From Comamonadaceae bacterium (lineage in GTDB: Bacteria > Pseudomonadota > Gammaproteobacteria > Burkholderiales > Burkholderiaceae_C): a DNA stretch of 64,000 nucleotides. Below the pieces are notes generated by a model that worked only from the letters and a program-made list of their open reading frames with translations, ran no database searches and was not told the DNA's origin. The position numbers and the translations under genes are program-made. Of this stretch, positions 1-64,000 are shown in pieces (position 1 is the stretch's first letter; each line of letters begins with the position of its first letter). The stretch spans positions 1 to 64,000 of the forward strand of contig JAIXOX010000093.1 in the NCBI GenBank assembly GCA_027486555.1. The letters run 5' to 3'.

Positions 1-38
1 CCTCAGCAGGGGGTTGCTGGGCCTTTCAAGCAAGCTGC
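1..38. repeat. Direct repeat copy 1 (hairpin-containing)
   Basis: This stretch is nearly identical to positions 211-247, differing by one extra G and one T/C change. It contains most of a hairpin whose arms are CAGCA and TGCTG flanked by GGCC; the first bases lie outside the window. Together the copies frame about 170 bases that carry two REP-like hairpins. The origin is not visible: it may be a local duplication of the end of the neighbouring Bug gene region. Confidence 0.85.
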
Positions 39-93
39 CTCACGTTTGAAGTGGAAGGCTTGCCTTGGTGACAGTGATCCGCGAGGGGGCATT

Positions 94-119
94 GTGGGAG
101 CCCCGCCCTCGGGGCGATT
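94..119 (+). repeat. REP-like hairpin unit (forward)
   Basis: The unit reads GTGGGAG followed by a GCCCCG/CGGGGC stem around a CCCT loop and then GATT. It shares its plan with units at 143-165, 4896-4919, 39805-39928 and 42389-42461. With the reverse unit at 143-165 it makes an inverted pair, the arrangement typical of REPIN elements. Confidence 0.7.
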
Positions 120-142
120 CTTGGTGGTCTGCTGGGCTTTAT

Positions 143-165
143 CGCGACGAGGGCGTCGCTCCTAC
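143..165 (-). repeat. REP-like hairpin unit (reverse)
   Basis: Read on the minus strand the unit is GTAGGAGCGACGCCCTCGTC plus GCG, a GCGACG/CGTCGC stem around CCCT. It faces the forward unit at 94-119 across a 23-base spacer. Confidence 0.75.
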
Positions 166-208
166 AAAAAGGCGTTCATGCAAACTTCATCGGGCCGGAT
201 CAATGATT

Positions 209-247
209 GGCCTCAGCAGGGGTTGCTGGGCCTTTCAAGCAAGCCGC
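209..247. repeat. Direct repeat copy 2 with GGCC hairpin
   Basis: The second copy of the 1-38 repeat. Positions 209-232 form an imperfect palindrome (GGCC, CAGCA, a GGGGT loop region, TGCTG, GGCC, with one bulged T). It lies directly after the stop codon of the Bug protein gene (minus strand), so it could act as a transcription end, but there is no T-run on that strand. Confidence 0.75.
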
Positions 248-248
248 A

Positions 249-1283
249 TCACTGCGCCTTCGCGCCCGAGTCCTTCACCACCTTGGCCCATTTGGTGATC
301 TCTGTGGCCTGGTAGCGGGCCAGCTCGGCGGGGCTGGACAGCACCGGGTCGAGGCCCAGGGTTTTCAGGCGCTCTTGCACATCGGGCAGCTTGAACACGC
401 GCAGCACTTCGGCGTTGAGCTTGTCGATCACGGGGCGGGGCACGTTGGCCGGGGCAAACATGGCAAACCAGGTGGTGGCTTCAAAGCCGGGCACCGATTC
501 GGCCACGGTGGGCACATCCGGCGCGGCCGGTGAGCGGGTGGCGGTGGTTTGCGCCAAAGCCCGGATTTTGCCCTCCTTGGCCATGGGCAGAGCCGAGGGC
601 ATGTTGTCAAACATGACCTGGATGCTGCCGCCGATCAGGTCGGGGATGGCAAATTGACGACCCTTATAGGGCACATGCTCCATGGTGGTGCCGGTGAGCG
701 ACTTGAACAGTTCGCCCGAGACGTGCACCGAGGTGCCGATGCCGGGGGAGCCAAACGACAGCTTGTTCGGGTTGGCCTTCATGTAGGCGATCAGCTCGGG
801 CACGTTTTTGACGGGCAGGGCGTTGTTCACCACCAGCAGGTTGGGGGCCGAGGCGATCAGCGAGATGGGGCTGAAGTCCTTGACCATGTCGTAGGGCATT
901 TTTTCGTAGAGCGCGCCGTTGATGGAATGCGTGCCCACGGTGCCCATCACGATGGTGTGGCCATCGCCCGGCGACTTGGCCACGTTGTCTGCGCCGATGT
1001 TGCCACCTGCGCCAGGCCGGTTGTCCACCACCACTGGAAAGCCCAGCTGGGCTTTTTCGCTGAACAGCCGGGCCAGGATGTCGGGTGCACCGCCCGAAGG
1101 AAAGGTCACCACCAGGCGCAAGGGCTTGGTGGGGAAAGCTTGCGCCGAAGCGCCAACGGCGCTCAAAGCCCCCAGTCCCAGCAACAGGCCACCCAGGCTG
1201 CGGCGAAGGGGGTTGGCGATGCGACGGGTAGACCCGGGCGCGGACAGGGCAGAGGCTGTGGGGGTGGCAGAACGTGTGGGCAT
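249..1283 (-). CDS. Tripartite tricarboxylate transporter substrate-binding protein (Bug family)
   Basis: 344-residue periplasmic solute-binding receptor of the Bug (TctC) family, greatly expanded in Burkholderiales. Residues about 26-48 form a signal sequence ending in SVGASA-like small residues (AVGASA/QAF). The mature part opens with the family pattern FPTKPLRLVVTFPSGGAPD, followed by VVVDNRPGAGGNIGAD, the two loops that hold a dicarboxylate ligand. I chose the ATG at 1283 rather than a TTG two codons upstream because AAAGGAG sits six bases before it. No TctA/TctB membrane subunits are nearby, as is usual for orphan Bug receptors; the ligand cannot be told from sequence. Confidence 0.9.
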   Translation of the reverse strand: MPTRSATPTASALSAPGSTRRIANPLRRSLGGLLLGLGALSAVGASAQAFPTKPLRLVVTFPSGGAPDILARLFSEKAQLGFPVVVDNRPGAGGNIGADNVAKSPGDGHTIVMGTVGTHSINGALYEKMPYDMVKDFSPISLIASAPNLLVVNNALPVKNVPELIAYMKANPNKLSFGSPGIGTSVHVSGELFKSLTGTTMEHVPYKGRQFAIPDLIGGSIQVMFDNMPSALPMAKEGKIRALAQTTATRSPAAPDVPTVAESVPGFEATTWFAMFAPANVPRPVIDKLNAEVLRVFKLPDVQERLKTLGLDPVLSSPAELARYQATEITKWAKVVKDSGAKAQ

Positions 1284-1464
1284 GAACAACTCCTTTTGAG
1301 CGTTTCACTTTAGGGGCCAGCAGGTCGTGCCGGGGATGGTGAAAACCCTTTGTCACAGGGCGCTGGTTGTCATGTTCGGGACGCGTTGAACTGTTCCCCA
1401 CGCGTCACCGCTCGGGTGCCTTGCGCTCAAGGACGGCAAAAATGCGTGGATACTTAGCGCTGCT

Positions 1465-2655
1465 ATGCAAGACACTTCCAATCCCCGTTCGCTGCAAGCT
1501 TGGCAAGTCATGGTCGGAGGCATTTGCGGCCTGGTGTTGACCATCGGCCTGGCCCGTTTTGCCTACACGCCCTTGTTGCCCGCCCTGCAGGCGCAAACCG
1601 GTTTGAACGACGCGGCGGCCGGGGGCCTGGCGTCAGTCAATTACGTGGGGTACATCGTCGGCGCCTTGGTGACAGCATGGATGGACGATGTGCGTTGGCG
1701 TCACCGTTTTTACAGTGCTGGCCTGTGGATGGCCTTGCTCACCACGGCGGCCATGGCGCTGTCGAGTTGGTTGCCCGCTTGGGGCTTGTGGCGATTTTTG
1801 GGTGGTTTGTGCGGGGCCACCGGCATGTTGCTGGGCTCGGGTCTGGTGCTGGGCTGGTTGATGCGCCAGGGTCGCAGGCCCGAGTTGGGGGTGTTGTTCA
1901 TTGGCCTGGGGCTGGGCATTGTGGTGTCGGCGCTGGGTGCTTGGGTCTTGTCGGGCATTTGGACGCTGTGGTCGGATCAGTGGCTGGCGTTTGCCGCGCT
2001 GGGCGTGGTGTTTTTTGTGCCAGCCTGGTTGTGGCGTCCTCCCGTGCCGCCCCTGCCCACCGCTGCAGCGACCGCCCTGGCGCAGCCCCAGGTCTCGCGC
2101 CGCTGGATGGCCACCATGGCGTTGAGTTATTTTGCGGCGGGCTGGGGTTTTGTGATCAATGCGACCTTTACCGTGGCCATTGTCGAGCGCGAACCGGCTT
2201 TGGCGGGGCAGGGCGCTTTGGCTTGGGCGCTGGTGGGTCTGGCGGCCATGCCGGCCGTGTTCTTGTGGGACCGTGTGGCCCGAAAGCTGGGCGACATCCG
2301 GGCTTTGTTGCTGGCTTTTGGCCTGCAGACGGTGTCCATCGTGCTGCCGGCTTTGTCGGGTTCTTTGGCCGCAGCGCTGGTCGGTGCGGTGGGCTATGGG
2401 GCGACTTTCATCGGCATCGTGAGCCTGACCCTGGCGTTGGTGGGGCGTCGTGCGCCACAAAACCCGGGCAAGGCCATGGCGCGCTTGACCCTGAGTTACG
2501 GCGCTGCGCAAATGATCGCGCCCGTCGTGGCCGGGGCCATGGCGCAGGCGACGGGCAGTTTCAAGGGGGCCTTATGGCTGACGGCTGCCGTGATGGTCCT
2601 GGGCATGGCGTTGTTGGCCACTTTGCCCAAGGACACTGCGCCATCACTTGATTGA
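1465..2655 (+). CDS. MFS transporter, YbfB/YjiJ type
   Basis: 396-residue inner-membrane protein with about twelve hydrophobic helices. The N-terminal helix contains GLARFAYTPLLPALQ and the next loop shows NYVGYIVGAL, patterns of the YbfB/YjiJ branch of the major facilitator superfamily. A second-half repeat of the fold starts near residue 210 (WMATMALSYFAAGWGFVINA). The substrate is unknown; members are generally annotated as exporters. The gene stands alone, divergent from the Bug receptor with about 180 bases between the start codons. Confidence 0.85.
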   Translation: MQDTSNPRSLQAWQVMVGGICGLVLTIGLARFAYTPLLPALQAQTGLNDAAAGGLASVNYVGYIVGALVTAWMDDVRWRHRFYSAGLWMALLTTAAMALSSWLPAWGLWRFLGGLCGATGMLLGSGLVLGWLMRQGRRPELGVLFIGLGLGIVVSALGAWVLSGIWTLWSDQWLAFAALGVVFFVPAWLWRPPVPPLPTAAATALAQPQVSRRWMATMALSYFAAGWGFVINATFTVAIVEREPALAGQGALAWALVGLAAMPAVFLWDRVARKLGDIRALLLAFGLQTVSIVLPALSGSLAAALVGAVGYGATFIGIVSLTLALVGRRAPQNPGKAMARLTLSYGAAQMIAPVVAGAMAQATGSFKGALWLTAAVMVLGMALLATLPKDTAPSLD

Positions 2656-2857
2656 ACACGGCGGCAGGCGTGTTGGGCAGTCAAAATGCGGGATCGTCTG
2701 TGAGTCCTTGATTGCCCAGACCGACCGTTTCATGGGCATTTAGGTGACGGCTGTGCAAATGGGCGCTTTCGCCGTGCCCCCAAAACTGCTCAGGGCTGAT
2801 GAAAAAGTCCAGCCCATGAAAGCCTGTGCAAGGCCCACGCTGACAGGGCCTGAAGGC

Positions 2858-3565
2858 TCAAAGTCCCAAACTTTGCAACTGAACCAGCCCTTTGGGCGTT
2901 TGCAGCGTGGCCACCAAATTGGCGTCCCCAACTTCAATGGTGACACCTTGCAGCCCAATCGCGTCGTAAGCGGCTTGCAGTTTGGTGGCGCTGGGGTGAT
3001 GGACGCTCAAGCTCTGCAAGGTCACACCCGAGCGGGGCAAACTGTTGCGCGGGTGCAGGCGCAATGGCTCCGCCGCGTCGGGTTTGCCCCATTGGATCAG
3101 CGTGGGCAGCGTGCCGTTGAACAAGCGCTCGCCGTCTTCGCGCACGGTGATTTGCCAGTTGAGCGTGCCTTTGCTGGACTTGCGACTGGCATGCACCACC
3201 TGACCGCGTTCGATGCCTTGTGTGCGCAGCTGGTGCCGGGCGGTTTTGATGTCGTCGGTGCTGCTGACAAAATGAATCAGCCGTGGGCCTTGTTGAATGG
3301 CTTTTTGCACCAAAGCATCATCCATGTCGAACCAACGGGTCACCTGCGCGCGCTTGGGAATCACGGCATCGGGGTTGATGGCAATGATTTCAAAATAGGC
3401 CAAGGGGTAGTGGGGCGTGGCGATTTTGAACAAACGGTTGTGGGTGCCGTATTTTTCGTGTTCACCACCTGTGTCAGGGGCGATGCCCAGAGTGTCTTGG
3501 CACCATTGCACGCCTGCATCGAGCGTTGATGCCATGACCACCAAATGGTCGATTTGAGTTTTCAT
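2858..3565 (-). CDS. VOC superfamily protein (glyoxalase-like domain)
   Basis: 235 residues. The start, MKTQIDHLVVMASTLDAGVQ, followed by W and a Cx-type spacer and PDTGGEHEKYGTHN, is the glyoxalase-like (PF13468-type) domain of the vicinal-oxygen-chelate superfamily, with the first metal-type histidine at residue 7 and the HEKYGTHNRL segment near residue 36. The fold is seen in dioxygenases and isomerases but no reaction can be assigned. The start codon overlaps the stop of the upstream NlpC/P60 gene by four bases, so the two are translationally coupled. Confidence 0.8.
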   Translation of the reverse strand: MKTQIDHLVVMASTLDAGVQWCQDTLGIAPDTGGEHEKYGTHNRLFKIATPHYPLAYFEIIAINPDAVIPKRAQVTRWFDMDDALVQKAIQQGPRLIHFVSSTDDIKTARHQLRTQGIERGQVVHASRKSSKGTLNWQITVREDGERLFNGTLPTLIQWGKPDAAEPLRLHPRNSLPRSGVTLQSLSVHHPSATKLQAAYDAIGLQGVTIEVGDANLVATLQTPKGLVQLQSLGL

Positions 3566-4149
3566 GGTTTTTGGGGTTCGCTGTCCATCGGCAGGCGGCG
3601 CGCACCATTGAAGCGCGTTTGCCAGTAGGCACTGCGCATGTCATCAACTTTCACCGATTTTCCAGCGCGCGGTGAATGGATGAATTTTCCATCCCCTACA
3701 TAAATGCCCACATGGCTAAAGGCGCGCCTCATGGTGTTGAAAAAGACCAGATCTCCGGGCTTGAGTTCTTCTCGATCAATGACTTGGGTGCTGCGGGCTT
3801 GCTCTTCCGCCCGGCGCGGTAAGAGTTGACCGACCGATTTTTCATAGATGTGACGCACAAAGCCGCTGCAGTCAAATCCGGTGCTTTCGCTGGAGCCACC
3901 TCGCCGGTAAGGGACCCCCAGCAAGTCCATGGCCTGCATGACCATGCCGGTGGCTTTGCTGCTGGCTTTGTCTTTGACTTGGCTCAGCTGCCCTCCCAAT
4001 TGGGTCACCAAGCCGGTGTCGAGCGCGGTTTGCACCTCCTCGTCGGACGGCGCAGACAGGGCCACAGGGCTGACCAAGCAAAAAAAAGTGAGGGGTATCC
4101 ACCAACGCATAGTCGGCGAGCATAACTGATGTTTTTGGGTTTGCCTCAT
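3562..4149 (-). CDS. Secreted NlpC/P60 (C40) cell-wall peptidase
   Basis: 195 residues as started here. Residues 15-33 (WWIPLTFFCLVSPVALSA) are a signal peptide, so the enzyme acts on peptidoglycan in the periplasm. The C40 domain occupies about 65-185: catalytic cysteine C94 in TGFDCSGFVRHIY, histidine H146 in AFSHVGIYVGDG, and the third polar residue near H158. The ATG at 4149 is preferred because GGAAG lies six bases upstream; ATGs at 4203 and 4110 are alternatives. The family cleaves D-Glu-gamma-diamino-acid bonds in peptide stems. Confidence 0.88.
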   Translation of the reverse strand: MRQTQKHQLCSPTMRWWIPLTFFCLVSPVALSAPSDEEVQTALDTGLVTQLGGQLSQVKDKASSKATGMVMQAMDLLGVPYRRGGSSESTGFDCSGFVRHIYEKSVGQLLPRRAEEQARSTQVIDREELKPGDLVFFNTMRRAFSHVGIYVGDGKFIHSPRAGKSVKVDDMRSAYWQTRFNGARRLPMDSEPQKP

Positions 4150-4232
4150 GGTGGCTTCCATGATGGCCACTGCCGACGCAACAGCCCTGAGGTGCTGCGA
4201 CAATCACGGCTCAAGCGTCACCGGAAAGAAAC

Positions 4233-4838
4233 ATGTTGATCAATGCAGACGAAAGCCAATTGGTGTTGGTGGATTTTCAGGCCCGCCTCAAGCCGGTCAT
4301 GTTGGACGCGCAAGCCGTTTGGGCCAATGCCGCTCGCTTGGCCAATTTGGCCCAAGCATTGGAGGTGCCCACTTGGGGGACTGAGCAAAATCCCTCGCGT
4401 TTGGGTGAAATGCCTCCCGAAATTCGCAGCCATTGCCGCAAAGTACTGGCCAAGATGCAGTTCAGTGCCGTTGAAGAGGGCTTGGTCGAATGGCTCCAGC
4501 CTGAGCCGGCTCAGGCCCCGCGAGGCAATGCCCGCAGCCTGCCACGCCACTTGCAAAAGCCGCAAGCGGCTGAGCAGGAACGCAAAACCATTGTGTTGGC
4601 GGGGTGTGAAGCCCATATTTGTTTGATGCAAACGGCCCTGGATTTGCTGGAAGACGAGTTTGAGGTTTGGGTCGTGACCGATGCCTGCACCTCGCGCACC
4701 GAGCGCAACCGCGATGCGGCCTATGACCGCTTGGCCGGGGCGGGGGCCGAACTGGTGACCGCCGAAATGGTGGCGTTTGAGTGGGTACGAACGGCCGAAC
4801 ACCCCGACTTCAAACTGCTGCAATCGCTTTTTAAATGA
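4233..4838 (+). CDS. Isochorismatase-family (cysteine) hydrolase
   Basis: 201-residue cytosolic hydrolase of the isochorismatase-like fold, closest in pattern to YcaC-type proteins. The triad can be read as D14 (LVLVDFQ), K74 (VLAKMQFS) and C130 (GCEAHICLMQTALDLLE). The later VVTDACTSRTERNRDAA segment is also typical. YcaC-type members are short (about 200 residues) and of uncertain substrate; true isochorismatase activity is not implied. It is monocistronic, divergent from the NlpC/P60 gene. Confidence 0.85.
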   Translation: MLINADESQLVLVDFQARLKPVMLDAQAVWANAARLANLAQALEVPTWGTEQNPSRLGEMPPEIRSHCRKVLAKMQFSAVEEGLVEWLQPEPAQAPRGNARSLPRHLQKPQAAEQERKTIVLAGCEAHICLMQTALDLLEDEFEVWVVTDACTSRTERNRDAAYDRLAGAGAELVTAEMVAFEWVRTAEHPDFKLLQSLFK

Positions 4839-4895
4839 AGTGACTTGGACGATCGCCGCCGCCTTGGCGATGGGTGGCGGTGTGCAAGGGGTCTT

Positions 4896-4919
4896 TCGCG
4901 ACGAGTGCGTTGCTCTTAC
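4896..4919 (-). repeat. Degenerate REP-like unit
   Basis: On the minus strand it reads GTAAGAGCAACGCACTCGTC then GCGA. It resembles the unit at 143-165 with three or four substitutions that weaken the stem. It lies in the gap between the hydrolase gene and prpE. Confidence 0.5.
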
Positions 4920-5071
4920 GGTTGAAAAGTCTTGCCCGCTTCAGAGGTTCATCGGGACAAGTCAGCTTCTTGCAAGTCCCTTGACCATAATTATGAATTC
5001 AGAAGTGAAGGGTGATGCTGTGTCACCGTCCTCTTTTTGGCTTCATATTGGTAGGCATTCAGGAGATTCTC

Positions 5072-6970
5072 ATGGGCAGCTTTGCTGACTTTCACGCACG
5101 TTCGATCAACGACCGCGACGCTTTCTGGGCCGAGCAGGCCACGTTGGTGGACTGGAAGGTCCAGCCACAGCAAATTTGCGACTACAGCAACCCGCCTTTT
5201 GCCAAGTGGTTTGTGGGTGGCCAAACCAACCTGTGCCACAACGCCGTAGACCGCCACCTGGCCGAGCGCGCCGACCAGCCTGCGCTGATTTTTGTGTCGA
5301 CCGAAACCGATCAGGAAAAAACCTATACCTACCGTGATCTGCACACCGAAGTGCAGCGCATGGCAGCGATCTTGCAAGACCTGGGGGTGGTCAAGGGCGA
5401 CCGCGTTCTGATTTACATGCCCATGATCGCCGAAGCTGCTTTCGCCATGTTGGCTTGTGTGCGCTTGGGGGCCATTCACTCGGTGGTGTTTGGCGGTTTC
5501 GCCTCGCACTCGCTGGCCACCCGCATTGAAGATGCCTCGCCCAAAGTCATCATCAGCGCCGACGCCGGCTCGCGTGGCGGCAAGGTGGTGCCTTACAAGC
5601 CACTCTTGGACGAAGCCATCCAGCTCTCGGCGCACAAACCGGCCCATGTGATCATGGTGAACCGCCAATTGGCGGCTTTCACGCCCGTGGCAGGCCGTGA
5701 TGTGGATTACGCCACCCAACGCGCCAAGCACATGGACACCGTGGTCCCTTGCGAGTGGGTCGAATCCACCCACCCCAGCTACACGCTCTACACCTCGGGC
5801 ACCACCGGCAAACCCAAAGGCGTGCAGCGCGACACCGGGGGCTACACCGTGGCTTTGGCGGCGAGCATGCCCAATGTCTTTGAAGGCAAGCCGGGCGGCA
5901 CATTCTTCTGCACCAGCGACATTGGCTGGGTGGTGGGCCACAGTTACATCATTTACGGCCCGCTGATTGGCGGGATGACCACCATCCTGTACGAAGGCCT
6001 GCCGATCCGCCCCGATGGCGGCATCTGGTGGAGCCTGGTTGAGAAGTACAAGGTCAACGTCATGTTCAGCGCGCCCACGGCCATCCGTGTGCTGAAAAAG
6101 CAAGACCCTGCGCTGCTCACCCAATACGACTTGTCCAGCCTGCAAGCGCTTTTCCTGGCCGGGGAGCCGCTGGACGAGCCCACCGCCAAGTGGATTTCGG
6201 AAGGCCTGAACGGTAAGGCCATCATCGACAACTATTGGCAGACCGAGACCGGCTGGCCGATCCTGAGCATTTGCAATGGCGTGGAAAAAGCGCCCAGCAA
6301 GTTTGGCTCGCCCGGCAAAGCCATTTATGGCTACAACGTCAAGTTGGTGGACGACCAGACGGGTGAAGAACTGACCGGTGCTCACCAAAAGGGCGTGTTG
6401 ACCATCGAAGGCCCGCTGCCCCCCGGCAACCTGCAAACCATTTGGGGCGACGACGAGCGCTTCGTCAAGACCTACTGGAAGACCGTGCCGGGCAAGCTGG
6501 TTTACAACACCTTCGACTGGGCGGTGCGCGACGAAGACGGTTACTTCTTCATCCTGGGCCGCACCGACGACGTGATCAACGTGGCCGGACACCGCTTGGG
6601 CACCCGCGAGATCGAGGAAAGCATTTCCAGCCACCCCAACATCGCCGAAGTGGCGGTGGTGGGTGTGGCCGATCAGCTCAAAGGCCAAGTGGCCATGGCG
6701 TTTGCCATCGCCAAAAACACCTCGAGCCTGACGGATGCCGCAGCACGCCTCAAGCTCGAAGGCGAAGTCATGAAGGTGGTGGACTCGCAACTGGGTGCGG
6801 TGGCGCGCCCCTCGCGCGTGTACTTTGTCTCGGCCTTGCCCAAGACGCGCAGCGGCAAATTGCTGCGCCGCGCCATTCAGGCGGTCGCTGAGGGCCGCGA
6901 TCCGGGCGACCTGACCACCATGGACGACCCCGCCGCTTTACAGCAGATCGTCGATCAAATCAAAGGCTGA
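5072..6970 (+). CDS. prpE: Propionate-CoA ligase (acyl-CoA synthetase)
   Basis: 632-residue AMP-forming acyl-CoA synthetase that activates propionate (probably also acetate) to the CoA thioester. An N-terminal ACAS-type domain (DFHARSINDRDAFW) is followed by the AMP-binding P-loop YTSGTTGKPKGVQRD near residue 240 and by DNYWQTETGWP near 390. The C-terminal KTRSGKLLRR near 590 carries the lysine needed for adenylation. Start: ATG at 5072 with AGGAG at 5061; the reading frame is open further upstream but lacks a good ribosome site. Ends in a strong terminator. The ACAS branch also contains acetyl-CoA synthetases, but the GVQRDTGGY segment is PrpE-like. Confidence 0.9.
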   Translation: MGSFADFHARSINDRDAFWAEQATLVDWKVQPQQICDYSNPPFAKWFVGGQTNLCHNAVDRHLAERADQPALIFVSTETDQEKTYTYRDLHTEVQRMAAILQDLGVVKGDRVLIYMPMIAEAAFAMLACVRLGAIHSVVFGGFASHSLATRIEDASPKVIISADAGSRGGKVVPYKPLLDEAIQLSAHKPAHVIMVNRQLAAFTPVAGRDVDYATQRAKHMDTVVPCEWVESTHPSYTLYTSGTTGKPKGVQRDTGGYTVALAASMPNVFEGKPGGTFFCTSDIGWVVGHSYIIYGPLIGGMTTILYEGLPIRPDGGIWWSLVEKYKVNVMFSAPTAIRVLKKQDPALLTQYDLSSLQALFLAGEPLDEPTAKWISEGLNGKAIIDNYWQTETGWPILSICNGVEKAPSKFGSPGKAIYGYNVKLVDDQTGEELTGAHQKGVLTIEGPLPPGNLQTIWGDDERFVKTYWKTVPGKLVYNTFDWAVRDEDGYFFILGRTDDVINVAGHRLGTREIEESISSHPNIAEVAVVGVADQLKGQVAMAFAIAKNTSSLTDAAARLKLEGEVMKVVDSQLGAVARPSRVYFVSALPKTRSGKLLRRAIQAVAEGRDPGDLTTMDDPAALQQIVDQIKG

Positions 6971-6978
6971 TGCCCAGG

Positions 6979-7005
6979 GGTCCCGCTTTGTCGGGACCTT
7001 TTTTT
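6979..7005 (+). terminator. Rho-independent terminator after prpE
   Basis: A 7-bp GGTCCCG/CGGGACC stem with a six-base CTTTGT loop is followed directly by seven T residues. It separates prpE from the odh cluster. Confidence 0.92.
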
Positions 7006-7187
7006 ATCCAGTCATTTTTTTCTGGAGTCGCCTGTAAGTCAGACATCGGACAAGCCATGGCACAATGCGCGCTGTACCTAGGCCCTTCCCCTGCCACAGT
7101 CGCATCCGCCAACCGGTCCAGCCGTGTCGCGGAAGGTAAATATCAACCAGCTAATGTTTCCCAGAGGGAAACGGAGGTCAGCGAATC

Positions 7188-10055
7188 ATGAGCGAGACAA
7201 ATTCCGTCTACTCCGCCTATTCAGGCAATACCCATCTCTTTGGGGGCAACACCCCCTACGTCGAAGAGATGTACGACAACTATTTGGCCAACCCTGGCAG
7301 CGTGCCCGATTCCTGGCGCGACTACTTCGACGCACTCCAGCACGTTCCAGCACTCGATGGCTCCAACACCAAAGACGTGCCTCATCAGCCGGTCATCAAT
7401 GCATTTGCCGAGCGGGCCAAAGCCGGTGGCACCAAAGTCGTTTTGGCCAGTGCCGACGTCGAAATGGGCCGCAAGCGCACCGCCGTTCAGCAGCTGATCG
7501 CCGCATACCGCAACGTCGGCCAGCGCTGGGCTGACCTGGACCCGCTCAAGCGCACCGAGCGCCCCAACATTCCTGACCTCGACCCCGCTTTCTTTGGCTT
7601 CACCGACGCCGACCAGGAAACCGTGTTCGACACCAGCAACACCTTTTTTGGCAAAAACCGCATGTCACTGCGCGAGTTGCTCAATGCGCTGCGCGAAACC
7701 TATTGCGGCACCTTGGGTGCCGAGTACATGTACACCACCGAACAGGCTGAAAAGCGCTGGTGGCAGCAAAAGCTCGAAAGCATTCGCAGCAAGCCCAACT
7801 TCACATCGGACAGGAAAAAGCAGATTCTCGACCGCCTGACAGCCGCTGAAGGACTTGAGCGCTATTTGCACACCAAATACGTGGGCCAAAAGCGCTTTTC
7901 GCTTGAAGGTGGCGAAAGCTTCATCGCCGCCATGGACGAGTTGATCCAGCAAGCCGGTGCGCAAGGTGTTCAAGAAGTTGTGATCGGCATGGCCCACCGC
8001 GGCCGCTTGAATGTGTTGGTCAACATCATGGGCAAACTGCCTGCGGACATGTTTGCCGAGTTTGACCACACTGCGCCCGAAGAATTGCCTGCCGGTGACG
8101 TGAAGTACCACCAAGGCTTCAGCTCCGACATGAACACCGCGGGTGGCCCGGTTCACCTGTCGCTGGCCTTCAACCCCTCGCACCTGGAAATCGTCAACCC
8201 CGTGGTGGAAGGCTCTGTGCGCGCCCGCATGGACCGCCGCCACGACCCTTTGGGCAAGCAAGTGCTGCCCGTGTTGGTGCATGGTGACGCTGCATTTGGT
8301 GGCCAAGGTGTGAACCAGGAAACCTTTGCCTTGGCCCAAACCCGTGGTTATTCCACTGGCGGCACGGTGCACATCATCATCAACAACCAGATTGGTTTTA
8401 CCACCTCGGACCCGCGCGACATGCGCTCAAGTGTGTTCTGCACCGACATCGTCAAGATGGTTGAGGCCCCTGTGTTGCACGTCAACGGTGACGACCCAGA
8501 GGCCGTGGTGTTGGCCACCCAGCTGGCGCTGGAATACCGCATGACCTTCCAAAAGGACGTGGTGCTGGACGTGGTCTGTTTCCGCAAGCTGGGCCACAAC
8601 GAGCAGGACACCCCTGCGCTGACCCAGCCGCTGATGTACAAAAAAATTGCGGCCCACCCCGGCACCCGCAAGCTGTTTGCCGACAAACTGACCACACAAG
8701 GCCTGGGCGACACCTTGGGCGACGACATGGTCAAGGCCTACCGCGCGGCTTTGGACGAGGGCAAGAACACCACCGAGCCTGTGCTGACCAACTTCAAAAC
8801 TCAGTTCACTGTGGACTGGGCGCCCTTCATGGGCAAGAAGTGGACGGATGCGGGCGACACCTCCATCCCCTTGGCCGACTGGAAGCGTTTGGCCGAGAAG
8901 ATCACCACCATTCCTGAGTCGGTCACGCCGCACCAGCTGGTGAAAAAGGTGTACGACGACCGCGCCGCCATGGGCCGTGGTGACATTCCTGTGGACTGGG
9001 GCATGGGCGAGCACATGGCTTTTGCTTCATTGGTGGCCGGTGGTTACCCGGTGCGCCTGTCAGGCGAAGACAGCGGCCGTGGCACCTTCACCCACCGCCA
9101 TGCCGTGATTCACGACCAAAAGCGCGAGAAGTGGGACACGGGCACCTACGTGGCCCTGCAAAACGTCTCCGACAAGCAGGCACCTTTTGTGGTCATCGAC
9201 TCGATCTTGTCGGAAGAGGCCGTGTTGGCTTTTGAGTACGGTTATGCATCGAACGACCCATACACCTTGGTGATCTGGGAAGCCCAGTTTGGCGACTTCG
9301 CCAACGGCGCTCAAGTGGTGATTGACCAGTTCATTGCTTCCGGTGAAGTCAAGTGGGGCCGTGTCAATGGCCTGACTTTGATGTTGCCACACGGCTATGA
9401 AGGTCAAGGCCCTGAGCACAGCTCGGCCCGCGTGGAGCGTTTCTTGCAGTTGGCGGCTGACACCAACATGCAGTTGGTGCAGCCGACCACGGCCAGCCAG
9501 ATCTTCCATGTGCTTCGCCGCCAAATGGTGCGTGACCTGCGCAAACCCCTGGTCATCTTCACACCCAAGTCGCTGCTGCGCAACAAAGACGCGACTTCGC
9601 CCGTGTCCGAGTTCACCAAAGGCAGCTTCCAGACCGTGATTCCCGAGAACAAAGCGCTCAAAGCCGACAAGGTCAAGCGCGTGGTGGCCTGCTCGGGCAA
9701 GGTCTATTACGACTTGGTCAAGCACCGCGAAGCCAAGGACGCCGACGACACCGTGATCATCCGTGTCGAACAGCTCTACCCTTTCCCTCACAAGGCCTTT
9801 GCGGCCGAGCTGAAAAAGTACCCCAACGCCACCGACATCGTGTGGTGCCAGGACGAACCACAGAACCAGGGTGCCTGGTTCTTCATTCAGCACAACATCC
9901 ACGAGAACATGCTCGAAGGTCAAAAGCTCGGTTATGCCGGTCGCGCGGCGTCCGCATCGCCAGCGGTGGGTTACTCACACCTGCACCAAGACCAGCAAAA
10001 AGCACTGATCGAAGCGGCCTTCTCGAAGCTCAAGGGCTTCGTGCTGAGCAAGTGA
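7188..10055 (+). CDS. odhA: 2-oxoglutarate dehydrogenase E1 component
   Basis: 955 residues, the normal length for the thiamine-diphosphate E1 subunit that decarboxylates 2-oxoglutarate in the TCA cycle. Visible landmarks are the N-terminal GNTPYVEEMYDNYLANPGSV segment that docks E2, GMAHRGRLNVLVN near 266, the substrate-loop GHNEQDTPALTQP near 469, and the transketolase-like half with HGYEGQGPEHSSARVERFLQ near 730. GGAGGT-like sequence sits about ten bases before the ATG. It heads the cluster odhA-odhB-(two small genes)-lpdA. Confidence 0.98.
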   Translation: MSETNSVYSAYSGNTHLFGGNTPYVEEMYDNYLANPGSVPDSWRDYFDALQHVPALDGSNTKDVPHQPVINAFAERAKAGGTKVVLASADVEMGRKRTAVQQLIAAYRNVGQRWADLDPLKRTERPNIPDLDPAFFGFTDADQETVFDTSNTFFGKNRMSLRELLNALRETYCGTLGAEYMYTTEQAEKRWWQQKLESIRSKPNFTSDRKKQILDRLTAAEGLERYLHTKYVGQKRFSLEGGESFIAAMDELIQQAGAQGVQEVVIGMAHRGRLNVLVNIMGKLPADMFAEFDHTAPEELPAGDVKYHQGFSSDMNTAGGPVHLSLAFNPSHLEIVNPVVEGSVRARMDRRHDPLGKQVLPVLVHGDAAFGGQGVNQETFALAQTRGYSTGGTVHIIINNQIGFTTSDPRDMRSSVFCTDIVKMVEAPVLHVNGDDPEAVVLATQLALEYRMTFQKDVVLDVVCFRKLGHNEQDTPALTQPLMYKKIAAHPGTRKLFADKLTTQGLGDTLGDDMVKAYRAALDEGKNTTEPVLTNFKTQFTVDWAPFMGKKWTDAGDTSIPLADWKRLAEKITTIPESVTPHQLVKKVYDDRAAMGRGDIPVDWGMGEHMAFASLVAGGYPVRLSGEDSGRGTFTHRHAVIHDQKREKWDTGTYVALQNVSDKQAPFVVIDSILSEEAVLAFEYGYASNDPYTLVIWEAQFGDFANGAQVVIDQFIASGEVKWGRVNGLTLMLPHGYEGQGPEHSSARVERFLQLAADTNMQLVQPTTASQIFHVLRRQMVRDLRKPLVIFTPKSLLRNKDATSPVSEFTKGSFQTVIPENKALKADKVKRVVACSGKVYYDLVKHREAKDADDTVIIRVEQLYPFPHKAFAAELKKYPNATDIVWCQDEPQNQGAWFFIQHNIHENMLEGQKLGYAGRAASASPAVGYSHLHQDQQKALIEAAFSKLKGFVLSK

Positions 10056-10124
10056 ATTTGCGTCTGGCGCTGAGTGTTCAGCGCCAGACCCCACGTCAAA
10101 CGACCAACGCATAACGGAAACATC

Positions 10125-11405
10125 ATGGCCATCGTAGAAGTCAAAGTCCCCCAACTGTCCGAGTCTGTGGCTGAAGCCACCATGCTGCAGTGGAAAAAGA
10201 AAGTCGGCGAATCTGTCGCAGCCGACGAAATCCTGATCGACATCGAGACCGACAAAGTCGTGCTCGAAGTGCCAGCCCCTTCTGCGGGCGTGATTTGTGA
10301 AATCCTTGTGGCCGATGGCGGCACTGTGGTGGCCGAGCAATTGATCGCCCGCATCGACACCGATGGCAAAGTCGGTGCTGCTGCTGCCCCAGCCGCTGCC
10401 GCCGCAGTGCCCGTTGCCGCTGCTCCCGTGGCCGCAGCCGCATCCTCCACAGGCGGCAGCATGGCCGGTGTGGCCATGCCCGCCGCTGCCAAACTGATGG
10501 CCGACAACAACCTGGCGGCTGGTTCAGTGGCCGGTTCTGGCAAAGACGGCCGCGTGACCAAGGGTGACGTGCTGTCAGCCGTGCAAGGGGGTGTTTCAAG
10601 CCCGGCTGTGGCCGCTGGTGTCAAGTCGACCGCCGCGGTGATCCCCACGGGTGTGCCCACCAAGGTCTTGGCCCAAGTGGCTGCACCCGCTGTGAACCTG
10701 GGCGACCGCCCAGAGCAGCGCGTGCCCATGACGCGTCTGCGTGCCCGCGTGGCCGAGCGTTTGCTGCAATCGCAGTCGACCAACGCCATCCTGACCACCT
10801 TCAATGAAATCAACATGGCCCCGGTCATGGAGATGCGCAAGCGCATGCAAGAGCGTTTTGAGAAGGAACACGGCTGCAAGCTGGGTTTCATGAGCTTCTT
10901 CGTCAAGGCCGCAGTGCACGCCCTGAAGAAGTTCCCTGTGCTCAACGCTTCGGTGGATGGCAACGACATCGTGTACCACGGCTACTTCGACATCGGTATC
11001 GCTGTGGGTTCACCACGCGGTTTGGTGGTGCCGATTTTGCGCAACGCCGACCAAATGAGCTTTGCCGACATCGAGAAAAAGATCGCTGAATTCGGCCAAA
11101 AAGCCAAAGACGGCAAGTTGGGCATCGAAGAGATGACCGGCGGTACCTTCTCCATCAGCAACGGCGGCACCTTCGGCTCGATGATGTCCACCCCCATCAT
11201 CAACCCACCCCAGTCGGCCATTTTGGGCGTGCACGCGACCAAAGACCGCGCCATGGTGGAAAACGGCCAAGTCGTGGTTCGCCCCATGAACTACTTCGCC
11301 ATATCGTACGACCACCGCATCATTGACGGCCGCGAAGCCGTTTTGGGCCTGGTCGCCATGAAAGAAGCACTGGAAGATCCAGCCCGCTTGCTGTTCGACA
11401 TCTGA
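10125..11405 (+). CDS. odhB: Dihydrolipoyl succinyltransferase, E2 of 2-oxoglutarate dehydrogenase
   Basis: 426 residues. The lipoyl domain spans about 2-78 with lipoate attachment at K44 ([12 protein letters not shown]). An Ala/Pro-rich linker follows, then the E3/E1-binding domain about 118-152 ([20 protein letters not shown]) and the catalytic acyltransferase domain from about 200 with H397 in [13 protein letters not shown]. The ATG at 10125 begins [14 protein letters not shown], the universal start of the family. It follows odhA by 69 bases. Confidence 0.98.
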
Positions 11406-11419
11406 CGTCTTGCCCCGGC

Positions 11420-11689
11420 ATGCCAACCATCTCGATGTTCTATGGCGTTTTGGTGTCCATGTATTTCATGGACACCAGTGAACACCACATGCCACACATC
11501 CATGTGTACTACCAGGACTTCGAGGCGGTCTTTGCCATTCCCAGCGCAGAGCAATTGGCCGGTCACTTCCCTAAAAACAAGCGGCGCTTGGTCGAGGCCT
11601 GGATCGAAATTCATGCCGAAGAGTTGATGGCAGACTGGTCATTGGCCATTGAAGGGCGCGACCTTTTCAGGATTGATCCACTCAAATGA
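11420..11689 (+). CDS. DUF4160 family protein
   Basis: 89 residues, recognised as DUF4160 from PTISMFYGVLVSMYF, HMPHIHVYYQDFEAVF and the C-terminal WIEIHAEELMADWSL. Its stop overlaps the start of a DUF2442 gene, and these two families are commonly found as neighbours, sometimes annotated as possible toxin-antitoxin or regulatory pairs; no biochemical role is established to my knowledge. It begins only 15 bases after odhB, so it would be transcribed with the dehydrogenase genes. Confidence 0.85.
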   Translation: MPTISMFYGVLVSMYFMDTSEHHMPHIHVYYQDFEAVFAIPSAEQLAGHFPKNKRRLVEAWIEIHAEELMADWSLAIEGRDLFRIDPLK

Positions 11690-11967
11690 CTGAATCCAAG
11701 CCTCTTTTGCCACGCGTGACCCAAGTGCAGGTTTTGGCCAACTTTGGCTTGTTGCTCGAATTCAAGGATGGCGCAATCAAGTACTTTGACGTCAAACCTT
11801 ACTTGGATTACCCGGCTTTCCAGAGGCTGAAAGTGGGCGGCACCTTTGCCAAGGCCCATGTTTCTCACGGAACGGTGGTTTGGGATGACATGCTGGATTT
11901 GGCCCCTGAGACGCTCTACCTCAAAGGTGTCGATCAAACGGCTTTACCGACACTGAATCAAACCTGA
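11686..11967 (+). CDS. DUF2442 family protein
   Basis: 93 residues with the DUF2442 pattern: [20 protein letters not shown] and [11 protein letters not shown], ending [18 protein letters not shown]. It overlaps the DUF4160 gene by four bases (ATGA). The position between odhB and lpdA is unusual and suggests insertion of the pair into an ancestral operon. Function unknown. Confidence 0.85.
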
Positions 11968-12076
11968 AATACAAGCAATCGGGACAATGTCCGAGCTGTT
12001 TTTTCGGTCCCATTGGGCTGAGATGCATGCGCCGGAACTGTCTGAATTCAATGAATGTCTTAAGAGAAAGAACCCC

Positions 12077-13504
12077 ATGAGCAAACAATTCGACGTCGTC
12101 GTTATCGGCGGTGGCCCCGGTGGCTACATTGCTGCCATTCGTGCTGCCCAACTCGGTTTCCAAGTCGCCTGTATCGACGAGTGGAAAAACGCAGCCGGTG
12201 GCCCAGCCCCTGGCGGCACCTGTACCAACGTGGGTTGCATCCCGTCCAAGGCTTTGTTGCAGTCGAGCGAGCATTTTGACCACGCCAACCACCACTTTGC
12301 TGAGCACGGCATCAGCGCCTCGGACGTGAAGATGGACGTGGCCAAGATGCTGGCGCGCAAAGACACCGTTGTGAAGCAAAACAACGACGGTATTTTGTAC
12401 TTGCTGAAAAAGAACAAGGTCACGTTCTTCCATGGCCGTGGCAGCTTTGCGGGCCAAGCCGAAGGCGGCTACACCATCAACGTGGCTGGCAAGACCGAAG
12501 AGGCCATCACCGGCAAAAACATCATCATCGCCACCGGCTCCAACGCCCGTGCTTTGCCCGGCACACCGTTTGACGAAGTCAACGTGTTGTCCAACGACGG
12601 CGCTTTGCGCGTCGGCGCTGTGCCCAAAAAGCTGGTCTTGATCGGCTCCGGCGTGATCGGTTTGGAAATGGGTTCGGTCTGGCGTCGTCTGGGCGCAGAA
12701 GTCACCATTCTTGAAGGTCTGCCGACTTTCCTGGGCGCGGTGGACGAACAAATCGCCAAGGAAGCCAAGAAGGCGTTCGACAAGCAGGGCCTGAAGATTG
12801 AACTCGGCGTGAAAGTCGGCGAGATCGTCAACGGCAAAAATGGCGTCACGGTCAACTACACCAACGCCAAGGGCGAAGCCGTGGTGCTGGACGCCGACAA
12901 GCTGATCATCTCGATTGGCCGCGTGCCCAACACCATCGGTTTGAACACCGACGCTGTCGGTTTGCAACTCGACGAGCGTGGCGCGATCGTGGTGGATGCG
13001 GATTGCAAAACCAACTTGCCGGGCGTGTGGGCGGTGGGTGACGTGGTGCGTGGCCCCATGCTGGCGCACAAGGCCGAAGAAGAGGGCGTGGCTGTGGCCG
13101 AGCGCATCGCTGGTCAACACGGTCATGTGAACTTCAACACCATCCCTTGGGTGATTTACACCAGCCCCGAAATCGCGTGGGTGGGCCGCAACGAGCAGCA
13201 GCTCAAAGCCGATGGCGTGGCCTACAAGGCGGGCTCCTTCCCGTTTTTGGCCAATGGCCGTGCCCGTGCTTTGGGCGATACGACCGGCATGGTGAAAATG
13301 CTGGCCGATGCGACCACCGACGAAATTCTGGGCGTGCACATCGTGGGCCCATCGGCTTCTGAGTTGATCGCTGAGGCTGTGGTGGCCATGGAGTTCCGCG
13401 CCAGCGCAGAAGACATCGCCCGCATTTGCCACGCGCACCCGTCTTTGAGCGAGTCCACCAAAGAGGCTGCTTTGGCGGTCGACAAGCGCAGCTTGAACTT
13501 CTAA
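12077..13504 (+). CDS. lpdA: Dihydrolipoyl dehydrogenase (E3)
   Basis: 475-residue FAD flavoprotein that reoxidises the dihydrolipoyl arm of E2 with NAD+. It shows GGGPGG at 11-16 (FAD), the redox pair C49/C54 in [13 protein letters not shown], the NAD-binding [14 protein letters not shown] near 195, and the C-terminal [10 protein letters not shown] with the proton-relay H454 and E459. The ATG at 12077 starts the FAD strand ([13 protein letters not shown]); the open frame 30 codons upstream is not family-like. Last gene of the odh cluster, closed by two hairpins. Confidence 0.97.
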
Positions 13505-13516
13505 GCCCATGCCTGC

Positions 13517-13536
13517 CCCCAAACACGGTTTTGGGG
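13517..13536. terminator. Hairpin after lpdA
   Basis: CCCCAAA pairs with TTTGGGG across a short loop, 13 bases after the lpdA stop. No clear T-run follows, so termination here is uncertain; it precedes a stronger hairpin. Confidence 0.45.
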
Positions 13537-13564
13537 TGAGTTGGGTTAAAGTTCTGCATCCCTG

Positions 13565-13590
13565 AAAACCCGGGCTTGGTCCCGGGTTTT
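13565..13590 (+). terminator. Perfect 10-bp terminator hairpin between lpdA and zapE
   Basis: AAAACCCGGG and CCCGGGTTTT flank a six-base CTTGGT loop. The second arm ends in four T. Because A and T tracts lie on both sides it could act in either direction, but both neighbours point right. Confidence 0.8.
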
Positions 13591-13616
13591 GTCATTTGAA
13601 TTGAAGAGCAAGCCCC

Positions 13617-14714
13617 ATGTCCGTTCGTGAAGTTTACGAAGAAGAGCTCCTAAAACGCGGTTACCAAAGTGACCCGGCTCAATTGCGGGCCATTGAGGCC
13701 TTGGAGCGTTGTGCCAGCGAGTGGGCCGCATACAAATCCAAACGTTCAGGTTTGCTCGGAAAATTCTTCAGCCGACCTGAAATCCCCAAAGGGGTGTACA
13801 TGTTTGGCGGAGTGGGGCGCGGCAAAAGCTTTTTGATGGATTGTTTTTTTGCAGCTGTGCCCATCGAGCGCAAGACCCGTTTGCACTTTCACGAGTTCAT
13901 GCGCGAGGTGCACCGCGAACTGGCGGCCATTCAGGGCACCGTCAACCCGCTGGACGAATTGGGCAAACGCATGGCCAAGCGTTATCGGCTGATTTGCTTT
14001 GACGAGTTCCATGTGGCCGACATCACCGACGCGATGATCTTGCACCGCCTCTTGGTGGCCTTGTTTGAAAATGGCGTGGGCTTTGTGACCACGTCCAACT
14101 TTGAGCCCGACGGTCTTTACCCTGATGGTTTGCACCGCGACCGCATCTTGCCCGCCATCGCCTTGCTGAATGCGCGCATGCAGGTGCTCAATGTGGACAA
14201 CGGCACCGACTACCGCCGCCGCACCCTAGAGATGGTCAAGCTCTACCACACGCCTTTGGGTGAGCAGGCCGATGCCGAGATGAACGATGCTTTCACCCGA
14301 TTGGCCACAGGGCCCGACGAGGAACCGGTGCTGCGCATTGAGGCGCGTGACATCACGGCCAAACGCCGTGCGGGCGATGTGGTTTGGTTTGATTTTCGTG
14401 CGATTTGTGGCGGTCCACGCTCGCAAAATGACTACCTTGAAATCGCCACGCAGTACCACACGGTGCTGCTGAGCAATGTGCCGCACATGCCCGTGAGCAT
14501 GGCGTCGGAGGCCAGGCGCTTTACCTGGTTGATCGATGTGTTGTACGACCGCAGGGTCAAGTTGATCATGTCTGCGGCGGTTGCGCCCGAGGGCCTTTAC
14601 ACCAGCGGCCCCATGTCGCACGAGTTTCCTCGCACCGTGTCACGCTTGCATGAAATGCAGTCCAGCGAGTTTCTGGCGTTAGAGCACCGCACCGTGGATA
14701 CCCAACTGACATGA
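13617..14714 (+). CDS. zapE: Cell division protein ZapE (AFG1-like ATPase)
   Basis: 365 residues, the usual length. P-loop GGVGRGKS at about 64-71, Walker B ICFDEFHVADITDAM near 128, and sensor segment VTTSNFEPDGLYPDGL near 160 mark the AFG1/ZapE family of AAA+ proteins, which in E. coli associates with the division ring. A 3' overlap of four bases with the next gene suggests one transcript with the two small genes and helicase that follow. Confidence 0.95.
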   Translation: MSVREVYEEELLKRGYQSDPAQLRAIEALERCASEWAAYKSKRSGLLGKFFSRPEIPKGVYMFGGVGRGKSFLMDCFFAAVPIERKTRLHFHEFMREVHRELAAIQGTVNPLDELGKRMAKRYRLICFDEFHVADITDAMILHRLLVALFENGVGFVTTSNFEPDGLYPDGLHRDRILPAIALLNARMQVLNVDNGTDYRRRTLEMVKLYHTPLGEQADAEMNDAFTRLATGPDEEPVLRIEARDITAKRRAGDVVWFDFRAICGGPRSQNDYLEIATQYHTVLLSNVPHMPVSMASEARRFTWLIDVLYDRRVKLIMSAAVAPEGLYTSGPMSHEFPRTVSRLHEMQSSEFLALEHRTVDTQLT

Positions 14715-15151
14715 GGCACTGGTTTCGCTGTTTTGTGTTGTTGGCCTTGTCTGTGCACACCGCAAGCGGGCATGCCCAGAGCGCGGTTTCTGACCGTGCA
14801 CATTTGCTGGATGCAAGTGCAGCTGCATTGCCTCACGATGCGCCTCAAAATGCGCATCAAGCCGCGGTGCAGCAGGATGAAAATTTGCCTGAAATCATTG
14901 CCCGAAAAAGAGACGCTTTGTCCATCGAGCGAGAGGCTGTCATGAAGGTTTATGAGGCGCAAAAAAAGCTTTGCTGGCAAAAATTTGCGGTCAACCCTTG
15001 CCTCATCGATGCCCGCCGTCAGCGTCGGCAGGCTTTGCATCCCTTGCAGGAGCAAGAGCTGTCTTTGAATGCCCAAGAGCGTTTATGGCGCACCGAGCAG
15101 CGCAGTTTGCGCTTGCAAAACAAATCCCCATTGCCCAAGGACCCGTCATGA
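14711..15151 (+). CDS. Secreted hypothetical protein
   Basis: 146 residues, no family recognised. Residues 1-23 (WFRCFVLLALSVHTASGHAQ) form a signal peptide, so the protein is probably periplasmic. The mature part is charged and helical (RKRDALSIEREAVMKVYEAQ) with two cysteines in KKLCWQKFAVNPCLIDARRQ, twelve residues apart, that could form a disulphide. It overlaps zapE by four bases and the next gene by four bases, so it is embedded in an operon. It may be a lineage-restricted Comamonadaceae protein. Confidence 0.75.
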   Translation: MRHWFRCFVLLALSVHTASGHAQSAVSDRAHLLDASAAALPHDAPQNAHQAAVQQDENLPEIIARKRDALSIEREAVMKVYEAQKKLCWQKFAVNPCLIDARRQRRQALHPLQEQELSLNAQERLWRTEQRSLRLQNKSPLPKDPS

Positions 15152-15378
15152 GTGATCCTCATTTTTTGGGTGTCTTGCAAGACTTGCGCTCTCCCCAGCG
15201 TCAATTGATTGCGTTGCAAATTGAGCACGCTGATCTGGATGACTTGATTGATCAAGCGGCTTTGTCGGCCAATCCTTTGGACGATTTGCGTCTGCGCCGC
15301 TTGATAAAAAGGCGTCTGGCCTTGCGTGATCACATGGCCCAATTGCAATGGCAACTTTCCCCCAAGGAGCCCGCTTGA
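15148..15378 (+). CDS. YdcH-like small protein (DUF465)
   Basis: 76 residues with a helical-hairpin pattern: LRSPQRQLIALQIEHADLDD then LIDQAALSANPLDDLRLRRLIKRRLALRDHMAQL. The spacing and the LK(K/R)RRLxLRD core match DUF465/YdcH proteins, which are small helical proteins of unknown role. The ATG at 15148 overlaps the stop of the previous gene (ATGA). A longer frame upstream exists but is out of family. Confidence 0.75.
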   Translation: MSDPHFLGVLQDLRSPQRQLIALQIEHADLDDLIDQAALSANPLDDLRLRRLIKRRLALRDHMAQLQWQLSPKEPA

Positions 15379-17501
15379 ATTTGTTGGACCAGCGTGTGGC
15401 GGATACCTTGTCGGGCCACGGTGTTCTGGCCCAGGCAGTGCCTGGATTTCAGCCGAGACAAGGGCAAACCGACATGGCCATGGCCGTGAGCCGCACCCTC
15501 CAGGAGGGGGGGCAGTTGGTGGTGGAGGCTGGCACAGGCACCGGTAAAACCTACGCATACCTGGTACCTGTTTTGCTCAGTGGGCAAAGGGCTTTGGTGT
15601 CGACGGCCACCAAAGCGTTGCAAGACCAACTGTTTTCTCGGGATATTCCCCGATTGGTGGAGGTTTTGGGTTTGCCTATTCGGGTGGCCCTGCTCAAAGG
15701 GCGATCCAATTATTTGTGTCTGCACCGCTTGGGGCAAGCCCGGCACAGTCCCGAGTCGGCTCAGCCGGGTGCTCAACAGGCCTTGGCCAAAATTGAAGTG
15801 TGGTCCCAGTCCACCCGAACGGGGGACATGGCCGAGCTGACGGGCCTCGATGAGCGTTCGGGTCTTTGGCCCTGGGTCACATCAACCCGCGACAACTGTT
15901 TGGGCTCGAGCTGCCCAAGTTACCGTGCCTGTCATGTCAACTTGGCCCGCAAAGAAGCCATGGCTGCGGACGTTGTGGTCATCAACCACCATTTGTTTTT
16001 TGCCGACATGGCCGTGCGCGAGTCGGGTGTTGCCGAGTTGTTGCCCACGGTCAGGATCACGGTGTTTGATGAGGCACACCAACTCAATGAAATCGGGGTC
16101 AACTTTTTGGGCCAACAACTGTCAACGTTACAGTTGCTCGATTTGTGCCGTGACGTGCTCGCCACGGGCTTGCAACTGGCGCGTGGATTGGTGGATTGGC
16201 CACTGATTTGCAGCAGTTTGGAAAAGGCGACCCGTGATTTGCGCTTGGCCGCTGGCATGCACCGAGGCTCTGTGCGCTTGCGTTGGGTCGGTTTTCATCC
16301 CGAGGGTGTGGAGCCGCATGCTTGGACTTTGGCTTTGCAAACCCTCTCTCAGGCCTTGGTCAATGTGCAGCAAGGCTTGGACATGGTCACCGAATTGGCC
16401 CCGGATTTTCAACGCTTGGCAGATCGCACGCGGGAGTTGTTGGAACGGGCCGCGTTGTTTGCGGATTTGCCCAATCCCGAGGGGGTGCGCTGGGCGGAGG
16501 TCAGCTCGAATTTGACCTTGGTGGAGTCTCCATTGGACATTTCTCAGGCTTTTGAAGCCATGACCCGTACCCCGACCCATTCTGCCGCTGCACCTGATGC
16601 GCATCCATTGTCTGAATGTGATCCGGGCCCCCACAACGACACCCTTGAGCCTTGCCAAGACCCATCAACCGAGACCGATGCTGCGCCAGCGGCAGTGCAA
16701 CGGGCCTTTATTTTCACATCCGCCACTTTGGGTGATGAACCGAGCCTGCGCTGGTTCACCGAGCCTTGTGGCTTGAGCTCGGCTCAGGTCCTGCAGGTCA
16801 GCAGTCCTTTTGATTACGCGCAGCAAGCAGCTCTGTATGTGCCAACCCATTTGCCGCGTCCGGGGGACCTGGGGCATGCCCAGCAAGTGGCCGAGTTGGT
16901 TCAGGGCGCTGTGCAGATTTTGGGCGGTCGCACCTTGGTCTTGACCACCACCTTGAATGCCATGCGCCAGATTGGTGAATACCTGCAGGCCCATTGTGAT
17001 GCAGCCATGAACATCGAGGTGCTGGTGCAAGGGCAAAGTCCCAAGCGACGCTTGATGGAGCGCTTCAGGCAGGGCGGGGGGCAGGGCGATGCCAGCGGAT
17101 TGGCTGGATGCGTTTTGGTGGCCTCTGCGTCTTTTTGGGAAGGTTTTGATGTGCCCGGGGATGCGCTGCAATTGGTCATCATCGATAAACTGCCCTTCCC
17201 ACCGCCAGGAGACCCTCTTTTTGAGGCCCGCAGTCAGCGCATCACGCTACAAGGTCGCAGCGCATTTGCCGATCACTCATTGCCAGAAGCTGCAGTGTCG
17301 CTCAAGCAAGGCGCAGGGCGGCTGATTCGAAGCGAGACCGATCGGGGCATTTTGGTGGTGTGCGACAACCGTTTGGTGGGCATGTCCTACGGTCGCAAGC
17401 TGGTCAAAGGTTTGCCTCCGATGCGCCGCCTCGAGAACCATGAATCGTTCCTCGAGGCTTTGCGTCAGCTCACCACAGACGCCAGCCACGGGCGTTTTTG
17501 A
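15348..17501 (+). CDS. ATP-dependent DNA helicase, DinG/YoaA (XPD-like) family
   Basis: 717 residues if begun at the ATG 15348; a TTG at 15375 with AAGGAG at 15364 is at least as likely and would avoid a 31-base overlap with the upstream gene. Superfamily 2 iron-sulphur helicase: Walker A EAGTGTGKT at 60-68, four cluster cysteines C124, C184, C189 and C195, DEAH box FDEAHQLNE near 240, and motif VI GAGRLIRSETDRG near 665. Such enzymes unwind DNA during repair and replication stress. The gene ends convergently with bamD. Confidence 0.92.
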   Translation: MATFPQGARLNLLDQRVADTLSGHGVLAQAVPGFQPRQGQTDMAMAVSRTLQEGGQLVVEAGTGTGKTYAYLVPVLLSGQRALVSTATKALQDQLFSRDIPRLVEVLGLPIRVALLKGRSNYLCLHRLGQARHSPESAQPGAQQALAKIEVWSQSTRTGDMAELTGLDERSGLWPWVTSTRDNCLGSSCPSYRACHVNLARKEAMAADVVVINHHLFFADMAVRESGVAELLPTVRITVFDEAHQLNEIGVNFLGQQLSTLQLLDLCRDVLATGLQLARGLVDWPLICSSLEKATRDLRLAAGMHRGSVRLRWVGFHPEGVEPHAWTLALQTLSQALVNVQQGLDMVTELAPDFQRLADRTRELLERAALFADLPNPEGVRWAEVSSNLTLVESPLDISQAFEAMTRTPTHSAAAPDAHPLSECDPGPHNDTLEPCQDPSTETDAAPAAVQRAFIFTSATLGDEPSLRWFTEPCGLSSAQVLQVSSPFDYAQQAALYVPTHLPRPGDLGHAQQVAELVQGAVQILGGRTLVLTTTLNAMRQIGEYLQAHCDAAMNIEVLVQGQSPKRRLMERFRQGGGQGDASGLAGCVLVASASFWEGFDVPGDALQLVIIDKLPFPPPGDPLFEARSQRITLQGRSAFADHSLPEAAVSLKQGAGRLIRSETDRGILVVCDNRLVGMSYGRKLVKGLPPMRRLENHESFLEALRQLTTDASHGRF

Positions 17502-18276
17502 CCGCACCTTCGGGTTTGAGGTAGTCCGATTGGGGGAAGCTTTTTTCGAGGACCCGCTTGGCGTCGTTGCTCAAAGCGCTCATGCCCATGGCGTTGTAAG
17601 AGCTGACAAGGATGGCCAAGGCCTCCTCGATGGCGGGGACACCATCGTAATCGACAATGGCTTGCTGGGCACGGTTGATGGCCGCCACATGTGCGCCGCG
17701 GCTGGCGTAATAACGGGCCACATGCACTTCATAGGCCGCCAGCGAGTTGACAATGTGGGTCATCCTTTGGCGGGCATCGGGGGTGTATTTGGATTCTGGG
17801 AAGCGTGTGCTCAACTCACGAAAAGATTCATAAGAATCCTTGGCCGCTTTTTGATCCCGCTCTGACAAATCCTGACGGGTGATGAATGAAAAAAGGCCCA
17901 AGTTGTCATTGAAGTTGACCAGCCCTTTGAGATAAATGGCGTAGTCAATGGCAGGGCTGGTGGGATGCAATCGGATAAAACGGTCCAGCGTGGCTATGGC
18001 CTGAATTTTGTCTCCGGTTTTGTACTGCGCGAATGCTTTGTCAATTTGGGCTTGTTGGGCCAAGGCAGTTCCCGCAGCACGCCCTTCAAGCTTTTCGTAG
18101 TAAGCAATGGCCTTGTCCCAAGCTCCGGCATTGACTTCATCTCGGGCTTCGCTGTAGATTTTTTCTGGCGTCCAGCCTGCCGTGGCATCTTTGGAGGTAT
18201 TAGCGCAACCGCTCAGAAAGAGTCCGGCAGTCAAAGCCAAGCCGACTGGAACCATCGATAATCTGAAGCTTCGCAT
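17470..18276 (-). CDS. bamD: Outer-membrane assembly lipoprotein BamD
   Basis: 268 residues. The signal ends in the lipobox LSGC with the lipidated cysteine at C24. The mature part is a tandem TPR protein (YSEARDEVNAGAWDKAIAYY, FAQYKTGDKIQAIATLDRFI) of the BamD/ComL family, the essential lipoprotein of the beta-barrel assembly complex, anchored to the inner face of the outer membrane. The ATG at 18276 gives the signal peptide; the longer frame does not. Its 3' end overlaps the helicase gene on the other strand by 32 bases. Confidence 0.95.
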   Translation of the reverse strand: MRSFRLSMVPVGLALTAGLFLSGCANTSKDATAGWTPEKIYSEARDEVNAGAWDKAIAYYEKLEGRAAGTALAQQAQIDKAFAQYKTGDKIQAIATLDRFIRLHPTSPAIDYAIYLKGLVNFNDNLGLFSFITRQDLSERDQKAAKDSYESFRELSTRFPESKYTPDARQRMTHIVNSLAAYEVHVARYYASRGAHVAAINRAQQAIVDYDGVPAIEEALAILVSSYNAMGMSALSNDAKRVLEKSFPQSDYLKPEGAVKNARGWRLW

Positions 18277-18287
18277 CTGTTGCACCC

Positions 18288-18315
18288 TTGAACTGTTGAA
18301 CGCCTTGATTATATC
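18288..18315 (+). promoter_or_regulatory. Candidate sigma-70 promoter for rluD
   Basis: TTGAAC at 18288-18293 and TATATC at 18310-18315 are separated by 16 bases in the short space between divergent bamD and rluD. If used, transcription starts near 18322, which supports the rluD ATG at 18371. Confidence 0.4.
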
Positions 18316-18370
18316 GACCCCCCCCACGGCAGATGAGTTGCGCAACTTGTTGGACGACAGCGAACGTGTC

Positions 18371-19324
18371 ATGGACACCTCAGAGGTTGAGGTTCGCCAG
18401 ATCCAGGTGCCCATGGGGCTGCACGGGCAACGGCTGGACCGCGCTTTTGCGACCTTGGTGCCCGAGTTTTCACGCAGCTATTTGCAGCAACTGATTGAGC
18501 AAGGTGATGCCTTGGTCGATGAGCGCGTCACCACCAAGGTGTCCACCAAGGTGCGTTTGGGCCACCGCCTGCAAATCACCTTGCGCGCCACCCCTCAATC
18601 GCAGGCCTTTGTTCCTGAGGACATGGCCATTGAGGTGGTGTACGAAGACGCGCATTTGAGGGTGATCCATAAACCAGCGGGCTTGGTTGTTCATCCTGCG
18701 CCTGGCAACTGGCGTGGCACCTTGCTCAATGGTTTGCTGGCTTTGGACTCGGGGGCTTTTGAAGTGCCCCGAGCAGGCATTGTTCACCGCCTGGACAAGG
18801 ACACCAGTGGATTGATGGTGGTGGCCAGGACCCGTCAGGCCATGGATGCTTTGGTGACACAGATCGCGGCGCGCGATGTCAGAAGGCAATACTTGGCCAT
18901 CGCCCACAAGCCCTGGACGGGGCCTTCTCCTTTGACTGTAGATGCCGCCATTGGCCGCGACCCAGCCAATCGCTTGCGCATGGCCGTGGTTGATCTGGCT
19001 TTTCAAAACGGCAAAACAGCGTCCACCACTGTCGCGCTGTTGGCGCAAACCGATCGGGCTTGTTTGGTGCAGTGCACTTTGCACACTGGGCGCACCCATC
19101 AAATTCGTGTCCATATGGCCCATCTGGGGCACCCTTTGTTGGCCGATGAGGTTTATGGCGGAGCCGCTGGTGCGGGCATGAGCCGTCAGGCTTTGCACGC
19201 CTGGCATTTGGCTTTTGCGCACCCCATCACAGGACAAGTGGTTGATTTGACCAGCAAGCTGCCACAAGACATGCAAAATGCAGTCGATGTCTTGGGCCTC
19301 AGCTACAATATCACCCCTGGTTGA
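18371..19324 (+). CDS. rluD: 23S rRNA pseudouridine synthase RluD
   Basis: 317 residues from the ATG chosen. An S4 domain (about 15-75, GQRLDRAFATLVPEFSRSYL) precedes the catalytic domain with HRLDKDTSGLMV, catalytic aspartate D142. RluD makes pseudouridines 1911, 1915 and 1917 in helix 69 of 23S rRNA. Divergence from bamD is the classical arrangement. The frame stays open to 18182, and a TTG at 18305 could add 22 residues, but it overlaps the likely -10 region. Confidence 0.93.
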   Translation: MDTSEVEVRQIQVPMGLHGQRLDRAFATLVPEFSRSYLQQLIEQGDALVDERVTTKVSTKVRLGHRLQITLRATPQSQAFVPEDMAIEVVYEDAHLRVIHKPAGLVVHPAPGNWRGTLLNGLLALDSGAFEVPRAGIVHRLDKDTSGLMVVARTRQAMDALVTQIAARDVRRQYLAIAHKPWTGPSPLTVDAAIGRDPANRLRMAVVDLAFQNGKTASTTVALLAQTDRACLVQCTLHTGRTHQIRVHMAHLGHPLLADEVYGGAAGAGMSRQALHAWHLAFAHPITGQVVDLTSKLPQDMQNAVDVLGLSYNITPG

Positions 19325-19423
19325 AGCAGCACTTGTACACACTCTTGTTTGTTTCATGCCCACAAGCCCGTCGTTTGTGGGGTGTTCACAGATCCTTGGC
19401 TAGCGCTGCTTGATCTGTTTTAC

Positions 19424-19444
19424 AACGCCGTGAGGCGTTTTTTT
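19424..19444 (+). terminator. Terminator hairpin immediately upstream of scpB
   Basis: AACGCC and GGCGTT flank a GTGA loop and run into seven T. It lies 100 bases after rluD and ends only 16 bases before the scpB ATG, so either scpB is transcribed through it or it attenuates. Confidence 0.7.
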
Positions 19445-19460
19445 CCGAAAGATCGACACC

Positions 19461-20201
19461 ATGAACATGGCGCAAGCCAAGCGTGTCCTGGAAACCGCCT
19501 TGCTCACTGCAGGTCAGCCTTTGTCAATGCGCGACATGCGCGTTTTGTTTGACGATGAAATCGGGGCCGATACTTTGCGGCAATTGCTGCAAGATCTGCA
19601 ATTCGATTGGACCCACAAAGGCCTTGAGCTGACCCTTGTGGCCAGTGGTTGGCGTTTTCAAAGTCGCCCTGAGCTGCGGCACCACCTGGACCGTTTACAC
19701 CCCGAAAAGCCACCCAAATACACCCGCGCCGTGCTCGAAACGCTGGCCATCATCGCCTATCGCCAGCCTGTCACGCGGGGTGACATGGAGGACATTCGAG
19801 GGGTGACGATTGGTTCACAAATCATCAAGCAACTGGAGGACAGGGGCTGGGTAGAAGTCATTGGCCATCGCGAAACGGTGGGTCGTCCGAGTTTGTTTGC
19901 CACCACTCGTCAGTTTTTGGATGATTTAGGTTTGAGTTCGCTGGACCAGTTGCCTTTGCTGTCACACCCAGATGCGCAACTGCCTGATTTGGCGGGCTTG
20001 ATTGACGAAGCCCCTGCACAGGCCACTTTGTCTTTGGACGATGCGCTGGCTTTTTTGCCCGATCCTGTTTTGTCACCTGTTTTTGAGTCCACCCAGCATG
20101 AGCTGGCTTCCGTGCCAGCTGACGATCGCTCGCCAACCCTTTTATCCAATACATTGCAAGCGGGCACCAGGCCTGATGCCCACCCTGATCAAGAAAATTG
20201 A
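19461..20201 (+). CDS. scpB: Segregation and condensation protein ScpB
   Basis: 246 residues. Two winged-helix modules occupy about 3-165; [23 protein letters not shown] and [18 protein letters not shown] are family signatures. ScpB is the kleisin-interacting subunit of the SMC-ScpAB chromosome condensin. The tail from about 180 is an acidic, low-complexity extension. No scpA or smc is visible here. It overlaps the rluB reading frame only if the TTG at 20198 is used. Confidence 0.93.
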
Positions 20202-20206
20202 ACCCC

Positions 20207-21409
20207 ATGAACAAGCCCACAGCCGACTCCAAGAGCCACGCCCAAGGCGTTTACGCTGCTCGAAAATCCGGGGCCTCGCCCTTGGCTGCAGCCCCTTACA
20301 AAGGCATTGATTTGTCAGATGTGATTTCTGGGCAATTTGACGCGGAAGAGGCTGTTGAATCGGTGGAGTCTGACGGGGGCAAACGTGTCTTGGCTCCCCA
20401 ATCCGACTCGCCTAAATTGCACAAGGTGCTGGCCCAAGCCGGCATAGGCTCTCGACTGGAAATGGAAAAACTCATCACCGAGGGGCGCATTGCGGTGAAC
20501 AACGAGCTGGCACATGTGGGGCAACGCGTTCAACACGGTGACCAAATTAAGGTGGATGGCAAGCCGCTGCGCATTCGAATTGATCCTCCGCCCGCTCGTG
20601 TTTTGGCTTATCACAAGCCCGCAGGCGAGATCGTCAGTCACGATGATCCGCAAAATCGACCTTCAGTTTTTCGAAAATTGCCTCGTTTGCAAAACGGCAA
20701 GTGGCAGTCGGTTGGGCGTTTGGACCTCAACACCGAGGGTTTGCTGCTGTTCACCAGCTCTGGCGAATTGGCCAATCAACTGATGCACCCCCGTTTTGGC
20801 TTGGAGCGTGAATATGCGGTGCGTGTGCTGGGTGCATTGAGCAAAGACGAAAAGCAAAAGCTGCTGGACGGTGTGATGCTGGACGATGGTTTGGCCCAAT
20901 TTGGCTCCATCGAAGACGGAGGCGGTGAGGGCTCCAATTGCTGGTACAGGGTGACCATCTCCGAAGGTCGCAACCGCGAGGTGCGTCGCATGATGGAGTC
21001 GGTCGGTCACGCGGTCAGTCGCTTGATTCGCATCCGCTACGGCGCCATGGTTTTGCCGCACGGCTTGCGTCGAGGCGCTTGGCTGGAATTGGATGATTCA
21101 GACATTCGCTCATTGATGCGTGCTGCCGGTGGTTCTGAGCGGCCCCGGCCCGTGACCGAGTTGACTTCCAGAACCAACCGAAACGATCGCCGACCACGCA
21201 CCGGTGGGCAGGGCAGGGCGGGAACGGCGGTGCCGCGAGCCAAGCCTGCGGCCAAACCCAATATGCTTCCAGGAGGCTCTGGTTTGCCTCAGGCAGAAGG
21301 CACCAAGCCGTCTAAGGTCTATATTGGTGCCGAAAGTTTCAACCGTTTGAAAAAAGCGGCCAGTGCGCCTGGTCGAGGTGGTAAAGGTGGTGTTGGTCGC
21401 AGCCGCTGA
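20207..21409 (+). CDS. rluB: 23S rRNA pseudouridine 2605 synthase
   Basis: 400 residues. N-terminal extension (1-65), S4 domain about 68-125 (LHKVLAQAGIGSRLEMEKLI), and an RsuA-type catalytic domain with GRLDLNTEGLLLFT, catalytic aspartate D173, and GRNREVRRMMESVGHAVSRL near 255. The last 90 residues are basic and glycine-rich, ending GRGGKGGVGRSR, probably an RNA-binding tail. ATG 20207 is chosen over the TTG at 20198. scpB-rluB adjacency is common in proteobacteria. Confidence 0.93.
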   Translation: MNKPTADSKSHAQGVYAARKSGASPLAAAPYKGIDLSDVISGQFDAEEAVESVESDGGKRVLAPQSDSPKLHKVLAQAGIGSRLEMEKLITEGRIAVNNELAHVGQRVQHGDQIKVDGKPLRIRIDPPPARVLAYHKPAGEIVSHDDPQNRPSVFRKLPRLQNGKWQSVGRLDLNTEGLLLFTSSGELANQLMHPRFGLEREYAVRVLGALSKDEKQKLLDGVMLDDGLAQFGSIEDGGGEGSNCWYRVTISEGRNREVRRMMESVGHAVSRLIRIRYGAMVLPHGLRRGAWLELDDSDIRSLMRAAGGSERPRPVTELTSRTNRNDRRPRTGGQGRAGTAVPRAKPAAKPNMLPGGSGLPQAEGTKPSKVYIGAESFNRLKKAASAPGRGGKGGVGRSR

Positions 21410-21479
21410 TGTCAGATTCCCCCATGTTCACTTGGGACTTGGGGTATTTCAAGCCCCGCAGAGGGTAGAATCAAATGCT

Positions 21480-21508
21480 TTGCCACATGGCAAAAAACAG
21501 CATTAAAT
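21480..21508 (+). promoter_or_regulatory. Candidate sigma-70 promoter upstream of ndk
   Basis: TTGCCA at 21480-21485 and TTAAAT at 21503-21508 with a 17-base spacer. Placement gives a leader of about 17 bases before the ndk ATG at 21532. Confidence 0.45.
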
Positions 21509-21531
21509 ACATTTTAGTTACAGGAACTCAC

Positions 21532-21957
21532 ATGGCCATCGAACGCACACTCTCCATCATCAAACCCGACGCCGTTGCCAAAAACGTGATTGGTCAGATT
21601 TATGCCCGTTTTGAAGCTGCTGGTCTGAAAGTGATTGCGGCCAAGATGACGCACCTGTCGCGCGGTGAAGCCGAGCAGTTCTACGCTGTGCACAGCGCTC
21701 GTCCTTTCTTCAAGGACTTGGTCGACTTCATGATCTCCGGCCCCGTGATGATTCAAGCCCTGCAAGGCGAGAACGCCATCGCCAAAAACCGCGACCTGAT
21801 GGGCGCGACCGACCCCAAGAAAGCCGATGCCGGCACCATCCGCGCTGACTTCGCTGACAGCATCGATGCCAACGCTGTGCACGGCTCTGATGCCCCTGAA
21901 ACCGCTGCCGCTGAAGTTGCATTCTTCTTCCCCGGCATGAACGTTTACGCACGCTGA
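21532..21957 (+). CDS. ndk: Nucleoside diphosphate kinase
   Basis: 141 residues, exactly the usual length. [20 protein letters not shown] is the canonical start, and the phosphorylated histidine is H117 in [20 protein letters not shown]. It transfers phosphate from ATP to nucleoside diphosphates. It opens the long housekeeping cluster that runs to purA. An upstream in-frame ATG at 21475 lies before the likely promoter and is rejected. Confidence 0.98.
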
Positions 21958-21989
21958 TTGCGTCGCGGCTCCAGCGCGACCTCATCTTT

Positions 21990-23117
21990 ATGACGGCCAA
22001 CCTTCTCGAATTTGACCTTGAAGGTCTGGCCGTTTTTTGCGATGGCCTGGGTGAAAAGCGCTTCCGAGCCACTCAATTGTTTCGCTGGATTCATCAGCGG
22101 GGCGCTTCTGATTTCAACCAGATGAGCGATCTGGCCAAGTCCTTGCGCCAAAAGCTACAATCTCATGCGCACATTTCTGCGCTGCCCGTGATCAGTCAGC
22201 ACATCTCAGCTGACGGCACCATCAAATGGCTGTTTGATGTGGGCGATGGCAACGCCATTGAATCGGTTTTTATTCCCGAAGACGACCGGGGTACCTTGTG
22301 TGTCTCGTCACAAGCCGGGTGCGCTGTGGGTTGCCGGTTTTGCTCCACAGGGCATCAAGGTTTCAGCCGCAATTTAACCACCGGCGAAATTCTGGCGCAG
22401 CTGTGGTTTGCCGAACATTTTCTGCGCCAACACCTCAAGACAGACGAACGGGTCATCTCCAATGTTGTGATGATGGGCATGGGCGAGCCCTTGCAGAATT
22501 ACTCGGCTTTGGTGCCCGCCTTGCGCACCATGCTTGATGACCACGGTTATGGTCTGTCGCGTCGTCGTGTCACAGTTTCCACCTCGGGCGTGGTGCCCAT
22601 GATCGAGCGCTTGTCGGCCGATTGCCCGGTGGCTTTGGCGGTGTCGTTGCACGCTCCCAATGACGCCTTGCGCGACAACTTGGTGCCCCTTAACCGCAAA
22701 TACCCTTTGGACGAGTTGATGCAAGCGTGCATTGCTTATTTGGCGCATGCGCCCAGAGACTTCATTACATTTGAATATTGCATGTTGGATGGTGTCAATG
22801 ACCAAGTCGAGCATGCCGAGCAATTGATCGATCTTGTTCAGAAATATGCACGCTCAGGCATGCGTTGCAAGTTCAACTTGATTCCTTTTAATCCATTTCC
22901 TGCCTCCGGTTTGTTGCGTTCCTCGACCATTCGTGTTCAGGCTTTTGCAAAAATGCTTCAAGACGCCGGCATGGTGACCACTGTGCGCAAAACCCGTGGT
23001 GATGACATCGATGCTGCCTGTGGTCAATTGGCCGGTGATATCAAAGATCGAACGCAGGTTCAATCCCGCATGGCGCAGCAACGGACCATTGCCTTGATGC
23101 CAGTTCATGCCGTGTGA
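21990..23117 (+). CDS. rlmN: 23S rRNA (A2503-C2)/tRNA (A37-C2) methyltransferase RlmN
   Basis: 375 residues, a radical SAM enzyme. The cluster motif is C111-x3-C115-x2-C118 in [17 protein letters not shown]. The second essential cysteine is C344 in [10 protein letters not shown], which removes the methyl intermediate. GMGEPLQNY and VVPMIERL are further family segments. It methylates A2503 of 23S rRNA and A37 of some tRNAs. The frame starts 32 bases after ndk. Confidence 0.97.
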
Positions 23118-23133
23118 TCCCAACAGCAAAACC

Positions 23134-24147
23134 ATGACATCCCTTCTTCACTCTCAATCTACCCCCACCGTGGATGCCTTGGCCCCATCTTTGCAAGAGC
23201 AATTCTCAGCAGGCCAAATGCTCAAAGCAGCCCGCCAGAAAGCTGGGGTTGAATTGTCTGTTCTTTCCAAGAAACTGAAAGTGCCAGTCAAGCAATTGGA
23301 AGCTCTGGAGTCTGACGACATTGACGCCGCCAAAGGCATTGTTTTTTTTCGCGGCTTGGCTGCTGCGGTTTGTCGTCATTTGCAAACCGATGCAGCGCCT
23401 ATTTTGGCGCTGATGCCATCAACACCCTTGCTTTTCTCGCCACAAAAAACGGTGGGTCAATCCCCCGAAGCTGTGATGCATTTCGGGGCAATGCGAACAT
23501 CTCCGAGTCGCCAAAAGCGTTCAGTTGGCTTGTGGGCATTGGGCATGCTCGTGGTGATTGCCGCACTGTTGTGGTTGCCCGCGCCAAGTCAATGGCTTTG
23601 GCTTGACGACGTGCAAGATTGGGTGGCCTCAATGAGCTCGAATGATTTGGATCCTGACAGCGCAGCATCCGAAAGTACAGCCCAAATCGACAAGAATCGG
23701 TCCTTGTCTGACCGGCAAGGTGCCTTGGCGTCAGTGGCCTTGCCTGTGCCCCTCAGTCAAGCACCGGATGCATCCAGTTCTGCAACGACTCTGACGCCTT
23801 CTCCTGTACCCGCTTCATCCGCTGTCTCACCCACACTGTTTGCTGCCAGTGCCCCAACACCAGCAGCTGACAAGAACAATGCTCCTGTGAAGACTGCTCA
23901 GTCGGCTTCTGTGGCGTGGGTTTTTACGGCATCATCAGACAGCTGGATTGAGTTGCGCAACAGCCCTTCTGCGGTCGTCTGGAGTGGTGTGGTCAAAGCT
24001 GGACAAAGCCAACAAGTACTGAGTCCGCTGCCCGTGAGCGTGGTGGTCGGACGAGCCGAGGGCGTGAGTGTCACCTTGAGGGGGCAGCCCTTCGATCTCA
24101 AACCTCACACGCAAGTGACCGTGGCCCGATTTGAAGTCAAGGAGTGA
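23134..24147 (+). CDS. rodZ: RodZ-like helix-turn-helix membrane protein
   Basis: 337 residues. A cytosolic HTH_25 domain (about 28-90, [20 protein letters not shown]) is followed by a single transmembrane helix about 131-149, a Ser/Ala/Pro-rich periplasmic linker with several ASS/PSP runs, and a DUF4115 domain near the C-terminus ([18 protein letters not shown]). This is the architecture of RodZ, which links MreB to the cell-wall elongation machinery. Its position before ispG matches many proteobacteria. Confidence 0.85.
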
Positions 24148-24149
24148 AC

Positions 24150-25439
24150 ATGTCCTCTGCCGATTTAGCCGTTTCGCACGCAGCCATTGACATCGCGCGT
24201 CCGGCCAAGCGCCAAAGTCGCCAGTCCCGTGTGGTCTGGGGTTCGCGCGTGGTTACTGTGGGTGGTGGTGCTCCGGTGCGTGTGCAGTCCATGACCAACA
24301 CCGACACGGTGGATGTGATCGGCACCGCCATCCAGGTCAAAGAGTTGGCCATCGCTGGCTCCGAGATGGTGCGCATCACCGTCAACACCCCCGAAGCCGC
24401 GCAGGCTGTGCCACACATCCGCGACCAGCTCGACAAAATGGGCATCGATGTGCCGCTGATTGGTGACTTCCATTACAACGGCCACCGTCTGCTGACCGAC
24501 TACCCGGCGTGTGCCGAGGCCCTGTCCAAATACCGCATCAACCCCGGCAACGTGGGCAAGGGCGACAAGCGCGATGTGCAGTTCGGTCAGATGATCGAAG
24601 CGGCCATGCGCTTCGACAAAGCCATCCGCATTGGTGTGAACTGGGGCAGCTTGGACCAGGAGTTGCTCGCCGACTTGATGGACATCAACAGCCAACGCGC
24701 CCAACCCTGGGAAGCGCGGCAAGTCATGTACGAAGCGCTGATTTCATCGGCCATCTCGTCTGCCGAGCGCGCTGAAGCCATGGGTTTGAATGGCGCACAA
24801 ATTGCGTTGTCCTGCAAAGTTTCGGGCGTGCAAGATTTGATTTCGGTGTACCGTGAACTCGGTCGCCGGACCGACTATGCCTTGCACCTGGGCCTGACCG
24901 AAGCGGGCATGGGCACCAAGGGCACGGTGGCCTCGGCCACGGCCTTGTCGGTCTTGTTGCAAGAGGGCATTGGCGACACCATCCGCGTCTCGCTCACCCC
25001 TCAGCCGGGTGAAGCCCGCACGCAAGAGGTGGTGATCGCGTCCGAGATTTTGCAGTCTCTTGGTTTGCGTATTTTTGTGCCCAGCGTGACGGCTTGCCCC
25101 GGCTGTGGCCGCACGACCAGCAGCACCTTCCAGGAGTTGGCCAAACAAATTGACGACTTTTTGCGCGCCCAAATGCCGGTGTGGCGCGTACGCTACCCCG
25201 GAGTGGAAAACCTCAAGGTGGCGGTGATGGGTTGCATCGTCAACGGCCCAGGCGAGAGCAAGCACGCCGACATCGGCATCAGCCTGCCGGGCACCGGTGA
25301 GGCGCCTGCGGCCCCGGTGTTCATCGACGGTGAAAAGCGCCTGACTTTGCGCGGCGAAGGCATTGCGCAGGAGTTTCAGGTGCTGGTTGAAAACTACATT
25401 GAGAACCGATTTGGTTCCGGATCTGCAGTACCAAAATGA
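24150..25439 (+). CDS. ispG: 4-hydroxy-3-methylbut-2-enyl diphosphate synthase
   Basis: 429 residues. IspG (GcpE) converts MEcPP to HMBPP in the MEP isoprenoid pathway with a [4Fe-4S] cluster; the ligands are in [11 protein letters not shown] and [10 protein letters not shown] near the C-terminal end. [20 protein letters not shown] is the family start. The ATG at 24150 has AAGGAG at 24138, five to six bases away; a GTG at 24144 overlaps the rodZ stop and is a weaker choice. Confidence 0.97.
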
Positions 25440-26773
25440 GCGAACCGTTGAAAGAAAACGCCCTTAAGGTTGAAAAGGCGGTCAAGGCCCAAAAGCTGGT
25501 CGGCGTCAAGGGCATGAACGACATCCTGCCACCCGACTCGGCCCGTTGGGTATGGCTGGAGCAACAAGTGCGCGACTTGATGGCGCGTTACGCCTACCGC
25601 AACGTGCGATTGCCCATCGTTGAACCCACGGCGCTGTTTGTGCGTGGCTTGGGCGAGGTCACCGACATCGTCGAAAAGGAGATGTACTCCTTTGAAGACC
25701 GTCTGAATGGCGAGCAGCTCACGCTGCGCCCCGAAGGCACGGCGGGTTTGGTTCGCGCCGTGGTTGAGCACAATTTGCTCTACGAAGGTGGCAAGCGCCT
25801 GTATTACATGGGCCCCATGTTCCGTCATGAGCGCCCGCAGCGCGGCCGCTACCGCCAGTTTCACCAAGTTGGTGCCGAGGTGCTGGGTTTTGGTGGTGCC
25901 GAGGTGGATGCCGAGCTGATTTTGCTGGCCAACGACCTGTGGAAAATGTTGGGCTTGGAAGACGTTCGACTGGAACTCAACAGCTTGGGCCAGCCTGCCG
26001 AGCGCCAAGCCCACCGCGCTGCCTTGATTGCCCACCTTGAAAAGCACAGCGATGTGCTCGACGAAGAAGCCAAACGCCGTCTGCACAGCAACCCGCTGCG
26101 CATCCTGGACACCAAAAACCCGGCGATGCAAAGCGTGGTCGAGGCCGCGCCGCGTTTGCTCGACTTTTTGGGTGAGGCTTCGCTGGCCCACTTCAATGCG
26201 GTCAAGGCCATCCTGGACGCCAATGGCGTGGAATTCAGCATCAATCCTCGTCTTGTCCGGGGCATGGACTACTACAACCTCACGGTGTTCGAGTTCATCA
26301 CCACCAGCCTGGGCTCGCAAGGCACCATCTGTGGCGGTGGCCGTTACGACTACCTGATTGAGCAAATTGGCGGCAAACCGTCCCCTGCCGTGGGCTGGGC
26401 CTTGGGTGTCGAGCGCGTGCTGGAACTCATCAAGGAGCAGGGCGAGACTTTGCCCGATTTGGCCCCTGACGTTTATGCCATCATTCCTGAAACTGCCGCT
26501 TTGCCGATGGCGATGCAGGTGCTGCAGCGCTTGCGCGCTTGTGGCGTCTCGGCCCAGATGCATGCTGGCACGGGTGACGGCATGGGCAGCATGAAGTCCC
26601 AGTTCAAAAAAGCCGATGCCTCGGGCGCCCGTTTCGCCCTGGTCTTCGGTGCCGAAGAACTGGCCCAAGGCCTGGTTGCGGTCAAATCGCTGCGTGATGG
26701 AGAAGGTGCCCAGCGCACAGAATCTTTGAACGCGGCGGCCTCATGGGCCCACACCCTACAATCCCCGCTTTGA
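25436..26773 (+). CDS. hisS: Histidyl-tRNA synthetase
   Basis: 445 residues, class II aminoacyl-tRNA synthetase. After a 15-residue lysine-rich extension the protein reads [18 protein letters not shown]. Motif 2 is [21 protein letters not shown], the histidine-binding loop is [14 protein letters not shown], and motif 3 is [14 protein letters not shown]. The C-terminal anticodon-binding domain starts near 340. The start overlaps ispG by four bases. Confidence 0.98.
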
Positions 26774-26797
26774 TGCGGACACAGCAGTAAAAACAAC

Positions 26798-27478
26798 ATG
26801 GCCAATGCACTCGACCTTGAAGAACAAGAACAACTTGACCAGATCAAACATTTCTGGAAGAAATATGGCAACCTGATTTCCTGGGTGCTCATTGCTGTCA
26901 TGGGCAGTTATGCGGCATGGAATGGTTACCAGTATTGGCAGCGCGACCAAGCGAGCAAAGCTTCCATCCTGTTTGACGAGCTTGAACGTGCTGTTGCATC
27001 GGGTGATTTGGTTCGGGTTGAGCGCAGTTTTGCCGACATGAAAGACAAATTTGGGGCCACCCATTATGCCCACCAAGCCGCTTTGCTGGCGGCCAAAAGT
27101 TTGCAAGCACAAGGCAAATCTGAGGCAGCTCGCGCGGGACTTTTGTGGGTGGCTGAATCGGCTCCCGATCCGGCTTACCGAGACATTGCCCGTCTGCGCT
27201 TGTCGGCCTTGTTGTTGGATGCAGGTTCCAACGACGAGGCCTTGAGCCAATTGTCTGGCACCTTTACACCGGCAATGCAGGGTTTGGCTGCAGATTTGCG
27301 GGGCGATGTTCTCAAGGTCCAAAACAAAAACACCGAAGCAACAGCGGCCTACCAATCGGCTTGGCAACTGTTGTCCGATAGCAGCGATTACCGTCGACTG
27401 GTGGAAGCCAAGCTCAATGCCTTGGGCATTGATCCACAGGCGGCTTCGCCAGCCCCAGTCACAGGAGCTTCCAAGTGA
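26798..27478 (+). CDS. YfgM-like TPR membrane protein
   Basis: 226 residues. A short acidic N-terminus is followed by a transmembrane helix at about 25-46 (NLISWVLIAVMGSYAAWNGY) and a periplasmic TPR domain (AGLLWVAESAPDPAYRDIAR and YRDIARLRLSALLLDAGSND). In E. coli YfgM binds the Sec translocon and PpiD and helps hand over outer-membrane proteins. Position between hisS and bamB agrees. Confidence 0.88.
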   Translation: MANALDLEEQEQLDQIKHFWKKYGNLISWVLIAVMGSYAAWNGYQYWQRDQASKASILFDELERAVASGDLVRVERSFADMKDKFGATHYAHQAALLAAKSLQAQGKSEAARAGLLWVAESAPDPAYRDIARLRLSALLLDAGSNDEALSQLSGTFTPAMQGLAADLRGDVLKVQNKNTEATAAYQSAWQLLSDSSDYRRLVEAKLNALGIDPQAASPAPVTGASK

Positions 27479-28608
27479 TCCCAATGTCGACCCTTGCCCT
27501 GCACCGCTGTTTCATTGTGGCCCTGATGGGGGTGCTGTCGGCTTGCTCAAGTGCACCCGAAAAACCACAACCTTTGCCATTGCCCTCTGTCAATGGGTCA
27601 CTCAAGGTGCAAAAAGTTTGGTCTGGCACAGTGGGTCCTGTCAGCACGCCGTTGATGGTCTCTGTTCATGGGCAACAAGTGGCGATCGCATCAACTTCGG
27701 GTCAATTGGCACTGCTGGATGCACAAACCGGTCGGGATGTTTGGCGTGTTTCTGTCGGTTCTGCCATCCAAGCGGGTGTTGGCGGGGACGGCCAGCGTTT
27801 CGCAGTGGTGACGCAAAACAACGAATTGGTGGTGGTTGAGGCCGGAAAAATCGTCTGGCGTCAGCCTTTGCCTGCCTTGTCATATACCCCGCCCTTGGTG
27901 GCGGGTGCCCGTGTTTTCGTCCTCACGGGTGACCGATCTGTTACTGCATTCGATGGGGCTTCGGGTCAAAAACTCTGGACACAGCAACGGCCCAACGACC
28001 CGCTTGTTCTGAGACAAGCAGGTTTGCTGATGCCGCTGGGTGACAGTTTGCTGGTGGGTTGGGGTGGTCGTTTGGCTTCCTTGAATCCCTTGACCGGCGT
28101 GCCGCGTTGGGAAACCTTGGTGGGCAGTACCCGAGGAACCAACGAGGTCGAGCGCTTGGTAGATGTGGTTGCAGGGGCCAGTCGCCAAGGCAATTCGGTG
28201 TGCGTGCGTTCATTTCAGACCTCGGTGGTATGCCTGGATGGCCTCAATGGCCGGGCCGTTTGGAGTCGCTCAGCCCAGGGGCATCAAGGTGTGGATGGCG
28301 ATGATCAGCTGCTGTGGGGTGTTGAATCCGATGGCAAAGTGTTGGCTTGGCAGCGACAAACGGGCACACCTGCCTGGACGCTCGAGAGCTTGCGCTTTCG
28401 TGGCTTGAGCATGCCTTTGGCTTGGAATCGTGCCTTGGTGCTGGGAGACCAGGACGGGTGGGTGCATTTCTTGTCCAAACAAGACGGCCAAACGATGGCG
28501 CGTGTGGCCACCGATGGCACGGCCATTGTGGGGAAACCTGCCTGGACGGGTCAAACCTTGGTGGTGGTGACGCGCACTGGGGGCGTCTTCGGATTTCGCC
28601 CTGAATGA
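27475..28608 (+). CDS. bamB: Outer-membrane assembly lipoprotein BamB
   Basis: 377 residues. The lipobox LSAC puts the lipidated cysteine at C24. The rest is a PQQ-type eight-bladed beta-propeller with repeats such as ALLDAQTGRDVWRVSVG, VTAFDGASGQKLWTQQRP and ASLNPLTGVPRWETLVG. BamB scaffolds the BAM complex. The GTG at 27475 has AGGAG seven bases before and overlaps the yfgM stop; an ATG at 27484 is the alternative. Confidence 0.93.
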   Translation: MIPMSTLALHRCFIVALMGVLSACSSAPEKPQPLPLPSVNGSLKVQKVWSGTVGPVSTPLMVSVHGQQVAIASTSGQLALLDAQTGRDVWRVSVGSAIQAGVGGDGQRFAVVTQNNELVVVEAGKIVWRQPLPALSYTPPLVAGARVFVLTGDRSVTAFDGASGQKLWTQQRPNDPLVLRQAGLLMPLGDSLLVGWGGRLASLNPLTGVPRWETLVGSTRGTNEVERLVDVVAGASRQGNSVCVRSFQTSVVCLDGLNGRAVWSRSAQGHQGVDGDDQLLWGVESDGKVLAWQRQTGTPAWTLESLRFRGLSMPLAWNRALVLGDQDGWVHFLSKQDGQTMARVATDGTAIVGKPAWTGQTLVVVTRTGGVFGFRPE

Positions 28609-28627
28609 TGGATCGGAAAATTTTTAA

Positions 28628-29968
28628 GTGAAACCTGTACTGGCCCTTGTGGGCCGCCCCAATGTGGGCAAATCCACGCTGTTCAACCGACTCACCAAAA
28701 GTCGTGATGCCATCGTGGCAGACTTTGCAGGCTTGACCCGTGACCGGCATTATGGCAATGGCAAACAAGGCCGCCAAGAATTCATCGTCATCGATACGGG
28801 CGGTTTCGAGCCCGATGCCAGCACCGGCATTTACAAAGAAATGGCCAAGCAAACGCAGCAAGCGGTGGCCGAGGCGGATGTGGTGATTTTTGTGGTCGAT
28901 GCGCGGGGTGGTTTGTCTGCGCAAGACCATGACATCGCCAAGTACCTGCGCAAGATTGGCAAGCCCACCTTGCTGGTTGCCAACAAAGCCGAGGGCATGC
29001 TCGAAGGCATCCAGCTGACCGAGTTCTATGAATTGGGTTTGGGTGAGGTGATCGCCATTTCGGCGGCCCACGGCCAAGGCACACGCGGACTGGTGGACCT
29101 GGCATTTGAGTTGCTCAACCTTCCTGATGAGCCTGAGGAAACCGAAGACGATCCTTCCGTGATCAAGTTGGCTGTTGCAGGTCGCCCCAACGTGGGCAAG
29201 TCAACGCTCATCAACACCTGGTTGGGCGAAGAGCGCTTGGTCGCTTTTGACATGCCTGGCACGACGCGTGACGCGATTTCGGTGCCATTTGAAAAGCAAG
29301 GACAAAAGTTCGAGCTGATCGACACTGCTGGATTACGCCGCAAGGGCAAAGTGTTTGAGGCCATCGAGAAATTTTCGGTGGTCAAAACTTTGCAAGCCAT
29401 CGAGTCGGCCAATGTGGTGCTGTTGCTGCTGGATGCCGAGCAAGGCGTGACCGACCAAGACGCGCACATCGCCGGTTATGCGCTCGAAAGCGGTCGTGCC
29501 ATGGTCTTGGCCGTGAACAAATGGGATTCGGTGGACGAGTACCAGCGCCAGTTGGTTCAGCGATCGATCGAGACGCGCCTGCCTTTTTTGAGCTTTGCCA
29601 ATATGCACTTCATTTCGGCCAAAAAGCGCCAAGGCCTGGGACCTGTTTGGGGTTCCATTGTTCAGGCCCACAAGGCAGCCATGTGCAAGATGAGCACGCC
29701 CATCTTGACGCGTTTGTTGCTGGAGGCGGTGCAGTTTCAAAGTCCTCAGCGCGGCGGCATGTTTCGACCCAAGCTGCGTTATGCGCACCAAGGCGGCATG
29801 AATCCACCTGTGATTGTGGTGCACGGCAACTCGCTCGAACACGTCACTGATACCTACAAGCGTTTCTTGGAAGGACGATTCCGCAAGGCCTTCAATCTGT
29901 CCGGTACGCCACTGCGCATCGAAATGAAAACTTCTACAAATCCTTTTGCGGACAAAGAATCCAGCTGA
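28628..29968 (+). CDS. der: Ribosome-assembly GTPase Der (EngA)
   Basis: 446 residues beginning at a GTG. Two tandem GTPase domains each carry GRPNVGKST (residues 9-17 and about 186-194), with DTGGFEPDA and DTAGLRRKG switch regions and NKAEG/NKWDS specificity motifs. A KH-like domain ends the protein. Der acts in 50S subunit maturation. Confidence 0.97.
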
Positions 29969-30063
29969 TTTCTGGGAAATCATTTTTCTGCCCTGTCGGT
30001 GGCTTTGGCCTGTGTTAAGGTCATCTCTTCATAAATTATCAACTTCTGAACACGGAGAATATC

Positions 30064-30309
30064 GTGAGCAACAAAGGTCAACTTTTGCAAGACCCCTTCC
30101 TGAACGCATTGCGCCGAGAGCATGTGCCCGTATCGATTTACTTGGTCAATGGCATCAAACTTCAAGGTCAAATTGAATCCTTTGACCAATATGTGGTCCT
30201 TCTTCGCAACACCGTGACTCAAATGGTTTACAAACATGCCATTTCGACCATCGTTCCCGGTCGTTCGGTGACTTTCAGCACGCCCGAAACGGGTGAAATC
30301 ACGGCTTGA
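30064..30309 (+). CDS. hfq: RNA chaperone Hfq
   Basis: 81 residues from a GTG with CGGAGA about eight bases upstream. The Sm1 motif [19 protein letters not shown] and the Sm2 [12 protein letters not shown] are canonical. Hfq forms hexamers that match small RNAs to messenger RNAs. The der-hfq-hflX order is standard. Confidence 0.98.
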
Positions 30310-30352
30310 TGCGTGTTTGATTGGGTCTTGGTTTTAATTTCAAGATCCTCAG

Positions 30353-31549
30353 GTGCTGATATTGTCTGAAACCTCTTTTAATGCCCCCGCGCCGACCTTA
30401 TTGGTCGGCGTTGACTTTGGGCGGACTCATTTTGATGGCGATCTTCAAGAGTTGGGCTTGCTGGCTGAATCCGGTGGACTTCGACCTGTCGCACGTTTGA
30501 CCTGCAAGCGCAAAGCACCCGATCCAGCGCTTTTTGTGGGCAGTGGCAAAGCGGATGAAATCAAGGAGCTGGCCCTGATGCATGGTGCTGTCGAGGTCTT
30601 GTTTGACCAAGCCTTGAGCCCAGCGCAACAACGCAATCTGGAGCGTCACATCGGTTTGCCTGTGAATGACCGCACCTTGCTGATCCTTGAAATTTTTGGC
30701 CAGCGTGCGCGAAGCCATGAAGGCAAGTTGCAAGTTGAATTGGCACGTCAGCAGTATCTGAGCACGCGTTTGGTCAGGCGCTGGTCCCACCTCGAACGGC
30801 AAAGCGGTGGCATTGGCATGCGCGGTGGTCCGGGTGAAACGCAAATTGAGTTGGATCGCCGCATGATCAACGACTCCATCAAGCGCATCAAAGAACGACT
30901 GGTCAAGGTCAAGCGACAGCGCAACACACAGCGTCGTCAACGTGATCGCCGCGACACCTTCAACATTTCATTGGTGGGTTACACCAACGCAGGCAAATCC
31001 ACCCTGTTCAATGCCTTGGTCAAAGCGCGTGCCTATGCAGCCGATCAGCTCTTTGCCACCCTGGACACCACCACCCGACAGCTTTACTTGGGTGAAGCAG
31101 GGCGTTCGGTCTCTTTGTCAGACACTGTGGGGTTCATCCGCGATTTGCCGCACGGTTTGGTGGAGGCGTTTCAGGCCACCTTGCAAGAGGCCACGGACGC
31201 CGATTTGCTGCTGCATGTGGTGGATGCGGCGAACCTCGATTGGCCGGAGCAAATGGCCGAAGTACAAAAGGTCTTGACCGAAATCGGGGCTGACGCCGTG
31301 CCTCAACTGTTGGTATTCAACAAGCTTGATGCCATGGATGCAGAACGTTACCCCTTGCATTTGCAAGACCAATATGAAATGGATGGCATGCCCATTGCCC
31401 GAATATTTTTAAGCGCCCAGTCTGGCAAAGGACTTGACTTGTTGCGCACCGCCTTATCGCAAATTGTCAAAATCGCATTGCCGCCGGATGCTGTTGAACC
31501 GACAGATCCCCGTGACTTCAAGCGGGAATATCCAAACGATGTGCATTGA
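30353..31549 (+). CDS. hflX: Ribosome-associated GTPase HflX
   Basis: 398 residues. The N-terminal HflX domain contains SGKADEIKELALMHGAVEVL and is followed by SGGIGMRGGPGETQIELDRR. The G domain begins with GYTNAGKST near 210, then DTVGFIRDLP and NKLDAMD. HflX splits stalled ribosomes. Starts at GTG 30353; a TTG at 30362 is also possible. Confidence 0.95.
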   Translation: MLILSETSFNAPAPTLLVGVDFGRTHFDGDLQELGLLAESGGLRPVARLTCKRKAPDPALFVGSGKADEIKELALMHGAVEVLFDQALSPAQQRNLERHIGLPVNDRTLLILEIFGQRARSHEGKLQVELARQQYLSTRLVRRWSHLERQSGGIGMRGGPGETQIELDRRMINDSIKRIKERLVKVKRQRNTQRRQRDRRDTFNISLVGYTNAGKSTLFNALVKARAYAADQLFATLDTTTRQLYLGEAGRSVSLSDTVGFIRDLPHGLVEAFQATLQEATDADLLLHVVDAANLDWPEQMAEVQKVLTEIGADAVPQLLVFNKLDAMDAERYPLHLQDQYEMDGMPIARIFLSAQSGKGLDLLRTALSQIVKIALPPDAVEPTDPRDFKREYPNDVH

Positions 31550-31605
31550 GATGCGTTTGATTTCGGCACAATAACAACTCGTCACTTAGACAAAGACTTT
31601 TCACC

Positions 31606-32994
31606 ATGAATTTCCAACTGCCAGCCCTGCGATGGTCTTTGCTTGCCGCAAAAATCAGAGGCATGTTCAATCTGAATGACCCTCGTTGGGGTCGGGATGA
31701 CGATAAATCGACAACCGATTCAGGGCAAAAGCCCTCAGGCGACTTGCCACCCTCCAGCAGCCCCAAACCAGACGGTTGGCAGCAGCCACCCGTTCGTGGT
31801 CCGCAGCAACAGCAAAGCGGTCCTCCGGATCTTGACGAACTCTGGCGTGACTTCAACCGCAAGTTGGGTCAGTTATTTGGCGGTCATGGTGGTCCCCAAA
31901 AGCCCCCTGGTTCCGGCGGTTCGGGTGGTTCTGGCGGTCCCGGGATCCCTGTGTTTTTCAAAAACCTCGGTTTAGGCGTGATTTTGGCTGCGGCCTTGTT
32001 GGTTTGGTTGGCAACCGGATTTTTCATCGTGCAAGAGGGCCAACAAGCCGTGATCACCCAGTTCGGCAAGTACCACTCCACCGTGGGTGCGGGCTTCAAC
32101 TGGCGCATGCCTTACCCCATTCAGCGTCAGGAACTGGTGTTTGTGACCCAAATCCGCTCGGTGGACATTGGGCGCGACAACATCATCAAGGCCACAGGCC
32201 TGCGTGAATCGGCCATGTTGACCGAAGACGAGAACATTGTCGAAATCAAGTTCGCCGTTCAATACCGTCTGAACGATGCCCGTGCTTATTTGTTTGAAAG
32301 CCGCAATCCGACCGAAGCCGTGGTTCAATCGGCCGAGACTGCTGTGCGCGAAGTCGTGGGCAAAATGAAAATGGACTCTGCTTTGGCCGAAGAGCGTGAC
32401 CAGATCGCGCCCCGTGTCCGAGAGAAAATGCAGACCATTTTGGACCGCTACAAGGTGGGCATTGAGGTTGTGGGTATCAACTTGCAGCAAGGCGGCGTGC
32501 GCCCCCCCGAGCAGGTTCAGGCCGCTTTTGACGATGTATTAAAAGCCGGTCAGGAACGTGAACGTGCCAAAAACGAAGCTCAAGCGTACGCCAACGATGT
32601 GGTGCCGCGTGCTGTGGGTGCCGCATCTCGTTTGAAGGAAGAAGCCGATGCTTACCGTGACAGGATTGTGGCCCAGGCCGAGGGTGATGCCGAGCGCTTC
32701 AAAACCATCCTGCCTGAGTACCAAAAGTCGCCACAAGTCATGCGCGACCGCATGTACACCGACACCATGCAGCAGATTTACAGCAATGTGACCAAAGTGT
32801 TGGTCGACAGCAAACAGGGCTCCAACCTCTTGTATTTGCCACTCGACAAAATCATGCAGCAAGTGAGCAGTGTTGCTCCTCCCGCCTTGGACACCGCACC
32901 CGCTTTGCCGGCCACTTCCAATGGTGTCAACAATGGTGCTGTGGACACGCGTTCACGTGACCTGCAGCGTTCGCGTGACCGCGATCCACGATAA
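31606..32994 (+). CDS. hflK: Membrane protease modulator HflK
   Basis: 462 residues. A cytosolic Pro/Gly/Gln-rich segment (NLNDPRWGRDDDK then GGSGGSGGPGIP) precedes a transmembrane helix at about 122-143 and an SPFH/band-7 domain with VQEGQQAVITQFGKYHSTVG. HflK and HflC form a cage around FtsH. ATG 31663 (starting MFNLNDPRW) is an alternative start; neither has a strong ribosome site. Confidence 0.95.
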   Translation: MNFQLPALRWSLLAAKIRGMFNLNDPRWGRDDDKSTTDSGQKPSGDLPPSSSPKPDGWQQPPVRGPQQQQSGPPDLDELWRDFNRKLGQLFGGHGGPQKPPGSGGSGGSGGPGIPVFFKNLGLGVILAAALLVWLATGFFIVQEGQQAVITQFGKYHSTVGAGFNWRMPYPIQRQELVFVTQIRSVDIGRDNIIKATGLRESAMLTEDENIVEIKFAVQYRLNDARAYLFESRNPTEAVVQSAETAVREVVGKMKMDSALAEERDQIAPRVREKMQTILDRYKVGIEVVGINLQQGGVRPPEQVQAAFDDVLKAGQERERAKNEAQAYANDVVPRAVGAASRLKEEADAYRDRIVAQAEGDAERFKTILPEYQKSPQVMRDRMYTDTMQQIYSNVTKVLVDSKQGSNLLYLPLDKIMQQVSSVAPPALDTAPALPATSNGVNNGAVDTRSRDLQRSRDRDPR

Positions 32995-33005
32995 GGACTA
33001 AGAAA

Positions 33006-33905
33006 ATGAATCGCATTGGATTGTGGATTTCGACCTTGTTGGTGGCCCTTGTGGTCCTCAGCTCAACCGTTTTTGTGGTGGATCAGCGCCAGTTTGGCGT
33101 GGTTTATGCCTTAGGTCAGATCAAAGAAGTCATCACCGAGCCCGGTTTGCACTTCAAACTGCCGCCTCCGCTGCAAAACGTCAATTACATCGATAAACGC
33201 TTGCTGACGCTGGACAGTCCTGACAACGAGCCCATGCTCACGGCTGAAAAGCAGCGTGTTGTGATTGACTGGTATGTGCGTTGGCGCATTGCCGACCCAC
33301 AAGCCTACATTCGAAACGTGGGCTTGGATGAAAAGTCCGGTACCAACCAGCTCAACCGCGTGGTGAGAAACGCCTTCCAGGAAGAAATCAACAAACGCAC
33401 TGTCAACGAATTGTTGTCTCTTAAACGTGAAGAGCTCATGGACGATGTCAAGGCTGCTGTGCTGCTGGTCGTCAAAGGTGCCAAGCCCTGGGGTGTGGAC
33501 GTGGTGGATGTGCGCATCACACGGGCTGACTACGTGGACACCATCACCGAGTCGGTTTACCGGCGTATGGAGGCCGAACGCAAGCGGGTGGCCAACGAGC
33601 TGCGTTCGACCGGTGGTGCCGAAGGCGAAAAAATCCGCGCCGACGCTGACCGCCAGCGTGAAGTGACCATTGCCAATGCCTACCGCGAAGCACAAAAAAT
33701 CAAAGGGCAGGGCGATGCCCAAGCGGCTCGCTTGTATGCGGAATCCTTTGGTCGTGACCCGCAATTTGCGCAGTTTTACCGAAGTCTTGAAGCCTATAAA
33801 TCCAGCTTCAACAGCAAGAGTGACGTGATGGTGCTCGACCCGAGCAGTTCCGAGTTCTTCAAAGGCATGCGCGGCGCTGCGGGCAATGCGGCTGCTCGAA
33901 AGTAA
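33006..33905 (+). CDS. hflC: Membrane protease modulator HflC
   Basis: 299 residues: transmembrane helix at 7-26, then SPFH domain (VVDQRQFGVVYALGQIKEVI) and a coiled coil rich in Arg/Glu/Ala (RMEAERKRVANELRSTGGAE). Partner of HflK, 11 bases downstream of it. The C-terminal SKSDVMVLDPSSSEFFKGM is typical. Confidence 0.96.
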   Translation: MNRIGLWISTLLVALVVLSSTVFVVDQRQFGVVYALGQIKEVITEPGLHFKLPPPLQNVNYIDKRLLTLDSPDNEPMLTAEKQRVVIDWYVRWRIADPQAYIRNVGLDEKSGTNQLNRVVRNAFQEEINKRTVNELLSLKREELMDDVKAAVLLVVKGAKPWGVDVVDVRITRADYVDTITESVYRRMEAERKRVANELRSTGGAEGEKIRADADRQREVTIANAYREAQKIKGQGDAQAARLYAESFGRDPQFAQFYRSLEAYKSSFNSKSDVMVLDPSSSEFFKGMRGAAGNAAARK

Positions 33906-33908
33906 GTC

Positions 33909-34094
33909 TTGCTCGAGACCCTCCTGATGGCATTGGGCCTGATGCTCATCCTGGAGGGCTTGATGCCCATGGTGTCGCCTCATCGCTGGCGCAGTCTTTT
34001 TGAGCAACTGCTCAAGCTCGAATATGGACAAATCCGGTTTTTCGGCATGGCCATGGTCATCACCGGCTTGCTGTTGTTCTGGTTGGTTTCCTGA
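33909..34094 (+). CDS. DUF2065 (YjeT-like) small membrane protein
   Basis: 61 residues started at a TTG three bases after hflC. Two hydrophobic helices ([20 protein letters not shown] and [17 protein letters not shown]) fit the DUF2065/YjeT family, which lies between hflC and purA in E. coli too. Function unknown. Confidence 0.88.
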
Positions 34095-34159
34095 AGAGGT
34101 TGCAGGAATCGGGTCTGCAACCCGGTAAAATCTTTTTTTTAACAATCCCCCTCATCCCC

Positions 34160-36666
<2,507 letters not shown>

Positions 36667-36722
36667 GCCTCGGGCTTTGCGCTGCTCATTGACCTCAATC
36701 CCTGAATTATTGGAGTGACCCC

Positions 36723-37247
36723 ATGTTGACCGAAGACGGTAAGCACCTGTACGTGAGCTACGACGAGTACCACAACCTGATCGAGAAACTCGCGATCAAA
36801 ATTCACCAGTCCGGCTGGGAATTTGACAACATCCTGTGTTTGGCCCGTGGTGGCATGCGCCCTGGCGACATTTTGTCGCGCATTTTCGACAAACCTTTGG
36901 CCATCATGTCCACCAGCTCTTACCGTGCCGAAGCCGGCACGGTGCAGGGGCATCTGGACATTGCCCGTTACATCACCACCCCCAAGGGCGAAATCGCAGG
37001 TCGCGTGTTGCTGGTGGATGATTTGGCCGATACCGGTCACACCCTGCGAGCCGTCGTGGACCAGTTGAAAAACAACTACAAACCCGTGACAGAGTTGCGC
37101 ACAGCGGTCATTTGGACCAAAGGCGTGTCGACCTTCCAACCCGATTACTCGGTGGAAGATTTGCCCACCAACCCTTGGATTCACCAGCCCTTTGAGCCGT
37201 ATGACAACATGCGCCCCGAAAAACTCCTTGAAAAGTGGCGTGTTTGA
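36723..37247 (+). CDS. Type I phosphoribosyltransferase (purine-type)
   Basis: 174 residues. The PRPP-binding loop VLLVDDLADTGHTLRAVV near 97 and NILCLARGGMRPGDILSR near 37 identify a type I PRTase similar to hypoxanthine/xanthine enzymes. Following purA, it probably salvages a purine base. The exact base is not determinable from the hood region. A terminator hairpin follows. Confidence 0.87.
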   Translation: MLTEDGKHLYVSYDEYHNLIEKLAIKIHQSGWEFDNILCLARGGMRPGDILSRIFDKPLAIMSTSSYRAEAGTVQGHLDIARYITTPKGEIAGRVLLVDDLADTGHTLRAVVDQLKNNYKPVTELRTAVIWTKGVSTFQPDYSVEDLPTNPWIHQPFEPYDNMRPEKLLEKWRV

Positions 37248-37278
37248 GCCGCTTCTGGCTTACCCTAACTTCCATGAA

Positions 37279-37303
37279 AACAGCCTCCCTCGGGAGGCTG
37301 TTT
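37279..37303 (+). terminator. Terminator hairpin after phosphoribosyltransferase gene
   Basis: AACAGCCTCCC pairs with GGGAGGCTGTT with almost no loop, followed by TTTG. It ends 17 bases before the next start codon. Confidence 0.8.
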
Positions 37304-37319
37304 GCATTAGGATCAGAGC

Positions 37320-38576
37320 ATGAAAACCGATGACACCACCTCTTCATTCACACACATCAGCACAGGGCTGATCCATCATCCCTACACCGCCCCGGCAGGT
37401 TTTGAGGCACCTCAGCCAGGGGTATTCAAAGCGTCAACCGTTTACTTTCCCACAGTGGCCGATATGCGCCAGCGCGAGTGGAAAGACAAATCGGCCTACA
37501 CCTACGGCCTGCACGGCACGCCCACCACCTATTTGCTCGAAGAGCGCTTGTGCAGCCTCGAAGGCGGTCTGCAATGCATGTTGGTGCCCAGCGGCCTTGC
37601 TGCTTTGGCCCTTGTGGCCCTGGCGGTCCTGAAAACCGGCGACGAAGTCCTGATTCCGGACAACGCCTACGGCCCCAACAAAGCCTTGGCCGATGGCGAG
37701 TTGCGCCACTTCGGCATCACGCATCGTTTTTACGACCCGATGGACCCCGATGATTTGTCCCGCCAGATCACGCCCAGCACGCGCCTGGTGTGGCTCGAAG
37801 CGCCCGGCTCGGTGAGCATGGAGTTTCCCGATTTGCCCGAAATGGTGCGCCGCTGCCGTGAGCGTGGTGTCTTGTGCGCCCTGGACAACACCTGGGGCTC
37901 GGGCCTGGCGTTCAAGGCATTTGATTTGTTGGCCGTTGGTGCCGGTGGAGAGGGCAGCCTGGCCGTGGACATCAGCGCCCATGCGCTCACCAAATACCCC
38001 AGCGGCGGCGGTGACGTGCTGATGGGCAGCGTCATCACCCGCGACGCGGCTTTGCACTTGCAAATCAAACTTTGCCACATGCGCTTGGGCCTGGGCGTGG
38101 CGGCCAACGACGCCGAAACCGTGCTGCGTTCCTTGCCCAGCATCGCGCTGCGCTATGCGGCGCACGACCAAACCGCTCGCGCTTTGGCCGCCTGGTGGCA
38201 AACCCAGCCGCAATGCGCGCAACTGATGCACCCGGCCTTTGAAGGCGCGCCCGGCCATGCCCATTGGCAAGCCCTGTGCGACCGCGTGCCCGGCACGGGC
38301 TTGGCCGCAGGCTTGTTCAGCGTCATGATCGACGCGCGTTTCAGCCAAGCCCAGGTGGACGCGTTTTGCGATGGGCTGAAACTCTTCAAGATTGGCTACA
38401 GTTGGGGCGGACCGGTGAGCCTGGTGGTGCCCTACGACATCGCTGCGATGCGACAGGCCTGGCCTGGTCACTTGAAGCCGGGGACGCTGGTGCGTTTTTC
38501 GACCGGTCTGGAGTCGGCGCAGGACTTGATTCTTGACTTGCATCAAGCCGTGCAAGCGCATTTGCCCATGGCCTGA
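37320..38576 (+). CDS. metC: Cystathionine beta-lyase (PLP-dependent, Cys/Met metabolism)
   Basis: 418 residues of the Cys/Met metabolism PLP family. The PLP lysine lies in AHALTKYPSGGGDVLMG near 224. VYFPTVADMRQREWKDKSAYTYG and YGLHGTPTTYLLEERLCSLE are typical MetC segments. The reaction is cystathionine to homocysteine, pyruvate and ammonia. Other family members (gamma-lyase, methionine lyase) cannot be wholly excluded. Confidence 0.88.
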   Translation: MKTDDTTSSFTHISTGLIHHPYTAPAGFEAPQPGVFKASTVYFPTVADMRQREWKDKSAYTYGLHGTPTTYLLEERLCSLEGGLQCMLVPSGLAALALVALAVLKTGDEVLIPDNAYGPNKALADGELRHFGITHRFYDPMDPDDLSRQITPSTRLVWLEAPGSVSMEFPDLPEMVRRCRERGVLCALDNTWGSGLAFKAFDLLAVGAGGEGSLAVDISAHALTKYPSGGGDVLMGSVITRDAALHLQIKLCHMRLGLGVAANDAETVLRSLPSIALRYAAHDQTARALAAWWQTQPQCAQLMHPAFEGAPGHAHWQALCDRVPGTGLAAGLFSVMIDARFSQAQVDAFCDGLKLFKIGYSWGGPVSLVVPYDIAAMRQAWPGHLKPGTLVRFSTGLESAQDLILDLHQAVQAHLPMA

Positions 38577-38607
38577 TCACGCATGTGACAAAGTGGGCAC
38601 TTTGGTG

Positions 38608-38634
38608 CCCCAAGACACGCGCCCTTGGGGGTTT
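38608..38634 (+). terminator. Possible terminator after metC
   Basis: CCCCAAG and CTTGGGG form a 7-bp stem with a nine-base loop, followed by GTTTCC. A second smaller hairpin GGGCAC/GTGCCC lies just before. The short T-run makes termination uncertain. Confidence 0.45.
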
Positions 38635-38701
38635 CCTGACTGTTCAAAGTGTACCGGTGGGGGTAATCTGAATACTTTGAAGTTTCAGATGGGCTTTTCA
38701 C

Positions 38702-39571
38702 ATGAACGCTGACGCCAAGTCCCTAGAAGCCGCCCGTGAGCCAGACCTGCCCACCATGGCCACGCCCTATGTGCCCCCGCCACCCGTCGGACCCCGCTCG
38801 CACATGCGACCCTTGGGCTTTGCCGATCCTTTTCGCTGGCTGGCAAGGGGCCTGAAGGACATGCGCCAGCACCCGGGTATTGCCTTGTTTTATGGCCTGT
38901 GTTTTTGGGGCATGGCGCAGGTGCTGGCCTTGGTCTTCAAGCACAAGCCCGAGTACACCTTGACACTGGTTTCGGGTTGTTTGCTGGTCGGGCCATTTCT
39001 GGCCATGGGCTTGTACGAGGTCAGCCGCAAACGCGAGCTGGGCGAAGTGCCCGAGATGTCCAGTTCCTTGATGTGCTGGGACCAGCACATCAAGAGCATG
39101 GCCATGTTGGTGCTGGTGTTGATGGTGCTGGAGTTGCTGTGGGGCAGGGCGTCGCTGGTGGTGTTTGCGGTGTTCTTCAACACCGGCATGCCGTCGACCA
39201 CGGGCGTGATCGAGGCGGTGTTCAACCCGCAAAACATCGAATTTTTGATGGTGTATCTGGCGGTGGGTGGTGTGTTTGCGGCCCTGGTTTATGGCTTGTC
39301 GGTGGTGTCGATCCCCATGATTTTGGACCGCGATACCGATGCGATTTCGGCAGTGATCACCAGCATGCGGGTGGTTTTTTCGCACCCGGGCGTGATGTTG
39401 CTGTGGGGTCTTATGTTGAGTGTGCTGGTGCTGGTGGCCCTGTGGCCTTGGGCACTGGGCATCATCGTGGTGGGGCCGTGGTTGGGTCACGCCAGCTGGC
39501 ACGCGTACCGGGGCAGTGTCGAGTGGGAAGAAAGCTCCGAAGAAGCTGTTACATTGAGCAGCTCAAATTAA
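38702..39571 (+). CDS. DUF2189 inner-membrane protein
   Basis: 289 residues, about six transmembrane helices between residues 62 and 275. The segment before the first helix (LGFADPFRWLARGLKDMRQHPGIALFYG) and GPWLGHASWHAYR near the end mark DUF2189, membrane proteins of unknown role common in proteobacteria. A small lysine-rich gene follows 10 bases later. Confidence 0.85.
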   Translation: MNADAKSLEAAREPDLPTMATPYVPPPPVGPRSHMRPLGFADPFRWLARGLKDMRQHPGIALFYGLCFWGMAQVLALVFKHKPEYTLTLVSGCLLVGPFLAMGLYEVSRKRELGEVPEMSSSLMCWDQHIKSMAMLVLVLMVLELLWGRASLVVFAVFFNTGMPSTTGVIEAVFNPQNIEFLMVYLAVGGVFAALVYGLSVVSIPMILDRDTDAISAVITSMRVVFSHPGVMLLWGLMLSVLVLVALWPWALGIIVVGPWLGHASWHAYRGSVEWEESSEEAVTLSSSN

Positions 39572-39581
39572 AGGAGCCATC

Positions 39582-39779
39582 TTGGCCACACCCAACTACG
39601 GATTCGAAAAACGCCAGAAAGAACTGGCCAAGAAGCGCAAAAAAGAAGACAAGCTCAAAGCCAAGTCCGACCGCAAATCGGGCTTGTTGGCCGAAGACGG
39701 CTCTGAAATAGAAGGGGAAGAGGGTGACGCCAACAATGCAGCGCCCGGTACGGCCGATTCACCTGCGCCTGCCGCCTGA
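39582..39779 (+). CDS. Small lysine-rich hypothetical protein
   Basis: 65 residues from a TTG start with AAGGAG at 39571, five bases away. The N-terminal half is strongly basic (GFEKRQKELAKKRKKEDKLK) and the C-terminal half acidic and Ala/Pro-rich. No family recognised; similar short proteins are often present in Comamonadaceae. The good ribosome site is the main reason to accept it. Confidence 0.65.
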   Translation: MATPNYGFEKRQKELAKKRKKEDKLKAKSDRKSGLLAEDGSEIEGEEGDANNAAPGTADSPAPAA

Positions 39780-39804
39780 GCTATTCGCTGCAGCCTCTTG
39801 CCTT

Positions 39805-39824
39805 GTAGGGGCGACGGCCTCGCC
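39805..39824 (+). repeat. REP-like hairpin unit
   Basis: GTAGGGGCGACGGCCTCGCC, a GGCGA/TCGCC stem. Same start as the other units but a divergent loop. Confidence 0.55.
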
Positions 39825-39853
39825 TGGATAACCCTCGCAGCCTACTTGCGCGC

Positions 39854-39928
39854 CCATCGCCCACAGGGGTGGTCTCCTACAAAGTGCCAAACCGTTTCTG
39901 CGTAGGAGCCCACCCCTGTGGGCGATGG
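39854..39928. repeat. REP-like inverted pair (27-base arms)
   Basis: The left arm 39854-39880 and right arm 39902-39928 are inverted copies matching at 26 of 27 positions across a 21-base spacer. Each arm contains its own hairpin (GCCCAC/GTGGGC around CCCT, intact in the right arm). The pair lies between two convergent genes and may also end both transcripts. Confidence 0.85.
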
Positions 39929-39968
39929 CACCCTCGCAGACCCCCAGCAATCGTCTGCACCTTGTTGC

Positions 39969-41027
39969 TCATGCCACTTGCACCAGCTCATTCGCCAAAA
40001 ACAGCATGTCCGCCATGCTGTGACTCGCAGGCGTGACCAAAGGGGCTTGGGCGTAGTGCACAAAGTTGATGCCGGTGGAGGTCTCGTAGCCCGGGTCGTA
40101 GTGGCCTGAAAGGAGTTCGGTGACCACTTCGCGCATTTCACCTCGCTCAATGCGCTCTTGCCAGCCTTGCACCACAGCCTTGCCGCGCAGCGCAGTCAGC
40201 CGCTCCAGCCGGTCGGCAAACAAGGCGCGGTCTTGCGTGAAAAAAGCATAGTCTTCCAGCAGCAAATTCACCCGGTTCTCCAGTGACAGGTCCATCCGCA
40301 AGCAAGGGCTGGCCCGCATGGCCTCCATCAATTCTGCGGGTACTGCCAAGTTGCCCACCTTCTTGCTTTCGGCTTCGACAAATACCGGACGGTCCGAGCG
40401 GAAACCACGCAAAACATCCCACACCTGTGTGTCAAAAGCTTTTTGGCTGGGCTGTGGCGTGCCTGGAATCAAGCCCAGCACCGAGCTGCGGTGGCAGGCG
40501 ATGGCCTCCAGGTCGAGCACCTGTGCGCCTTCTTGTGCCAAAGCCTGCAGCAAACGGGTCTTGCCCGAGCCGGTGGGGCCACACAACACCTTGAAATGCA
40601 GGCGCTGGGCTTGGCGTGGCGTGTCTTCCATCACGGCTTTGCGAAACGCCTTGTAGCCGCCTTCGATCAGGTGCACCTTGAAGCCGATTTGCCCCAAGAT
40701 CAGCGCCAGCGAGTTGCTGCGCTTGCCCCCGCGCCAGCAATACACCAGCGGTTGCCAGCTCCGGGGCTTGTCCATCACCTGGGTTTCGATGTGGCGGGCG
40801 ATGTTTTTGGCAACCAAGGCAGCGCCGATTTTTTGGGCTTCAAAGGGGTTGACCTGCTTGTACAGCGTGCCCACTTGGATGCGCTCTTCGTTGTTGAGCG
40901 ATGGCCAGCTCAGGGCCCCGGGCAGGTGGTCTTCGGCGTGTTCGCCCTCGGACCGGGCGTCCAGAATGGCGTCAAACTGGTTCAGTTTGGCCATGGCATC
41001 AAAGGCCGAAATCAGGTGAAGGCTCAT
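39969..41027 (-). CDS. mnmH: tRNA 2-selenouridine synthase
   Basis: 352 residues. An N-terminal rhodanese domain with catalytic cysteine C97 in YCWRGGKRSNSLALIL is joined to a P-loop domain with CGPTGSGKTRLL at about 149. This fusion is SelU/MnmH, which exchanges sulphur for selenium at tRNA wobble 2-thiouridine using selenophosphate. No selD is in the window. The ATG at 41027 starts MSLHLISAFDAMAKL; the stop of the arylesterase gene overlaps it by four bases. Confidence 0.93.
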   Translation of the reverse strand: MSLHLISAFDAMAKLNQFDAILDARSEGEHAEDHLPGALSWPSLNNEERIQVGTLYKQVNPFEAQKIGAALVAKNIARHIETQVMDKPRSWQPLVYCWRGGKRSNSLALILGQIGFKVHLIEGGYKAFRKAVMEDTPRQAQRLHFKVLCGPTGSGKTRLLQALAQEGAQVLDLEAIACHRSSVLGLIPGTPQPSQKAFDTQVWDVLRGFRSDRPVFVEAESKKVGNLAVPAELMEAMRASPCLRMDLSLENRVNLLLEDYAFFTQDRALFADRLERLTALRGKAVVQGWQERIERGEMREVVTELLSGHYDPGYETSTGINFVHYAQAPLVTPASHSMADMLFLANELVQVA

Positions 41028-41686
41028 TTGAGTTGTTTCTTCAAAATGGGCCAGACGTTGGCCAGCAGTCGCGGCTGCGCGGCTTCGTTGGGGTGAATGC
41101 GGTCGGCCTGGAACCATTTGAGCGGTTCGGGGTCGTCGCCCACGCCTTTCAAAAAGAAGGGCACGAGCGCCGCTTTTTGGCTTTTGGCGACTTGGGCAAA
41201 GGCTGCTTCAAATTGGCGAGCCATGTCAGGGCCGTAATTGGGCGGCATTTGCATGCCGAGCAGCAGCACTTGGGCCCCAGCCGCTTGGGCTTGTTTTGTC
41301 ATGTCCATCAAATTGTCTTGTGTCATATTCATGGGCAGGCCACGCAGGGCATCGTTGCCACCCAGCTCGATGACCAAATGACTGGGCTGGTGTCGTTTGA
41401 GCAAGGCGGGCAGGCGAGAACGCCCGCCCGAGGTGGTTTCGCCGCTGATGCTGGCGTTGATCACTTCCACGCCGGGCTTTTCCTGAGCCAATTGTTTTTG
41501 CAACAAGGCCACCCAGCCTGAGCCCCGGGTCAGGCCGTACTCAGCGCTCAGCGAGTCGCCCAGCACCAAAATCCGCTGAATGGGCACAGAGGCGGGTGAG
41601 GCTTGGACAGGCATCGCAAGGCCCCAGCCGACAAGGGCCAGCAGGGTCCAGTTAAAGTGGCGTCGTCTTAACAAAGGTGTGTGCAT
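41024..41686 (-). CDS. Secreted SGNH/GDSL arylesterase (TesA-like)
   Basis: 220 residues. A signal peptide ends near residue 29 (MPVQAS). The SGNH blocks are ILVLGDSLSAEYGL with nucleophile S46, GETTSGG, GGNDALRG and DRIHPNEAAQP with the Asp-His pair. TesA/arylesterases are periplasmic and cleave acyl and aryl esters. Its ATG shares bases with the ATG of the divergent ABC gene (CATG at 41684-41687), an arrangement discussed in the findings. Confidence 0.9.
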   Translation of the reverse strand: MHTPLLRRRHFNWTLLALVGWGLAMPVQASPASVPIQRILVLGDSLSAEYGLTRGSGWVALLQKQLAQEKPGVEVINASISGETTSGGRSRLPALLKRHQPSHLVIELGGNDALRGLPMNMTQDNLMDMTKQAQAAGAQVLLLGMQMPPNYGPDMARQFEAAFAQVAKSQKAALVPFFLKGVGDDPEPLKWFQADRIHPNEAAQPRLLANVWPILKKQLK

Positions 41687-42371
41687 GCCTGAATCCATCA
41701 TTGCCGTGCGTGGCGTCTCTAAAAGTGTGCAAGATGCCAGTGGGCGGTTGGACATTTTGCGCGATATTGATTTCTCTTTGAGTGCCGGGGAAACAGCCGC
41801 CATTGTCGGCGCTTCTGGCTCGGGTAAAAGCACCCTGCTGGCGATTTTGGCGGGCCTGGACACGCCCAGCACTGGGCAGGTGGTGTTGGCCGGGCAATCG
41901 CTGTTTGATTTGTCTGAAGACGAGCGCGCGGCTGTGCGCGCCCAGCATGTGGGTTTTGTGTTCCAGAGCTTTCAGCTCATGCCCAACCTCACGGCGTTGG
42001 AAAACGTCATGCTGCCCCTGGAGTTGGCCGATCGACCCGATGCCCGCAGCACCGCCACAGCCATGCTGCAGCGGGTGGGCCTGGGTGAACGCTTGAAACA
42101 CTTGCCCAAAGTACTGTCGGGTGGCGAGCAGCAGCGCGTGGCCTTGGCCCGTGCCTTTGTGGTGCAACCCGCTGTGCTGCTGGCCGACGAGCCCACAGGC
42201 AGCTTGGACCATGCTACGGGTGAGGCCATCATGGACTTGATGTTCGCGCTCAACCGCGAGCAAGGCACGACCTTGGTTCTGGTCACCCACGATCGACAGC
42301 TGGCTGCCAAGTGCGAGCGCAGCTTGGTGATTCAGGCCGGTCGTTTGAGCGAGGCGACTGCTCTGCTATAA
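41685..42371 (+). CDS. ABC transporter ATP-binding protein (YbbA/LolD-like)
   Basis: 228 residues. Walker A GASGSGKST at 42-50, Q-loop VFQSFQLMPNLTALENV, signature LSGGEQQRVALARA and Walker B VLLADEPTGSLDHATG place it in the MacB/LolD/YbbA group. AAAGGTG lies five bases before the ATG. E. coli also pairs tesA and ybbA divergently, but there a permease (ybbP) follows; here a repeat and rlmB follow, so the membrane partner is elsewhere or absent. Confidence 0.93.
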   Translation: MPESIIAVRGVSKSVQDASGRLDILRDIDFSLSAGETAAIVGASGSGKSTLLAILAGLDTPSTGQVVLAGQSLFDLSEDERAAVRAQHVGFVFQSFQLMPNLTALENVMLPLELADRPDARSTATAMLQRVGLGERLKHLPKVLSGGEQQRVALARAFVVQPAVLLADEPTGSLDHATGEAIMDLMFALNREQGTTLVLVTHDRQLAAKCERSLVIQAGRLSEATALL

Positions 42372-42388
42372 GTCTGTCGTTTTTCTTT

Positions 42389-42461
42389 TAGGAGCCCACC
42401 CCTGTGGGCGATGGTTTGCAGGGCCTGTTCCATGCCCATCGCCCACGGGGGTGGGCTCCTA
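42389..42461. repeat. REP-like inverted pair
   Basis: Arms 42389-42414 and 42436-42461 are inverted copies differing at one base, with a 21-base spacer. The unit is the same 26-27 base sequence seen at 39854-39928 (TAGGAGCCCACCCCTGTGGG then CGATGG). It sits between the ABC gene and rlmB. Confidence 0.88.
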
Positions 42462-42525
42462 CTAATAATGCCTATCGATGAACTCTTGGTTCGGCCAGGG
42501 TGGTGGGACCAACGATAATCCCCGG

Positions 42526-43260
42526 ATGTCATCCCACAAAGTGCTCTTCGGCTTCCATGCCGTGGGTGTTCGCCTCAAGATCGCCCCCCAATCCGTTGTT
42601 GAAATCCATTACGAGGTCACGCGCCGCGACGCCCGCATGCGGCAGTTCATCGACAAGGCCCGCGATTCGGGCATGCGCATGATCGAATCGGACGGTGAGC
42701 GCTTGGCCAAGCTGGCGGGTGGCCACGGCCACCAGGGTGTGGTGGCCATGGTTGCGCCCATGCCACAAAATCATTCGCTGGACGACCTGCTCGACACCGT
42801 GGAAGGCCCGCCCTTGCTCTTGGTGCTGGACGGCGTGACCGATCCGCACAACTTGGGCGCGTGCCTGCGCGTGGCCGATGGCGCGGGTGCGCACGCGGTC
42901 ATTGCCCCCAAAGACCATGCCGCCGGCATCAACGCCACCGTGGCCAAGGTGGCCAGCGGCGCTGCCGAAACCATGCCTTATTTCATGGTCACCAACCTGG
43001 CGCGCACCTTGGGCGAACTCAAGGAGCGCAGCATCTGGATCGTGGGCACCAGCGACGATGCGCCGCGCAACATTTACCAAGCCGACCTGAAAGTCCCCAC
43101 CGCCCTGGTGCTGGGGGCCGAAGGCGCGGGCATGCGCCAGTTAACACGCAAAAATTGCGACGAGCTGGTCAGCATCCCCATGCGCGGCGCAGTGGAAAGC
43201 CTGAACGTTTCGGTGGCCAGTGGCGTTTGCCTTTATGAGGCCCTGCGCCAGCGCAGCTGA
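42526..43260 (+). CDS. rlmB: 23S rRNA (Gm2251) 2'-O-methyltransferase
   Basis: 244 residues of the SpoU (SPOUT) family. An N-terminal substrate-binding domain (VLFGFHAVGVRLK) precedes the knot with DPHNLGACLRVADGAGAHAV, LGAEGAGMRQLT and the C-terminal SIPMRGAVESLNVSVASGV. It methylates G2251 of 23S rRNA. The ATG at 42526 gives the normal start; the frame extends 16 codons upstream. Confidence 0.94.
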   Translation: MSSHKVLFGFHAVGVRLKIAPQSVVEIHYEVTRRDARMRQFIDKARDSGMRMIESDGERLAKLAGGHGHQGVVAMVAPMPQNHSLDDLLDTVEGPPLLLVLDGVTDPHNLGACLRVADGAGAHAVIAPKDHAAGINATVAKVASGAAETMPYFMVTNLARTLGELKERSIWIVGTSDDAPRNIYQADLKVPTALVLGAEGAGMRQLTRKNCDELVSIPMRGAVESLNVSVASGVCLYEALRQRS

Positions 43261-43301
43261 GATTCTTGCAATCCTTCAATCCATTTAAAAAGGAACACAC
43301 G

Positions 43302-43652
43302 ATGTCAAAAAACACCTCCCGAATCGCCTTGGCCCTCACGGTGTGCGCAGCCAGCCTCTTGGTCGCCTGCACGCAGGAGCAACAAAACAAAATCGGCCGC
43401 AGCATCCAGAACTGGACCGGCACCAACGGTGTGATGGAGGTGTATGCCGGCGAAAAGTTGGTGCGCCGCTTCATCAAGGTCGACAAAGTCAGCACCGCAT
43501 TGGGCACCGATGACAAATCACCACGCGCTTACCGCTATGGCTACGGCGTGCTCGATGAAAACTTCAACTTCGAAGTCGATCCGGGCGAGAAAAAGGTGTA
43601 TTTCGAGGTCAGCGATTACTCGAACACGGTGTTTTTCGAGAACCCGCGCTGA
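43302..43652 (+). CDS. Small lipoprotein of unknown function
   Basis: 116 residues. The signal peptide ends in a lipobox, LLVAC, placing the lipidated cysteine near residue 22. The mature part is beta-rich (GVMEVYAGEKLVRRFIKVDK, GYGVLDENFNFEVDPGEKKV). No family recognised. AAAAAGG precedes the ATG. It is convergent with the chromate transporter genes, six bases apart. Confidence 0.75.
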   Translation: MSKNTSRIALALTVCAASLLVACTQEQQNKIGRSIQNWTGTNGVMEVYAGEKLVRRFIKVDKVSTALGTDDKSPRAYRYGYGVLDENFNFEVDPGEKKVYFEVSDYSNTVFFENPR

Positions 43653-43658
43653 TCTAAC

Positions 43659-44261
43659 TCAGACCCAGCCCAAGCCGCCCAGCAGAGCCCCCAAGCCAAT
43701 CAGCCACAGCATGTGCACTTGGGTGCGCCAGACCACCAGCGCGCTCAGGGCCGTCAGCACATACAAAGGCCAGTCCCGCGCGGGGTGGTTGTGGGTCAGC
43801 GTCAGCAACCAAGAGGTTGACAGCAGCAGGGCAATCACAATCGGTGACATGCCCGATTTGAAAGCCCGAATGCCCAGTTTGTTGCGGTGCTGGTGTGCCC
43901 ACCGTGTGGCGGTATAGGTCAAGACCGAAGAGGGCAGCATGATGCCCATCATGGTGAGCACCAGCCCCAAGCTGGCCAGTCCCACGCTCACCCAGCCGCC
44001 ACCCAGTCCGGCACCGGCATTCATGCCCACATTGAAGCCCATCAAAGCCACAAACAAAATGTTGGGGCCTGGCGCGGCTTGCGCCAGTGCGATGGACGAG
44101 GTGAACTGCGACTCGCTGAGCCAAAGTTTTTCTTCCACCAAAAAGCGGTGCATGTCCGGCGCCACGGTGATCGCCCCGCCCACGGCCAGCAAAGACAGCG
44201 AAGCAAAGTGGTTAAAAAGACTGAGCCAGTCGCTGGCGCTCAAATCAAGCACCGGGTTCAT
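43659..44261 (-). CDS. Chromate transporter, second half-size subunit
   Basis: 200 residues with five or six hydrophobic helices. LLAVGGAITVAPDMHRFLVE and LAQAAPGPNILFVALMGF are CHR family motifs. CHR proteins occur as one long chain or as two short chains encoded side by side; this one overlaps the upstream short chain by four bases. Chromate export is the named function, though natural substrates may be sulphate-like anions. Confidence 0.88.
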   Translation of the reverse strand: MNPVLDLSASDWLSLFNHFASLSLLAVGGAITVAPDMHRFLVEEKLWLSESQFTSSIALAQAAPGPNILFVALMGFNVGMNAGAGLGGGWVSVGLASLGLVLTMMGIMLPSSVLTYTATRWAHQHRNKLGIRAFKSGMSPIVIALLLSTSWLLTLTHNHPARDWPLYVLTALSALVVWRTQVHMLWLIGLGALLGGLGWV

Positions 44262-44854
44262 GGACGTTCTCCGGCATTGGCCGCTTGCTGGGCCAATTGC
44301 CAATAGGCCCAGCTGCAGGCCACCAAACCGGTGCCCAACAACACATAAGCCAATGGCCAACGCAGCAAACCCACCCCAGTGAAGCTGGCACAGGCCAAGC
44401 CGATGCACATGGGCATGCCCATGGGGTTGTTGCGCAGGGCCGACATCAGTTTCAGTCCCACGGCAGCAATCAAGCCCGCAGAGACCGCCCCCATGCCGCG
44501 CAAGGCCCCTTGGGCCCATGCTGCGTCAGACACGCCCCCAAACGCCACGGCCAGCAAGAGCACGACCACCATCGGCGCGGCCAACATGCCCGCAACGCCC
44601 GCCAGGGCACCGGCCAGACCGAAATAGCGCCCGCCAATCATCAAGGCCAGGTTGATCACATTGGGGCCGGGCATGATTTGCGCGACGGCCCAGTCTTCGA
44701 CAAATTGCTCGCGCGTCATCCAGCGTTTTTTCTCGACCAACTCGCGCTGCACCACGGCAAGCACGCCGCCAAAGCCTTGCAGGGCCAAAACGGTGAAGGA
44801 CACAAACAGATCGGTTTTGGAGCGAGGTTGCTGCAGGGGCTGGTGTTCGGGCAT
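44258..44854 (-). CDS. Chromate transporter, first half-size subunit
   Basis: 198 residues, about six helices. FTVLALQGFGGVLAVVQREL and WAVAQIMPGPNVINLALMIG are the CHR motifs (FGG and PGP). Together with the next gene it makes the short-chain pair that is expected to assemble with opposite topologies. Confidence 0.9.
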   Translation of the reverse strand: MPEHQPLQQPRSKTDLFVSFTVLALQGFGGVLAVVQRELVEKKRWMTREQFVEDWAVAQIMPGPNVINLALMIGGRYFGLAGALAGVAGMLAAPMVVVLLLAVAFGGVSDAAWAQGALRGMGAVSAGLIAAVGLKLMSALRNNPMGMPMCIGLACASFTGVGLLRWPLAYVLLGTGLVACSWAYWQLAQQAANAGERP

Positions 44855-44878
44855 GTTACGGATTATCCCTGTGCGGAC

Positions 44879-45478
44879 TCAATCAGAGGTGTCACCGTCC
44901 AGCCAAACCAGTTGGCCCCGACCGCTCTCGCTCAGCCGCGCCATCAAGGCCGCTGCCTGCTTGTCGGGCAGGGCAAAGCGCAACGTGACCACGCTGCCAT
45001 GGGCCACGTCCATCAGCTGCGCCTGGGCCAGTTCCAGCTCGCGCCGCACCAGGCCTTCGAGTGCATAAGGCACGCTGCACGCCAGTTGTGCCTGCTTGAT
45101 CAGCGGGATTTTCTGGGCGGTCAGCAGGGCCTGGGCCACCGCATCGGTGTAGGCCCGCACCAGACCGCCTGCGCCCAGCTTGACCCCGCCAAAGTAACGC
45201 ACCACCGAGGCCATCACCCCTTCCAGCGCTTGGTGGCGCAGCACCTCCAGCATGGGGCGGCCTGCGGTGCCGCCCGGCTCGCCATCGTCATGGGCCGCTG
45301 ACTGACCCCCGGCCAACAAGGCCCAACACACATGGGCGGCATCGGGGTGCTCGGCCTTGAGTTGCGCCACCCGGGCCTGTGCTTCGTCACGCCCGCTGAC
45401 AGGCTCGACACAGGCGATGAAACGGCTTTTTTTGATGACCAGTTCGTGGTGGGCTGGAGTGGCGAGAGAAAAAGGCAT
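44879..45478 (-). CDS. YigZ/IMPACT family protein
   Basis: 199 residues from the ATG at 45478. The N-terminal UPF0029 domain shows KKSRFIACVEPVSGRDEAQ, DDGEPGGTAGRPMLEVL and YFGGVKLGAGGLVRAYTDA; the C-terminal DUF1949 domain follows from about 135. YigZ-type proteins resemble a domain of the eukaryotic translation regulator IMPACT; role in bacteria unclear. Confidence 0.92.
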   Translation of the reverse strand: MPFSLATPAHHELVIKKSRFIACVEPVSGRDEAQARVAQLKAEHPDAAHVCWALLAGGQSAAHDDGEPGGTAGRPMLEVLRHQALEGVMASVVRYFGGVKLGAGGLVRAYTDAVAQALLTAQKIPLIKQAQLACSVPYALEGLVRRELELAQAQLMDVAHGSVVTLRFALPDKQAAALMARLSESGRGQLVWLDGDTSD

Positions 45479-45534
45479 CCGAATGAGTGAGAAAAACTCT
45501 TTCAAAAAAAGGGTTCATTTCGCCTCTTGTAAAT

Positions 45535-46230
45535 TTAAGAAACCTCTATGGGTGCGGTAAATGCGTACCCGAGTTTATGCACCGTCTCGATGGGCAGTTC
45601 AAAACCCAGATGCTGTTTGATTTTGTTGCGCATGCGACGCACCAGAATTTCCATTCGGCGGAAATCATAGGTTTCGGGATCCAGGCCCAGGCTGGTGACC
45701 AGATCACGGCGATGTACTGCTTGCCCTGGCGTCAAGGCCAAGCGTGCCAGCAGTACCGTTTCGGAGTGCGTCAACTTGACTTCAATGCCTTGGGGGGTCT
45801 CCAGGATCCAGAGCAGTTTGCGCAGTGTCCAGCTCCTGCTGGACTTGGTGCTGAGTCGGCGCACAAGGTTTGTGGCCAGCGATGACAACTCGGCCAGTTG
45901 GATGGGTTTGACCAGGTAAACATCTGCACCTGCACGAATGCCATCAATTCGCTGCCCAGCACTGCCCCGGGCTGTGGTGATGATGATTCCCATATCCGAG
46001 ATGCTGACTTGATCATTCAGCCACTTGAGGCCATCCCCATCGGGCAGGCCCAAGTCCAGTACCAGCAAATCACAGTGGTAAGTTTTTATCCAATCTTTTG
46101 CCGCACTCAAACTGCCCAAACCGAATGCCTGAAAGCCTTCCATGTTGAGATAGTCCACCGTGGCATCACGCAAGTCGATTTCGTCTTCAATCACTAGGAT
46201 TCGAGCTGGAGGACGGCTTAACGTTGTCAT
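45535..46230 (-). CDS. Response regulator, OmpR-like DNA-binding
   Basis: 231 residues. The receiver domain has acidic pocket E15-D16, phospho-acceptor D59 in LLVLDLGLPDGDG and K108 in VYLVKPIQ. The effector is a winged helix (about 140-225: LTHSETVLLARLALTPGQAV, ILVRRMRNKIKQHLG). ATG 46230 is chosen. It follows the kinase gene directly, so the two form a two-component system, transcribed away from the secretion operon. Confidence 0.92.
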   Translation of the reverse strand: MTTLSRPPARILVIEDEIDLRDATVDYLNMEGFQAFGLGSLSAAKDWIKTYHCDLLVLDLGLPDGDGLKWLNDQVSISDMGIIITTARGSAGQRIDGIRAGADVYLVKPIQLAELSSLATNLVRRLSTKSSRSWTLRKLLWILETPQGIEVKLTHSETVLLARLALTPGQAVHRRDLVTSLGLDPETYDFRRMEILVRRMRNKIKQHLGFELPIETVHKLGYAFTAPIEVS

Positions 46231-46244
46231 ATAGGTGCGGACGA

Positions 46245-48245
46245 TTAGGGGCCAATCGGTAGCCAGATGCAAAAGTTGCTGCCTTTACCGATGTTACTCA
46301 CCAATTCGATCTTTCCGTGGTGTAGTTCCGCAATCTTGCGGACAAAAGCCAAGCCCAAGCCCATGCCCCGCACTTGCGCTTCGTGGTCGATACGGAAATA
46401 GTCTTCAAAAACGCAGGCATGGTGCTCGGGCGCAATCCCCTTACCCTGGTCGCTGACACACAGTCCCACCAGCCCACCATGACACTGGATACTGATGTGC
46501 ACTGGGCTACCCGGTGCAGAGTACTTGCAGGCGTTGTCGATCAGATTGGTCAAGGCTATGTCCATCAAATTTTCATCTATCCAAATTTCGCCGGGATCAA
46601 TACCAAAGTCTTCGGTCAAAGGGTGGTCGGCGTGGTAGTGTCGCTGTGCGTCGACCAATTCCCGCAGCCACGCGTTGACTGGGACAGGTTCGCGTTGAAA
46701 GTCTTGCAGGGATTTGTTCAGCCGGTCGTTTTTCAGCCAATTTTCAAACATGCACTTCAGGCGATGTGAGGCACTGGCCATCGTGTTCAGGTGTGTCTCA
46801 AGCTGAAGAATTCCCAATTCTGATTCACGCCGAATCAGGCTGATCTGGCTCTCCAGAATACCCAGTGGGTTGCGGAATTCATGTGAAATCAGGGCACCGA
46901 ATCGGACGTGCTGAGCCAGCAACTGTCTCTGGATGTCCAATGAAATCTCCAATTGATGTGTACGTTCATGGACCACTTTTTCCAATTTGTCCTCCGACTG
47001 TTTGAGTGTGGATAAGGCACTTTGTTGGACAGCAATGGCTCTGGATTGGGCACTTTCCCTTTCGATGCGCTCAATATGGATCAAGTCTGCCAGTGCCAGT
47101 CCAAGCAGCAGCATTTCGGCGGTAGAGGCAATTTGCAGGGCGTAGGAGGTCAGAACATTGGTGGGAATCCAGCCCGTCAAACGTAACCCCGCCACAAATG
47201 CACCCACCCACAATATGCCCCATGCCAGCAAGAAAAAACGCGCCGGCTTGTAGCCCTGACGCCAGGCCAAGATGGCCAGTGCAATCACCATCAATCCCGC
47301 TGGCGTGACCATCAAGTTCATCACCATCAACACGGGTTGGCGGGGTACCCCTCCCCAAATCGAGATGATCAATAGGCCAGCGATCGTGAGGTAAATCAAG
47401 CCCATGGCTTGAAGCCAGCGGGACAGGACGGGAAAGTTCCGTTTGCCCTCAAGGAAAACCACGGAAAATTGCATTCCAAATGCTGCAGCAATGGCCAAGA
47501 AGAAATACTGCGCGATCTGATCGAAATGGTATGCGCCAGGCCAGATGAACAGATGTGCCAGGCCATTGCCAGCGAGCATGGCTAATCCGAAATGTCCGGC
47601 AAAAAGCGCATAAAACAGGAATCGTCGGTCATTGAGCGAAAAGGCCAGAAAAAAGTTGTAAACCAACAAGGCGATCAGTCCGCCAAAGTACATCGCCTGC
47701 ACGACAAACAGACGAATACTTTCCTTGTTGAATGCATCAGGCGACCAAATGACCAAGGGCAGTGTCAAGGAGTCGGCAGACTTGACTCTCAACAACCAGA
47801 CCTGCTCCATGGGCGTGACATCGAGCGGGAAAAGGTGAAAGCGATGGAAATACGGTCTGTTTGTAAATGGCCTCGCAGCGCCCAAAGTCAGTACCTGTCC
47901 ATCTGGCGCATAAAAATCTATCTCGTCAATCTGCAAGTAGGGTATTTCCAATAACCACCTGCCGGCGGCCTCTGGCCCTGTTTTTAGACGAATCTTGAAC
48001 CACCACACGGAACTCGAGTAACCCAAACTGATCTGACTGGATGCATCAGTCCACCGCCTGAAACGTGCCTCCACTTCTGGTTGATGCAAGTTGGAAATAC
48101 TCAAACTTCCATTCGGATCTTCAAGAAACTCCACATGATCATGGAAATCGATGTGTTGGGTTTGTGATTGCAGCGTGAGTGTCTGTGCTTGGGTCGTGCC
48201 AACAACAAACACAGCCAAGGCTAACAGCTTGAGGATGAAATCCAT
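46245..48245 (-). CDS. Sensor histidine kinase with 7TMR-DISM receptor domain
   Basis: 666 residues. Signal peptide (1-20), an extracytoplasmic 7TMR-DISMED2-like beta domain about 25-165 (VWWFKIRLKTGPEAAGRWLL), seven transmembrane helices about 180-385, a coiled coil (LSTLKQSEDKLEKVVHERTH), then a kinase core: H-box SHEFRNPLGILES, N-box LTNLIDNACKYSAPG, G1 VSDQGKGIAPE and G2 GMGLGLAFVRKI. DISM domains are thought to bind carbohydrate-like ligands. An ATG at 48278 is also open. It likely controls the adjacent divergent operon. Confidence 0.9.
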   Translation of the reverse strand: MDFILKLLALAVFVVGTTQAQTLTLQSQTQHIDFHDHVEFLEDPNGSLSISNLHQPEVEARFRRWTDASSQISLGYSSSVWWFKIRLKTGPEAAGRWLLEIPYLQIDEIDFYAPDGQVLTLGAARPFTNRPYFHRFHLFPLDVTPMEQVWLLRVKSADSLTLPLVIWSPDAFNKESIRLFVVQAMYFGGLIALLVYNFFLAFSLNDRRFLFYALFAGHFGLAMLAGNGLAHLFIWPGAYHFDQIAQYFFLAIAAAFGMQFSVVFLEGKRNFPVLSRWLQAMGLIYLTIAGLLIISIWGGVPRQPVLMVMNLMVTPAGLMVIALAILAWRQGYKPARFFLLAWGILWVGAFVAGLRLTGWIPTNVLTSYALQIASTAEMLLLGLALADLIHIERIERESAQSRAIAVQQSALSTLKQSEDKLEKVVHERTHQLEISLDIQRQLLAQHVRFGALISHEFRNPLGILESQISLIRRESELGILQLETHLNTMASASHRLKCMFENWLKNDRLNKSLQDFQREPVPVNAWLRELVDAQRHYHADHPLTEDFGIDPGEIWIDENLMDIALTNLIDNACKYSAPGSPVHISIQCHGGLVGLCVSDQGKGIAPEHHACVFEDYFRIDHEAQVRGMGLGLAFVRKIAELHHGKIELVSNIGKGSNFCIWLPIGP

Positions 48246-48579
48246 GCAGCGAGATTGGAGCTTTTGGCAATGATCCATCTGTAATCATTAGGAAGTATTT
48301 TTAACAAAAATGTCGGATTTTGTCTTTTTTTGTCGTTTTTGGCATCTGTTGTTTTTGAATTTCATAGATTACTATTTATTTGGCTATTTCAGGAGAAAAA
48401 AGTTCCTCCATTTTTAATTATTCAGTTTGGTAGGTCACAAAGAGCCGCCGGTAATTGTGAAAAGGGGGACTGGCCTTCGTCAAGCGCAAGCTTGGCAACA
48501 AGGGAGTTTGATGGGCTGTGCACCAGTCTCATCCGAGTTCATAAACATCAATTGTCTACATCAGAAATGGATCTGCGTC
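48246..48579. promoter_or_regulatory. Divergent AT-rich regulatory region
   Basis: 334 bases without a gene, between the sensor kinase and the SapC-type gene. The middle (about 48295-48425) is much richer in A and T than the surroundings and contains repeated TGTC/T-tract units. I could not place -10/-35 elements with confidence. The right part (48430-48579) is open in the SapC frame but is not family-like, so I read it as leader. Confidence 0.6.
48311..48340 (+). promoter_or_regulatory. Three TGTC direct repeats, 10-base spacing
   Basis: TGTCGGATTT, TGTCTTTTTT and TGTCGTTTTT follow each other without gaps; a weaker TGTTGTTTTT starts at 48347. Direct repeats one helical turn apart are the usual binding pattern of OmpR/PhoB-type regulators, and one is encoded next door. 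Confidence 0.55.
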
Positions 48580-49338
48580 ATGTTTGAGCAAGTCGTACCC
48601 GTTAACAAAGAGCGCCACGCTGGCAAAAAAGTCAGGATGAGCAATGACTTCGGTTTTGCCTCCAAATTTCACATCGCCTACATCACTCTTCACGAGTTCG
48701 CGCGTGCTGCTTCGATTTATCCCGTCATGTTTCTGGAAGATCAGGCCAATGATCAATTTCGTCCAGTGGTCCTGATGGGCTTGGATGCTGGTGAAAACCT
48801 GTTCGTTGATGCACAGGGTCAGTGGTCTGCTTCTTACATTCCCGCCATCATTCGCCGTTATCCTTTTGCGCTGACCAAAGCACCCGAGGCCGACCGTTAC
48901 ATCGTCTGTGTCGACGAAGGCAGTAACTTGCTGAGCGATACCGAAGGTGCGCCCATGTTCGACGAGCAAGGTAACCCCACCCAAGTGATCGAAAACGTCA
49001 AACGTTATTTGGGCGAACTGCAACAGATGGATCAAATGACGCACGAGTTCAGCAAGTTTCTGGTTCAAAACAACCTCTTAACGCCGCTGAACATGCGTGT
49101 CAACGCGGCTGACCAAGTCCGAAACATCACAGGCTGCTACGTCATCAACGAGGAACGCCTGAACAACTTCTCGGATCAGAAATTCCAGGAAGTGCGTCAA
49201 AAGGGCTATTTGCCGGCCATTTATGCCCACCTGATTTCCCTGTCGCAAATTGAACGCCTTGCGGCATTGAAAAAGCCTGCTGTCCCATCGCAAGACACGG
49301 GTGCAGCTTATCCACTGTCTTCCGAACAGCTTCAGTGA
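48580..49338 (+). CDS. SapC family protein
   Basis: 252 residues from the ATG at 48580. IYPVMFLEDQANDQFRPVVL, LMGLDAGENLFVDAQGQW and SASYIPAIIRRYPFAL are the core of the SapC family, named from Campylobacter S-layer secretion genes but of uncertain function. No signal peptide or membrane helix is visible, so it is probably cytosolic. It leads the presumed secretion operon; its stop overlaps the longer possible start of the tolC-like gene. Confidence 0.9.
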   Translation: MFEQVVPVNKERHAGKKVRMSNDFGFASKFHIAYITLHEFARAASIYPVMFLEDQANDQFRPVVLMGLDAGENLFVDAQGQWSASYIPAIIRRYPFALTKAPEADRYIVCVDEGSNLLSDTEGAPMFDEQGNPTQVIENVKRYLGELQQMDQMTHEFSKFLVQNNLLTPLNMRVNAADQVRNITGCYVINEERLNNFSDQKFQEVRQKGYLPAIYAHLISLSQIERLAALKKPAVPSQDTGAAYPLSSEQLQ

Positions 49339-49451
49339 TGAAGTCTCAGGGGCATGACGTGATACGCATCACTCATGCACCTGATGGTTGGGGTGTCGGC
49401 TCTTGCTTAAGCACGGGGCTGCTTGTGTGCCATCTGATCTTCAGGACTTGC

Positions 49452-51011
49452 ATGAAAAATTCTGATAACTCTTTTCGTCTTCTTGTACCCGCTGCTCTGA
49501 TTTTGTCAATGGGGCTGGTGCACCACAGCTCAGGTTGGGCGCAATCTGTCAGCACGGCTGAGCGTGACACTGCTGCAGCGGTACAGCAGCAGCAAGCTCT
49601 GAGTCTGAAAGAATTGGTGGAACAGGTGCGCGTGAACAACAAGGCGATCCGCTCCAAGCAAGCCGAAAGTCGGATTACTGCCACCGGTGTCGAGCGCGCT
49701 GCTGGTGCTTTTCAGCGCACAGCCAACATCAACACCACGCGTGGCATGAGTTCGACCAAAAACACATTCGAGGAAGAACTGGTCCGGCAAGGGCAAGGCG
49801 TCTACGAGCGAACTGCCAATGACTACACCGCCGGCATCTCTCAATTGCTGCCCTCGGGCGGCAAGTTGGAGGTGAAATCCTCGCTTTCGCGGTTCATCAC
49901 CAACATCAACAACCAGACCACACCCCGTCCGCCTGGCTTGCTGGATAACCGCAGTCAGTTTGGCTTGACCTTGACACAGCCATTGGCACGGGATGCAGGC
50001 AGGGAGGTGACCGGTGCACGTCTGAACGTGGCCAAGCTTGATGCATCTGCTGCCGAGCTCACTGCACGCGACACCGAAACCAGCGTTGTGGCAGAAGCGA
50101 CCATTTATTACCACGAACTGACCTTCGCTCAGTACCGGGTGCACGCTGCGCAAGAACGGATTCGAAACGCCCAACGTTTGCTCCAGGAAGCCCAGGCCAT
50201 GAAACGGGGTGGACGTCTGCCGGATACCGACGTTTGGGAAGTCGAGAACGCGCTTGGACGTTACCAAGCGGGATTGCGCGAAGCGCTTCAACAAGAGCGT
50301 GAAAAAACCAACCGGCTGCGCACCATGCTCATGTCAGTCGCCAGCAATGAGCCCCGAAGTTTGCGCACTACGGACGCTTTGCCTGAAGTCGGCATGGACC
50401 CTATCACGCAGGAAGACAGCCTGCGCACGGCGCTTGAGCGTCGAGACGACTACTTGATGAAAAAAGTTCAGATTGAGCGCGAGGGCGTGCAAGTTGCCTA
50501 TTCCAAAAACCAGATGCTTCCGCGGGTGGATTTGGTCACAGGCTATGGCGTGGGCGCACTGGAGTATTCGGCTCGCAAGGCTTTGACCGCCTCCAACGCG
50601 GTGGATTACCCCACTTGGTCGGTCGGGCTTCAGTTGTCGTTCCCCATGGGTCCCAATCGCCAGGCCCGGGCTGACGTTGAAGCGGCCGTGGTCAGGCGCG
50701 AAGACGCCCTGCTGGCCCTAGAGGCTCTTCAAGTTCAAATTGCCAATGACATCGACACCAGCCTGTCCATGCTCCGGTCATCTGCAGAGAACTGGCAGCT
50801 TTGGAAAGAGGTGCATGAGCGTGAGAAAAAACAATTGGAAGCTGAGCGCCGAAAGTTCAGCGGCGGTCGCAGCGATACCCGAGAAGTGCTTTTGCGTGAA
50901 GAGCGGGTGATCAATTCGCTGCTGAGCGTGCGCGAGCAACAACTGGCACACGCACGCGCCCAAGTCATGTTGCAGTCAGCCCAGGGCACCTTGATGGATC
51001 GATTCCGCTGA
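49452..51011 (+). CDS. TolC-family outer-membrane channel protein
   Basis: 519 residues from ATG 49452, which gives a signal peptide of about 30 residues (LLVPAALILSMGLVHHSSGW). The mature part has the two outer-membrane efflux repeats: SLKELVEQVRVNNKAIRSKQ and the long helical hairpin AAQERIRNAQRLLQEAQAMK in the first, LSFPMGPNRQARADVEAAVV in the second. Such trimers form the outer-membrane exit duct of type I secretion and efflux pumps. An open frame to 49335 overlaps the sapC stop. It is followed by its likely adaptor. Confidence 0.9.
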   Translation: MKNSDNSFRLLVPAALILSMGLVHHSSGWAQSVSTAERDTAAAVQQQQALSLKELVEQVRVNNKAIRSKQAESRITATGVERAAGAFQRTANINTTRGMSSTKNTFEEELVRQGQGVYERTANDYTAGISQLLPSGGKLEVKSSLSRFITNINNQTTPRPPGLLDNRSQFGLTLTQPLARDAGREVTGARLNVAKLDASAAELTARDTETSVVAEATIYYHELTFAQYRVHAAQERIRNAQRLLQEAQAMKRGGRLPDTDVWEVENALGRYQAGLREALQQEREKTNRLRTMLMSVASNEPRSLRTTDALPEVGMDPITQEDSLRTALERRDDYLMKKVQIEREGVQVAYSKNQMLPRVDLVTGYGVGALEYSARKALTASNAVDYPTWSVGLQLSFPMGPNRQARADVEAAVVRREDALLALEALQVQIANDIDTSLSMLRSSAENWQLWKEVHEREKKQLEAERRKFSGGRSDTREVLLREERVINSLLSVREQQLAHARAQVMLQSAQGTLMDRFR

Positions 51012-51042
51012 GACAGTTGTTGCAGAACTCAGGGAGATCTTT

Positions 51043-51936
51043 TTGACAGAAAAAATAGCAAAACAAACAAAATGTGGGCCGCTCATTGCGGTCCTTTGTC
51101 CGTATTTTGTCCTTCGTGTGGCCGCTGCTTGCTTGGCGACGACAGCTTGCCTGGCGCAACCCGCACCCACTTCGCGGTCCACCCCTCAAGGGGGGGTGTC
51201 AACTGTGCTGGCTCAGGGTCTTACCCAGGCCATCAAGGACATCAAGTTGGGCATGACTGTGGCCGGTCGTGTAGATGGGGTCTTGATTCGGGAGGGGCAA
51301 AGGGTGCAGCAAGGTCAGGTTTTGCTGTACCAAGACAAACAAGCCGAAGAACTCGAAGTCCAACGTCGTCGCTTGTTGTTGCAGGACAACTCCCGGTTGA
51401 ACGAGTTGCGCAACAAGGAAGTCGTGCTGACTGAGCAGGTGGGTTCATTGCGTTCCTTGCTTTCATCTGGTGCCGTTTCGCGCAAGCAGCTCGAAGATGA
51501 GGAGATGTCACTGAACGCGGTGGTGGCCGAGCGCAAAGCGCTTGAAATCGGCAAACAACGCGAGCAAGTGGAGCTCGAAATGGCCATAGAAGCTTTCGAG
51601 CGCCGCCACTTGCGATCACCCATCAATGGCATTGTCACCAAGGTGGTTCCACGTACCGGTGAAAGTATTGGAGCCCATGAGCCTGTTGTGCATGTGGTGG
51701 ACATCAGCAGGGTGCGCTTTATGGGCAACATTCCAGTGGCTCAGGGTGCACTGCTGCGCGTGGGTGCGCAAGTCAAGCTGCGCCTCGGGGGGGACCCGGG
51801 CATCACGCGCAATGCTCGTGTGATGTTTGTCTCTCCCATTGCCGATCCCGCCAGCGGGCTGGTCGAGGTCATCGCCGAATTTGACAATCCCGATGGTGCG
51901 GTTCGTCCTGGGGTCACAGGCCGCCTGGTGTTGTGA
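51043..51936 (+). CDS. Periplasmic adaptor (membrane fusion) protein, short
   Basis: 297 residues from a TTG with AGGGAG six bases upstream; no ATG in frame fits. A signal sequence (about 13-38, ending TACLAQP) precedes a barrel-sandwich half-motif VAGRVDGVLIREGQRVQQGQ, a helical hairpin (about 100-180) and the second lipoyl half RSPINGIVTKVVPRTGESIG, then a beta-barrel VVDISRVRFMGNIPVAQGAL. This is the RND/HlyD adaptor layout in compact form. It probably contacts the TolC-like protein encoded just upstream. Confidence 0.87.
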   Translation: MTEKIAKQTKCGPLIAVLCPYFVLRVAAACLATTACLAQPAPTSRSTPQGGVSTVLAQGLTQAIKDIKLGMTVAGRVDGVLIREGQRVQQGQVLLYQDKQAEELEVQRRRLLLQDNSRLNELRNKEVVLTEQVGSLRSLLSSGAVSRKQLEDEEMSLNAVVAERKALEIGKQREQVELEMAIEAFERRHLRSPINGIVTKVVPRTGESIGAHEPVVHVVDISRVRFMGNIPVAQGALLRVGAQVKLRLGGDPGITRNARVMFVSPIADPASGLVEVIAEFDNPDGAVRPGVTGRLVL

Positions 51937-53888
51937 AGCCGACCACCATGTCCGCTCCATCGAGTTTATCCCCCGATATCAGCAGCGAGTCAGCCAGTGC
52001 GCGTTTAGCCAGTTTGGTGCGTCTGGGCGGCACGGCCGAGCAATTTTGGCCGCACTATTTGCAAGCGGTGGCGCAGGCCCTGTCTGCTCGCCGAGTGCTG
52101 TTGCTGGTCTCTTCGGTTGGGCGACCTTGGCAGGCCCGGGCGCAATGGCCGGTGCGTGGCAACGACCAGCCGGGGGATGTCGATTGGACTTTGGCGTTGG
52201 TTGCTGAAGTGCGTAACGGGCAACCGCGACTGCGCCGCAATGCGGACAAGCAGCTTGCGCTGGTGATGACCCCCTTGGCCGATGCGACCGAATCCGGGGC
52301 GCAAGTGCTGGCCGTTGTCGCATTGGACATTGGCACCGAAACTTGGGACGAGTCCGGCTTGCTGGCTTGGGCAGCATTGGCCGAGTGGATTCCCTCACAG
52401 TGGTCGATGAACATGGCCCTGTCGGGACAGGCCCCACAAAGTGGTTCGTCCCCGGACGCCAGCCATGTCGCCAGTGGCGCAGTTTCTGCCATTGACCCCG
52501 CACAAGTGACGACTCAGAGTGCGCAGGATCGGGCTCAAACGCTTCATGACGTGATGCGCTTGGCCATACGTTTGCAGGAAGAAAAGCGTTTTTTGGCCAT
52601 GGCCATGGCCATGTGCAATGAATTGGCGCTGCGATTTGCCTGTGAGCGGGTTTCTTTGGGTTGGGTGGATCGCCACGATCTGAAGCTCACGGCGGTCAGC
52701 CACGTCGAACACTTTGACCCCAAGTCTCAGGCCACCCGCTCGCTTGAAGCGGTGATGGACGAGGCGCTGGCGCAGGAATCGGTGCTGGTTTACCCCCCCG
52801 AACCCGGCACGGACCCGGTGTTGCGAGCGCATCAAGCGTATTGTGAAAAAGTGGGGGCTACTTGCATCACCACCGTGCCCTTGTTGCATGCCGAGACGGT
52901 CATGGCTGTGCTTTGCCTGGAGCGCCAGGCAGGCACCCTGACGGCGGCGCAGTTGTGGGAGCTGCAGCTCATTGCCGATGCGGTGGCACGCTGGCAGCAC
53001 ACCTTGCATGACCAGGACCGTTGGTTCGGTGCACGGTGGTGGGCCGCATTGAACCGGCAGGCAGGACAAATTTTCAAGCCCAGTCACACCGCACTCAAAC
53101 TCACGGCCATCACCGTCACTGTCCTGTTGGCGCTGTTGTCTTTAACGTATTGGCCTTATCGGGTGGATGCGTCTTTGGCCATTCGCAGTCAAGACTTGCT
53201 GTTCATGCCTGCGCCTTTTGATGGATACCTGCGCAAGGTCAATGTGCACGTCGGTGAACAAGTGGCTGAGGGGGCAGTGCTGGTCGAATTGGACACACGC
53301 GACTTGGCTCTGGAGGCCTCCATGGCCGAGGCGGATTTGCTGCGTCACTCCCGTGATTCCGAAAAATCGATGGCCGCGCATCAACTGGCAGAAATGCAGA
53401 TCGCAGCGGCCAGGGCGCAGCAATCGGCTTCGCGTTTGGAGATGATTCGCTACCAGTTGGAGAACGCGCAGGTGCGGGCACCTTATGCCGGGGTGGTCAT
53501 TGAAGGTGATCTGAAAAAAAACCTGGGTGCTCCTGTTCGCAAAGGAGATCTGCTTCTGAAGTTGGCCCAAACCAGTCAGGCCTACATCGAGTTGGAAATT
53601 GACCAAGCCTACATCCATGACGTGAAAGTCGGCAGCCGTGCAGAGTTTGCGCTGGTGGGCCGTCCCCAAGACCGTTTCGACATCACGGTCAGTCGGATTG
53701 ATCCGGCCGCTGTCAACCGCGATGGCCGCACGTTTTATGTGGCCCGAGCCGATGTGGACGGCACCTTTGAGCCTCATTGGCGGCCCGGCATGGGGGGTAC
53801 TGCCAAAATTGACGTGGGACTTCGAAGCCCGCTGTGGATCATGACGCAGCGCACTGTGCGTTTTTTGCGTGAGTTCTTCTGGCTATGA
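51933..53888 (+). CDS. GAF domain-transmembrane-HlyD adaptor protein
   Basis: 651 residues from the GTG that overlaps the previous stop (ATG 51948 is an alternative). Residues about 25-155 and 205-350 look like GAF-type sensor modules (FACERVSLGWVDRHDLKLTA, GATCITTVPLLHAETVMAVL). A single transmembrane helix at about 388-406 leads to a HlyD-type periplasmic part (about 415-640) with APFDGYLRKVNVHVGEQVAE and APYAGVVIEGDLKKNLGAPV. A cytosolic sensor fused to an adaptor is unusual; it may gate export from the cytosolic side. Its stop overlaps the next start by four bases. Confidence 0.83.
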   Translation: MKPTTMSAPSSLSPDISSESASARLASLVRLGGTAEQFWPHYLQAVAQALSARRVLLLVSSVGRPWQARAQWPVRGNDQPGDVDWTLALVAEVRNGQPRLRRNADKQLALVMTPLADATESGAQVLAVVALDIGTETWDESGLLAWAALAEWIPSQWSMNMALSGQAPQSGSSPDASHVASGAVSAIDPAQVTTQSAQDRAQTLHDVMRLAIRLQEEKRFLAMAMAMCNELALRFACERVSLGWVDRHDLKLTAVSHVEHFDPKSQATRSLEAVMDEALAQESVLVYPPEPGTDPVLRAHQAYCEKVGATCITTVPLLHAETVMAVLCLERQAGTLTAAQLWELQLIADAVARWQHTLHDQDRWFGARWWAALNRQAGQIFKPSHTALKLTAITVTVLLALLSLTYWPYRVDASLAIRSQDLLFMPAPFDGYLRKVNVHVGEQVAEGAVLVELDTRDLALEASMAEADLLRHSRDSEKSMAAHQLAEMQIAAARAQQSASRLEMIRYQLENAQVRAPYAGVVIEGDLKKNLGAPVRKGDLLLKLAQTSQAYIELEIDQAYIHDVKVGSRAEFALVGRPQDRFDITVSRIDPAAVNRDGRTFYVARADVDGTFEPHWRPGMGGTAKIDVGLRSPLWIMTQRTVRFLREFFWL

Positions 53889-56053
53889 GTCTCGAAGAAG
53901 CCAGCGGCCGTACCTTCAGCGATGCATGGCACCGTGTGGCGGGCGTGCGCGCCCATTTGCGCACCAGTGTGATCGCGCATCGCCAAATTTTCCGGGGTGA
54001 GCCCTGGATGGTCTTGCGCGACAAGTTCAGTCACGAATGGTTCCGTGTCACGCCCGATGCCTGGACTTTTTTGTGCCGCTTGGGCGAGGGCACGACGGTG
54101 GATGAGGCCTGGAACCGTTCCTTGGAGTTTGATGCTGGCCGAGCCCTCACACAAGAAGAGGTGGTGCAGCTGATCGGTCAGTTGAACCTGTCTAATCTCT
54201 TGCACTTCGACCGTGCCGACTCGCAAGCCAGTCAATTCGAGCGCCATCAAAAACGCAAATCTCGCGAACTCAAAGCTATGCTGATGGGGTTTTTGTCGGT
54301 CAAGATCCCTCTGTTTGACCCGGACCGCCTGCTGGACAAGGCTTTGCCCTTGATCCGCGCCATCTGCAGCCGCTGGGGTCTGGCGCTTTACCTGCTGTTG
54401 CTTGTCATGGGCCTGAAGGCCGTGGTTGACGAGTCCGACCGCCTGTTTGACCAATCGTCCCATCTCTTGGTGCCAGGCAATCTGCCTTTGTTGTATGTGG
54501 GTTTTTTGTTGTCCAAGACGCTGCATGAATTCAGCCATGCCGCGGCCTGCAAGCTTTTTGGCGGCGAAGTGCACAAAGTCGGGGTCATGCTGCTGTTTTT
54601 TGCGCCCATACCGTACATGGATGCCACCTCAGCCTGGGGCTTTCGCAGCCGATTCGAAAGGGTGATGGTGGGCGCCTCTGGTGTCACGGCTGAATTGGCC
54701 ATGGCCGCTTGCGCAGCCCTGGTCTGGGCATCCACAGCGCCGGGCACCCTCAACTCTTTGGCTTACGACATCATGTTCGTGGCCAGCGTCTCTACCGCGG
54801 TTTTCAACCTCAACCCCTTGCTGCGCTTTGATGGATACCACATTCTGGTGGATGTGCTGGACGTGCCCAATTTGTTTCAGCGCTCGCGCGACCAATTGCG
54901 TTATCTGGCCGAGCGGTATGTGTTGCGCCTGCATGATGCGCAGCCCGCCGCACGCACACCCACCGAGGTGTTCATGTTGCCGCTTTATGGTGTGGTCAGC
55001 CTGCTGTATTGGGTCATGCTGATGGTGACCATTGTGATCTTCATTGCTGGTGAGTACCTGGATCTCGGGGTGGCCTTGGCGATCTTTCTGATCTTCACGT
55101 CGGCGGTCATGCCCCTGTACAAATATGTCAAATATTTGTACAGCGAGCCCCGCCTCGGTTACCGGCGGGGGCAGGCTGTAGCGATCTCCTCAGGACTGGC
55201 GCTTTTGACCTTGGGTCTGTTGACCTTGATCCCCTTGCCCGATCGCATTCGCGTGACCGGTGTGGTTGAAGCAGTGCAGTCGCGTCAATTGCACACCGAC
55301 ACCGACGGTTTTTTTGCTGAACTGCTGACCCGTCCCGGCAGCCAGGTCAGCGCCGGTCAGCCCTTGCTGCGCTTGCGCCACCCCGAACTTGAATTTGACA
55401 TTCGGGCTGCAGAAATGCAACGCGAGCAACTCGAGGCCCAGCGCATCCAGTCGGTCTCCAAAGCGTCAACCGACTTGGCCACCATCGAGCGCCAGCTCGT
55501 ATCGGTGCAGCAGAACCTGAGCGAGCTGTACCGCCGACGTGAAGCGCAGCTCATCGTGGCACCGATCGCTGGCGAGTGGAGTGCCAGTGACCTGGATGGT
55601 ATTCGTGGACAGTGGCTGGCGCGCGGTGCACCGGTGGGCACCATCGTGAACCCCGACCAGTGGCGTTTTGTGGCGGTCTTGCCCCAGGTTGGCAGCCATG
55701 TCTTGGGCGAATCGATCGAGGGCAGCGAGGTGCGCCTGCGGGGGCAAGAAGGTATCAACATCAGCGTGGCCGCCACGTCTGTGATGCCTTTTGAGCAAGG
55801 CCTGCTGCCATCGCGCGCGTTGGGCATGTCTGGTGGTGGTGACCTGGCTGTTTCACCGTCCGACCCCAACGGGGTGGTTGCTGCAGAACCTTTTTTTCGA
55901 ATTGAATCGCCTTTGAAGCCCGATGCAGACCATGCCCCTATGTTGGTGCATGGCCGCATTGGCGTCATGCGTTTGACCTTGAGCAGTCGTCCTTTGCTGG
56001 TTCAGTGGGAGCGGCGTTTGAGGCAATTTTTGCAGCGGAGGTTCAGGGTATGA
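53885..56053 (+). CDS. M50-type membrane peptidase fused to HlyD-like adaptor
   Basis: 722 residues. The N-terminus (about 35-115) resembles a PqqD-like domain (DKFSHEWFRVTPDAWTFLCR). Several transmembrane helices follow, with the zinc motif HEFSH at 214-218 and the third-ligand region NPLLRFDGYH at 310-319, as in site-2-type peptidases. After helices near 365-410 and 435-452, residues about 456-720 form a periplasmic lipoyl/coiled-coil adaptor (GFFAELLTRPGSQVSAGQPL). M50-adaptor fusions are known in peptide-export contexts, but not usually beside a SecA paralogue. The protein could process the cargo or act only as a membrane channel part. Confidence 0.85.
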   Translation: MSLEEASGRTFSDAWHRVAGVRAHLRTSVIAHRQIFRGEPWMVLRDKFSHEWFRVTPDAWTFLCRLGEGTTVDEAWNRSLEFDAGRALTQEEVVQLIGQLNLSNLLHFDRADSQASQFERHQKRKSRELKAMLMGFLSVKIPLFDPDRLLDKALPLIRAICSRWGLALYLLLLVMGLKAVVDESDRLFDQSSHLLVPGNLPLLYVGFLLSKTLHEFSHAAACKLFGGEVHKVGVMLLFFAPIPYMDATSAWGFRSRFERVMVGASGVTAELAMAACAALVWASTAPGTLNSLAYDIMFVASVSTAVFNLNPLLRFDGYHILVDVLDVPNLFQRSRDQLRYLAERYVLRLHDAQPAARTPTEVFMLPLYGVVSLLYWVMLMVTIVIFIAGEYLDLGVALAIFLIFTSAVMPLYKYVKYLYSEPRLGYRRGQAVAISSGLALLTLGLLTLIPLPDRIRVTGVVEAVQSRQLHTDTDGFFAELLTRPGSQVSAGQPLLRLRHPELEFDIRAAEMQREQLEAQRIQSVSKASTDLATIERQLVSVQQNLSELYRRREAQLIVAPIAGEWSASDLDGIRGQWLARGAPVGTIVNPDQWRFVAVLPQVGSHVLGESIEGSEVRLRGQEGINISVAATSVMPFEQGLLPSRALGMSGGGDLAVSPSDPNGVVAAEPFFRIESPLKPDADHAPMLVHGRIGVMRLTLSSRPLLVQWERRLRQFLQRRFRV

Positions 56054-58113
56054 ACACCATGTCAGACACCTCCGCCTGGTTGAATTTGGCACCCGCACCC
56101 ACACCCGCAGCTGTGCCTGCAACGGGACTCATCGGGCGTGCCCGTACCTTGGCCCCATTGACGCCGCTGCCACAAGGAGTGGACGCCCTTTACCAGACCC
56201 TGCAAGGCCACTGGATGCGTTGGCGCAACCCGCGATCGCAGTTGATGGCCCAGTCCAAGCGCACTGCGGCTGCCTTTGATACCCTGATGGGGTTGACCGA
56301 TGAGGAACTTCAGACGCGTTTGGAACAGGCGCGTGCCTGGATGCGGCTGGAGCCCCAACAGGCGGATGGGCATCTTGAAGAGGTGCTGGCGGTGGTGGGC
56401 CAATTGGCTTGGCGGCGTTTGGGGCTCAAACCCTATACGGTGCAATTCATGGGTGCCCTGGTGCTGCAAAGAGGACTGCTTGCCGAGATGGCGACGGGTG
56501 AGGGCAAAACCCTGACCGTGGGACTGGCTGCGGTGCTGGCGGGATTGACTGGCCGTCCCTGTCATGTGATCACTGCCAACGACTATCTGGCCGGTCGTGA
56601 CGCCGAAGAAATGGGCCCACTTTTTGCGGCCTGTGGCTTGCGAGTGACCTCTATGGCCGGGGATCTGGAGCCCGCCGAGCGCGCTTTGCGGTATGACGCT
56701 GATGTGGTTTACCTGACCGCCAAGGAATTGCTGGCGGATTACCTGCGCGACCAAATGGGTGAGGCTTCCCCAGCCATGGACGAGCAGCATTGCTTTGCGC
56801 AGTGGCTCAGGGGCGAAGCACCCCACGGTGCCAGCGCCTTGCTGGTGCGCGGCCTTCACACGGCCATCGTCGACGAAGCTGACAGCATCCTGATCGACGA
56901 AGCCGTCACGCCCTTGATCCTGGCGGCCCCTCGAGAGAGTCGAGGCTTGCAGGACGCGGTGCGGCTGATTTCCGATTTGGCCAATACCCTGCTGGAAGGC
57001 CCTGACTACGAGGCTCAGCCCAAGGGCCAATCGGTTACCTTGCTGGCGAGCGCCAAAGCGCAACTGACCGATTTGTCCAGTCAGTTGCCACCCCTTTGGC
57101 GACCCGCCCCCCGACGCGAAGAGTTGCTTCGGCAGGCCTTGGTGGTGCGCCACTTTTTTCATCCCGGCCAACACTTTGTGGTTCAGGACGACGAGGTGGT
57201 GCTGCTCGACGAGTTCACCGGTCGCATGACGCCTGGCCGCAGCTTGACAGCAGGTCTGCACCAGGCCATCGAGGCCAGTGAGGGGGTCACGATCACCGAC
57301 CCGAATCAGTCCCTCACGCAGATGAGTTTTCAAACCTTCTTTCGGCGTTTTCGCAAACTGTCCGGTTGCAGCGGCACCATCCGGGAAGCCGCTTCCGAGG
57401 TCTGGCGTGTTTATGGTTTGCAGGTTGTTCGGGTCCCGACCCATCGGCCGCGCCTGACCATTTACCACGCCCCGATCTTGGTGCCAGACCTCGTGCAGAA
57501 GTGGCACGCCATTGCCCAAGAGGTGGCCCAAGAGCTCTCCCGGGGGCGTCCCGTGCTGGTGGGCGTGCGCAGCGTGACGGCCAGTGAAGCGCTAGCTCGC
57601 GTGTTGCGTGCTCAGGGCATCGAGCCCAGGGTGCTGAATGCCTTGGCGCACGCTGAAGAAGCCGCCATCGTTTCAGGGGCTGGGCAGCGTGGCGTTGTCA
57701 CCATTGCCACCAACATGGCGGGCCGTGGTACGGACATTCGCTTGGGCCAAGGGGTCCCAGAGGCAGGCGGCTTGCATGTGATCGTGGCCGAAGTCAATGA
57801 ATCGGGTCGAATCGACCGGCAGCTGGCTGGGCGTTGTGGTCGGCAGGGTGATTTCGGCAGTGTCTCGACCTATTTGTGCTTGGCCGACGACCTGGCCCAA
57901 CGCATGATGCCCGCGCCCTGGCGTCAGTTGGTGCTGATGGTGATGCGCAGCTCCGCTGGCAAGACCTCTCGCTTGGCGGGTTGGGCTTTTGCCCGTGCCC
58001 AGCATCGTGCCGAAGCTGTGGCTTTCCAACGGCGTTGGTCGGTCTTGCGTTCGGACGACTGGATGAAGTCGGCCTTGCCCTTTGAAGGTCGCCAAAGGAG
58101 TCAGCGCTCATGA
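56050..58113 (+). CDS. SecA-like translocation ATPase, C-terminally shortened
   Basis: 687 residues against about 900 for housekeeping SecA. Present: Walker A MATGEGKT at 147-154, DEAD box VDEADSILIDEA at 274-285, a preprotein cross-linking region, DEFTGRMTPGR, FRKLSGCSGT, TNMAGRGTDI near 554 and GRIDRQLAGRCGRQGD near 585. The scaffold helix begins (FARAQHRAEAVAFQRR) but the wing domain, the rest of the scaffold and the zinc-binding tail are missing. It overlaps both neighbours by four bases. I infer a dedicated motor for the giant protein; it is not the housekeeping secA. Confidence 0.93.
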   Translation: MNTMSDTSAWLNLAPAPTPAAVPATGLIGRARTLAPLTPLPQGVDALYQTLQGHWMRWRNPRSQLMAQSKRTAAAFDTLMGLTDEELQTRLEQARAWMRLEPQQADGHLEEVLAVVGQLAWRRLGLKPYTVQFMGALVLQRGLLAEMATGEGKTLTVGLAAVLAGLTGRPCHVITANDYLAGRDAEEMGPLFAACGLRVTSMAGDLEPAERALRYDADVVYLTAKELLADYLRDQMGEASPAMDEQHCFAQWLRGEAPHGASALLVRGLHTAIVDEADSILIDEAVTPLILAAPRESRGLQDAVRLISDLANTLLEGPDYEAQPKGQSVTLLASAKAQLTDLSSQLPPLWRPAPRREELLRQALVVRHFFHPGQHFVVQDDEVVLLDEFTGRMTPGRSLTAGLHQAIEASEGVTITDPNQSLTQMSFQTFFRRFRKLSGCSGTIREAASEVWRVYGLQVVRVPTHRPRLTIYHAPILVPDLVQKWHAIAQEVAQELSRGRPVLVGVRSVTASEALARVLRAQGIEPRVLNALAHAEEAAIVSGAGQRGVVTIATNMAGRGTDIRLGQGVPEAGGLHVIVAEVNESGRIDRQLAGRCGRQGDFGSVSTYLCLADDLAQRMMPAPWRQLVLMVMRSSAGKTSRLAGWAFARAQHRAEAVAFQRRWSVLRSDDWMKSALPFEGRQRSQRS

Positions 58114-58970
58114 TGCGTGTTCCATCCTGGCCTTGGACGCTTGGCGAGCGCAGCGAAGCTTTGTCCAGCGCTCTGGCGCCTTGGCTTCGCCAGTTGCATC
58201 AAGCGCCAGATGTGGGGTATGAGCTTTCTTGTCGTTTTGGACCGGATGGCGCATGGCCTGACCGCGTGCTGCTGGCGCTCGATCCAGACCGGATGCGCAT
58301 CGATCCAACCTCACAAAGCTTGTCCGAATGGGGCATGCCCGATGGCTTGATGCGCACCTGGTTGGAAGACGCACAGCATGCGCAGCAATTTTTGATCGGC
58401 GCAGAAGCATCCCCTGACGGGGTAGACAACCGTGCCTATCTCGGGTTTGGACCTGCTGAACATCCCCTGCAACCTGGTTTGGCCATGCGCGGTTACAAGT
58501 GGCGCGAGGGCCGTCAGCGCGTGAGCGATTACTGGCGGATACCCGTGACTGCACAGCAATTGGCAAGCCAAGGGGCCATGCCGCGAGGCTTGCCCCGCCA
58601 AGCAGACGCTGTTTGGCGCATTTTGATGCAGGTCTTGCAAACGGCCCTGGTCCACGGACAAGGTCTGGAGCACATGGAATGTTGGGCCGTGACCGAAGCC
58701 GAGACGGCGCGTGGCTCGGTGTGCTTGCGCTTGTATGAAACAGGCTTGTGTGTGGCCGATGTGGCCCCCGCATTGAAGCGGCTGGCGAGCCTTTGGCCGT
58801 CGTGCGCGATCGGGTGCGACAGCACCTTGGACAACATGGGCCCCAGAGCCCTGGGTTGGTTGGCCGCCGGGATCGATGGCGCTGGCCTGCCTTTCATGAC
58901 CATTTATTGTGAAGCTGGGCGTCTCGATGTCCAGTCTCTGCTCGAAGTATCAGGAGTAGCTTATGCGTAA
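58110..58970 (+). CDS. Uncharacterised protein between SecA-like ATPase and giant protein
   Basis: 286 residues, no family recognised, no signal peptide and no obvious membrane helix. It is rich in Trp and Leu (PSWPWTLGERSEALSSALAP, SLSEWGMPDGLMRTWLEDAQ) with a hydrophobic C-terminal segment ALGWLAAGIDGAGLPFMTIY. It overlaps the SecA-like gene by four bases and the giant gene by eight, which suggests matched production with both. A cytosolic chaperone or targeting factor for the giant protein is a reasonable guess, nothing more. Confidence 0.75.
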   Translation: MMRVPSWPWTLGERSEALSSALAPWLRQLHQAPDVGYELSCRFGPDGAWPDRVLLALDPDRMRIDPTSQSLSEWGMPDGLMRTWLEDAQHAQQFLIGAEASPDGVDNRAYLGFGPAEHPLQPGLAMRGYKWREGRQRVSDYWRIPVTAQQLASQGAMPRGLPRQADAVWRILMQVLQTALVHGQGLEHMECWAVTEAETARGSVCLRLYETGLCVADVAPALKRLASLWPSCAIGCDSTLDNMGPRALGWLAAGIDGAGLPFMTIYCEAGRLDVQSLLEVSGVAYA

Positions 58971-61900
58971 TTTCAAGAATCAGACCTTTCGCTCCCCCCC
59001 GTTTGCCCTCAAAAAGAGCCGTGTGCAACTGGAAAAACTTGAAGAGCGCTTGCTCCTGTCGGCAGAGCCCTTGCTGCAAATGGGCAAGCCCGCTCAGGGC
59101 ACAGCGCTGGCCGTGGACAACGTCCTGCTGACGACCCGGGTGGGAGATGCCGTCAACAACCAGCAAGACCCGATGTTCGAGGTCAACTTGCAAAACGCCC
59201 AAGTCATTGACCTGAGCAAAGGGGTTGACCAGAACAGCACCTTGTTGTCTTGGGAAGTGCAGGGTGACCTGATGAAGCTCAACCAGGACCTGGGCAGCCT
59301 GGTGTTGGATCTGGGAGCCAATGACGATACCGTCAAAATTTCCCAGGATGAGCAAGGCCGAATCAAGGTCTCAAGCGATGGTCTGTACGACTTGGTGTTT
59401 GCCAAACCTTTGAATCTGCTGGCCATTCGGGGCGGTGCTGGTGTCGACAAAGTGCTGCTGGACACCTTCAGCATGGGCGGTGGACTGCGCGTGGAGTCTG
59501 AATTCATTGAATTGAGCAAAGACAAGACCGTGACGCTGGGCGGCGATGTCCTGCTTGAAGCGGTTTCCCGCATCACCGGCAATCCCACCACGGGCGATGC
59601 CCAAGGCACCGCCTCGACGCTGGTCGATGTGCAGGGCACCTTGGTGACCAAAGGGCTGGTGACTTTGTCGGCACGCTCATACGTGGATTACCAAACCGTC
59701 CGAAACGGTACTTCTGCCGACCTGAATTTCTCAGCCCAATCCGAAGCCCGCGCCCGTTTGGGCGAATCAGCCTCTCTGACCGCAGCAGGTCTTTCGGTGA
59801 CTGCACTCACGGAAATCAGCTTGGTGGCCGAACTGTCGGGCGTGACCGACGGCACCTTGGTGCTGGACGCCAAGCAGATCAGCGAAGCGGCTTTGCTGGG
59901 CAATGCCAGCGTGACGATTGACGCCAAAGCCGCCGATGACACCCCGCAGGTGCGGGTGGAAGCCAGCGGTTTGACGCAAATGAAAGGGGTGGTCAGCATG
60001 GCCACCCGTGATGCCGAAAACACCATCAACGCCAACACGGTCAAGGGGCAGATCAAGCTCGATCGCGCGGTCTGGGCACGCGTGGGCGATGGCTTGCAAG
60101 GCATCCAAGATGGCCAAGCCACTGACAACAAGGTCACGGTTGTTTCGGCCGATGGCCGACCTGCGCCTGCCTTGCAGGTCTCGGCCCTGACCGCAGACCG
60201 TGCGGGTGGCGGTATCCAGGCCGAGCTGCTCAGCTCACCTTATGGCGCGCAAAGCATTCAGGTGAGCAACCGGGTGGCAGCCGATGTGAACGGTGCCACC
60301 TTGAACCTGTCGCGTCTGGACGTGAGTGCGCTGGACAGCACCACCTTGAGCAACAAGGCCCGGCAAGCCATCAATACCGGCGTCGCCAGTACCAGCGTGC
60401 TGCTGCGCAACAGCACCGTTATTGCCAGCGGCAATGCCAGCTTGGTGGCCTTGGATGCCTCGTCGTGGACCGCTGAGGGCGGCGCTTATTCGGTCAATTT
60501 CACGGGGGGCGGCAACCTCGGGGCATCCCGTGCGGGCAACCAGGTGCGCTCGGACGTGTCGGCTTTGGTGGGTAATTCCAATGTGACCGCTGCGGACCTG
60601 CGCCTTTTTGCCAAGGGTGCCCAAACGCTCAAAGCGACCATTGCCCCCAATAAGCTCGATCCTGTGGACTCAGGTCAGTTGGATTACTGGGTTGACATGG
60701 CTGCGCAACGTGCCTGGAACCAAGTCAATGGCGGTGTTCGCATGGACATGAACGCCTCCACCGTGGCCTTGAGCGGTGGCATGGTTTCAGGTGCCTCTGC
60801 CCGTGCACGACTGAGTGCCAACACGCCAGCAGGTACCTTGCGTTCGGGTATCTTGAGCAACCAGGAAGAGTCCATGGCCCGCAACGTGGTGGGTTGGGAT
60901 GAAGGCGATGGCGGCACGCTGGACCTGTCCAAATTGGGTGGGGCGGAAGGCAATTTCAATGAGGCATCGGCTTATGAAATTTTTGCCACGGTGCGCGACA
61001 CCGAAGTCAATGCCGCCGCAGGCGTCACAGTGGATGCCCACAACCGACTTCAATTGGAGGCCCTCAACGGTGCGCTGAGCTTGCCCACAGGCGCGGGGGC
61101 GGCAGCCTTGGCCTTGCTCGAAGTGGGCGCAACCGCGCTGGTGGCCAGCAACCGGATGCGCACCGACACGCGTGCACAGGTCTCCGACAGTGAGCGCAAA
61201 AAGAAATTTGCCGCCGCTGGCGTTGTGAGCATTTCCGCTGTGGATGCGGTGTCTGTGGATGCATCGGTGGGCACCTTGGCCCGTGCCAAAACCAATGCCA
61301 GTGGCGTTTTGGTGCTCAACGATGTGCAGCACCATGCCCTGGCCCAGTTCAACCCGAGCGTGGCCAGCACAGGAGACCTCAAGATCGAGGCGCTGGACCA
61401 GTCGCAACTGAGCGCCCTGACTGCGGGCAAGTTGTTCGCGGGGGAAAGCCGCGTTTTCCAAAACAGCTGGAGTGCCTTGGCTGACGAAGGCGTGGTCACC
61501 ACCAATTGGCTCTCAGGCTCGGTCAAGGCCTGGCTTGGCAATGACAGTGGCGATGTCGGCGTTCAGCTCAAAACCACCGGCAACTTCTCGGTGCAAGCCA
61601 CGGGTGAGGCGACCCTCAAAGCTGGAAACCAGTTGGATTACCAAAATGCCAGGGGTGCAGGCTTGTCCTACAACCGCGTGGGCAGCTCGGGCATGTCCGG
61701 CGTCCTCAAGGGACAGTTGGACGATCTGCTCTATGCCAACAACCTGACGTCGGACCCTTTCATGGTCTCGGCCTTGGTGCGCAATGGCAGCTTGCTTGTC
61801 GATGGTGACATGCGTGTGCGTGCCGACCTCAAGATCAGCGCCACCAGCGTGGTTGGGCTGAGCTCTTCTGAGCTGGACAGCATCCTTGCGCAAAACGCCA

Positions 61901-64000
61901 GCTATGCCCGGGCCGATGCCCGCATCGTCATGCCCGCCAGCAGCACAGTCAACCATTTTGTGGGCGGTGTGTTGCAAGTGGGCGCAAGTGACAGCACCTT
62001 GGCGCTGTCCAAAGGCACGCTGAGCACCGGAGGGGCTTGGTCATCGGCTTTTCTGGGGGCTCGCAATGAAGTGAATCACCGTGCCGATGCCTTGCTCGAC
62101 AACCTGATCGTCACCACGGGCGGCGGCGTGCAGGTCTTGGCCAACACCACCCAAAGCCTCACCACCAACTTGTCCGGCAAGGTCAATGGTGTTTTGTTCA
62201 GTGCCGCAAATACCTTGACACTCAACGAGGTCAAGGGCGGCACCACTGCGCGCATCCAGGGTGGGCGACTGGAGACGGCGGGTGATTTGTCGGTGGTGGC
62301 CGACAACGCCAGCACCATCGATTCCGTGAACCTGGCATCGGTCGATGGTGCCGGTGCCGACAGCCATGTGATCGCAGCCAACGTGACAGGTTGGGACGGT
62401 TTGAATGCATCGCGTTCCACCTTGGCCTCCAGCAGCGGCTTCAAGAGTGCCCTTGGCGGCCAATGGACCGGCTCAGCAGGTGCGGCTTCTCCGCTGGAAA
62501 CCCTGGCTTCTGTCGTCAACACACCCTTGGTGGTTGGCGGCACAGCCCAAGTGAAGGCCCTCATGCGCGCGGCCCAGACCAGCCGGGTGAGTTCTGACAG
62601 CGATGGTTTTTTCGGAGGGGGCAGTCAGGTGCTGGCCATTCAACGTGCCAACACCCGCACACAGGCCTGGATCAGCCCATCGCCTGCAGCGACGCCGGTT
62701 GATGGCCGCAGTCTTTCGCTCAAGGTCAATGTCGGCGGTGATTTGCTGGTCGAAGCCAATGACAGTTCACGCATCCTGTCCAACGCCACCATGTCTTCTG
62801 CAGGCGGTATTGCTGCCGTGGGTGGGGCCACGGTGCAAAACCTGGTGTCACAACAAGTTCAGGCCACCTTGGACGATTTGGCCATCGCGGCCGGTGGCCA
62901 TTTCACGGTGCAGGCACTGAACAAGGCCGAAATCTCCTCTGAACTCAGTGGCATCGTCAGCCTATCGGTCAGTTTCGGCTTGGTGGGGTCCGTGCCCTTC
63001 ACCCGACTCTCGGCTGCCAACAACATCCTGGCGCAGGTCGGTGCCGACGTGCGCGACAGCGACGTCACCGCAGGCGGCGACTTCATGCTGCAAGCCAAAA
63101 ACAGCGCCAGCATTGTGGCCAACAACACCGCATTCAGCCGATCTTCAGGGGGCGGTGCCGCCTCCAGCGTGGTGGCCCGCAATGCCATCGGTTGGGACAC
63201 CCCGGCCCTGTGGACGCAGTCGGATGACGATCTCGACACGCTCAAGGACTCCAGCGAGTTGGGGGCGAATGCCTTCTCCAAGGTCTCTGGCAGCACACTC
63301 AAGGTCACCGGAGGGGCCCAGATCTTGGCGTTCATGTCGGCCAACGTGGATGCCTCGGTGGACAACTCCGCCACGGGTGGTGCCGGGGGCATCACGGTCG
63401 CCGGTGTGCGTGCCTATAACTTGGTCAGCAGCGCTTCCAAGGCCGATTTGATCGATGCCCGCTCCGATACCTTGGGTTTGATGGGCGTGGCCATGGTGGG
63501 CGGTCAATTGAAGCTCGAATCGAAGAACGAGCCCATGGTCACCTCGGACACCACGCTCAAGGCGGGCAGTGGTGGCACCGACACCGAGCGCATCAATGCC
63601 GACTACACCACCAGCGATGGTTTGAGGAAAGTGACCTTTGGCGACAGCGTCCGTCTGGATCCCCGTTACCGCAACGGGGGCGAAGGCGGCAAGGTTTACC
63701 GCTACATGGGCGGTGGATCCAAAATGCTGGACCTGAGCAAGGAAGACTACAGCAACGACGGTTACTGGCTGGAGGAATCGCCCTCGGCCTTCAAGTCCGG
63801 GGTACTGGGACAATTCGTTGGTATTTTTGAGCAATTGACAGAGGTTTTGCCCCTCAATCCCTTGAATTGGAAAGATGTTTACTTGTCTGGAAGGGGTTCC
63901 ACGGGTATCCAGGAAGTCCAACGGCTGACCCTCACACCCGGCATCGATGCCTTGAGCAGCATGCAACTGGCCCAAGGAGACAAAGTTTCAGAGCTCATCT
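58963..64000 (+). CDS. Giant LEPR-XLL-type repetitive exported protein (partial, 5' end)
   Basis: At least 1,679 residues, open to the end of the window. ATG 58963 has AGGAG six bases upstream. After a basic start (KNQTFRSPPFALKKSR) residues 26-37 read LEERLLLSAEPL, close to the LEPR-XLL signature placed at the N-terminus of very large bacterial proteins. No classical signal peptide follows. The rest is beta-type, rich in Ala, Val, Ser, Thr, Asn and Asp, with no cysteine that I could find in frame, and with related segments such as ARNVVGWD, AANVTGWD and ARNAIGWD. This fits an exported filament or adhesin. The C-terminal end and any calcium-binding repeats are not visible. Confidence 0.9.
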   Translation, partial: MRNFKNQTFRSPPFALKKSRVQLEKLEERLLLSAEPLLQMGKPAQGTALAVDNVLLTTRVGDAVNNQQDPMFEVNLQNAQVIDLSKGVDQNSTLLSWEVQGDLMKLNQDLGSLVLDLGANDDTVKISQDEQGRIKVSSDGLYDLVFAKPLNLLAIRGGAGVDKVLLDTFSMGGGLRVESEFIELSKDKTVTLGGDVLLEAVSRITGNPTTGDAQGTASTLVDVQGTLVTKGLVTLSARSYVDYQTVRNGTSADLNFSAQSEARARLGESASLTAAGLSVTALTEISLVAELSGVTDGTLVLDAKQISEAALLGNASVTIDAKAADDTPQVRVEASGLTQMKGVVSMATRDAENTINANTVKGQIKLDRAVWARVGDGLQGIQDGQATDNKVTVVSADGRPAPALQVSALTADRAGGGIQAELLSSPYGAQSIQVSNRVAADVNGATLNLSRLDVSALDSTTLSNKARQAINTGVASTSVLLRNSTVIASGNASLVALDASSWTAEGGAYSVNFTGGGNLGASRAGNQVRSDVSALVGNSNVTAADLRLFAKGAQTLKATIAPNKLDPVDSGQLDYWVDMAAQRAWNQVNGGVRMDMNASTVALSGGMVSGASARARLSANTPAGTLRSGILSNQEESMARNVVGWDEGDGGTLDLSKLGGAEGNFNEASAYEIFATVRDTEVNAAAGVTVDAHNRLQLEALNGALSLPTGAGAAALALLEVGATALVASNRMRTDTRAQVSDSERKKKFAAAGVVSISAVDAVSVDASVGTLARAKTNASGVLVLNDVQHHALAQFNPSVASTGDLKIEALDQSQLSALTAGKLFAGESRVFQNSWSALADEGVVTTNWLSGSVKAWLGNDSGDVGVQLKTTGNFSVQATGEATLKAGNQLDYQNARGAGLSYNRVGSSGMSGVLKGQLDDLLYANNLTSDPFMVSALVRNGSLLVDGDMRVRADLKISATSVVGLSSSELDSILAQNASYARADARIVMPASSTVNHFVGGVLQVGASDSTLALSKGTLSTGGAWSSAFLGARNEVNHRADALLDNLIVTTGGGVQVLANTTQSLTTNLSGKVNGVLFSAANTLTLNEVKGGTTARIQGGRLETAGDLSVVADNASTIDSVNLASVDGAGADSHVIAANVTGWDGLNASRSTLASSSGFKSALGGQWTGSAGAASPLETLASVVNTPLVVGGTAQVKALMRAAQTSRVSSDSDGFFGGGSQVLAIQRANTRTQAWISPSPAATPVDGRSLSLKVNVGGDLLVEANDSSRILSNATMSSAGGIAAVGGATVQNLVSQQVQATLDDLAIAAGGHFTVQALNKAEISSELSGIVSLSVSFGLVGSVPFTRLSAANNILAQVGADVRDSDVTAGGDFMLQAKNSASIVANNTAFSRSSGGGAASSVVARNAIGWDTPALWTQSDDDLDTLKDSSELGANAFSKVSGSTLKVTGGAQILAFMSANVDASVDNSATGGAGGITVAGVRAYNLVSSASKADLIDARSDTLGLMGVAMVGGQLKLESKNEPMVTSDTTLKAGSGGTDTERINADYTTSDGLRKVTFGDSVRLDPRYRNGGEGGKVYRYMGGGSKMLDLSKEDYSNDGYWLEESPSAFKSGVLGQFVGIFEQLTEVLPLNPLNWKDVYLSGRGSTGIQEVQRLTLTPGIDALSSMQLAQGDKVSELI

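Follow-up and report, generated by a model that had tools for sequence, protein, structure and literature searches.

By what route do the giant bacterial proteins with an N-terminal LEPR-XLL motif leave the cell, and could the genes encoded beside one of them be its exporter? In the open-licence PMC literature we found neither an exit route for these giants nor a link between LEPR-XLL and a SecA/M50/GAF/HlyD locus. The question is raised by a stretch of 64,000 nucleotides from a Comamonadaceae bacterium (hereafter the window), in which a series of genes read in one direction ends in such a giant. Its features are the following, with start codons that are our pick among the possible ones.

48580..49338, + strand: SapC-family protein of 252 aa, accessory (PF07277, E 4.1e-74)
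49452..51011, + strand: TolC/OEP-type outer-membrane channel, 519 aa from the chosen start (PF02321, E 5.7e-31)
51043..51936, + strand: periplasmic adaptor (HlyD/RND_mfp) with a TTG start (TIGR01730, 106.7 bits, cut-off 94.9)
51933..53888, + strand: GAF-HlyD protein (PF01590, PF13437, PF16576)
53885..56053, + strand: M50-HlyD protein, with an RRE-like domain, a helical membrane M50 part and an HlyD part (Peptidase_M50 and HlyD matches)
53948..54208, + strand: predicted PqqD/RRE-type domain, N-terminal, aa 22-108 of M50-HlyD (Pfam PqqD matches of homologues, fold matches)
56050..58113, + strand: short SecA-like ATPase of 687 aa (PF07517, SecA_DEAD, E 1e-82; PF01043; PF21090)
58110..58970, + strand: 286-aa protein (homologues near related modules)
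58963..64000, + strand: start of the LEPR-XLL giant gene, an open frame of 14,730 aa in all that ends at contig position 103155, beyond the window
59026..59091, + strand: LEPR-XLL motif (NF012209 match)

Gaps of 113 and 31 bases separate the SapC gene from the TolC-like gene and the latter from the adaptor gene; from the adaptor to the giant, successive genes overlap by 4, 4, 4, 4 and 8 bases. The order, shared direction, small overlaps and motifs that a sequence-only reading of this DNA had reported are borne out, and all frames are open. The adaptor has a signal-peptide-like hydrophobic stretch close to its N terminus (residues 14-32, by hydropathy). GAF-HlyD has its GAF match at residues 226-352 and its HlyD part after a likely membrane helix at about residues 387-405 (hydropathy); the GAF match itself contains a second hydrophobic stretch, 311-329. 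Pfam and NCBIfam scans found no ABC transporter among the genes of the set and, at E up to 0.01, no match for the 286-aa protein. A homologue of the latter, 35% identical, lies between the SecA-like and LEPR-XLL genes in another locus (L047), and weaker ones lie near the module in three more (L115, L116 and L123).

The same reading had called the system undescribed, a status that we had to reject. Kamneva, Poudel and Ward (2015, PMC4452313), in the part of their paper that concerns the locus, describe SecA_DEAD, M50/HlyD, GAF/HlyD and HlyD genes together in five phyla, sometimes with OEP. That part suggests a role in secretion, leaves the substrate unnamed and calls the role unknown; it already proposes that SecA as ATPase and the M50 protein as membrane part replace the ABC transporter, and it infers horizontal transfer of the locus. 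Methylobacterium extorquens AM1 is, by their account, one carrier of the GAF, M50, SecA and HlyD genes. The window has the same gene set as theirs, with a second, non-housekeeping SecA_DEAD protein and M50/HlyD and GAF/HlyD/biotin-lipoyl neighbours. The words 'giant', 'LEPR', 'PqqD' and 'SapC' do not occur in the main text of that paper. What we would add to their account is a probable cargo and a putative recognition of its leader.

How constant is this set? Among 80 public-genome loci chosen by M50-HlyD similarity, the best-scoring 80 among the matches listed, M50-HlyD is immediately preceded by GAF-HlyD in 70 of the 73 with enough flank and immediately followed by a SecA-like gene in 66 of 72. 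Gene order among the relatives of M50-HlyD is thus conserved beyond chance. In the 33 module loci with ample flanks, homologues of the adaptor (30 loci), the TolC-like channel (21) and the SapC protein (12) are found. When the other open reading frames of the loci were clustered, what emerged were giants, sensor kinases and a small DUF3467 protein, and no additional partner common to all loci.

Are these genes associated with the giants? In the first class that we surveyed, a close M50-HlyD occurs in 25 of the 29 LEPR-XLL genomes and in 7 of the 340 others (Fisher test, p = 1.8e-28), 'close' meaning 1e-120, a cut-off that was fixed, like the one for SecA-like proteins, after the tables had been seen. 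At most three candidates were scored per genome, and single absences are not firm; four of the 29 have no close M50-HlyD. The difference persists when counted by family (18 of 21 LEPR-XLL families against 5 of 160 others), with the window's genome left out (24/28 against 7/340) and under a stricter cut (23/29 against 7/340). The second class is that of G385, a known module carrier on which the sample of 103 genomes was centred; with at most ten or eleven candidates scored per genome, M50-HlyD is found there in 9 of 11 LEPR-XLL genomes against 1 of 92 others, and SecA-like proteins in 9 of 11 against 2 of 92 (8 of 10 for each without G385). Starting from the module, LEPR-XLL is present in 41 of 48 named genomes that bear it, a search covering 50 of the 80 loci, with the other 30 left out. 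A close M50-HlyD without a LEPR-XLL match occurs in seven genomes, of which we examined six (G094, in fragments, was left out): four of these six SecA-like-positive genomes have a weak motif in an open reading frame near the module (one at 8.3 bits, E 0.08). In both classes, these observations speak for a link between LEPR-XLL giants and a conserved gene set of export type.

Physical proximity is less regular. The sequence-only reading had named the absence of partner genes beside most LEPR-XLL genes as a result that would refute it. Taken literally, this is what we see, since a close M50-HlyD or SecA-like gene lies within 10 kb at just 13 of 39 LEPR-XLL places, yet a close M50-HlyD is present somewhere in 25 of the 29 genomes and partners therefore usually exist. 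Some of the LEPR-XLL places lie on short contigs. The SecA-like protein was found in 17 of the 29 genomes and not in the other 12, eight of which have a close M50-HlyD. We thus rejected it as a constant partner of LEPR-XLL, and another motor or the housekeeping SecA would serve in those genomes. One genome (G366) has a second SecA match outside the scored candidates.

The giants themselves are reading frames of 5,000 to 19,000 aa, found in genomes of several phyla. The one in the window has a single cysteine, and its NF012209 (LEPR-8K) match, at 22.2-27.9 bits for a cut-off of 17, lies some 20 residues from the start, behind a basic stretch and with no strongly hydrophobic stretch. Among the 48 LEPR rows scoring 17 or more, of which one (L014) was anchored at the wrong place, the motif lies at a median of 15 aa past a start codon that a simple rule selects. 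Within their first 60 aa, the peak hydropathy over 13 residues has a median of 1.3. The motif HMM used 35 rows, i.e. the window and 34 of 38 fetched places, with L018, L035, L039 and L042 off the LE.R pattern.

Type I secretion uses an ABC transporter (HlyB), an adaptor (HlyD) and a channel (TolC), and its substrates carry a C-terminal signal with RTX repeats. The window set is similar in having HlyD-type adaptors and a TolC-type channel beside a large cysteine-poor protein. It differs by an M50 membrane protein and a SecA-like ATPase in the place of an ABC transporter, and by the presumably N-terminal signal of the giant. One might suppose that an ABC transporter encoded elsewhere exports the giants all the same, by ordinary type I secretion, and that the M50/GAF/SecA set is there for their processing, anchoring or release. 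The window's genome does have three LssB-type genes over cut-off, and LssB-type matches at 1e-100 are found in 19 of the 29 LEPR-XLL genomes against 124 of 340 (p = 0.002). The window giant has one short RTX stretch near residue 12,200 of its 14,730, and a passage of PMC10868602 reports C-terminal RTX domains on a Vibrio LEPR-XLL giant, as would suit ordinary type I secretion. But this family of type I ABC transporters, taken as a control, is only mildly enriched when counted over cut-off (9/29 against 53/340, p = 0.037), whereas M50-HlyD is found in 25/29, and we rejected LssB-type secretion as the sole route. By eye, no RTX-type end is common to the final 110 residues of 11 large open reading frames linked to the module and of the window giant; the last 1,384 aa of the latter have no Pfam match. 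The set also has an adaptor and a channel of its own, and we regard this explanation as unlikely.

If the signal is N-terminal, what might read it? M50-HlyD is predicted to start with a PqqD/RRE-like domain, of the kind that reads leader motifs, albeit at modest E-values. Its sequence profile matches RRE/PqqD at E 0.013, and Pfam PqqD, with E up to 1 allowed, matches 60 of 77 M50-HlyD homologues, the best of them at 2.3e-9, with no match in the window copy. The structure predicted for M50-HlyD has a mean pLDDT of 91.8; because HlyD adaptors fill the 50 matches listed in a fold search of the whole model, we folded the N-terminal domain alone. Its top three PDB matches are TfuB1 and TbiB1 (probability 0.98-1.00, E 0.044-0.053), RREs solved with leader peptide; no RRE fold match fell below E 0.001, and the oxygenase NO66, which is not an RRE, takes three of the ten best places. 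The topology of RRE/PqqD domains is three strands followed by three helices, as in our models of this domain. The resemblance to PqqD, TfuB1 and TbiB1 is thus one of fold and profile; unlike them, the RRE-like domain of the window is fused to a membrane protease-adaptor, and its presumed leader sits on a giant protein. The M50 part has HEFSH at 214 and NPLLRFDG at 310, and the residues H214, E215 and H218 (HExxH) and N310, P311 and D316 are invariant in 78 M50-HlyD sequences. The two kinds of motif, HExxH and NPxxxxDG in membrane helices, are the marks of M50 (site-2) proteases.

These features also lend themselves to a reading in terms of RiPPs, where the RRE and the M50 part would carry out leader-guided modification or proteolysis at the giant's N terminus, and HlyD and TolC would export a smaller item, e.g. 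the cleaved leader. The RRE-like fold and the invariant catalytic residues agree with it, and so does the match of M50-HlyD to the daptide protease model NF041824. This match spans residues 25-409, i.e. the N-terminal domain and the M50 part, and reaches 195.3 bits for a cut-off of 300; unlike the daptide protease, the window protein is fused to an HlyD part. Moreover, the homologues of the 286-aa protein in L115 and L116, close to the module, share an open frame with a tryptophan-halogenase domain. Nevertheless, Pfam and NCBIfam scans of ten window proteins found no modifying enzyme, and a conserved SecA-like ATPase with an outer-membrane channel would seem better suited to the export of long chains. 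We think it improbable that this is what the set does.

Is the SecA-like protein fit to be a motor? The window protein has the SecA_DEAD, preprotein cross-linking and P-loop domains, with the motor motifs TGEGKT, DEAD and GRGTDI, and in 64 sequences of median length 665 aa the motor positions are either invariant or conserved to 90% or more. It aligns to residues 37-606 of a SecA of 778 residues in the PDB (7xha), and the C-terminal part is unmatched. In SecA this part contains the helical wing and the two-helix finger, which the window protein lacks by this alignment, the match ending at residue 606. In a tree of these 64 proteins and 11 housekeeping SecA, from which SecA2 proteins were left out, the 64 form one clade apart from the 11 (support 0.988), and besides the short protein the window's genome contains a SecA frame of 935 aa on another contig (C59). 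Accessory Sec systems with SecA2 are alike in that an additional SecA, with motor motifs, accompanies a large protein presumed to be at the surface. They are unlike in that the presumed cargo in the window has no clear hydrophobic signal core and the SecA match stops at 606 of 778, and the window protein scores far below the cut-offs of SecA2 models.

The sequence-only reading had proposed a hybrid secretion machine. The conserved set and its co-occurrence with LEPR-XLL in two classes speak for that proposal, while export itself is something that we infer. We give a probability of roughly 60% to the reading in which the set is a trans-envelope exporter of LEPR-XLL giants, similar to type I secretion but with another inner-membrane engine and guided by a leader. 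Binding, path, order of steps and cleavage might then be as follows. In the cytosol, the RRE-type domain of M50-HlyD would bind the short motif near the giant's N terminus, which would serve as a leader. Where there is a SecA-like ATPase, it would grip the unfolded and nearly cysteine-free chain and feed it. M50-HlyD and GAF-HlyD would form the inner-membrane platform, and their HlyD parts, together with the adaptor and TolC, would make up a single conduit. Clipping of the leader may fall to the M50 site, and a gating or sensing role to the GAF part. One might go further and see here a separate secretion class of outer-membrane bacteria, where the RRE of M50-HlyD would read a leader that is LExR..LSAD-like or LExR..FDGA/LDAA-like according to subfamily, and chains as long as about 19,000 aa would cross in one step through an HlyD/TolC conduit with a finger-less SecA as optional motor. 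This extension is tentative, and we would hesitate to bet on it. If leader-guided export by this set is true, it explains a route out for some of the largest bacterial proteins, ties leader recognition of the RiPP type to protein secretion and gives a second SecA of Gram-negative bacteria the role that the 2015 paper had left open.

A mere sharing of lifestyle or joint horizontal transfer, with no relation between machine and cargo, is very unlikely in our opinion: module and LEPR-XLL are both patchy and transfer of the locus was inferred in the part of Kamneva et al. 2015 (PMC4452313) cited above, but the adjacency at 13 of 39 LEPR-XLL places, the overlaps within the operon of the window, the weak motif that four genomes counted as LEPR-XLL negative have close to the module and the much weaker association of a more distant M50-HlyD group (LEPR-XLL in 2 of 24 and 1 of 9 genomes) all go against it. 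That group occurs in 24 genomes of the first class, and among genomes without close M50-HlyD it is found in 2 of 4 with LEPR-XLL against 22 of 333 (p = 0.027); the figure of 1 in 9 is from the second class (p = 0.65). We fetched 22 of its loci from 21 genomes, counting G303 as close and leaving out G004, G056, G153 and G330. The group is often beside large proteins with a variant motif, which speaks for the leader-guided reading. The pattern of this motif, written after most of the counted motifs had been seen, occurs in 7 of 116 open reading frames at the 22 loci; this count excludes L161 and L162, which were initially inside it and whose M50 genes count as close. PqqD matches 1 of 15 proteins of the distant group.

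The eight co-directional genes of the sequence-only reading are confirmed, SapC (48580) being the first and the giant gene (58963 onward) the last; their overlaps from the adaptor gene onward, given there as 4-8 bases, measure 4, 4, 4, 4 and 8 bases, and family searches agree with the protein names. One neighbouring feature is a possible regulator of the operon:

45535-48278, opposite strand, upstream of the SapC gene: response regulator and 7TMR-DISM sensor kinase gene (family matches)

The same reading put the set forward as a candidate undescribed system, which cannot be upheld, as the locus already appears in Kamneva, Poudel and Ward 2015 (PMC4452313). In their proposal SecA supplies the ATPase and M50 the part in the inner membrane; the biological role they give as unknown. 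Nowhere does the main text of their paper mention 'giant', 'LEPR', 'PqqD' or 'SapC'. A later paper (PMC5313232), which shares its first author, refers to it briefly. The machine is thus already known as a locus, and the link to a cargo is the addition of the present analysis. As for LEPR-XLL proteins, a Vibrio genome paper mentions a giant with the motif, about 8,000 aa long, that carries RTX and serralysin domains at its C terminus (PMC10868602), and a Limnohabitans LEPR-XLL protein topped one sample of a Lake Baikal study by number of unique transcripts.

The gene set and the LEPR-XLL giants are, with a probability of about 0.9, functionally tied. The LEPR-XLL model (NF012209) matched 29 of the 369 genomes of the window's class, at 39 places, and none of 14 control genomes. 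Close relatives of M50-HlyD (E below 1e-120, the next match being at 4e-110) occur in 32 of the 369, i.e. in 25 of the 29 LEPR-XLL genomes and in 7 of the 340 others (Fisher, 1.8e-28). Counted by taxonomic family, the contrast is 18/21 versus 5/160 (1.4e-17), and in all 18 families the two are found in one same genome. The LEPR-XLL figure becomes 24/28 when the window's own genome is left out, 23/29 at a stricter cut (1e-150), and 27/29 versus 29/340 at a looser one (E 1e-30). SecA-like proteins (a score of at least 669 bits, a match extending to position 662 or beyond of the 665-position model, and a frame no longer than 837 aa) were found in 23 genomes, all with a close M50-HlyD, and in 17/29 LEPR-XLL genomes versus 6/340 others; scoring of both proteins was limited to three candidates per genome. 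In a second class (103 genomes, that of G385, a verrucomicrobial record, L062), M50-HlyD is present in 9/11 LEPR-XLL genomes versus 1/92 others and SecA-like in 9/11 versus 2/92, the longest LEPR-XLL frame there reaching 19,216 aa. Conversely, 41 of 48 named genomes reached via the module carry LEPR-XLL, in open frames of up to 18,012 aa. As a control, LssB-type type I transporters exceed the cut-off in 9/29 LEPR-XLL genomes versus 53/340 (p 0.037), or 19/29 versus 124/340 at E 1e-100 (p 0.002); hence type I secretion genes are enriched too, far less than M50-HlyD. Four of the six LEPR-negative first-class genomes with SecA-like have a weak motif at an ORF start near the module (8.3 to 16.5 bits; E 0.08 to 0.0002). 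No motif-type ORF start was found near the module in the other two, in one of which the contig ends inside a cysteine-free ORF.

The set itself is conserved. Nine M50-HlyD proteins were aligned and used as query against one genome per species; at least 583 relatives were confirmed among 593 candidates. The best 80 of these 583 come from records titled as proteobacteria, Verrucomicrobia, Phycisphaerae, Nitrospira and Desulfo-type bacteria. Where these 80 loci had sufficient flanking sequence, M50-HlyD is immediately preceded by GAF-HlyD (70 of 73) and immediately followed by the SecA-like gene (66 of 72). Of the 33 with ample flanks, 30 contain an MFP (adaptor) homologue, 31 SecA-like, 21 TolC and 12 SapC.

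Yet giants and set do not form a simple operon. Partner genes had been expected beside LEPR-XLL genes, but a close M50-HlyD or SecA-like gene lies within 10 kb of the giant frame at only 13 of the 39 places. This distance is partly contig breakage and partly real, since some genomes hold several LEPR-XLL genes and fewer modules (e.g. two and one in G107, five and two in G240). With at most three candidates scored per genome, SecA-like was not found in 12 of the 29 first-class LEPR-XLL genomes and thus looks like an optional part; eight of the twelve have a close M50-HlyD (G052, G177, G190, G206, G284, G290, G350 and G366, the last with a second, unlisted SecA match). A close M50-HlyD was not found in four LEPR-XLL genomes (G076, G213, G224, G319).

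The simplest account would be an exporter on the type I plan: the giant's leader would be read by an RRE (RiPP recognition element) domain of M50-HlyD, the SecA-like protein, where present, would feed the chain, and the HlyD parts and TolC would form the path. Reading of the leader by this domain is probable, feeding by the SecA-like motor slightly favoured, and leader cleavage by M50 a tentative suggestion.

The M50-HlyD model, built from 78 sequences (mean pLDDT 91.8), shows a small domain (22-108), a helical part (about 147-448) and then the HlyD part. At the presumed zinc site no residue varies among the 78 sequences, and eight K/R in a short loop before the last hydrophobic stretch fit a loop inside and an HlyD part outside. 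In the predicted model the small domain runs strand-strand-strand-helix-helix-helix, the order of PqqD and RREs. Scanned singly, 60 of 77 N-terminal domains match Pfam PqqD at E up to 1 (best 2.3e-9), the window's own giving no match at this cut. The three best matches of the domain profile to PDB sequences are PqqD (E 0.013), PqqC/D (0.44) and TfuB1 (0.61). Modelled alone (pLDDT 88.8), the domain has its top fold matches in TfuB1 and TbiB1, RREs whose solved structures include leader peptides (probability 0.98-1.00, E 0.044-0.053); no fold match reaches E 0.001, and the oxygenase NO66 takes ranks 4, 6 and 8.

In 48 LEPR-XLL proteins, with starts set by a simple rule and one row mis-anchored, the motif begins a median of 15 residues from the start codon, in many cases after a basic stretch, and hydropathy over 13-residue windows within the first 60 residues peaks at a median of 1.3 (hydropathy only). 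A distant M50-HlyD group occurs in 24 first-class genomes, with LEPR-XLL in two (G224 and G319). Its locus L160 holds OEP, GAF-HlyD, M50-HlyD and a DUF4347 giant (Pfam), and most of its other loci have HlyD-type neighbours by profile search. A related N-terminal motif, by a pattern chosen after most cases had been seen, lies in the first 150 residues of 7 of 126 ORFs of 400 aa or more at 24 loci, against 0.003 in shuffles and 0/42 in control regions (7/116 at 22 loci without two intermediate ones). A D type (LExR followed by FDG, FDA, LDG or LDA) accounts for six of the seven; the other is LETRLLYSA, and G224 and G319 have D-type motifs too. The N-terminal domains of the close and distant groups are related (hhalign probability 97.7), Pfam PqqD matching only 1/15 of the distant ones. 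Leader recognition would predict two receptor groups with two motif tendencies, as seen.

The variant-motif ORFs adjoin distant-group M50-HlyD genes (L160:2-7375, L176:11164-17238, L168, L178, L184, L185, L166). DUF4347 occurs in both of those scanned by Pfam (L160, L176) and in the LEPR-XLL protein of L031. In L177 such an M50-HlyD gene lies next to one for a SecA-like protein that is divergent and shorter (7002-8720, 573-aa frame).

Motor motifs and a preprotein cross-linking domain are present in the SecA-like protein, but its match to a PDB SecA stops at residue 606 of 778; the region of SecA with the helical wing and two-helix finger has no counterpart. In a tree limited to SecA-like and housekeeping SecA proteins, the 64 SecA-like ones, drawn from several phyla, group as a single clade separate from the 11 housekeeping ones (support 0.988).

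The giant, followed along the contig beyond the window, has 14,730 aa and ends at contig position 103155, the next large frame being on the other strand. It has a single cysteine, no 15-residue hydrophobic run and few known domains. A profile search gave LktA_tand_53-type repeats in its window-internal part; late in the chain there are a single short RTX stretch and a VPS10-like match, the latter weak, and the 6,666 aa scanned in between gave no match to Pfam. Of 11 large ORFs finishing before the module, five (L058, L063, L072, L073, L107) carry at their end a short tail of acidic and aromatic residues (e.g. FEYWTEDVVL), which the window giant lacks.

Among the matches listed, L046 (CALPVM020000010.1), titled an Akkermansia muciniphila MAG, comes nearest to the window's M50-HlyD (76%), followed by Comamonadaceae and Rubrivivax records; the L046 contig may be misbinned. 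In L041 a gene for a PAS-GGDEF-EAL protein (2124-5249) separates the adaptor gene from the LEPR-XLL gene. Seven loci share a small protein near the module (L093, at 1480-1869, L104, L105, L106, L109, L115, L116), and the one scanned, that of L093, is DUF3467. This domain shares one frame at L123:4033-5301 with a homologue of the 286-aa protein encoded between the window's SecA-like and giant genes. Near the module of two Methylobacterium/Methylorubrum records (L115:3895-6783, L116:3204-5771), homologues of the 286-aa protein are joined to a tryptophan-halogenase domain in one open frame.
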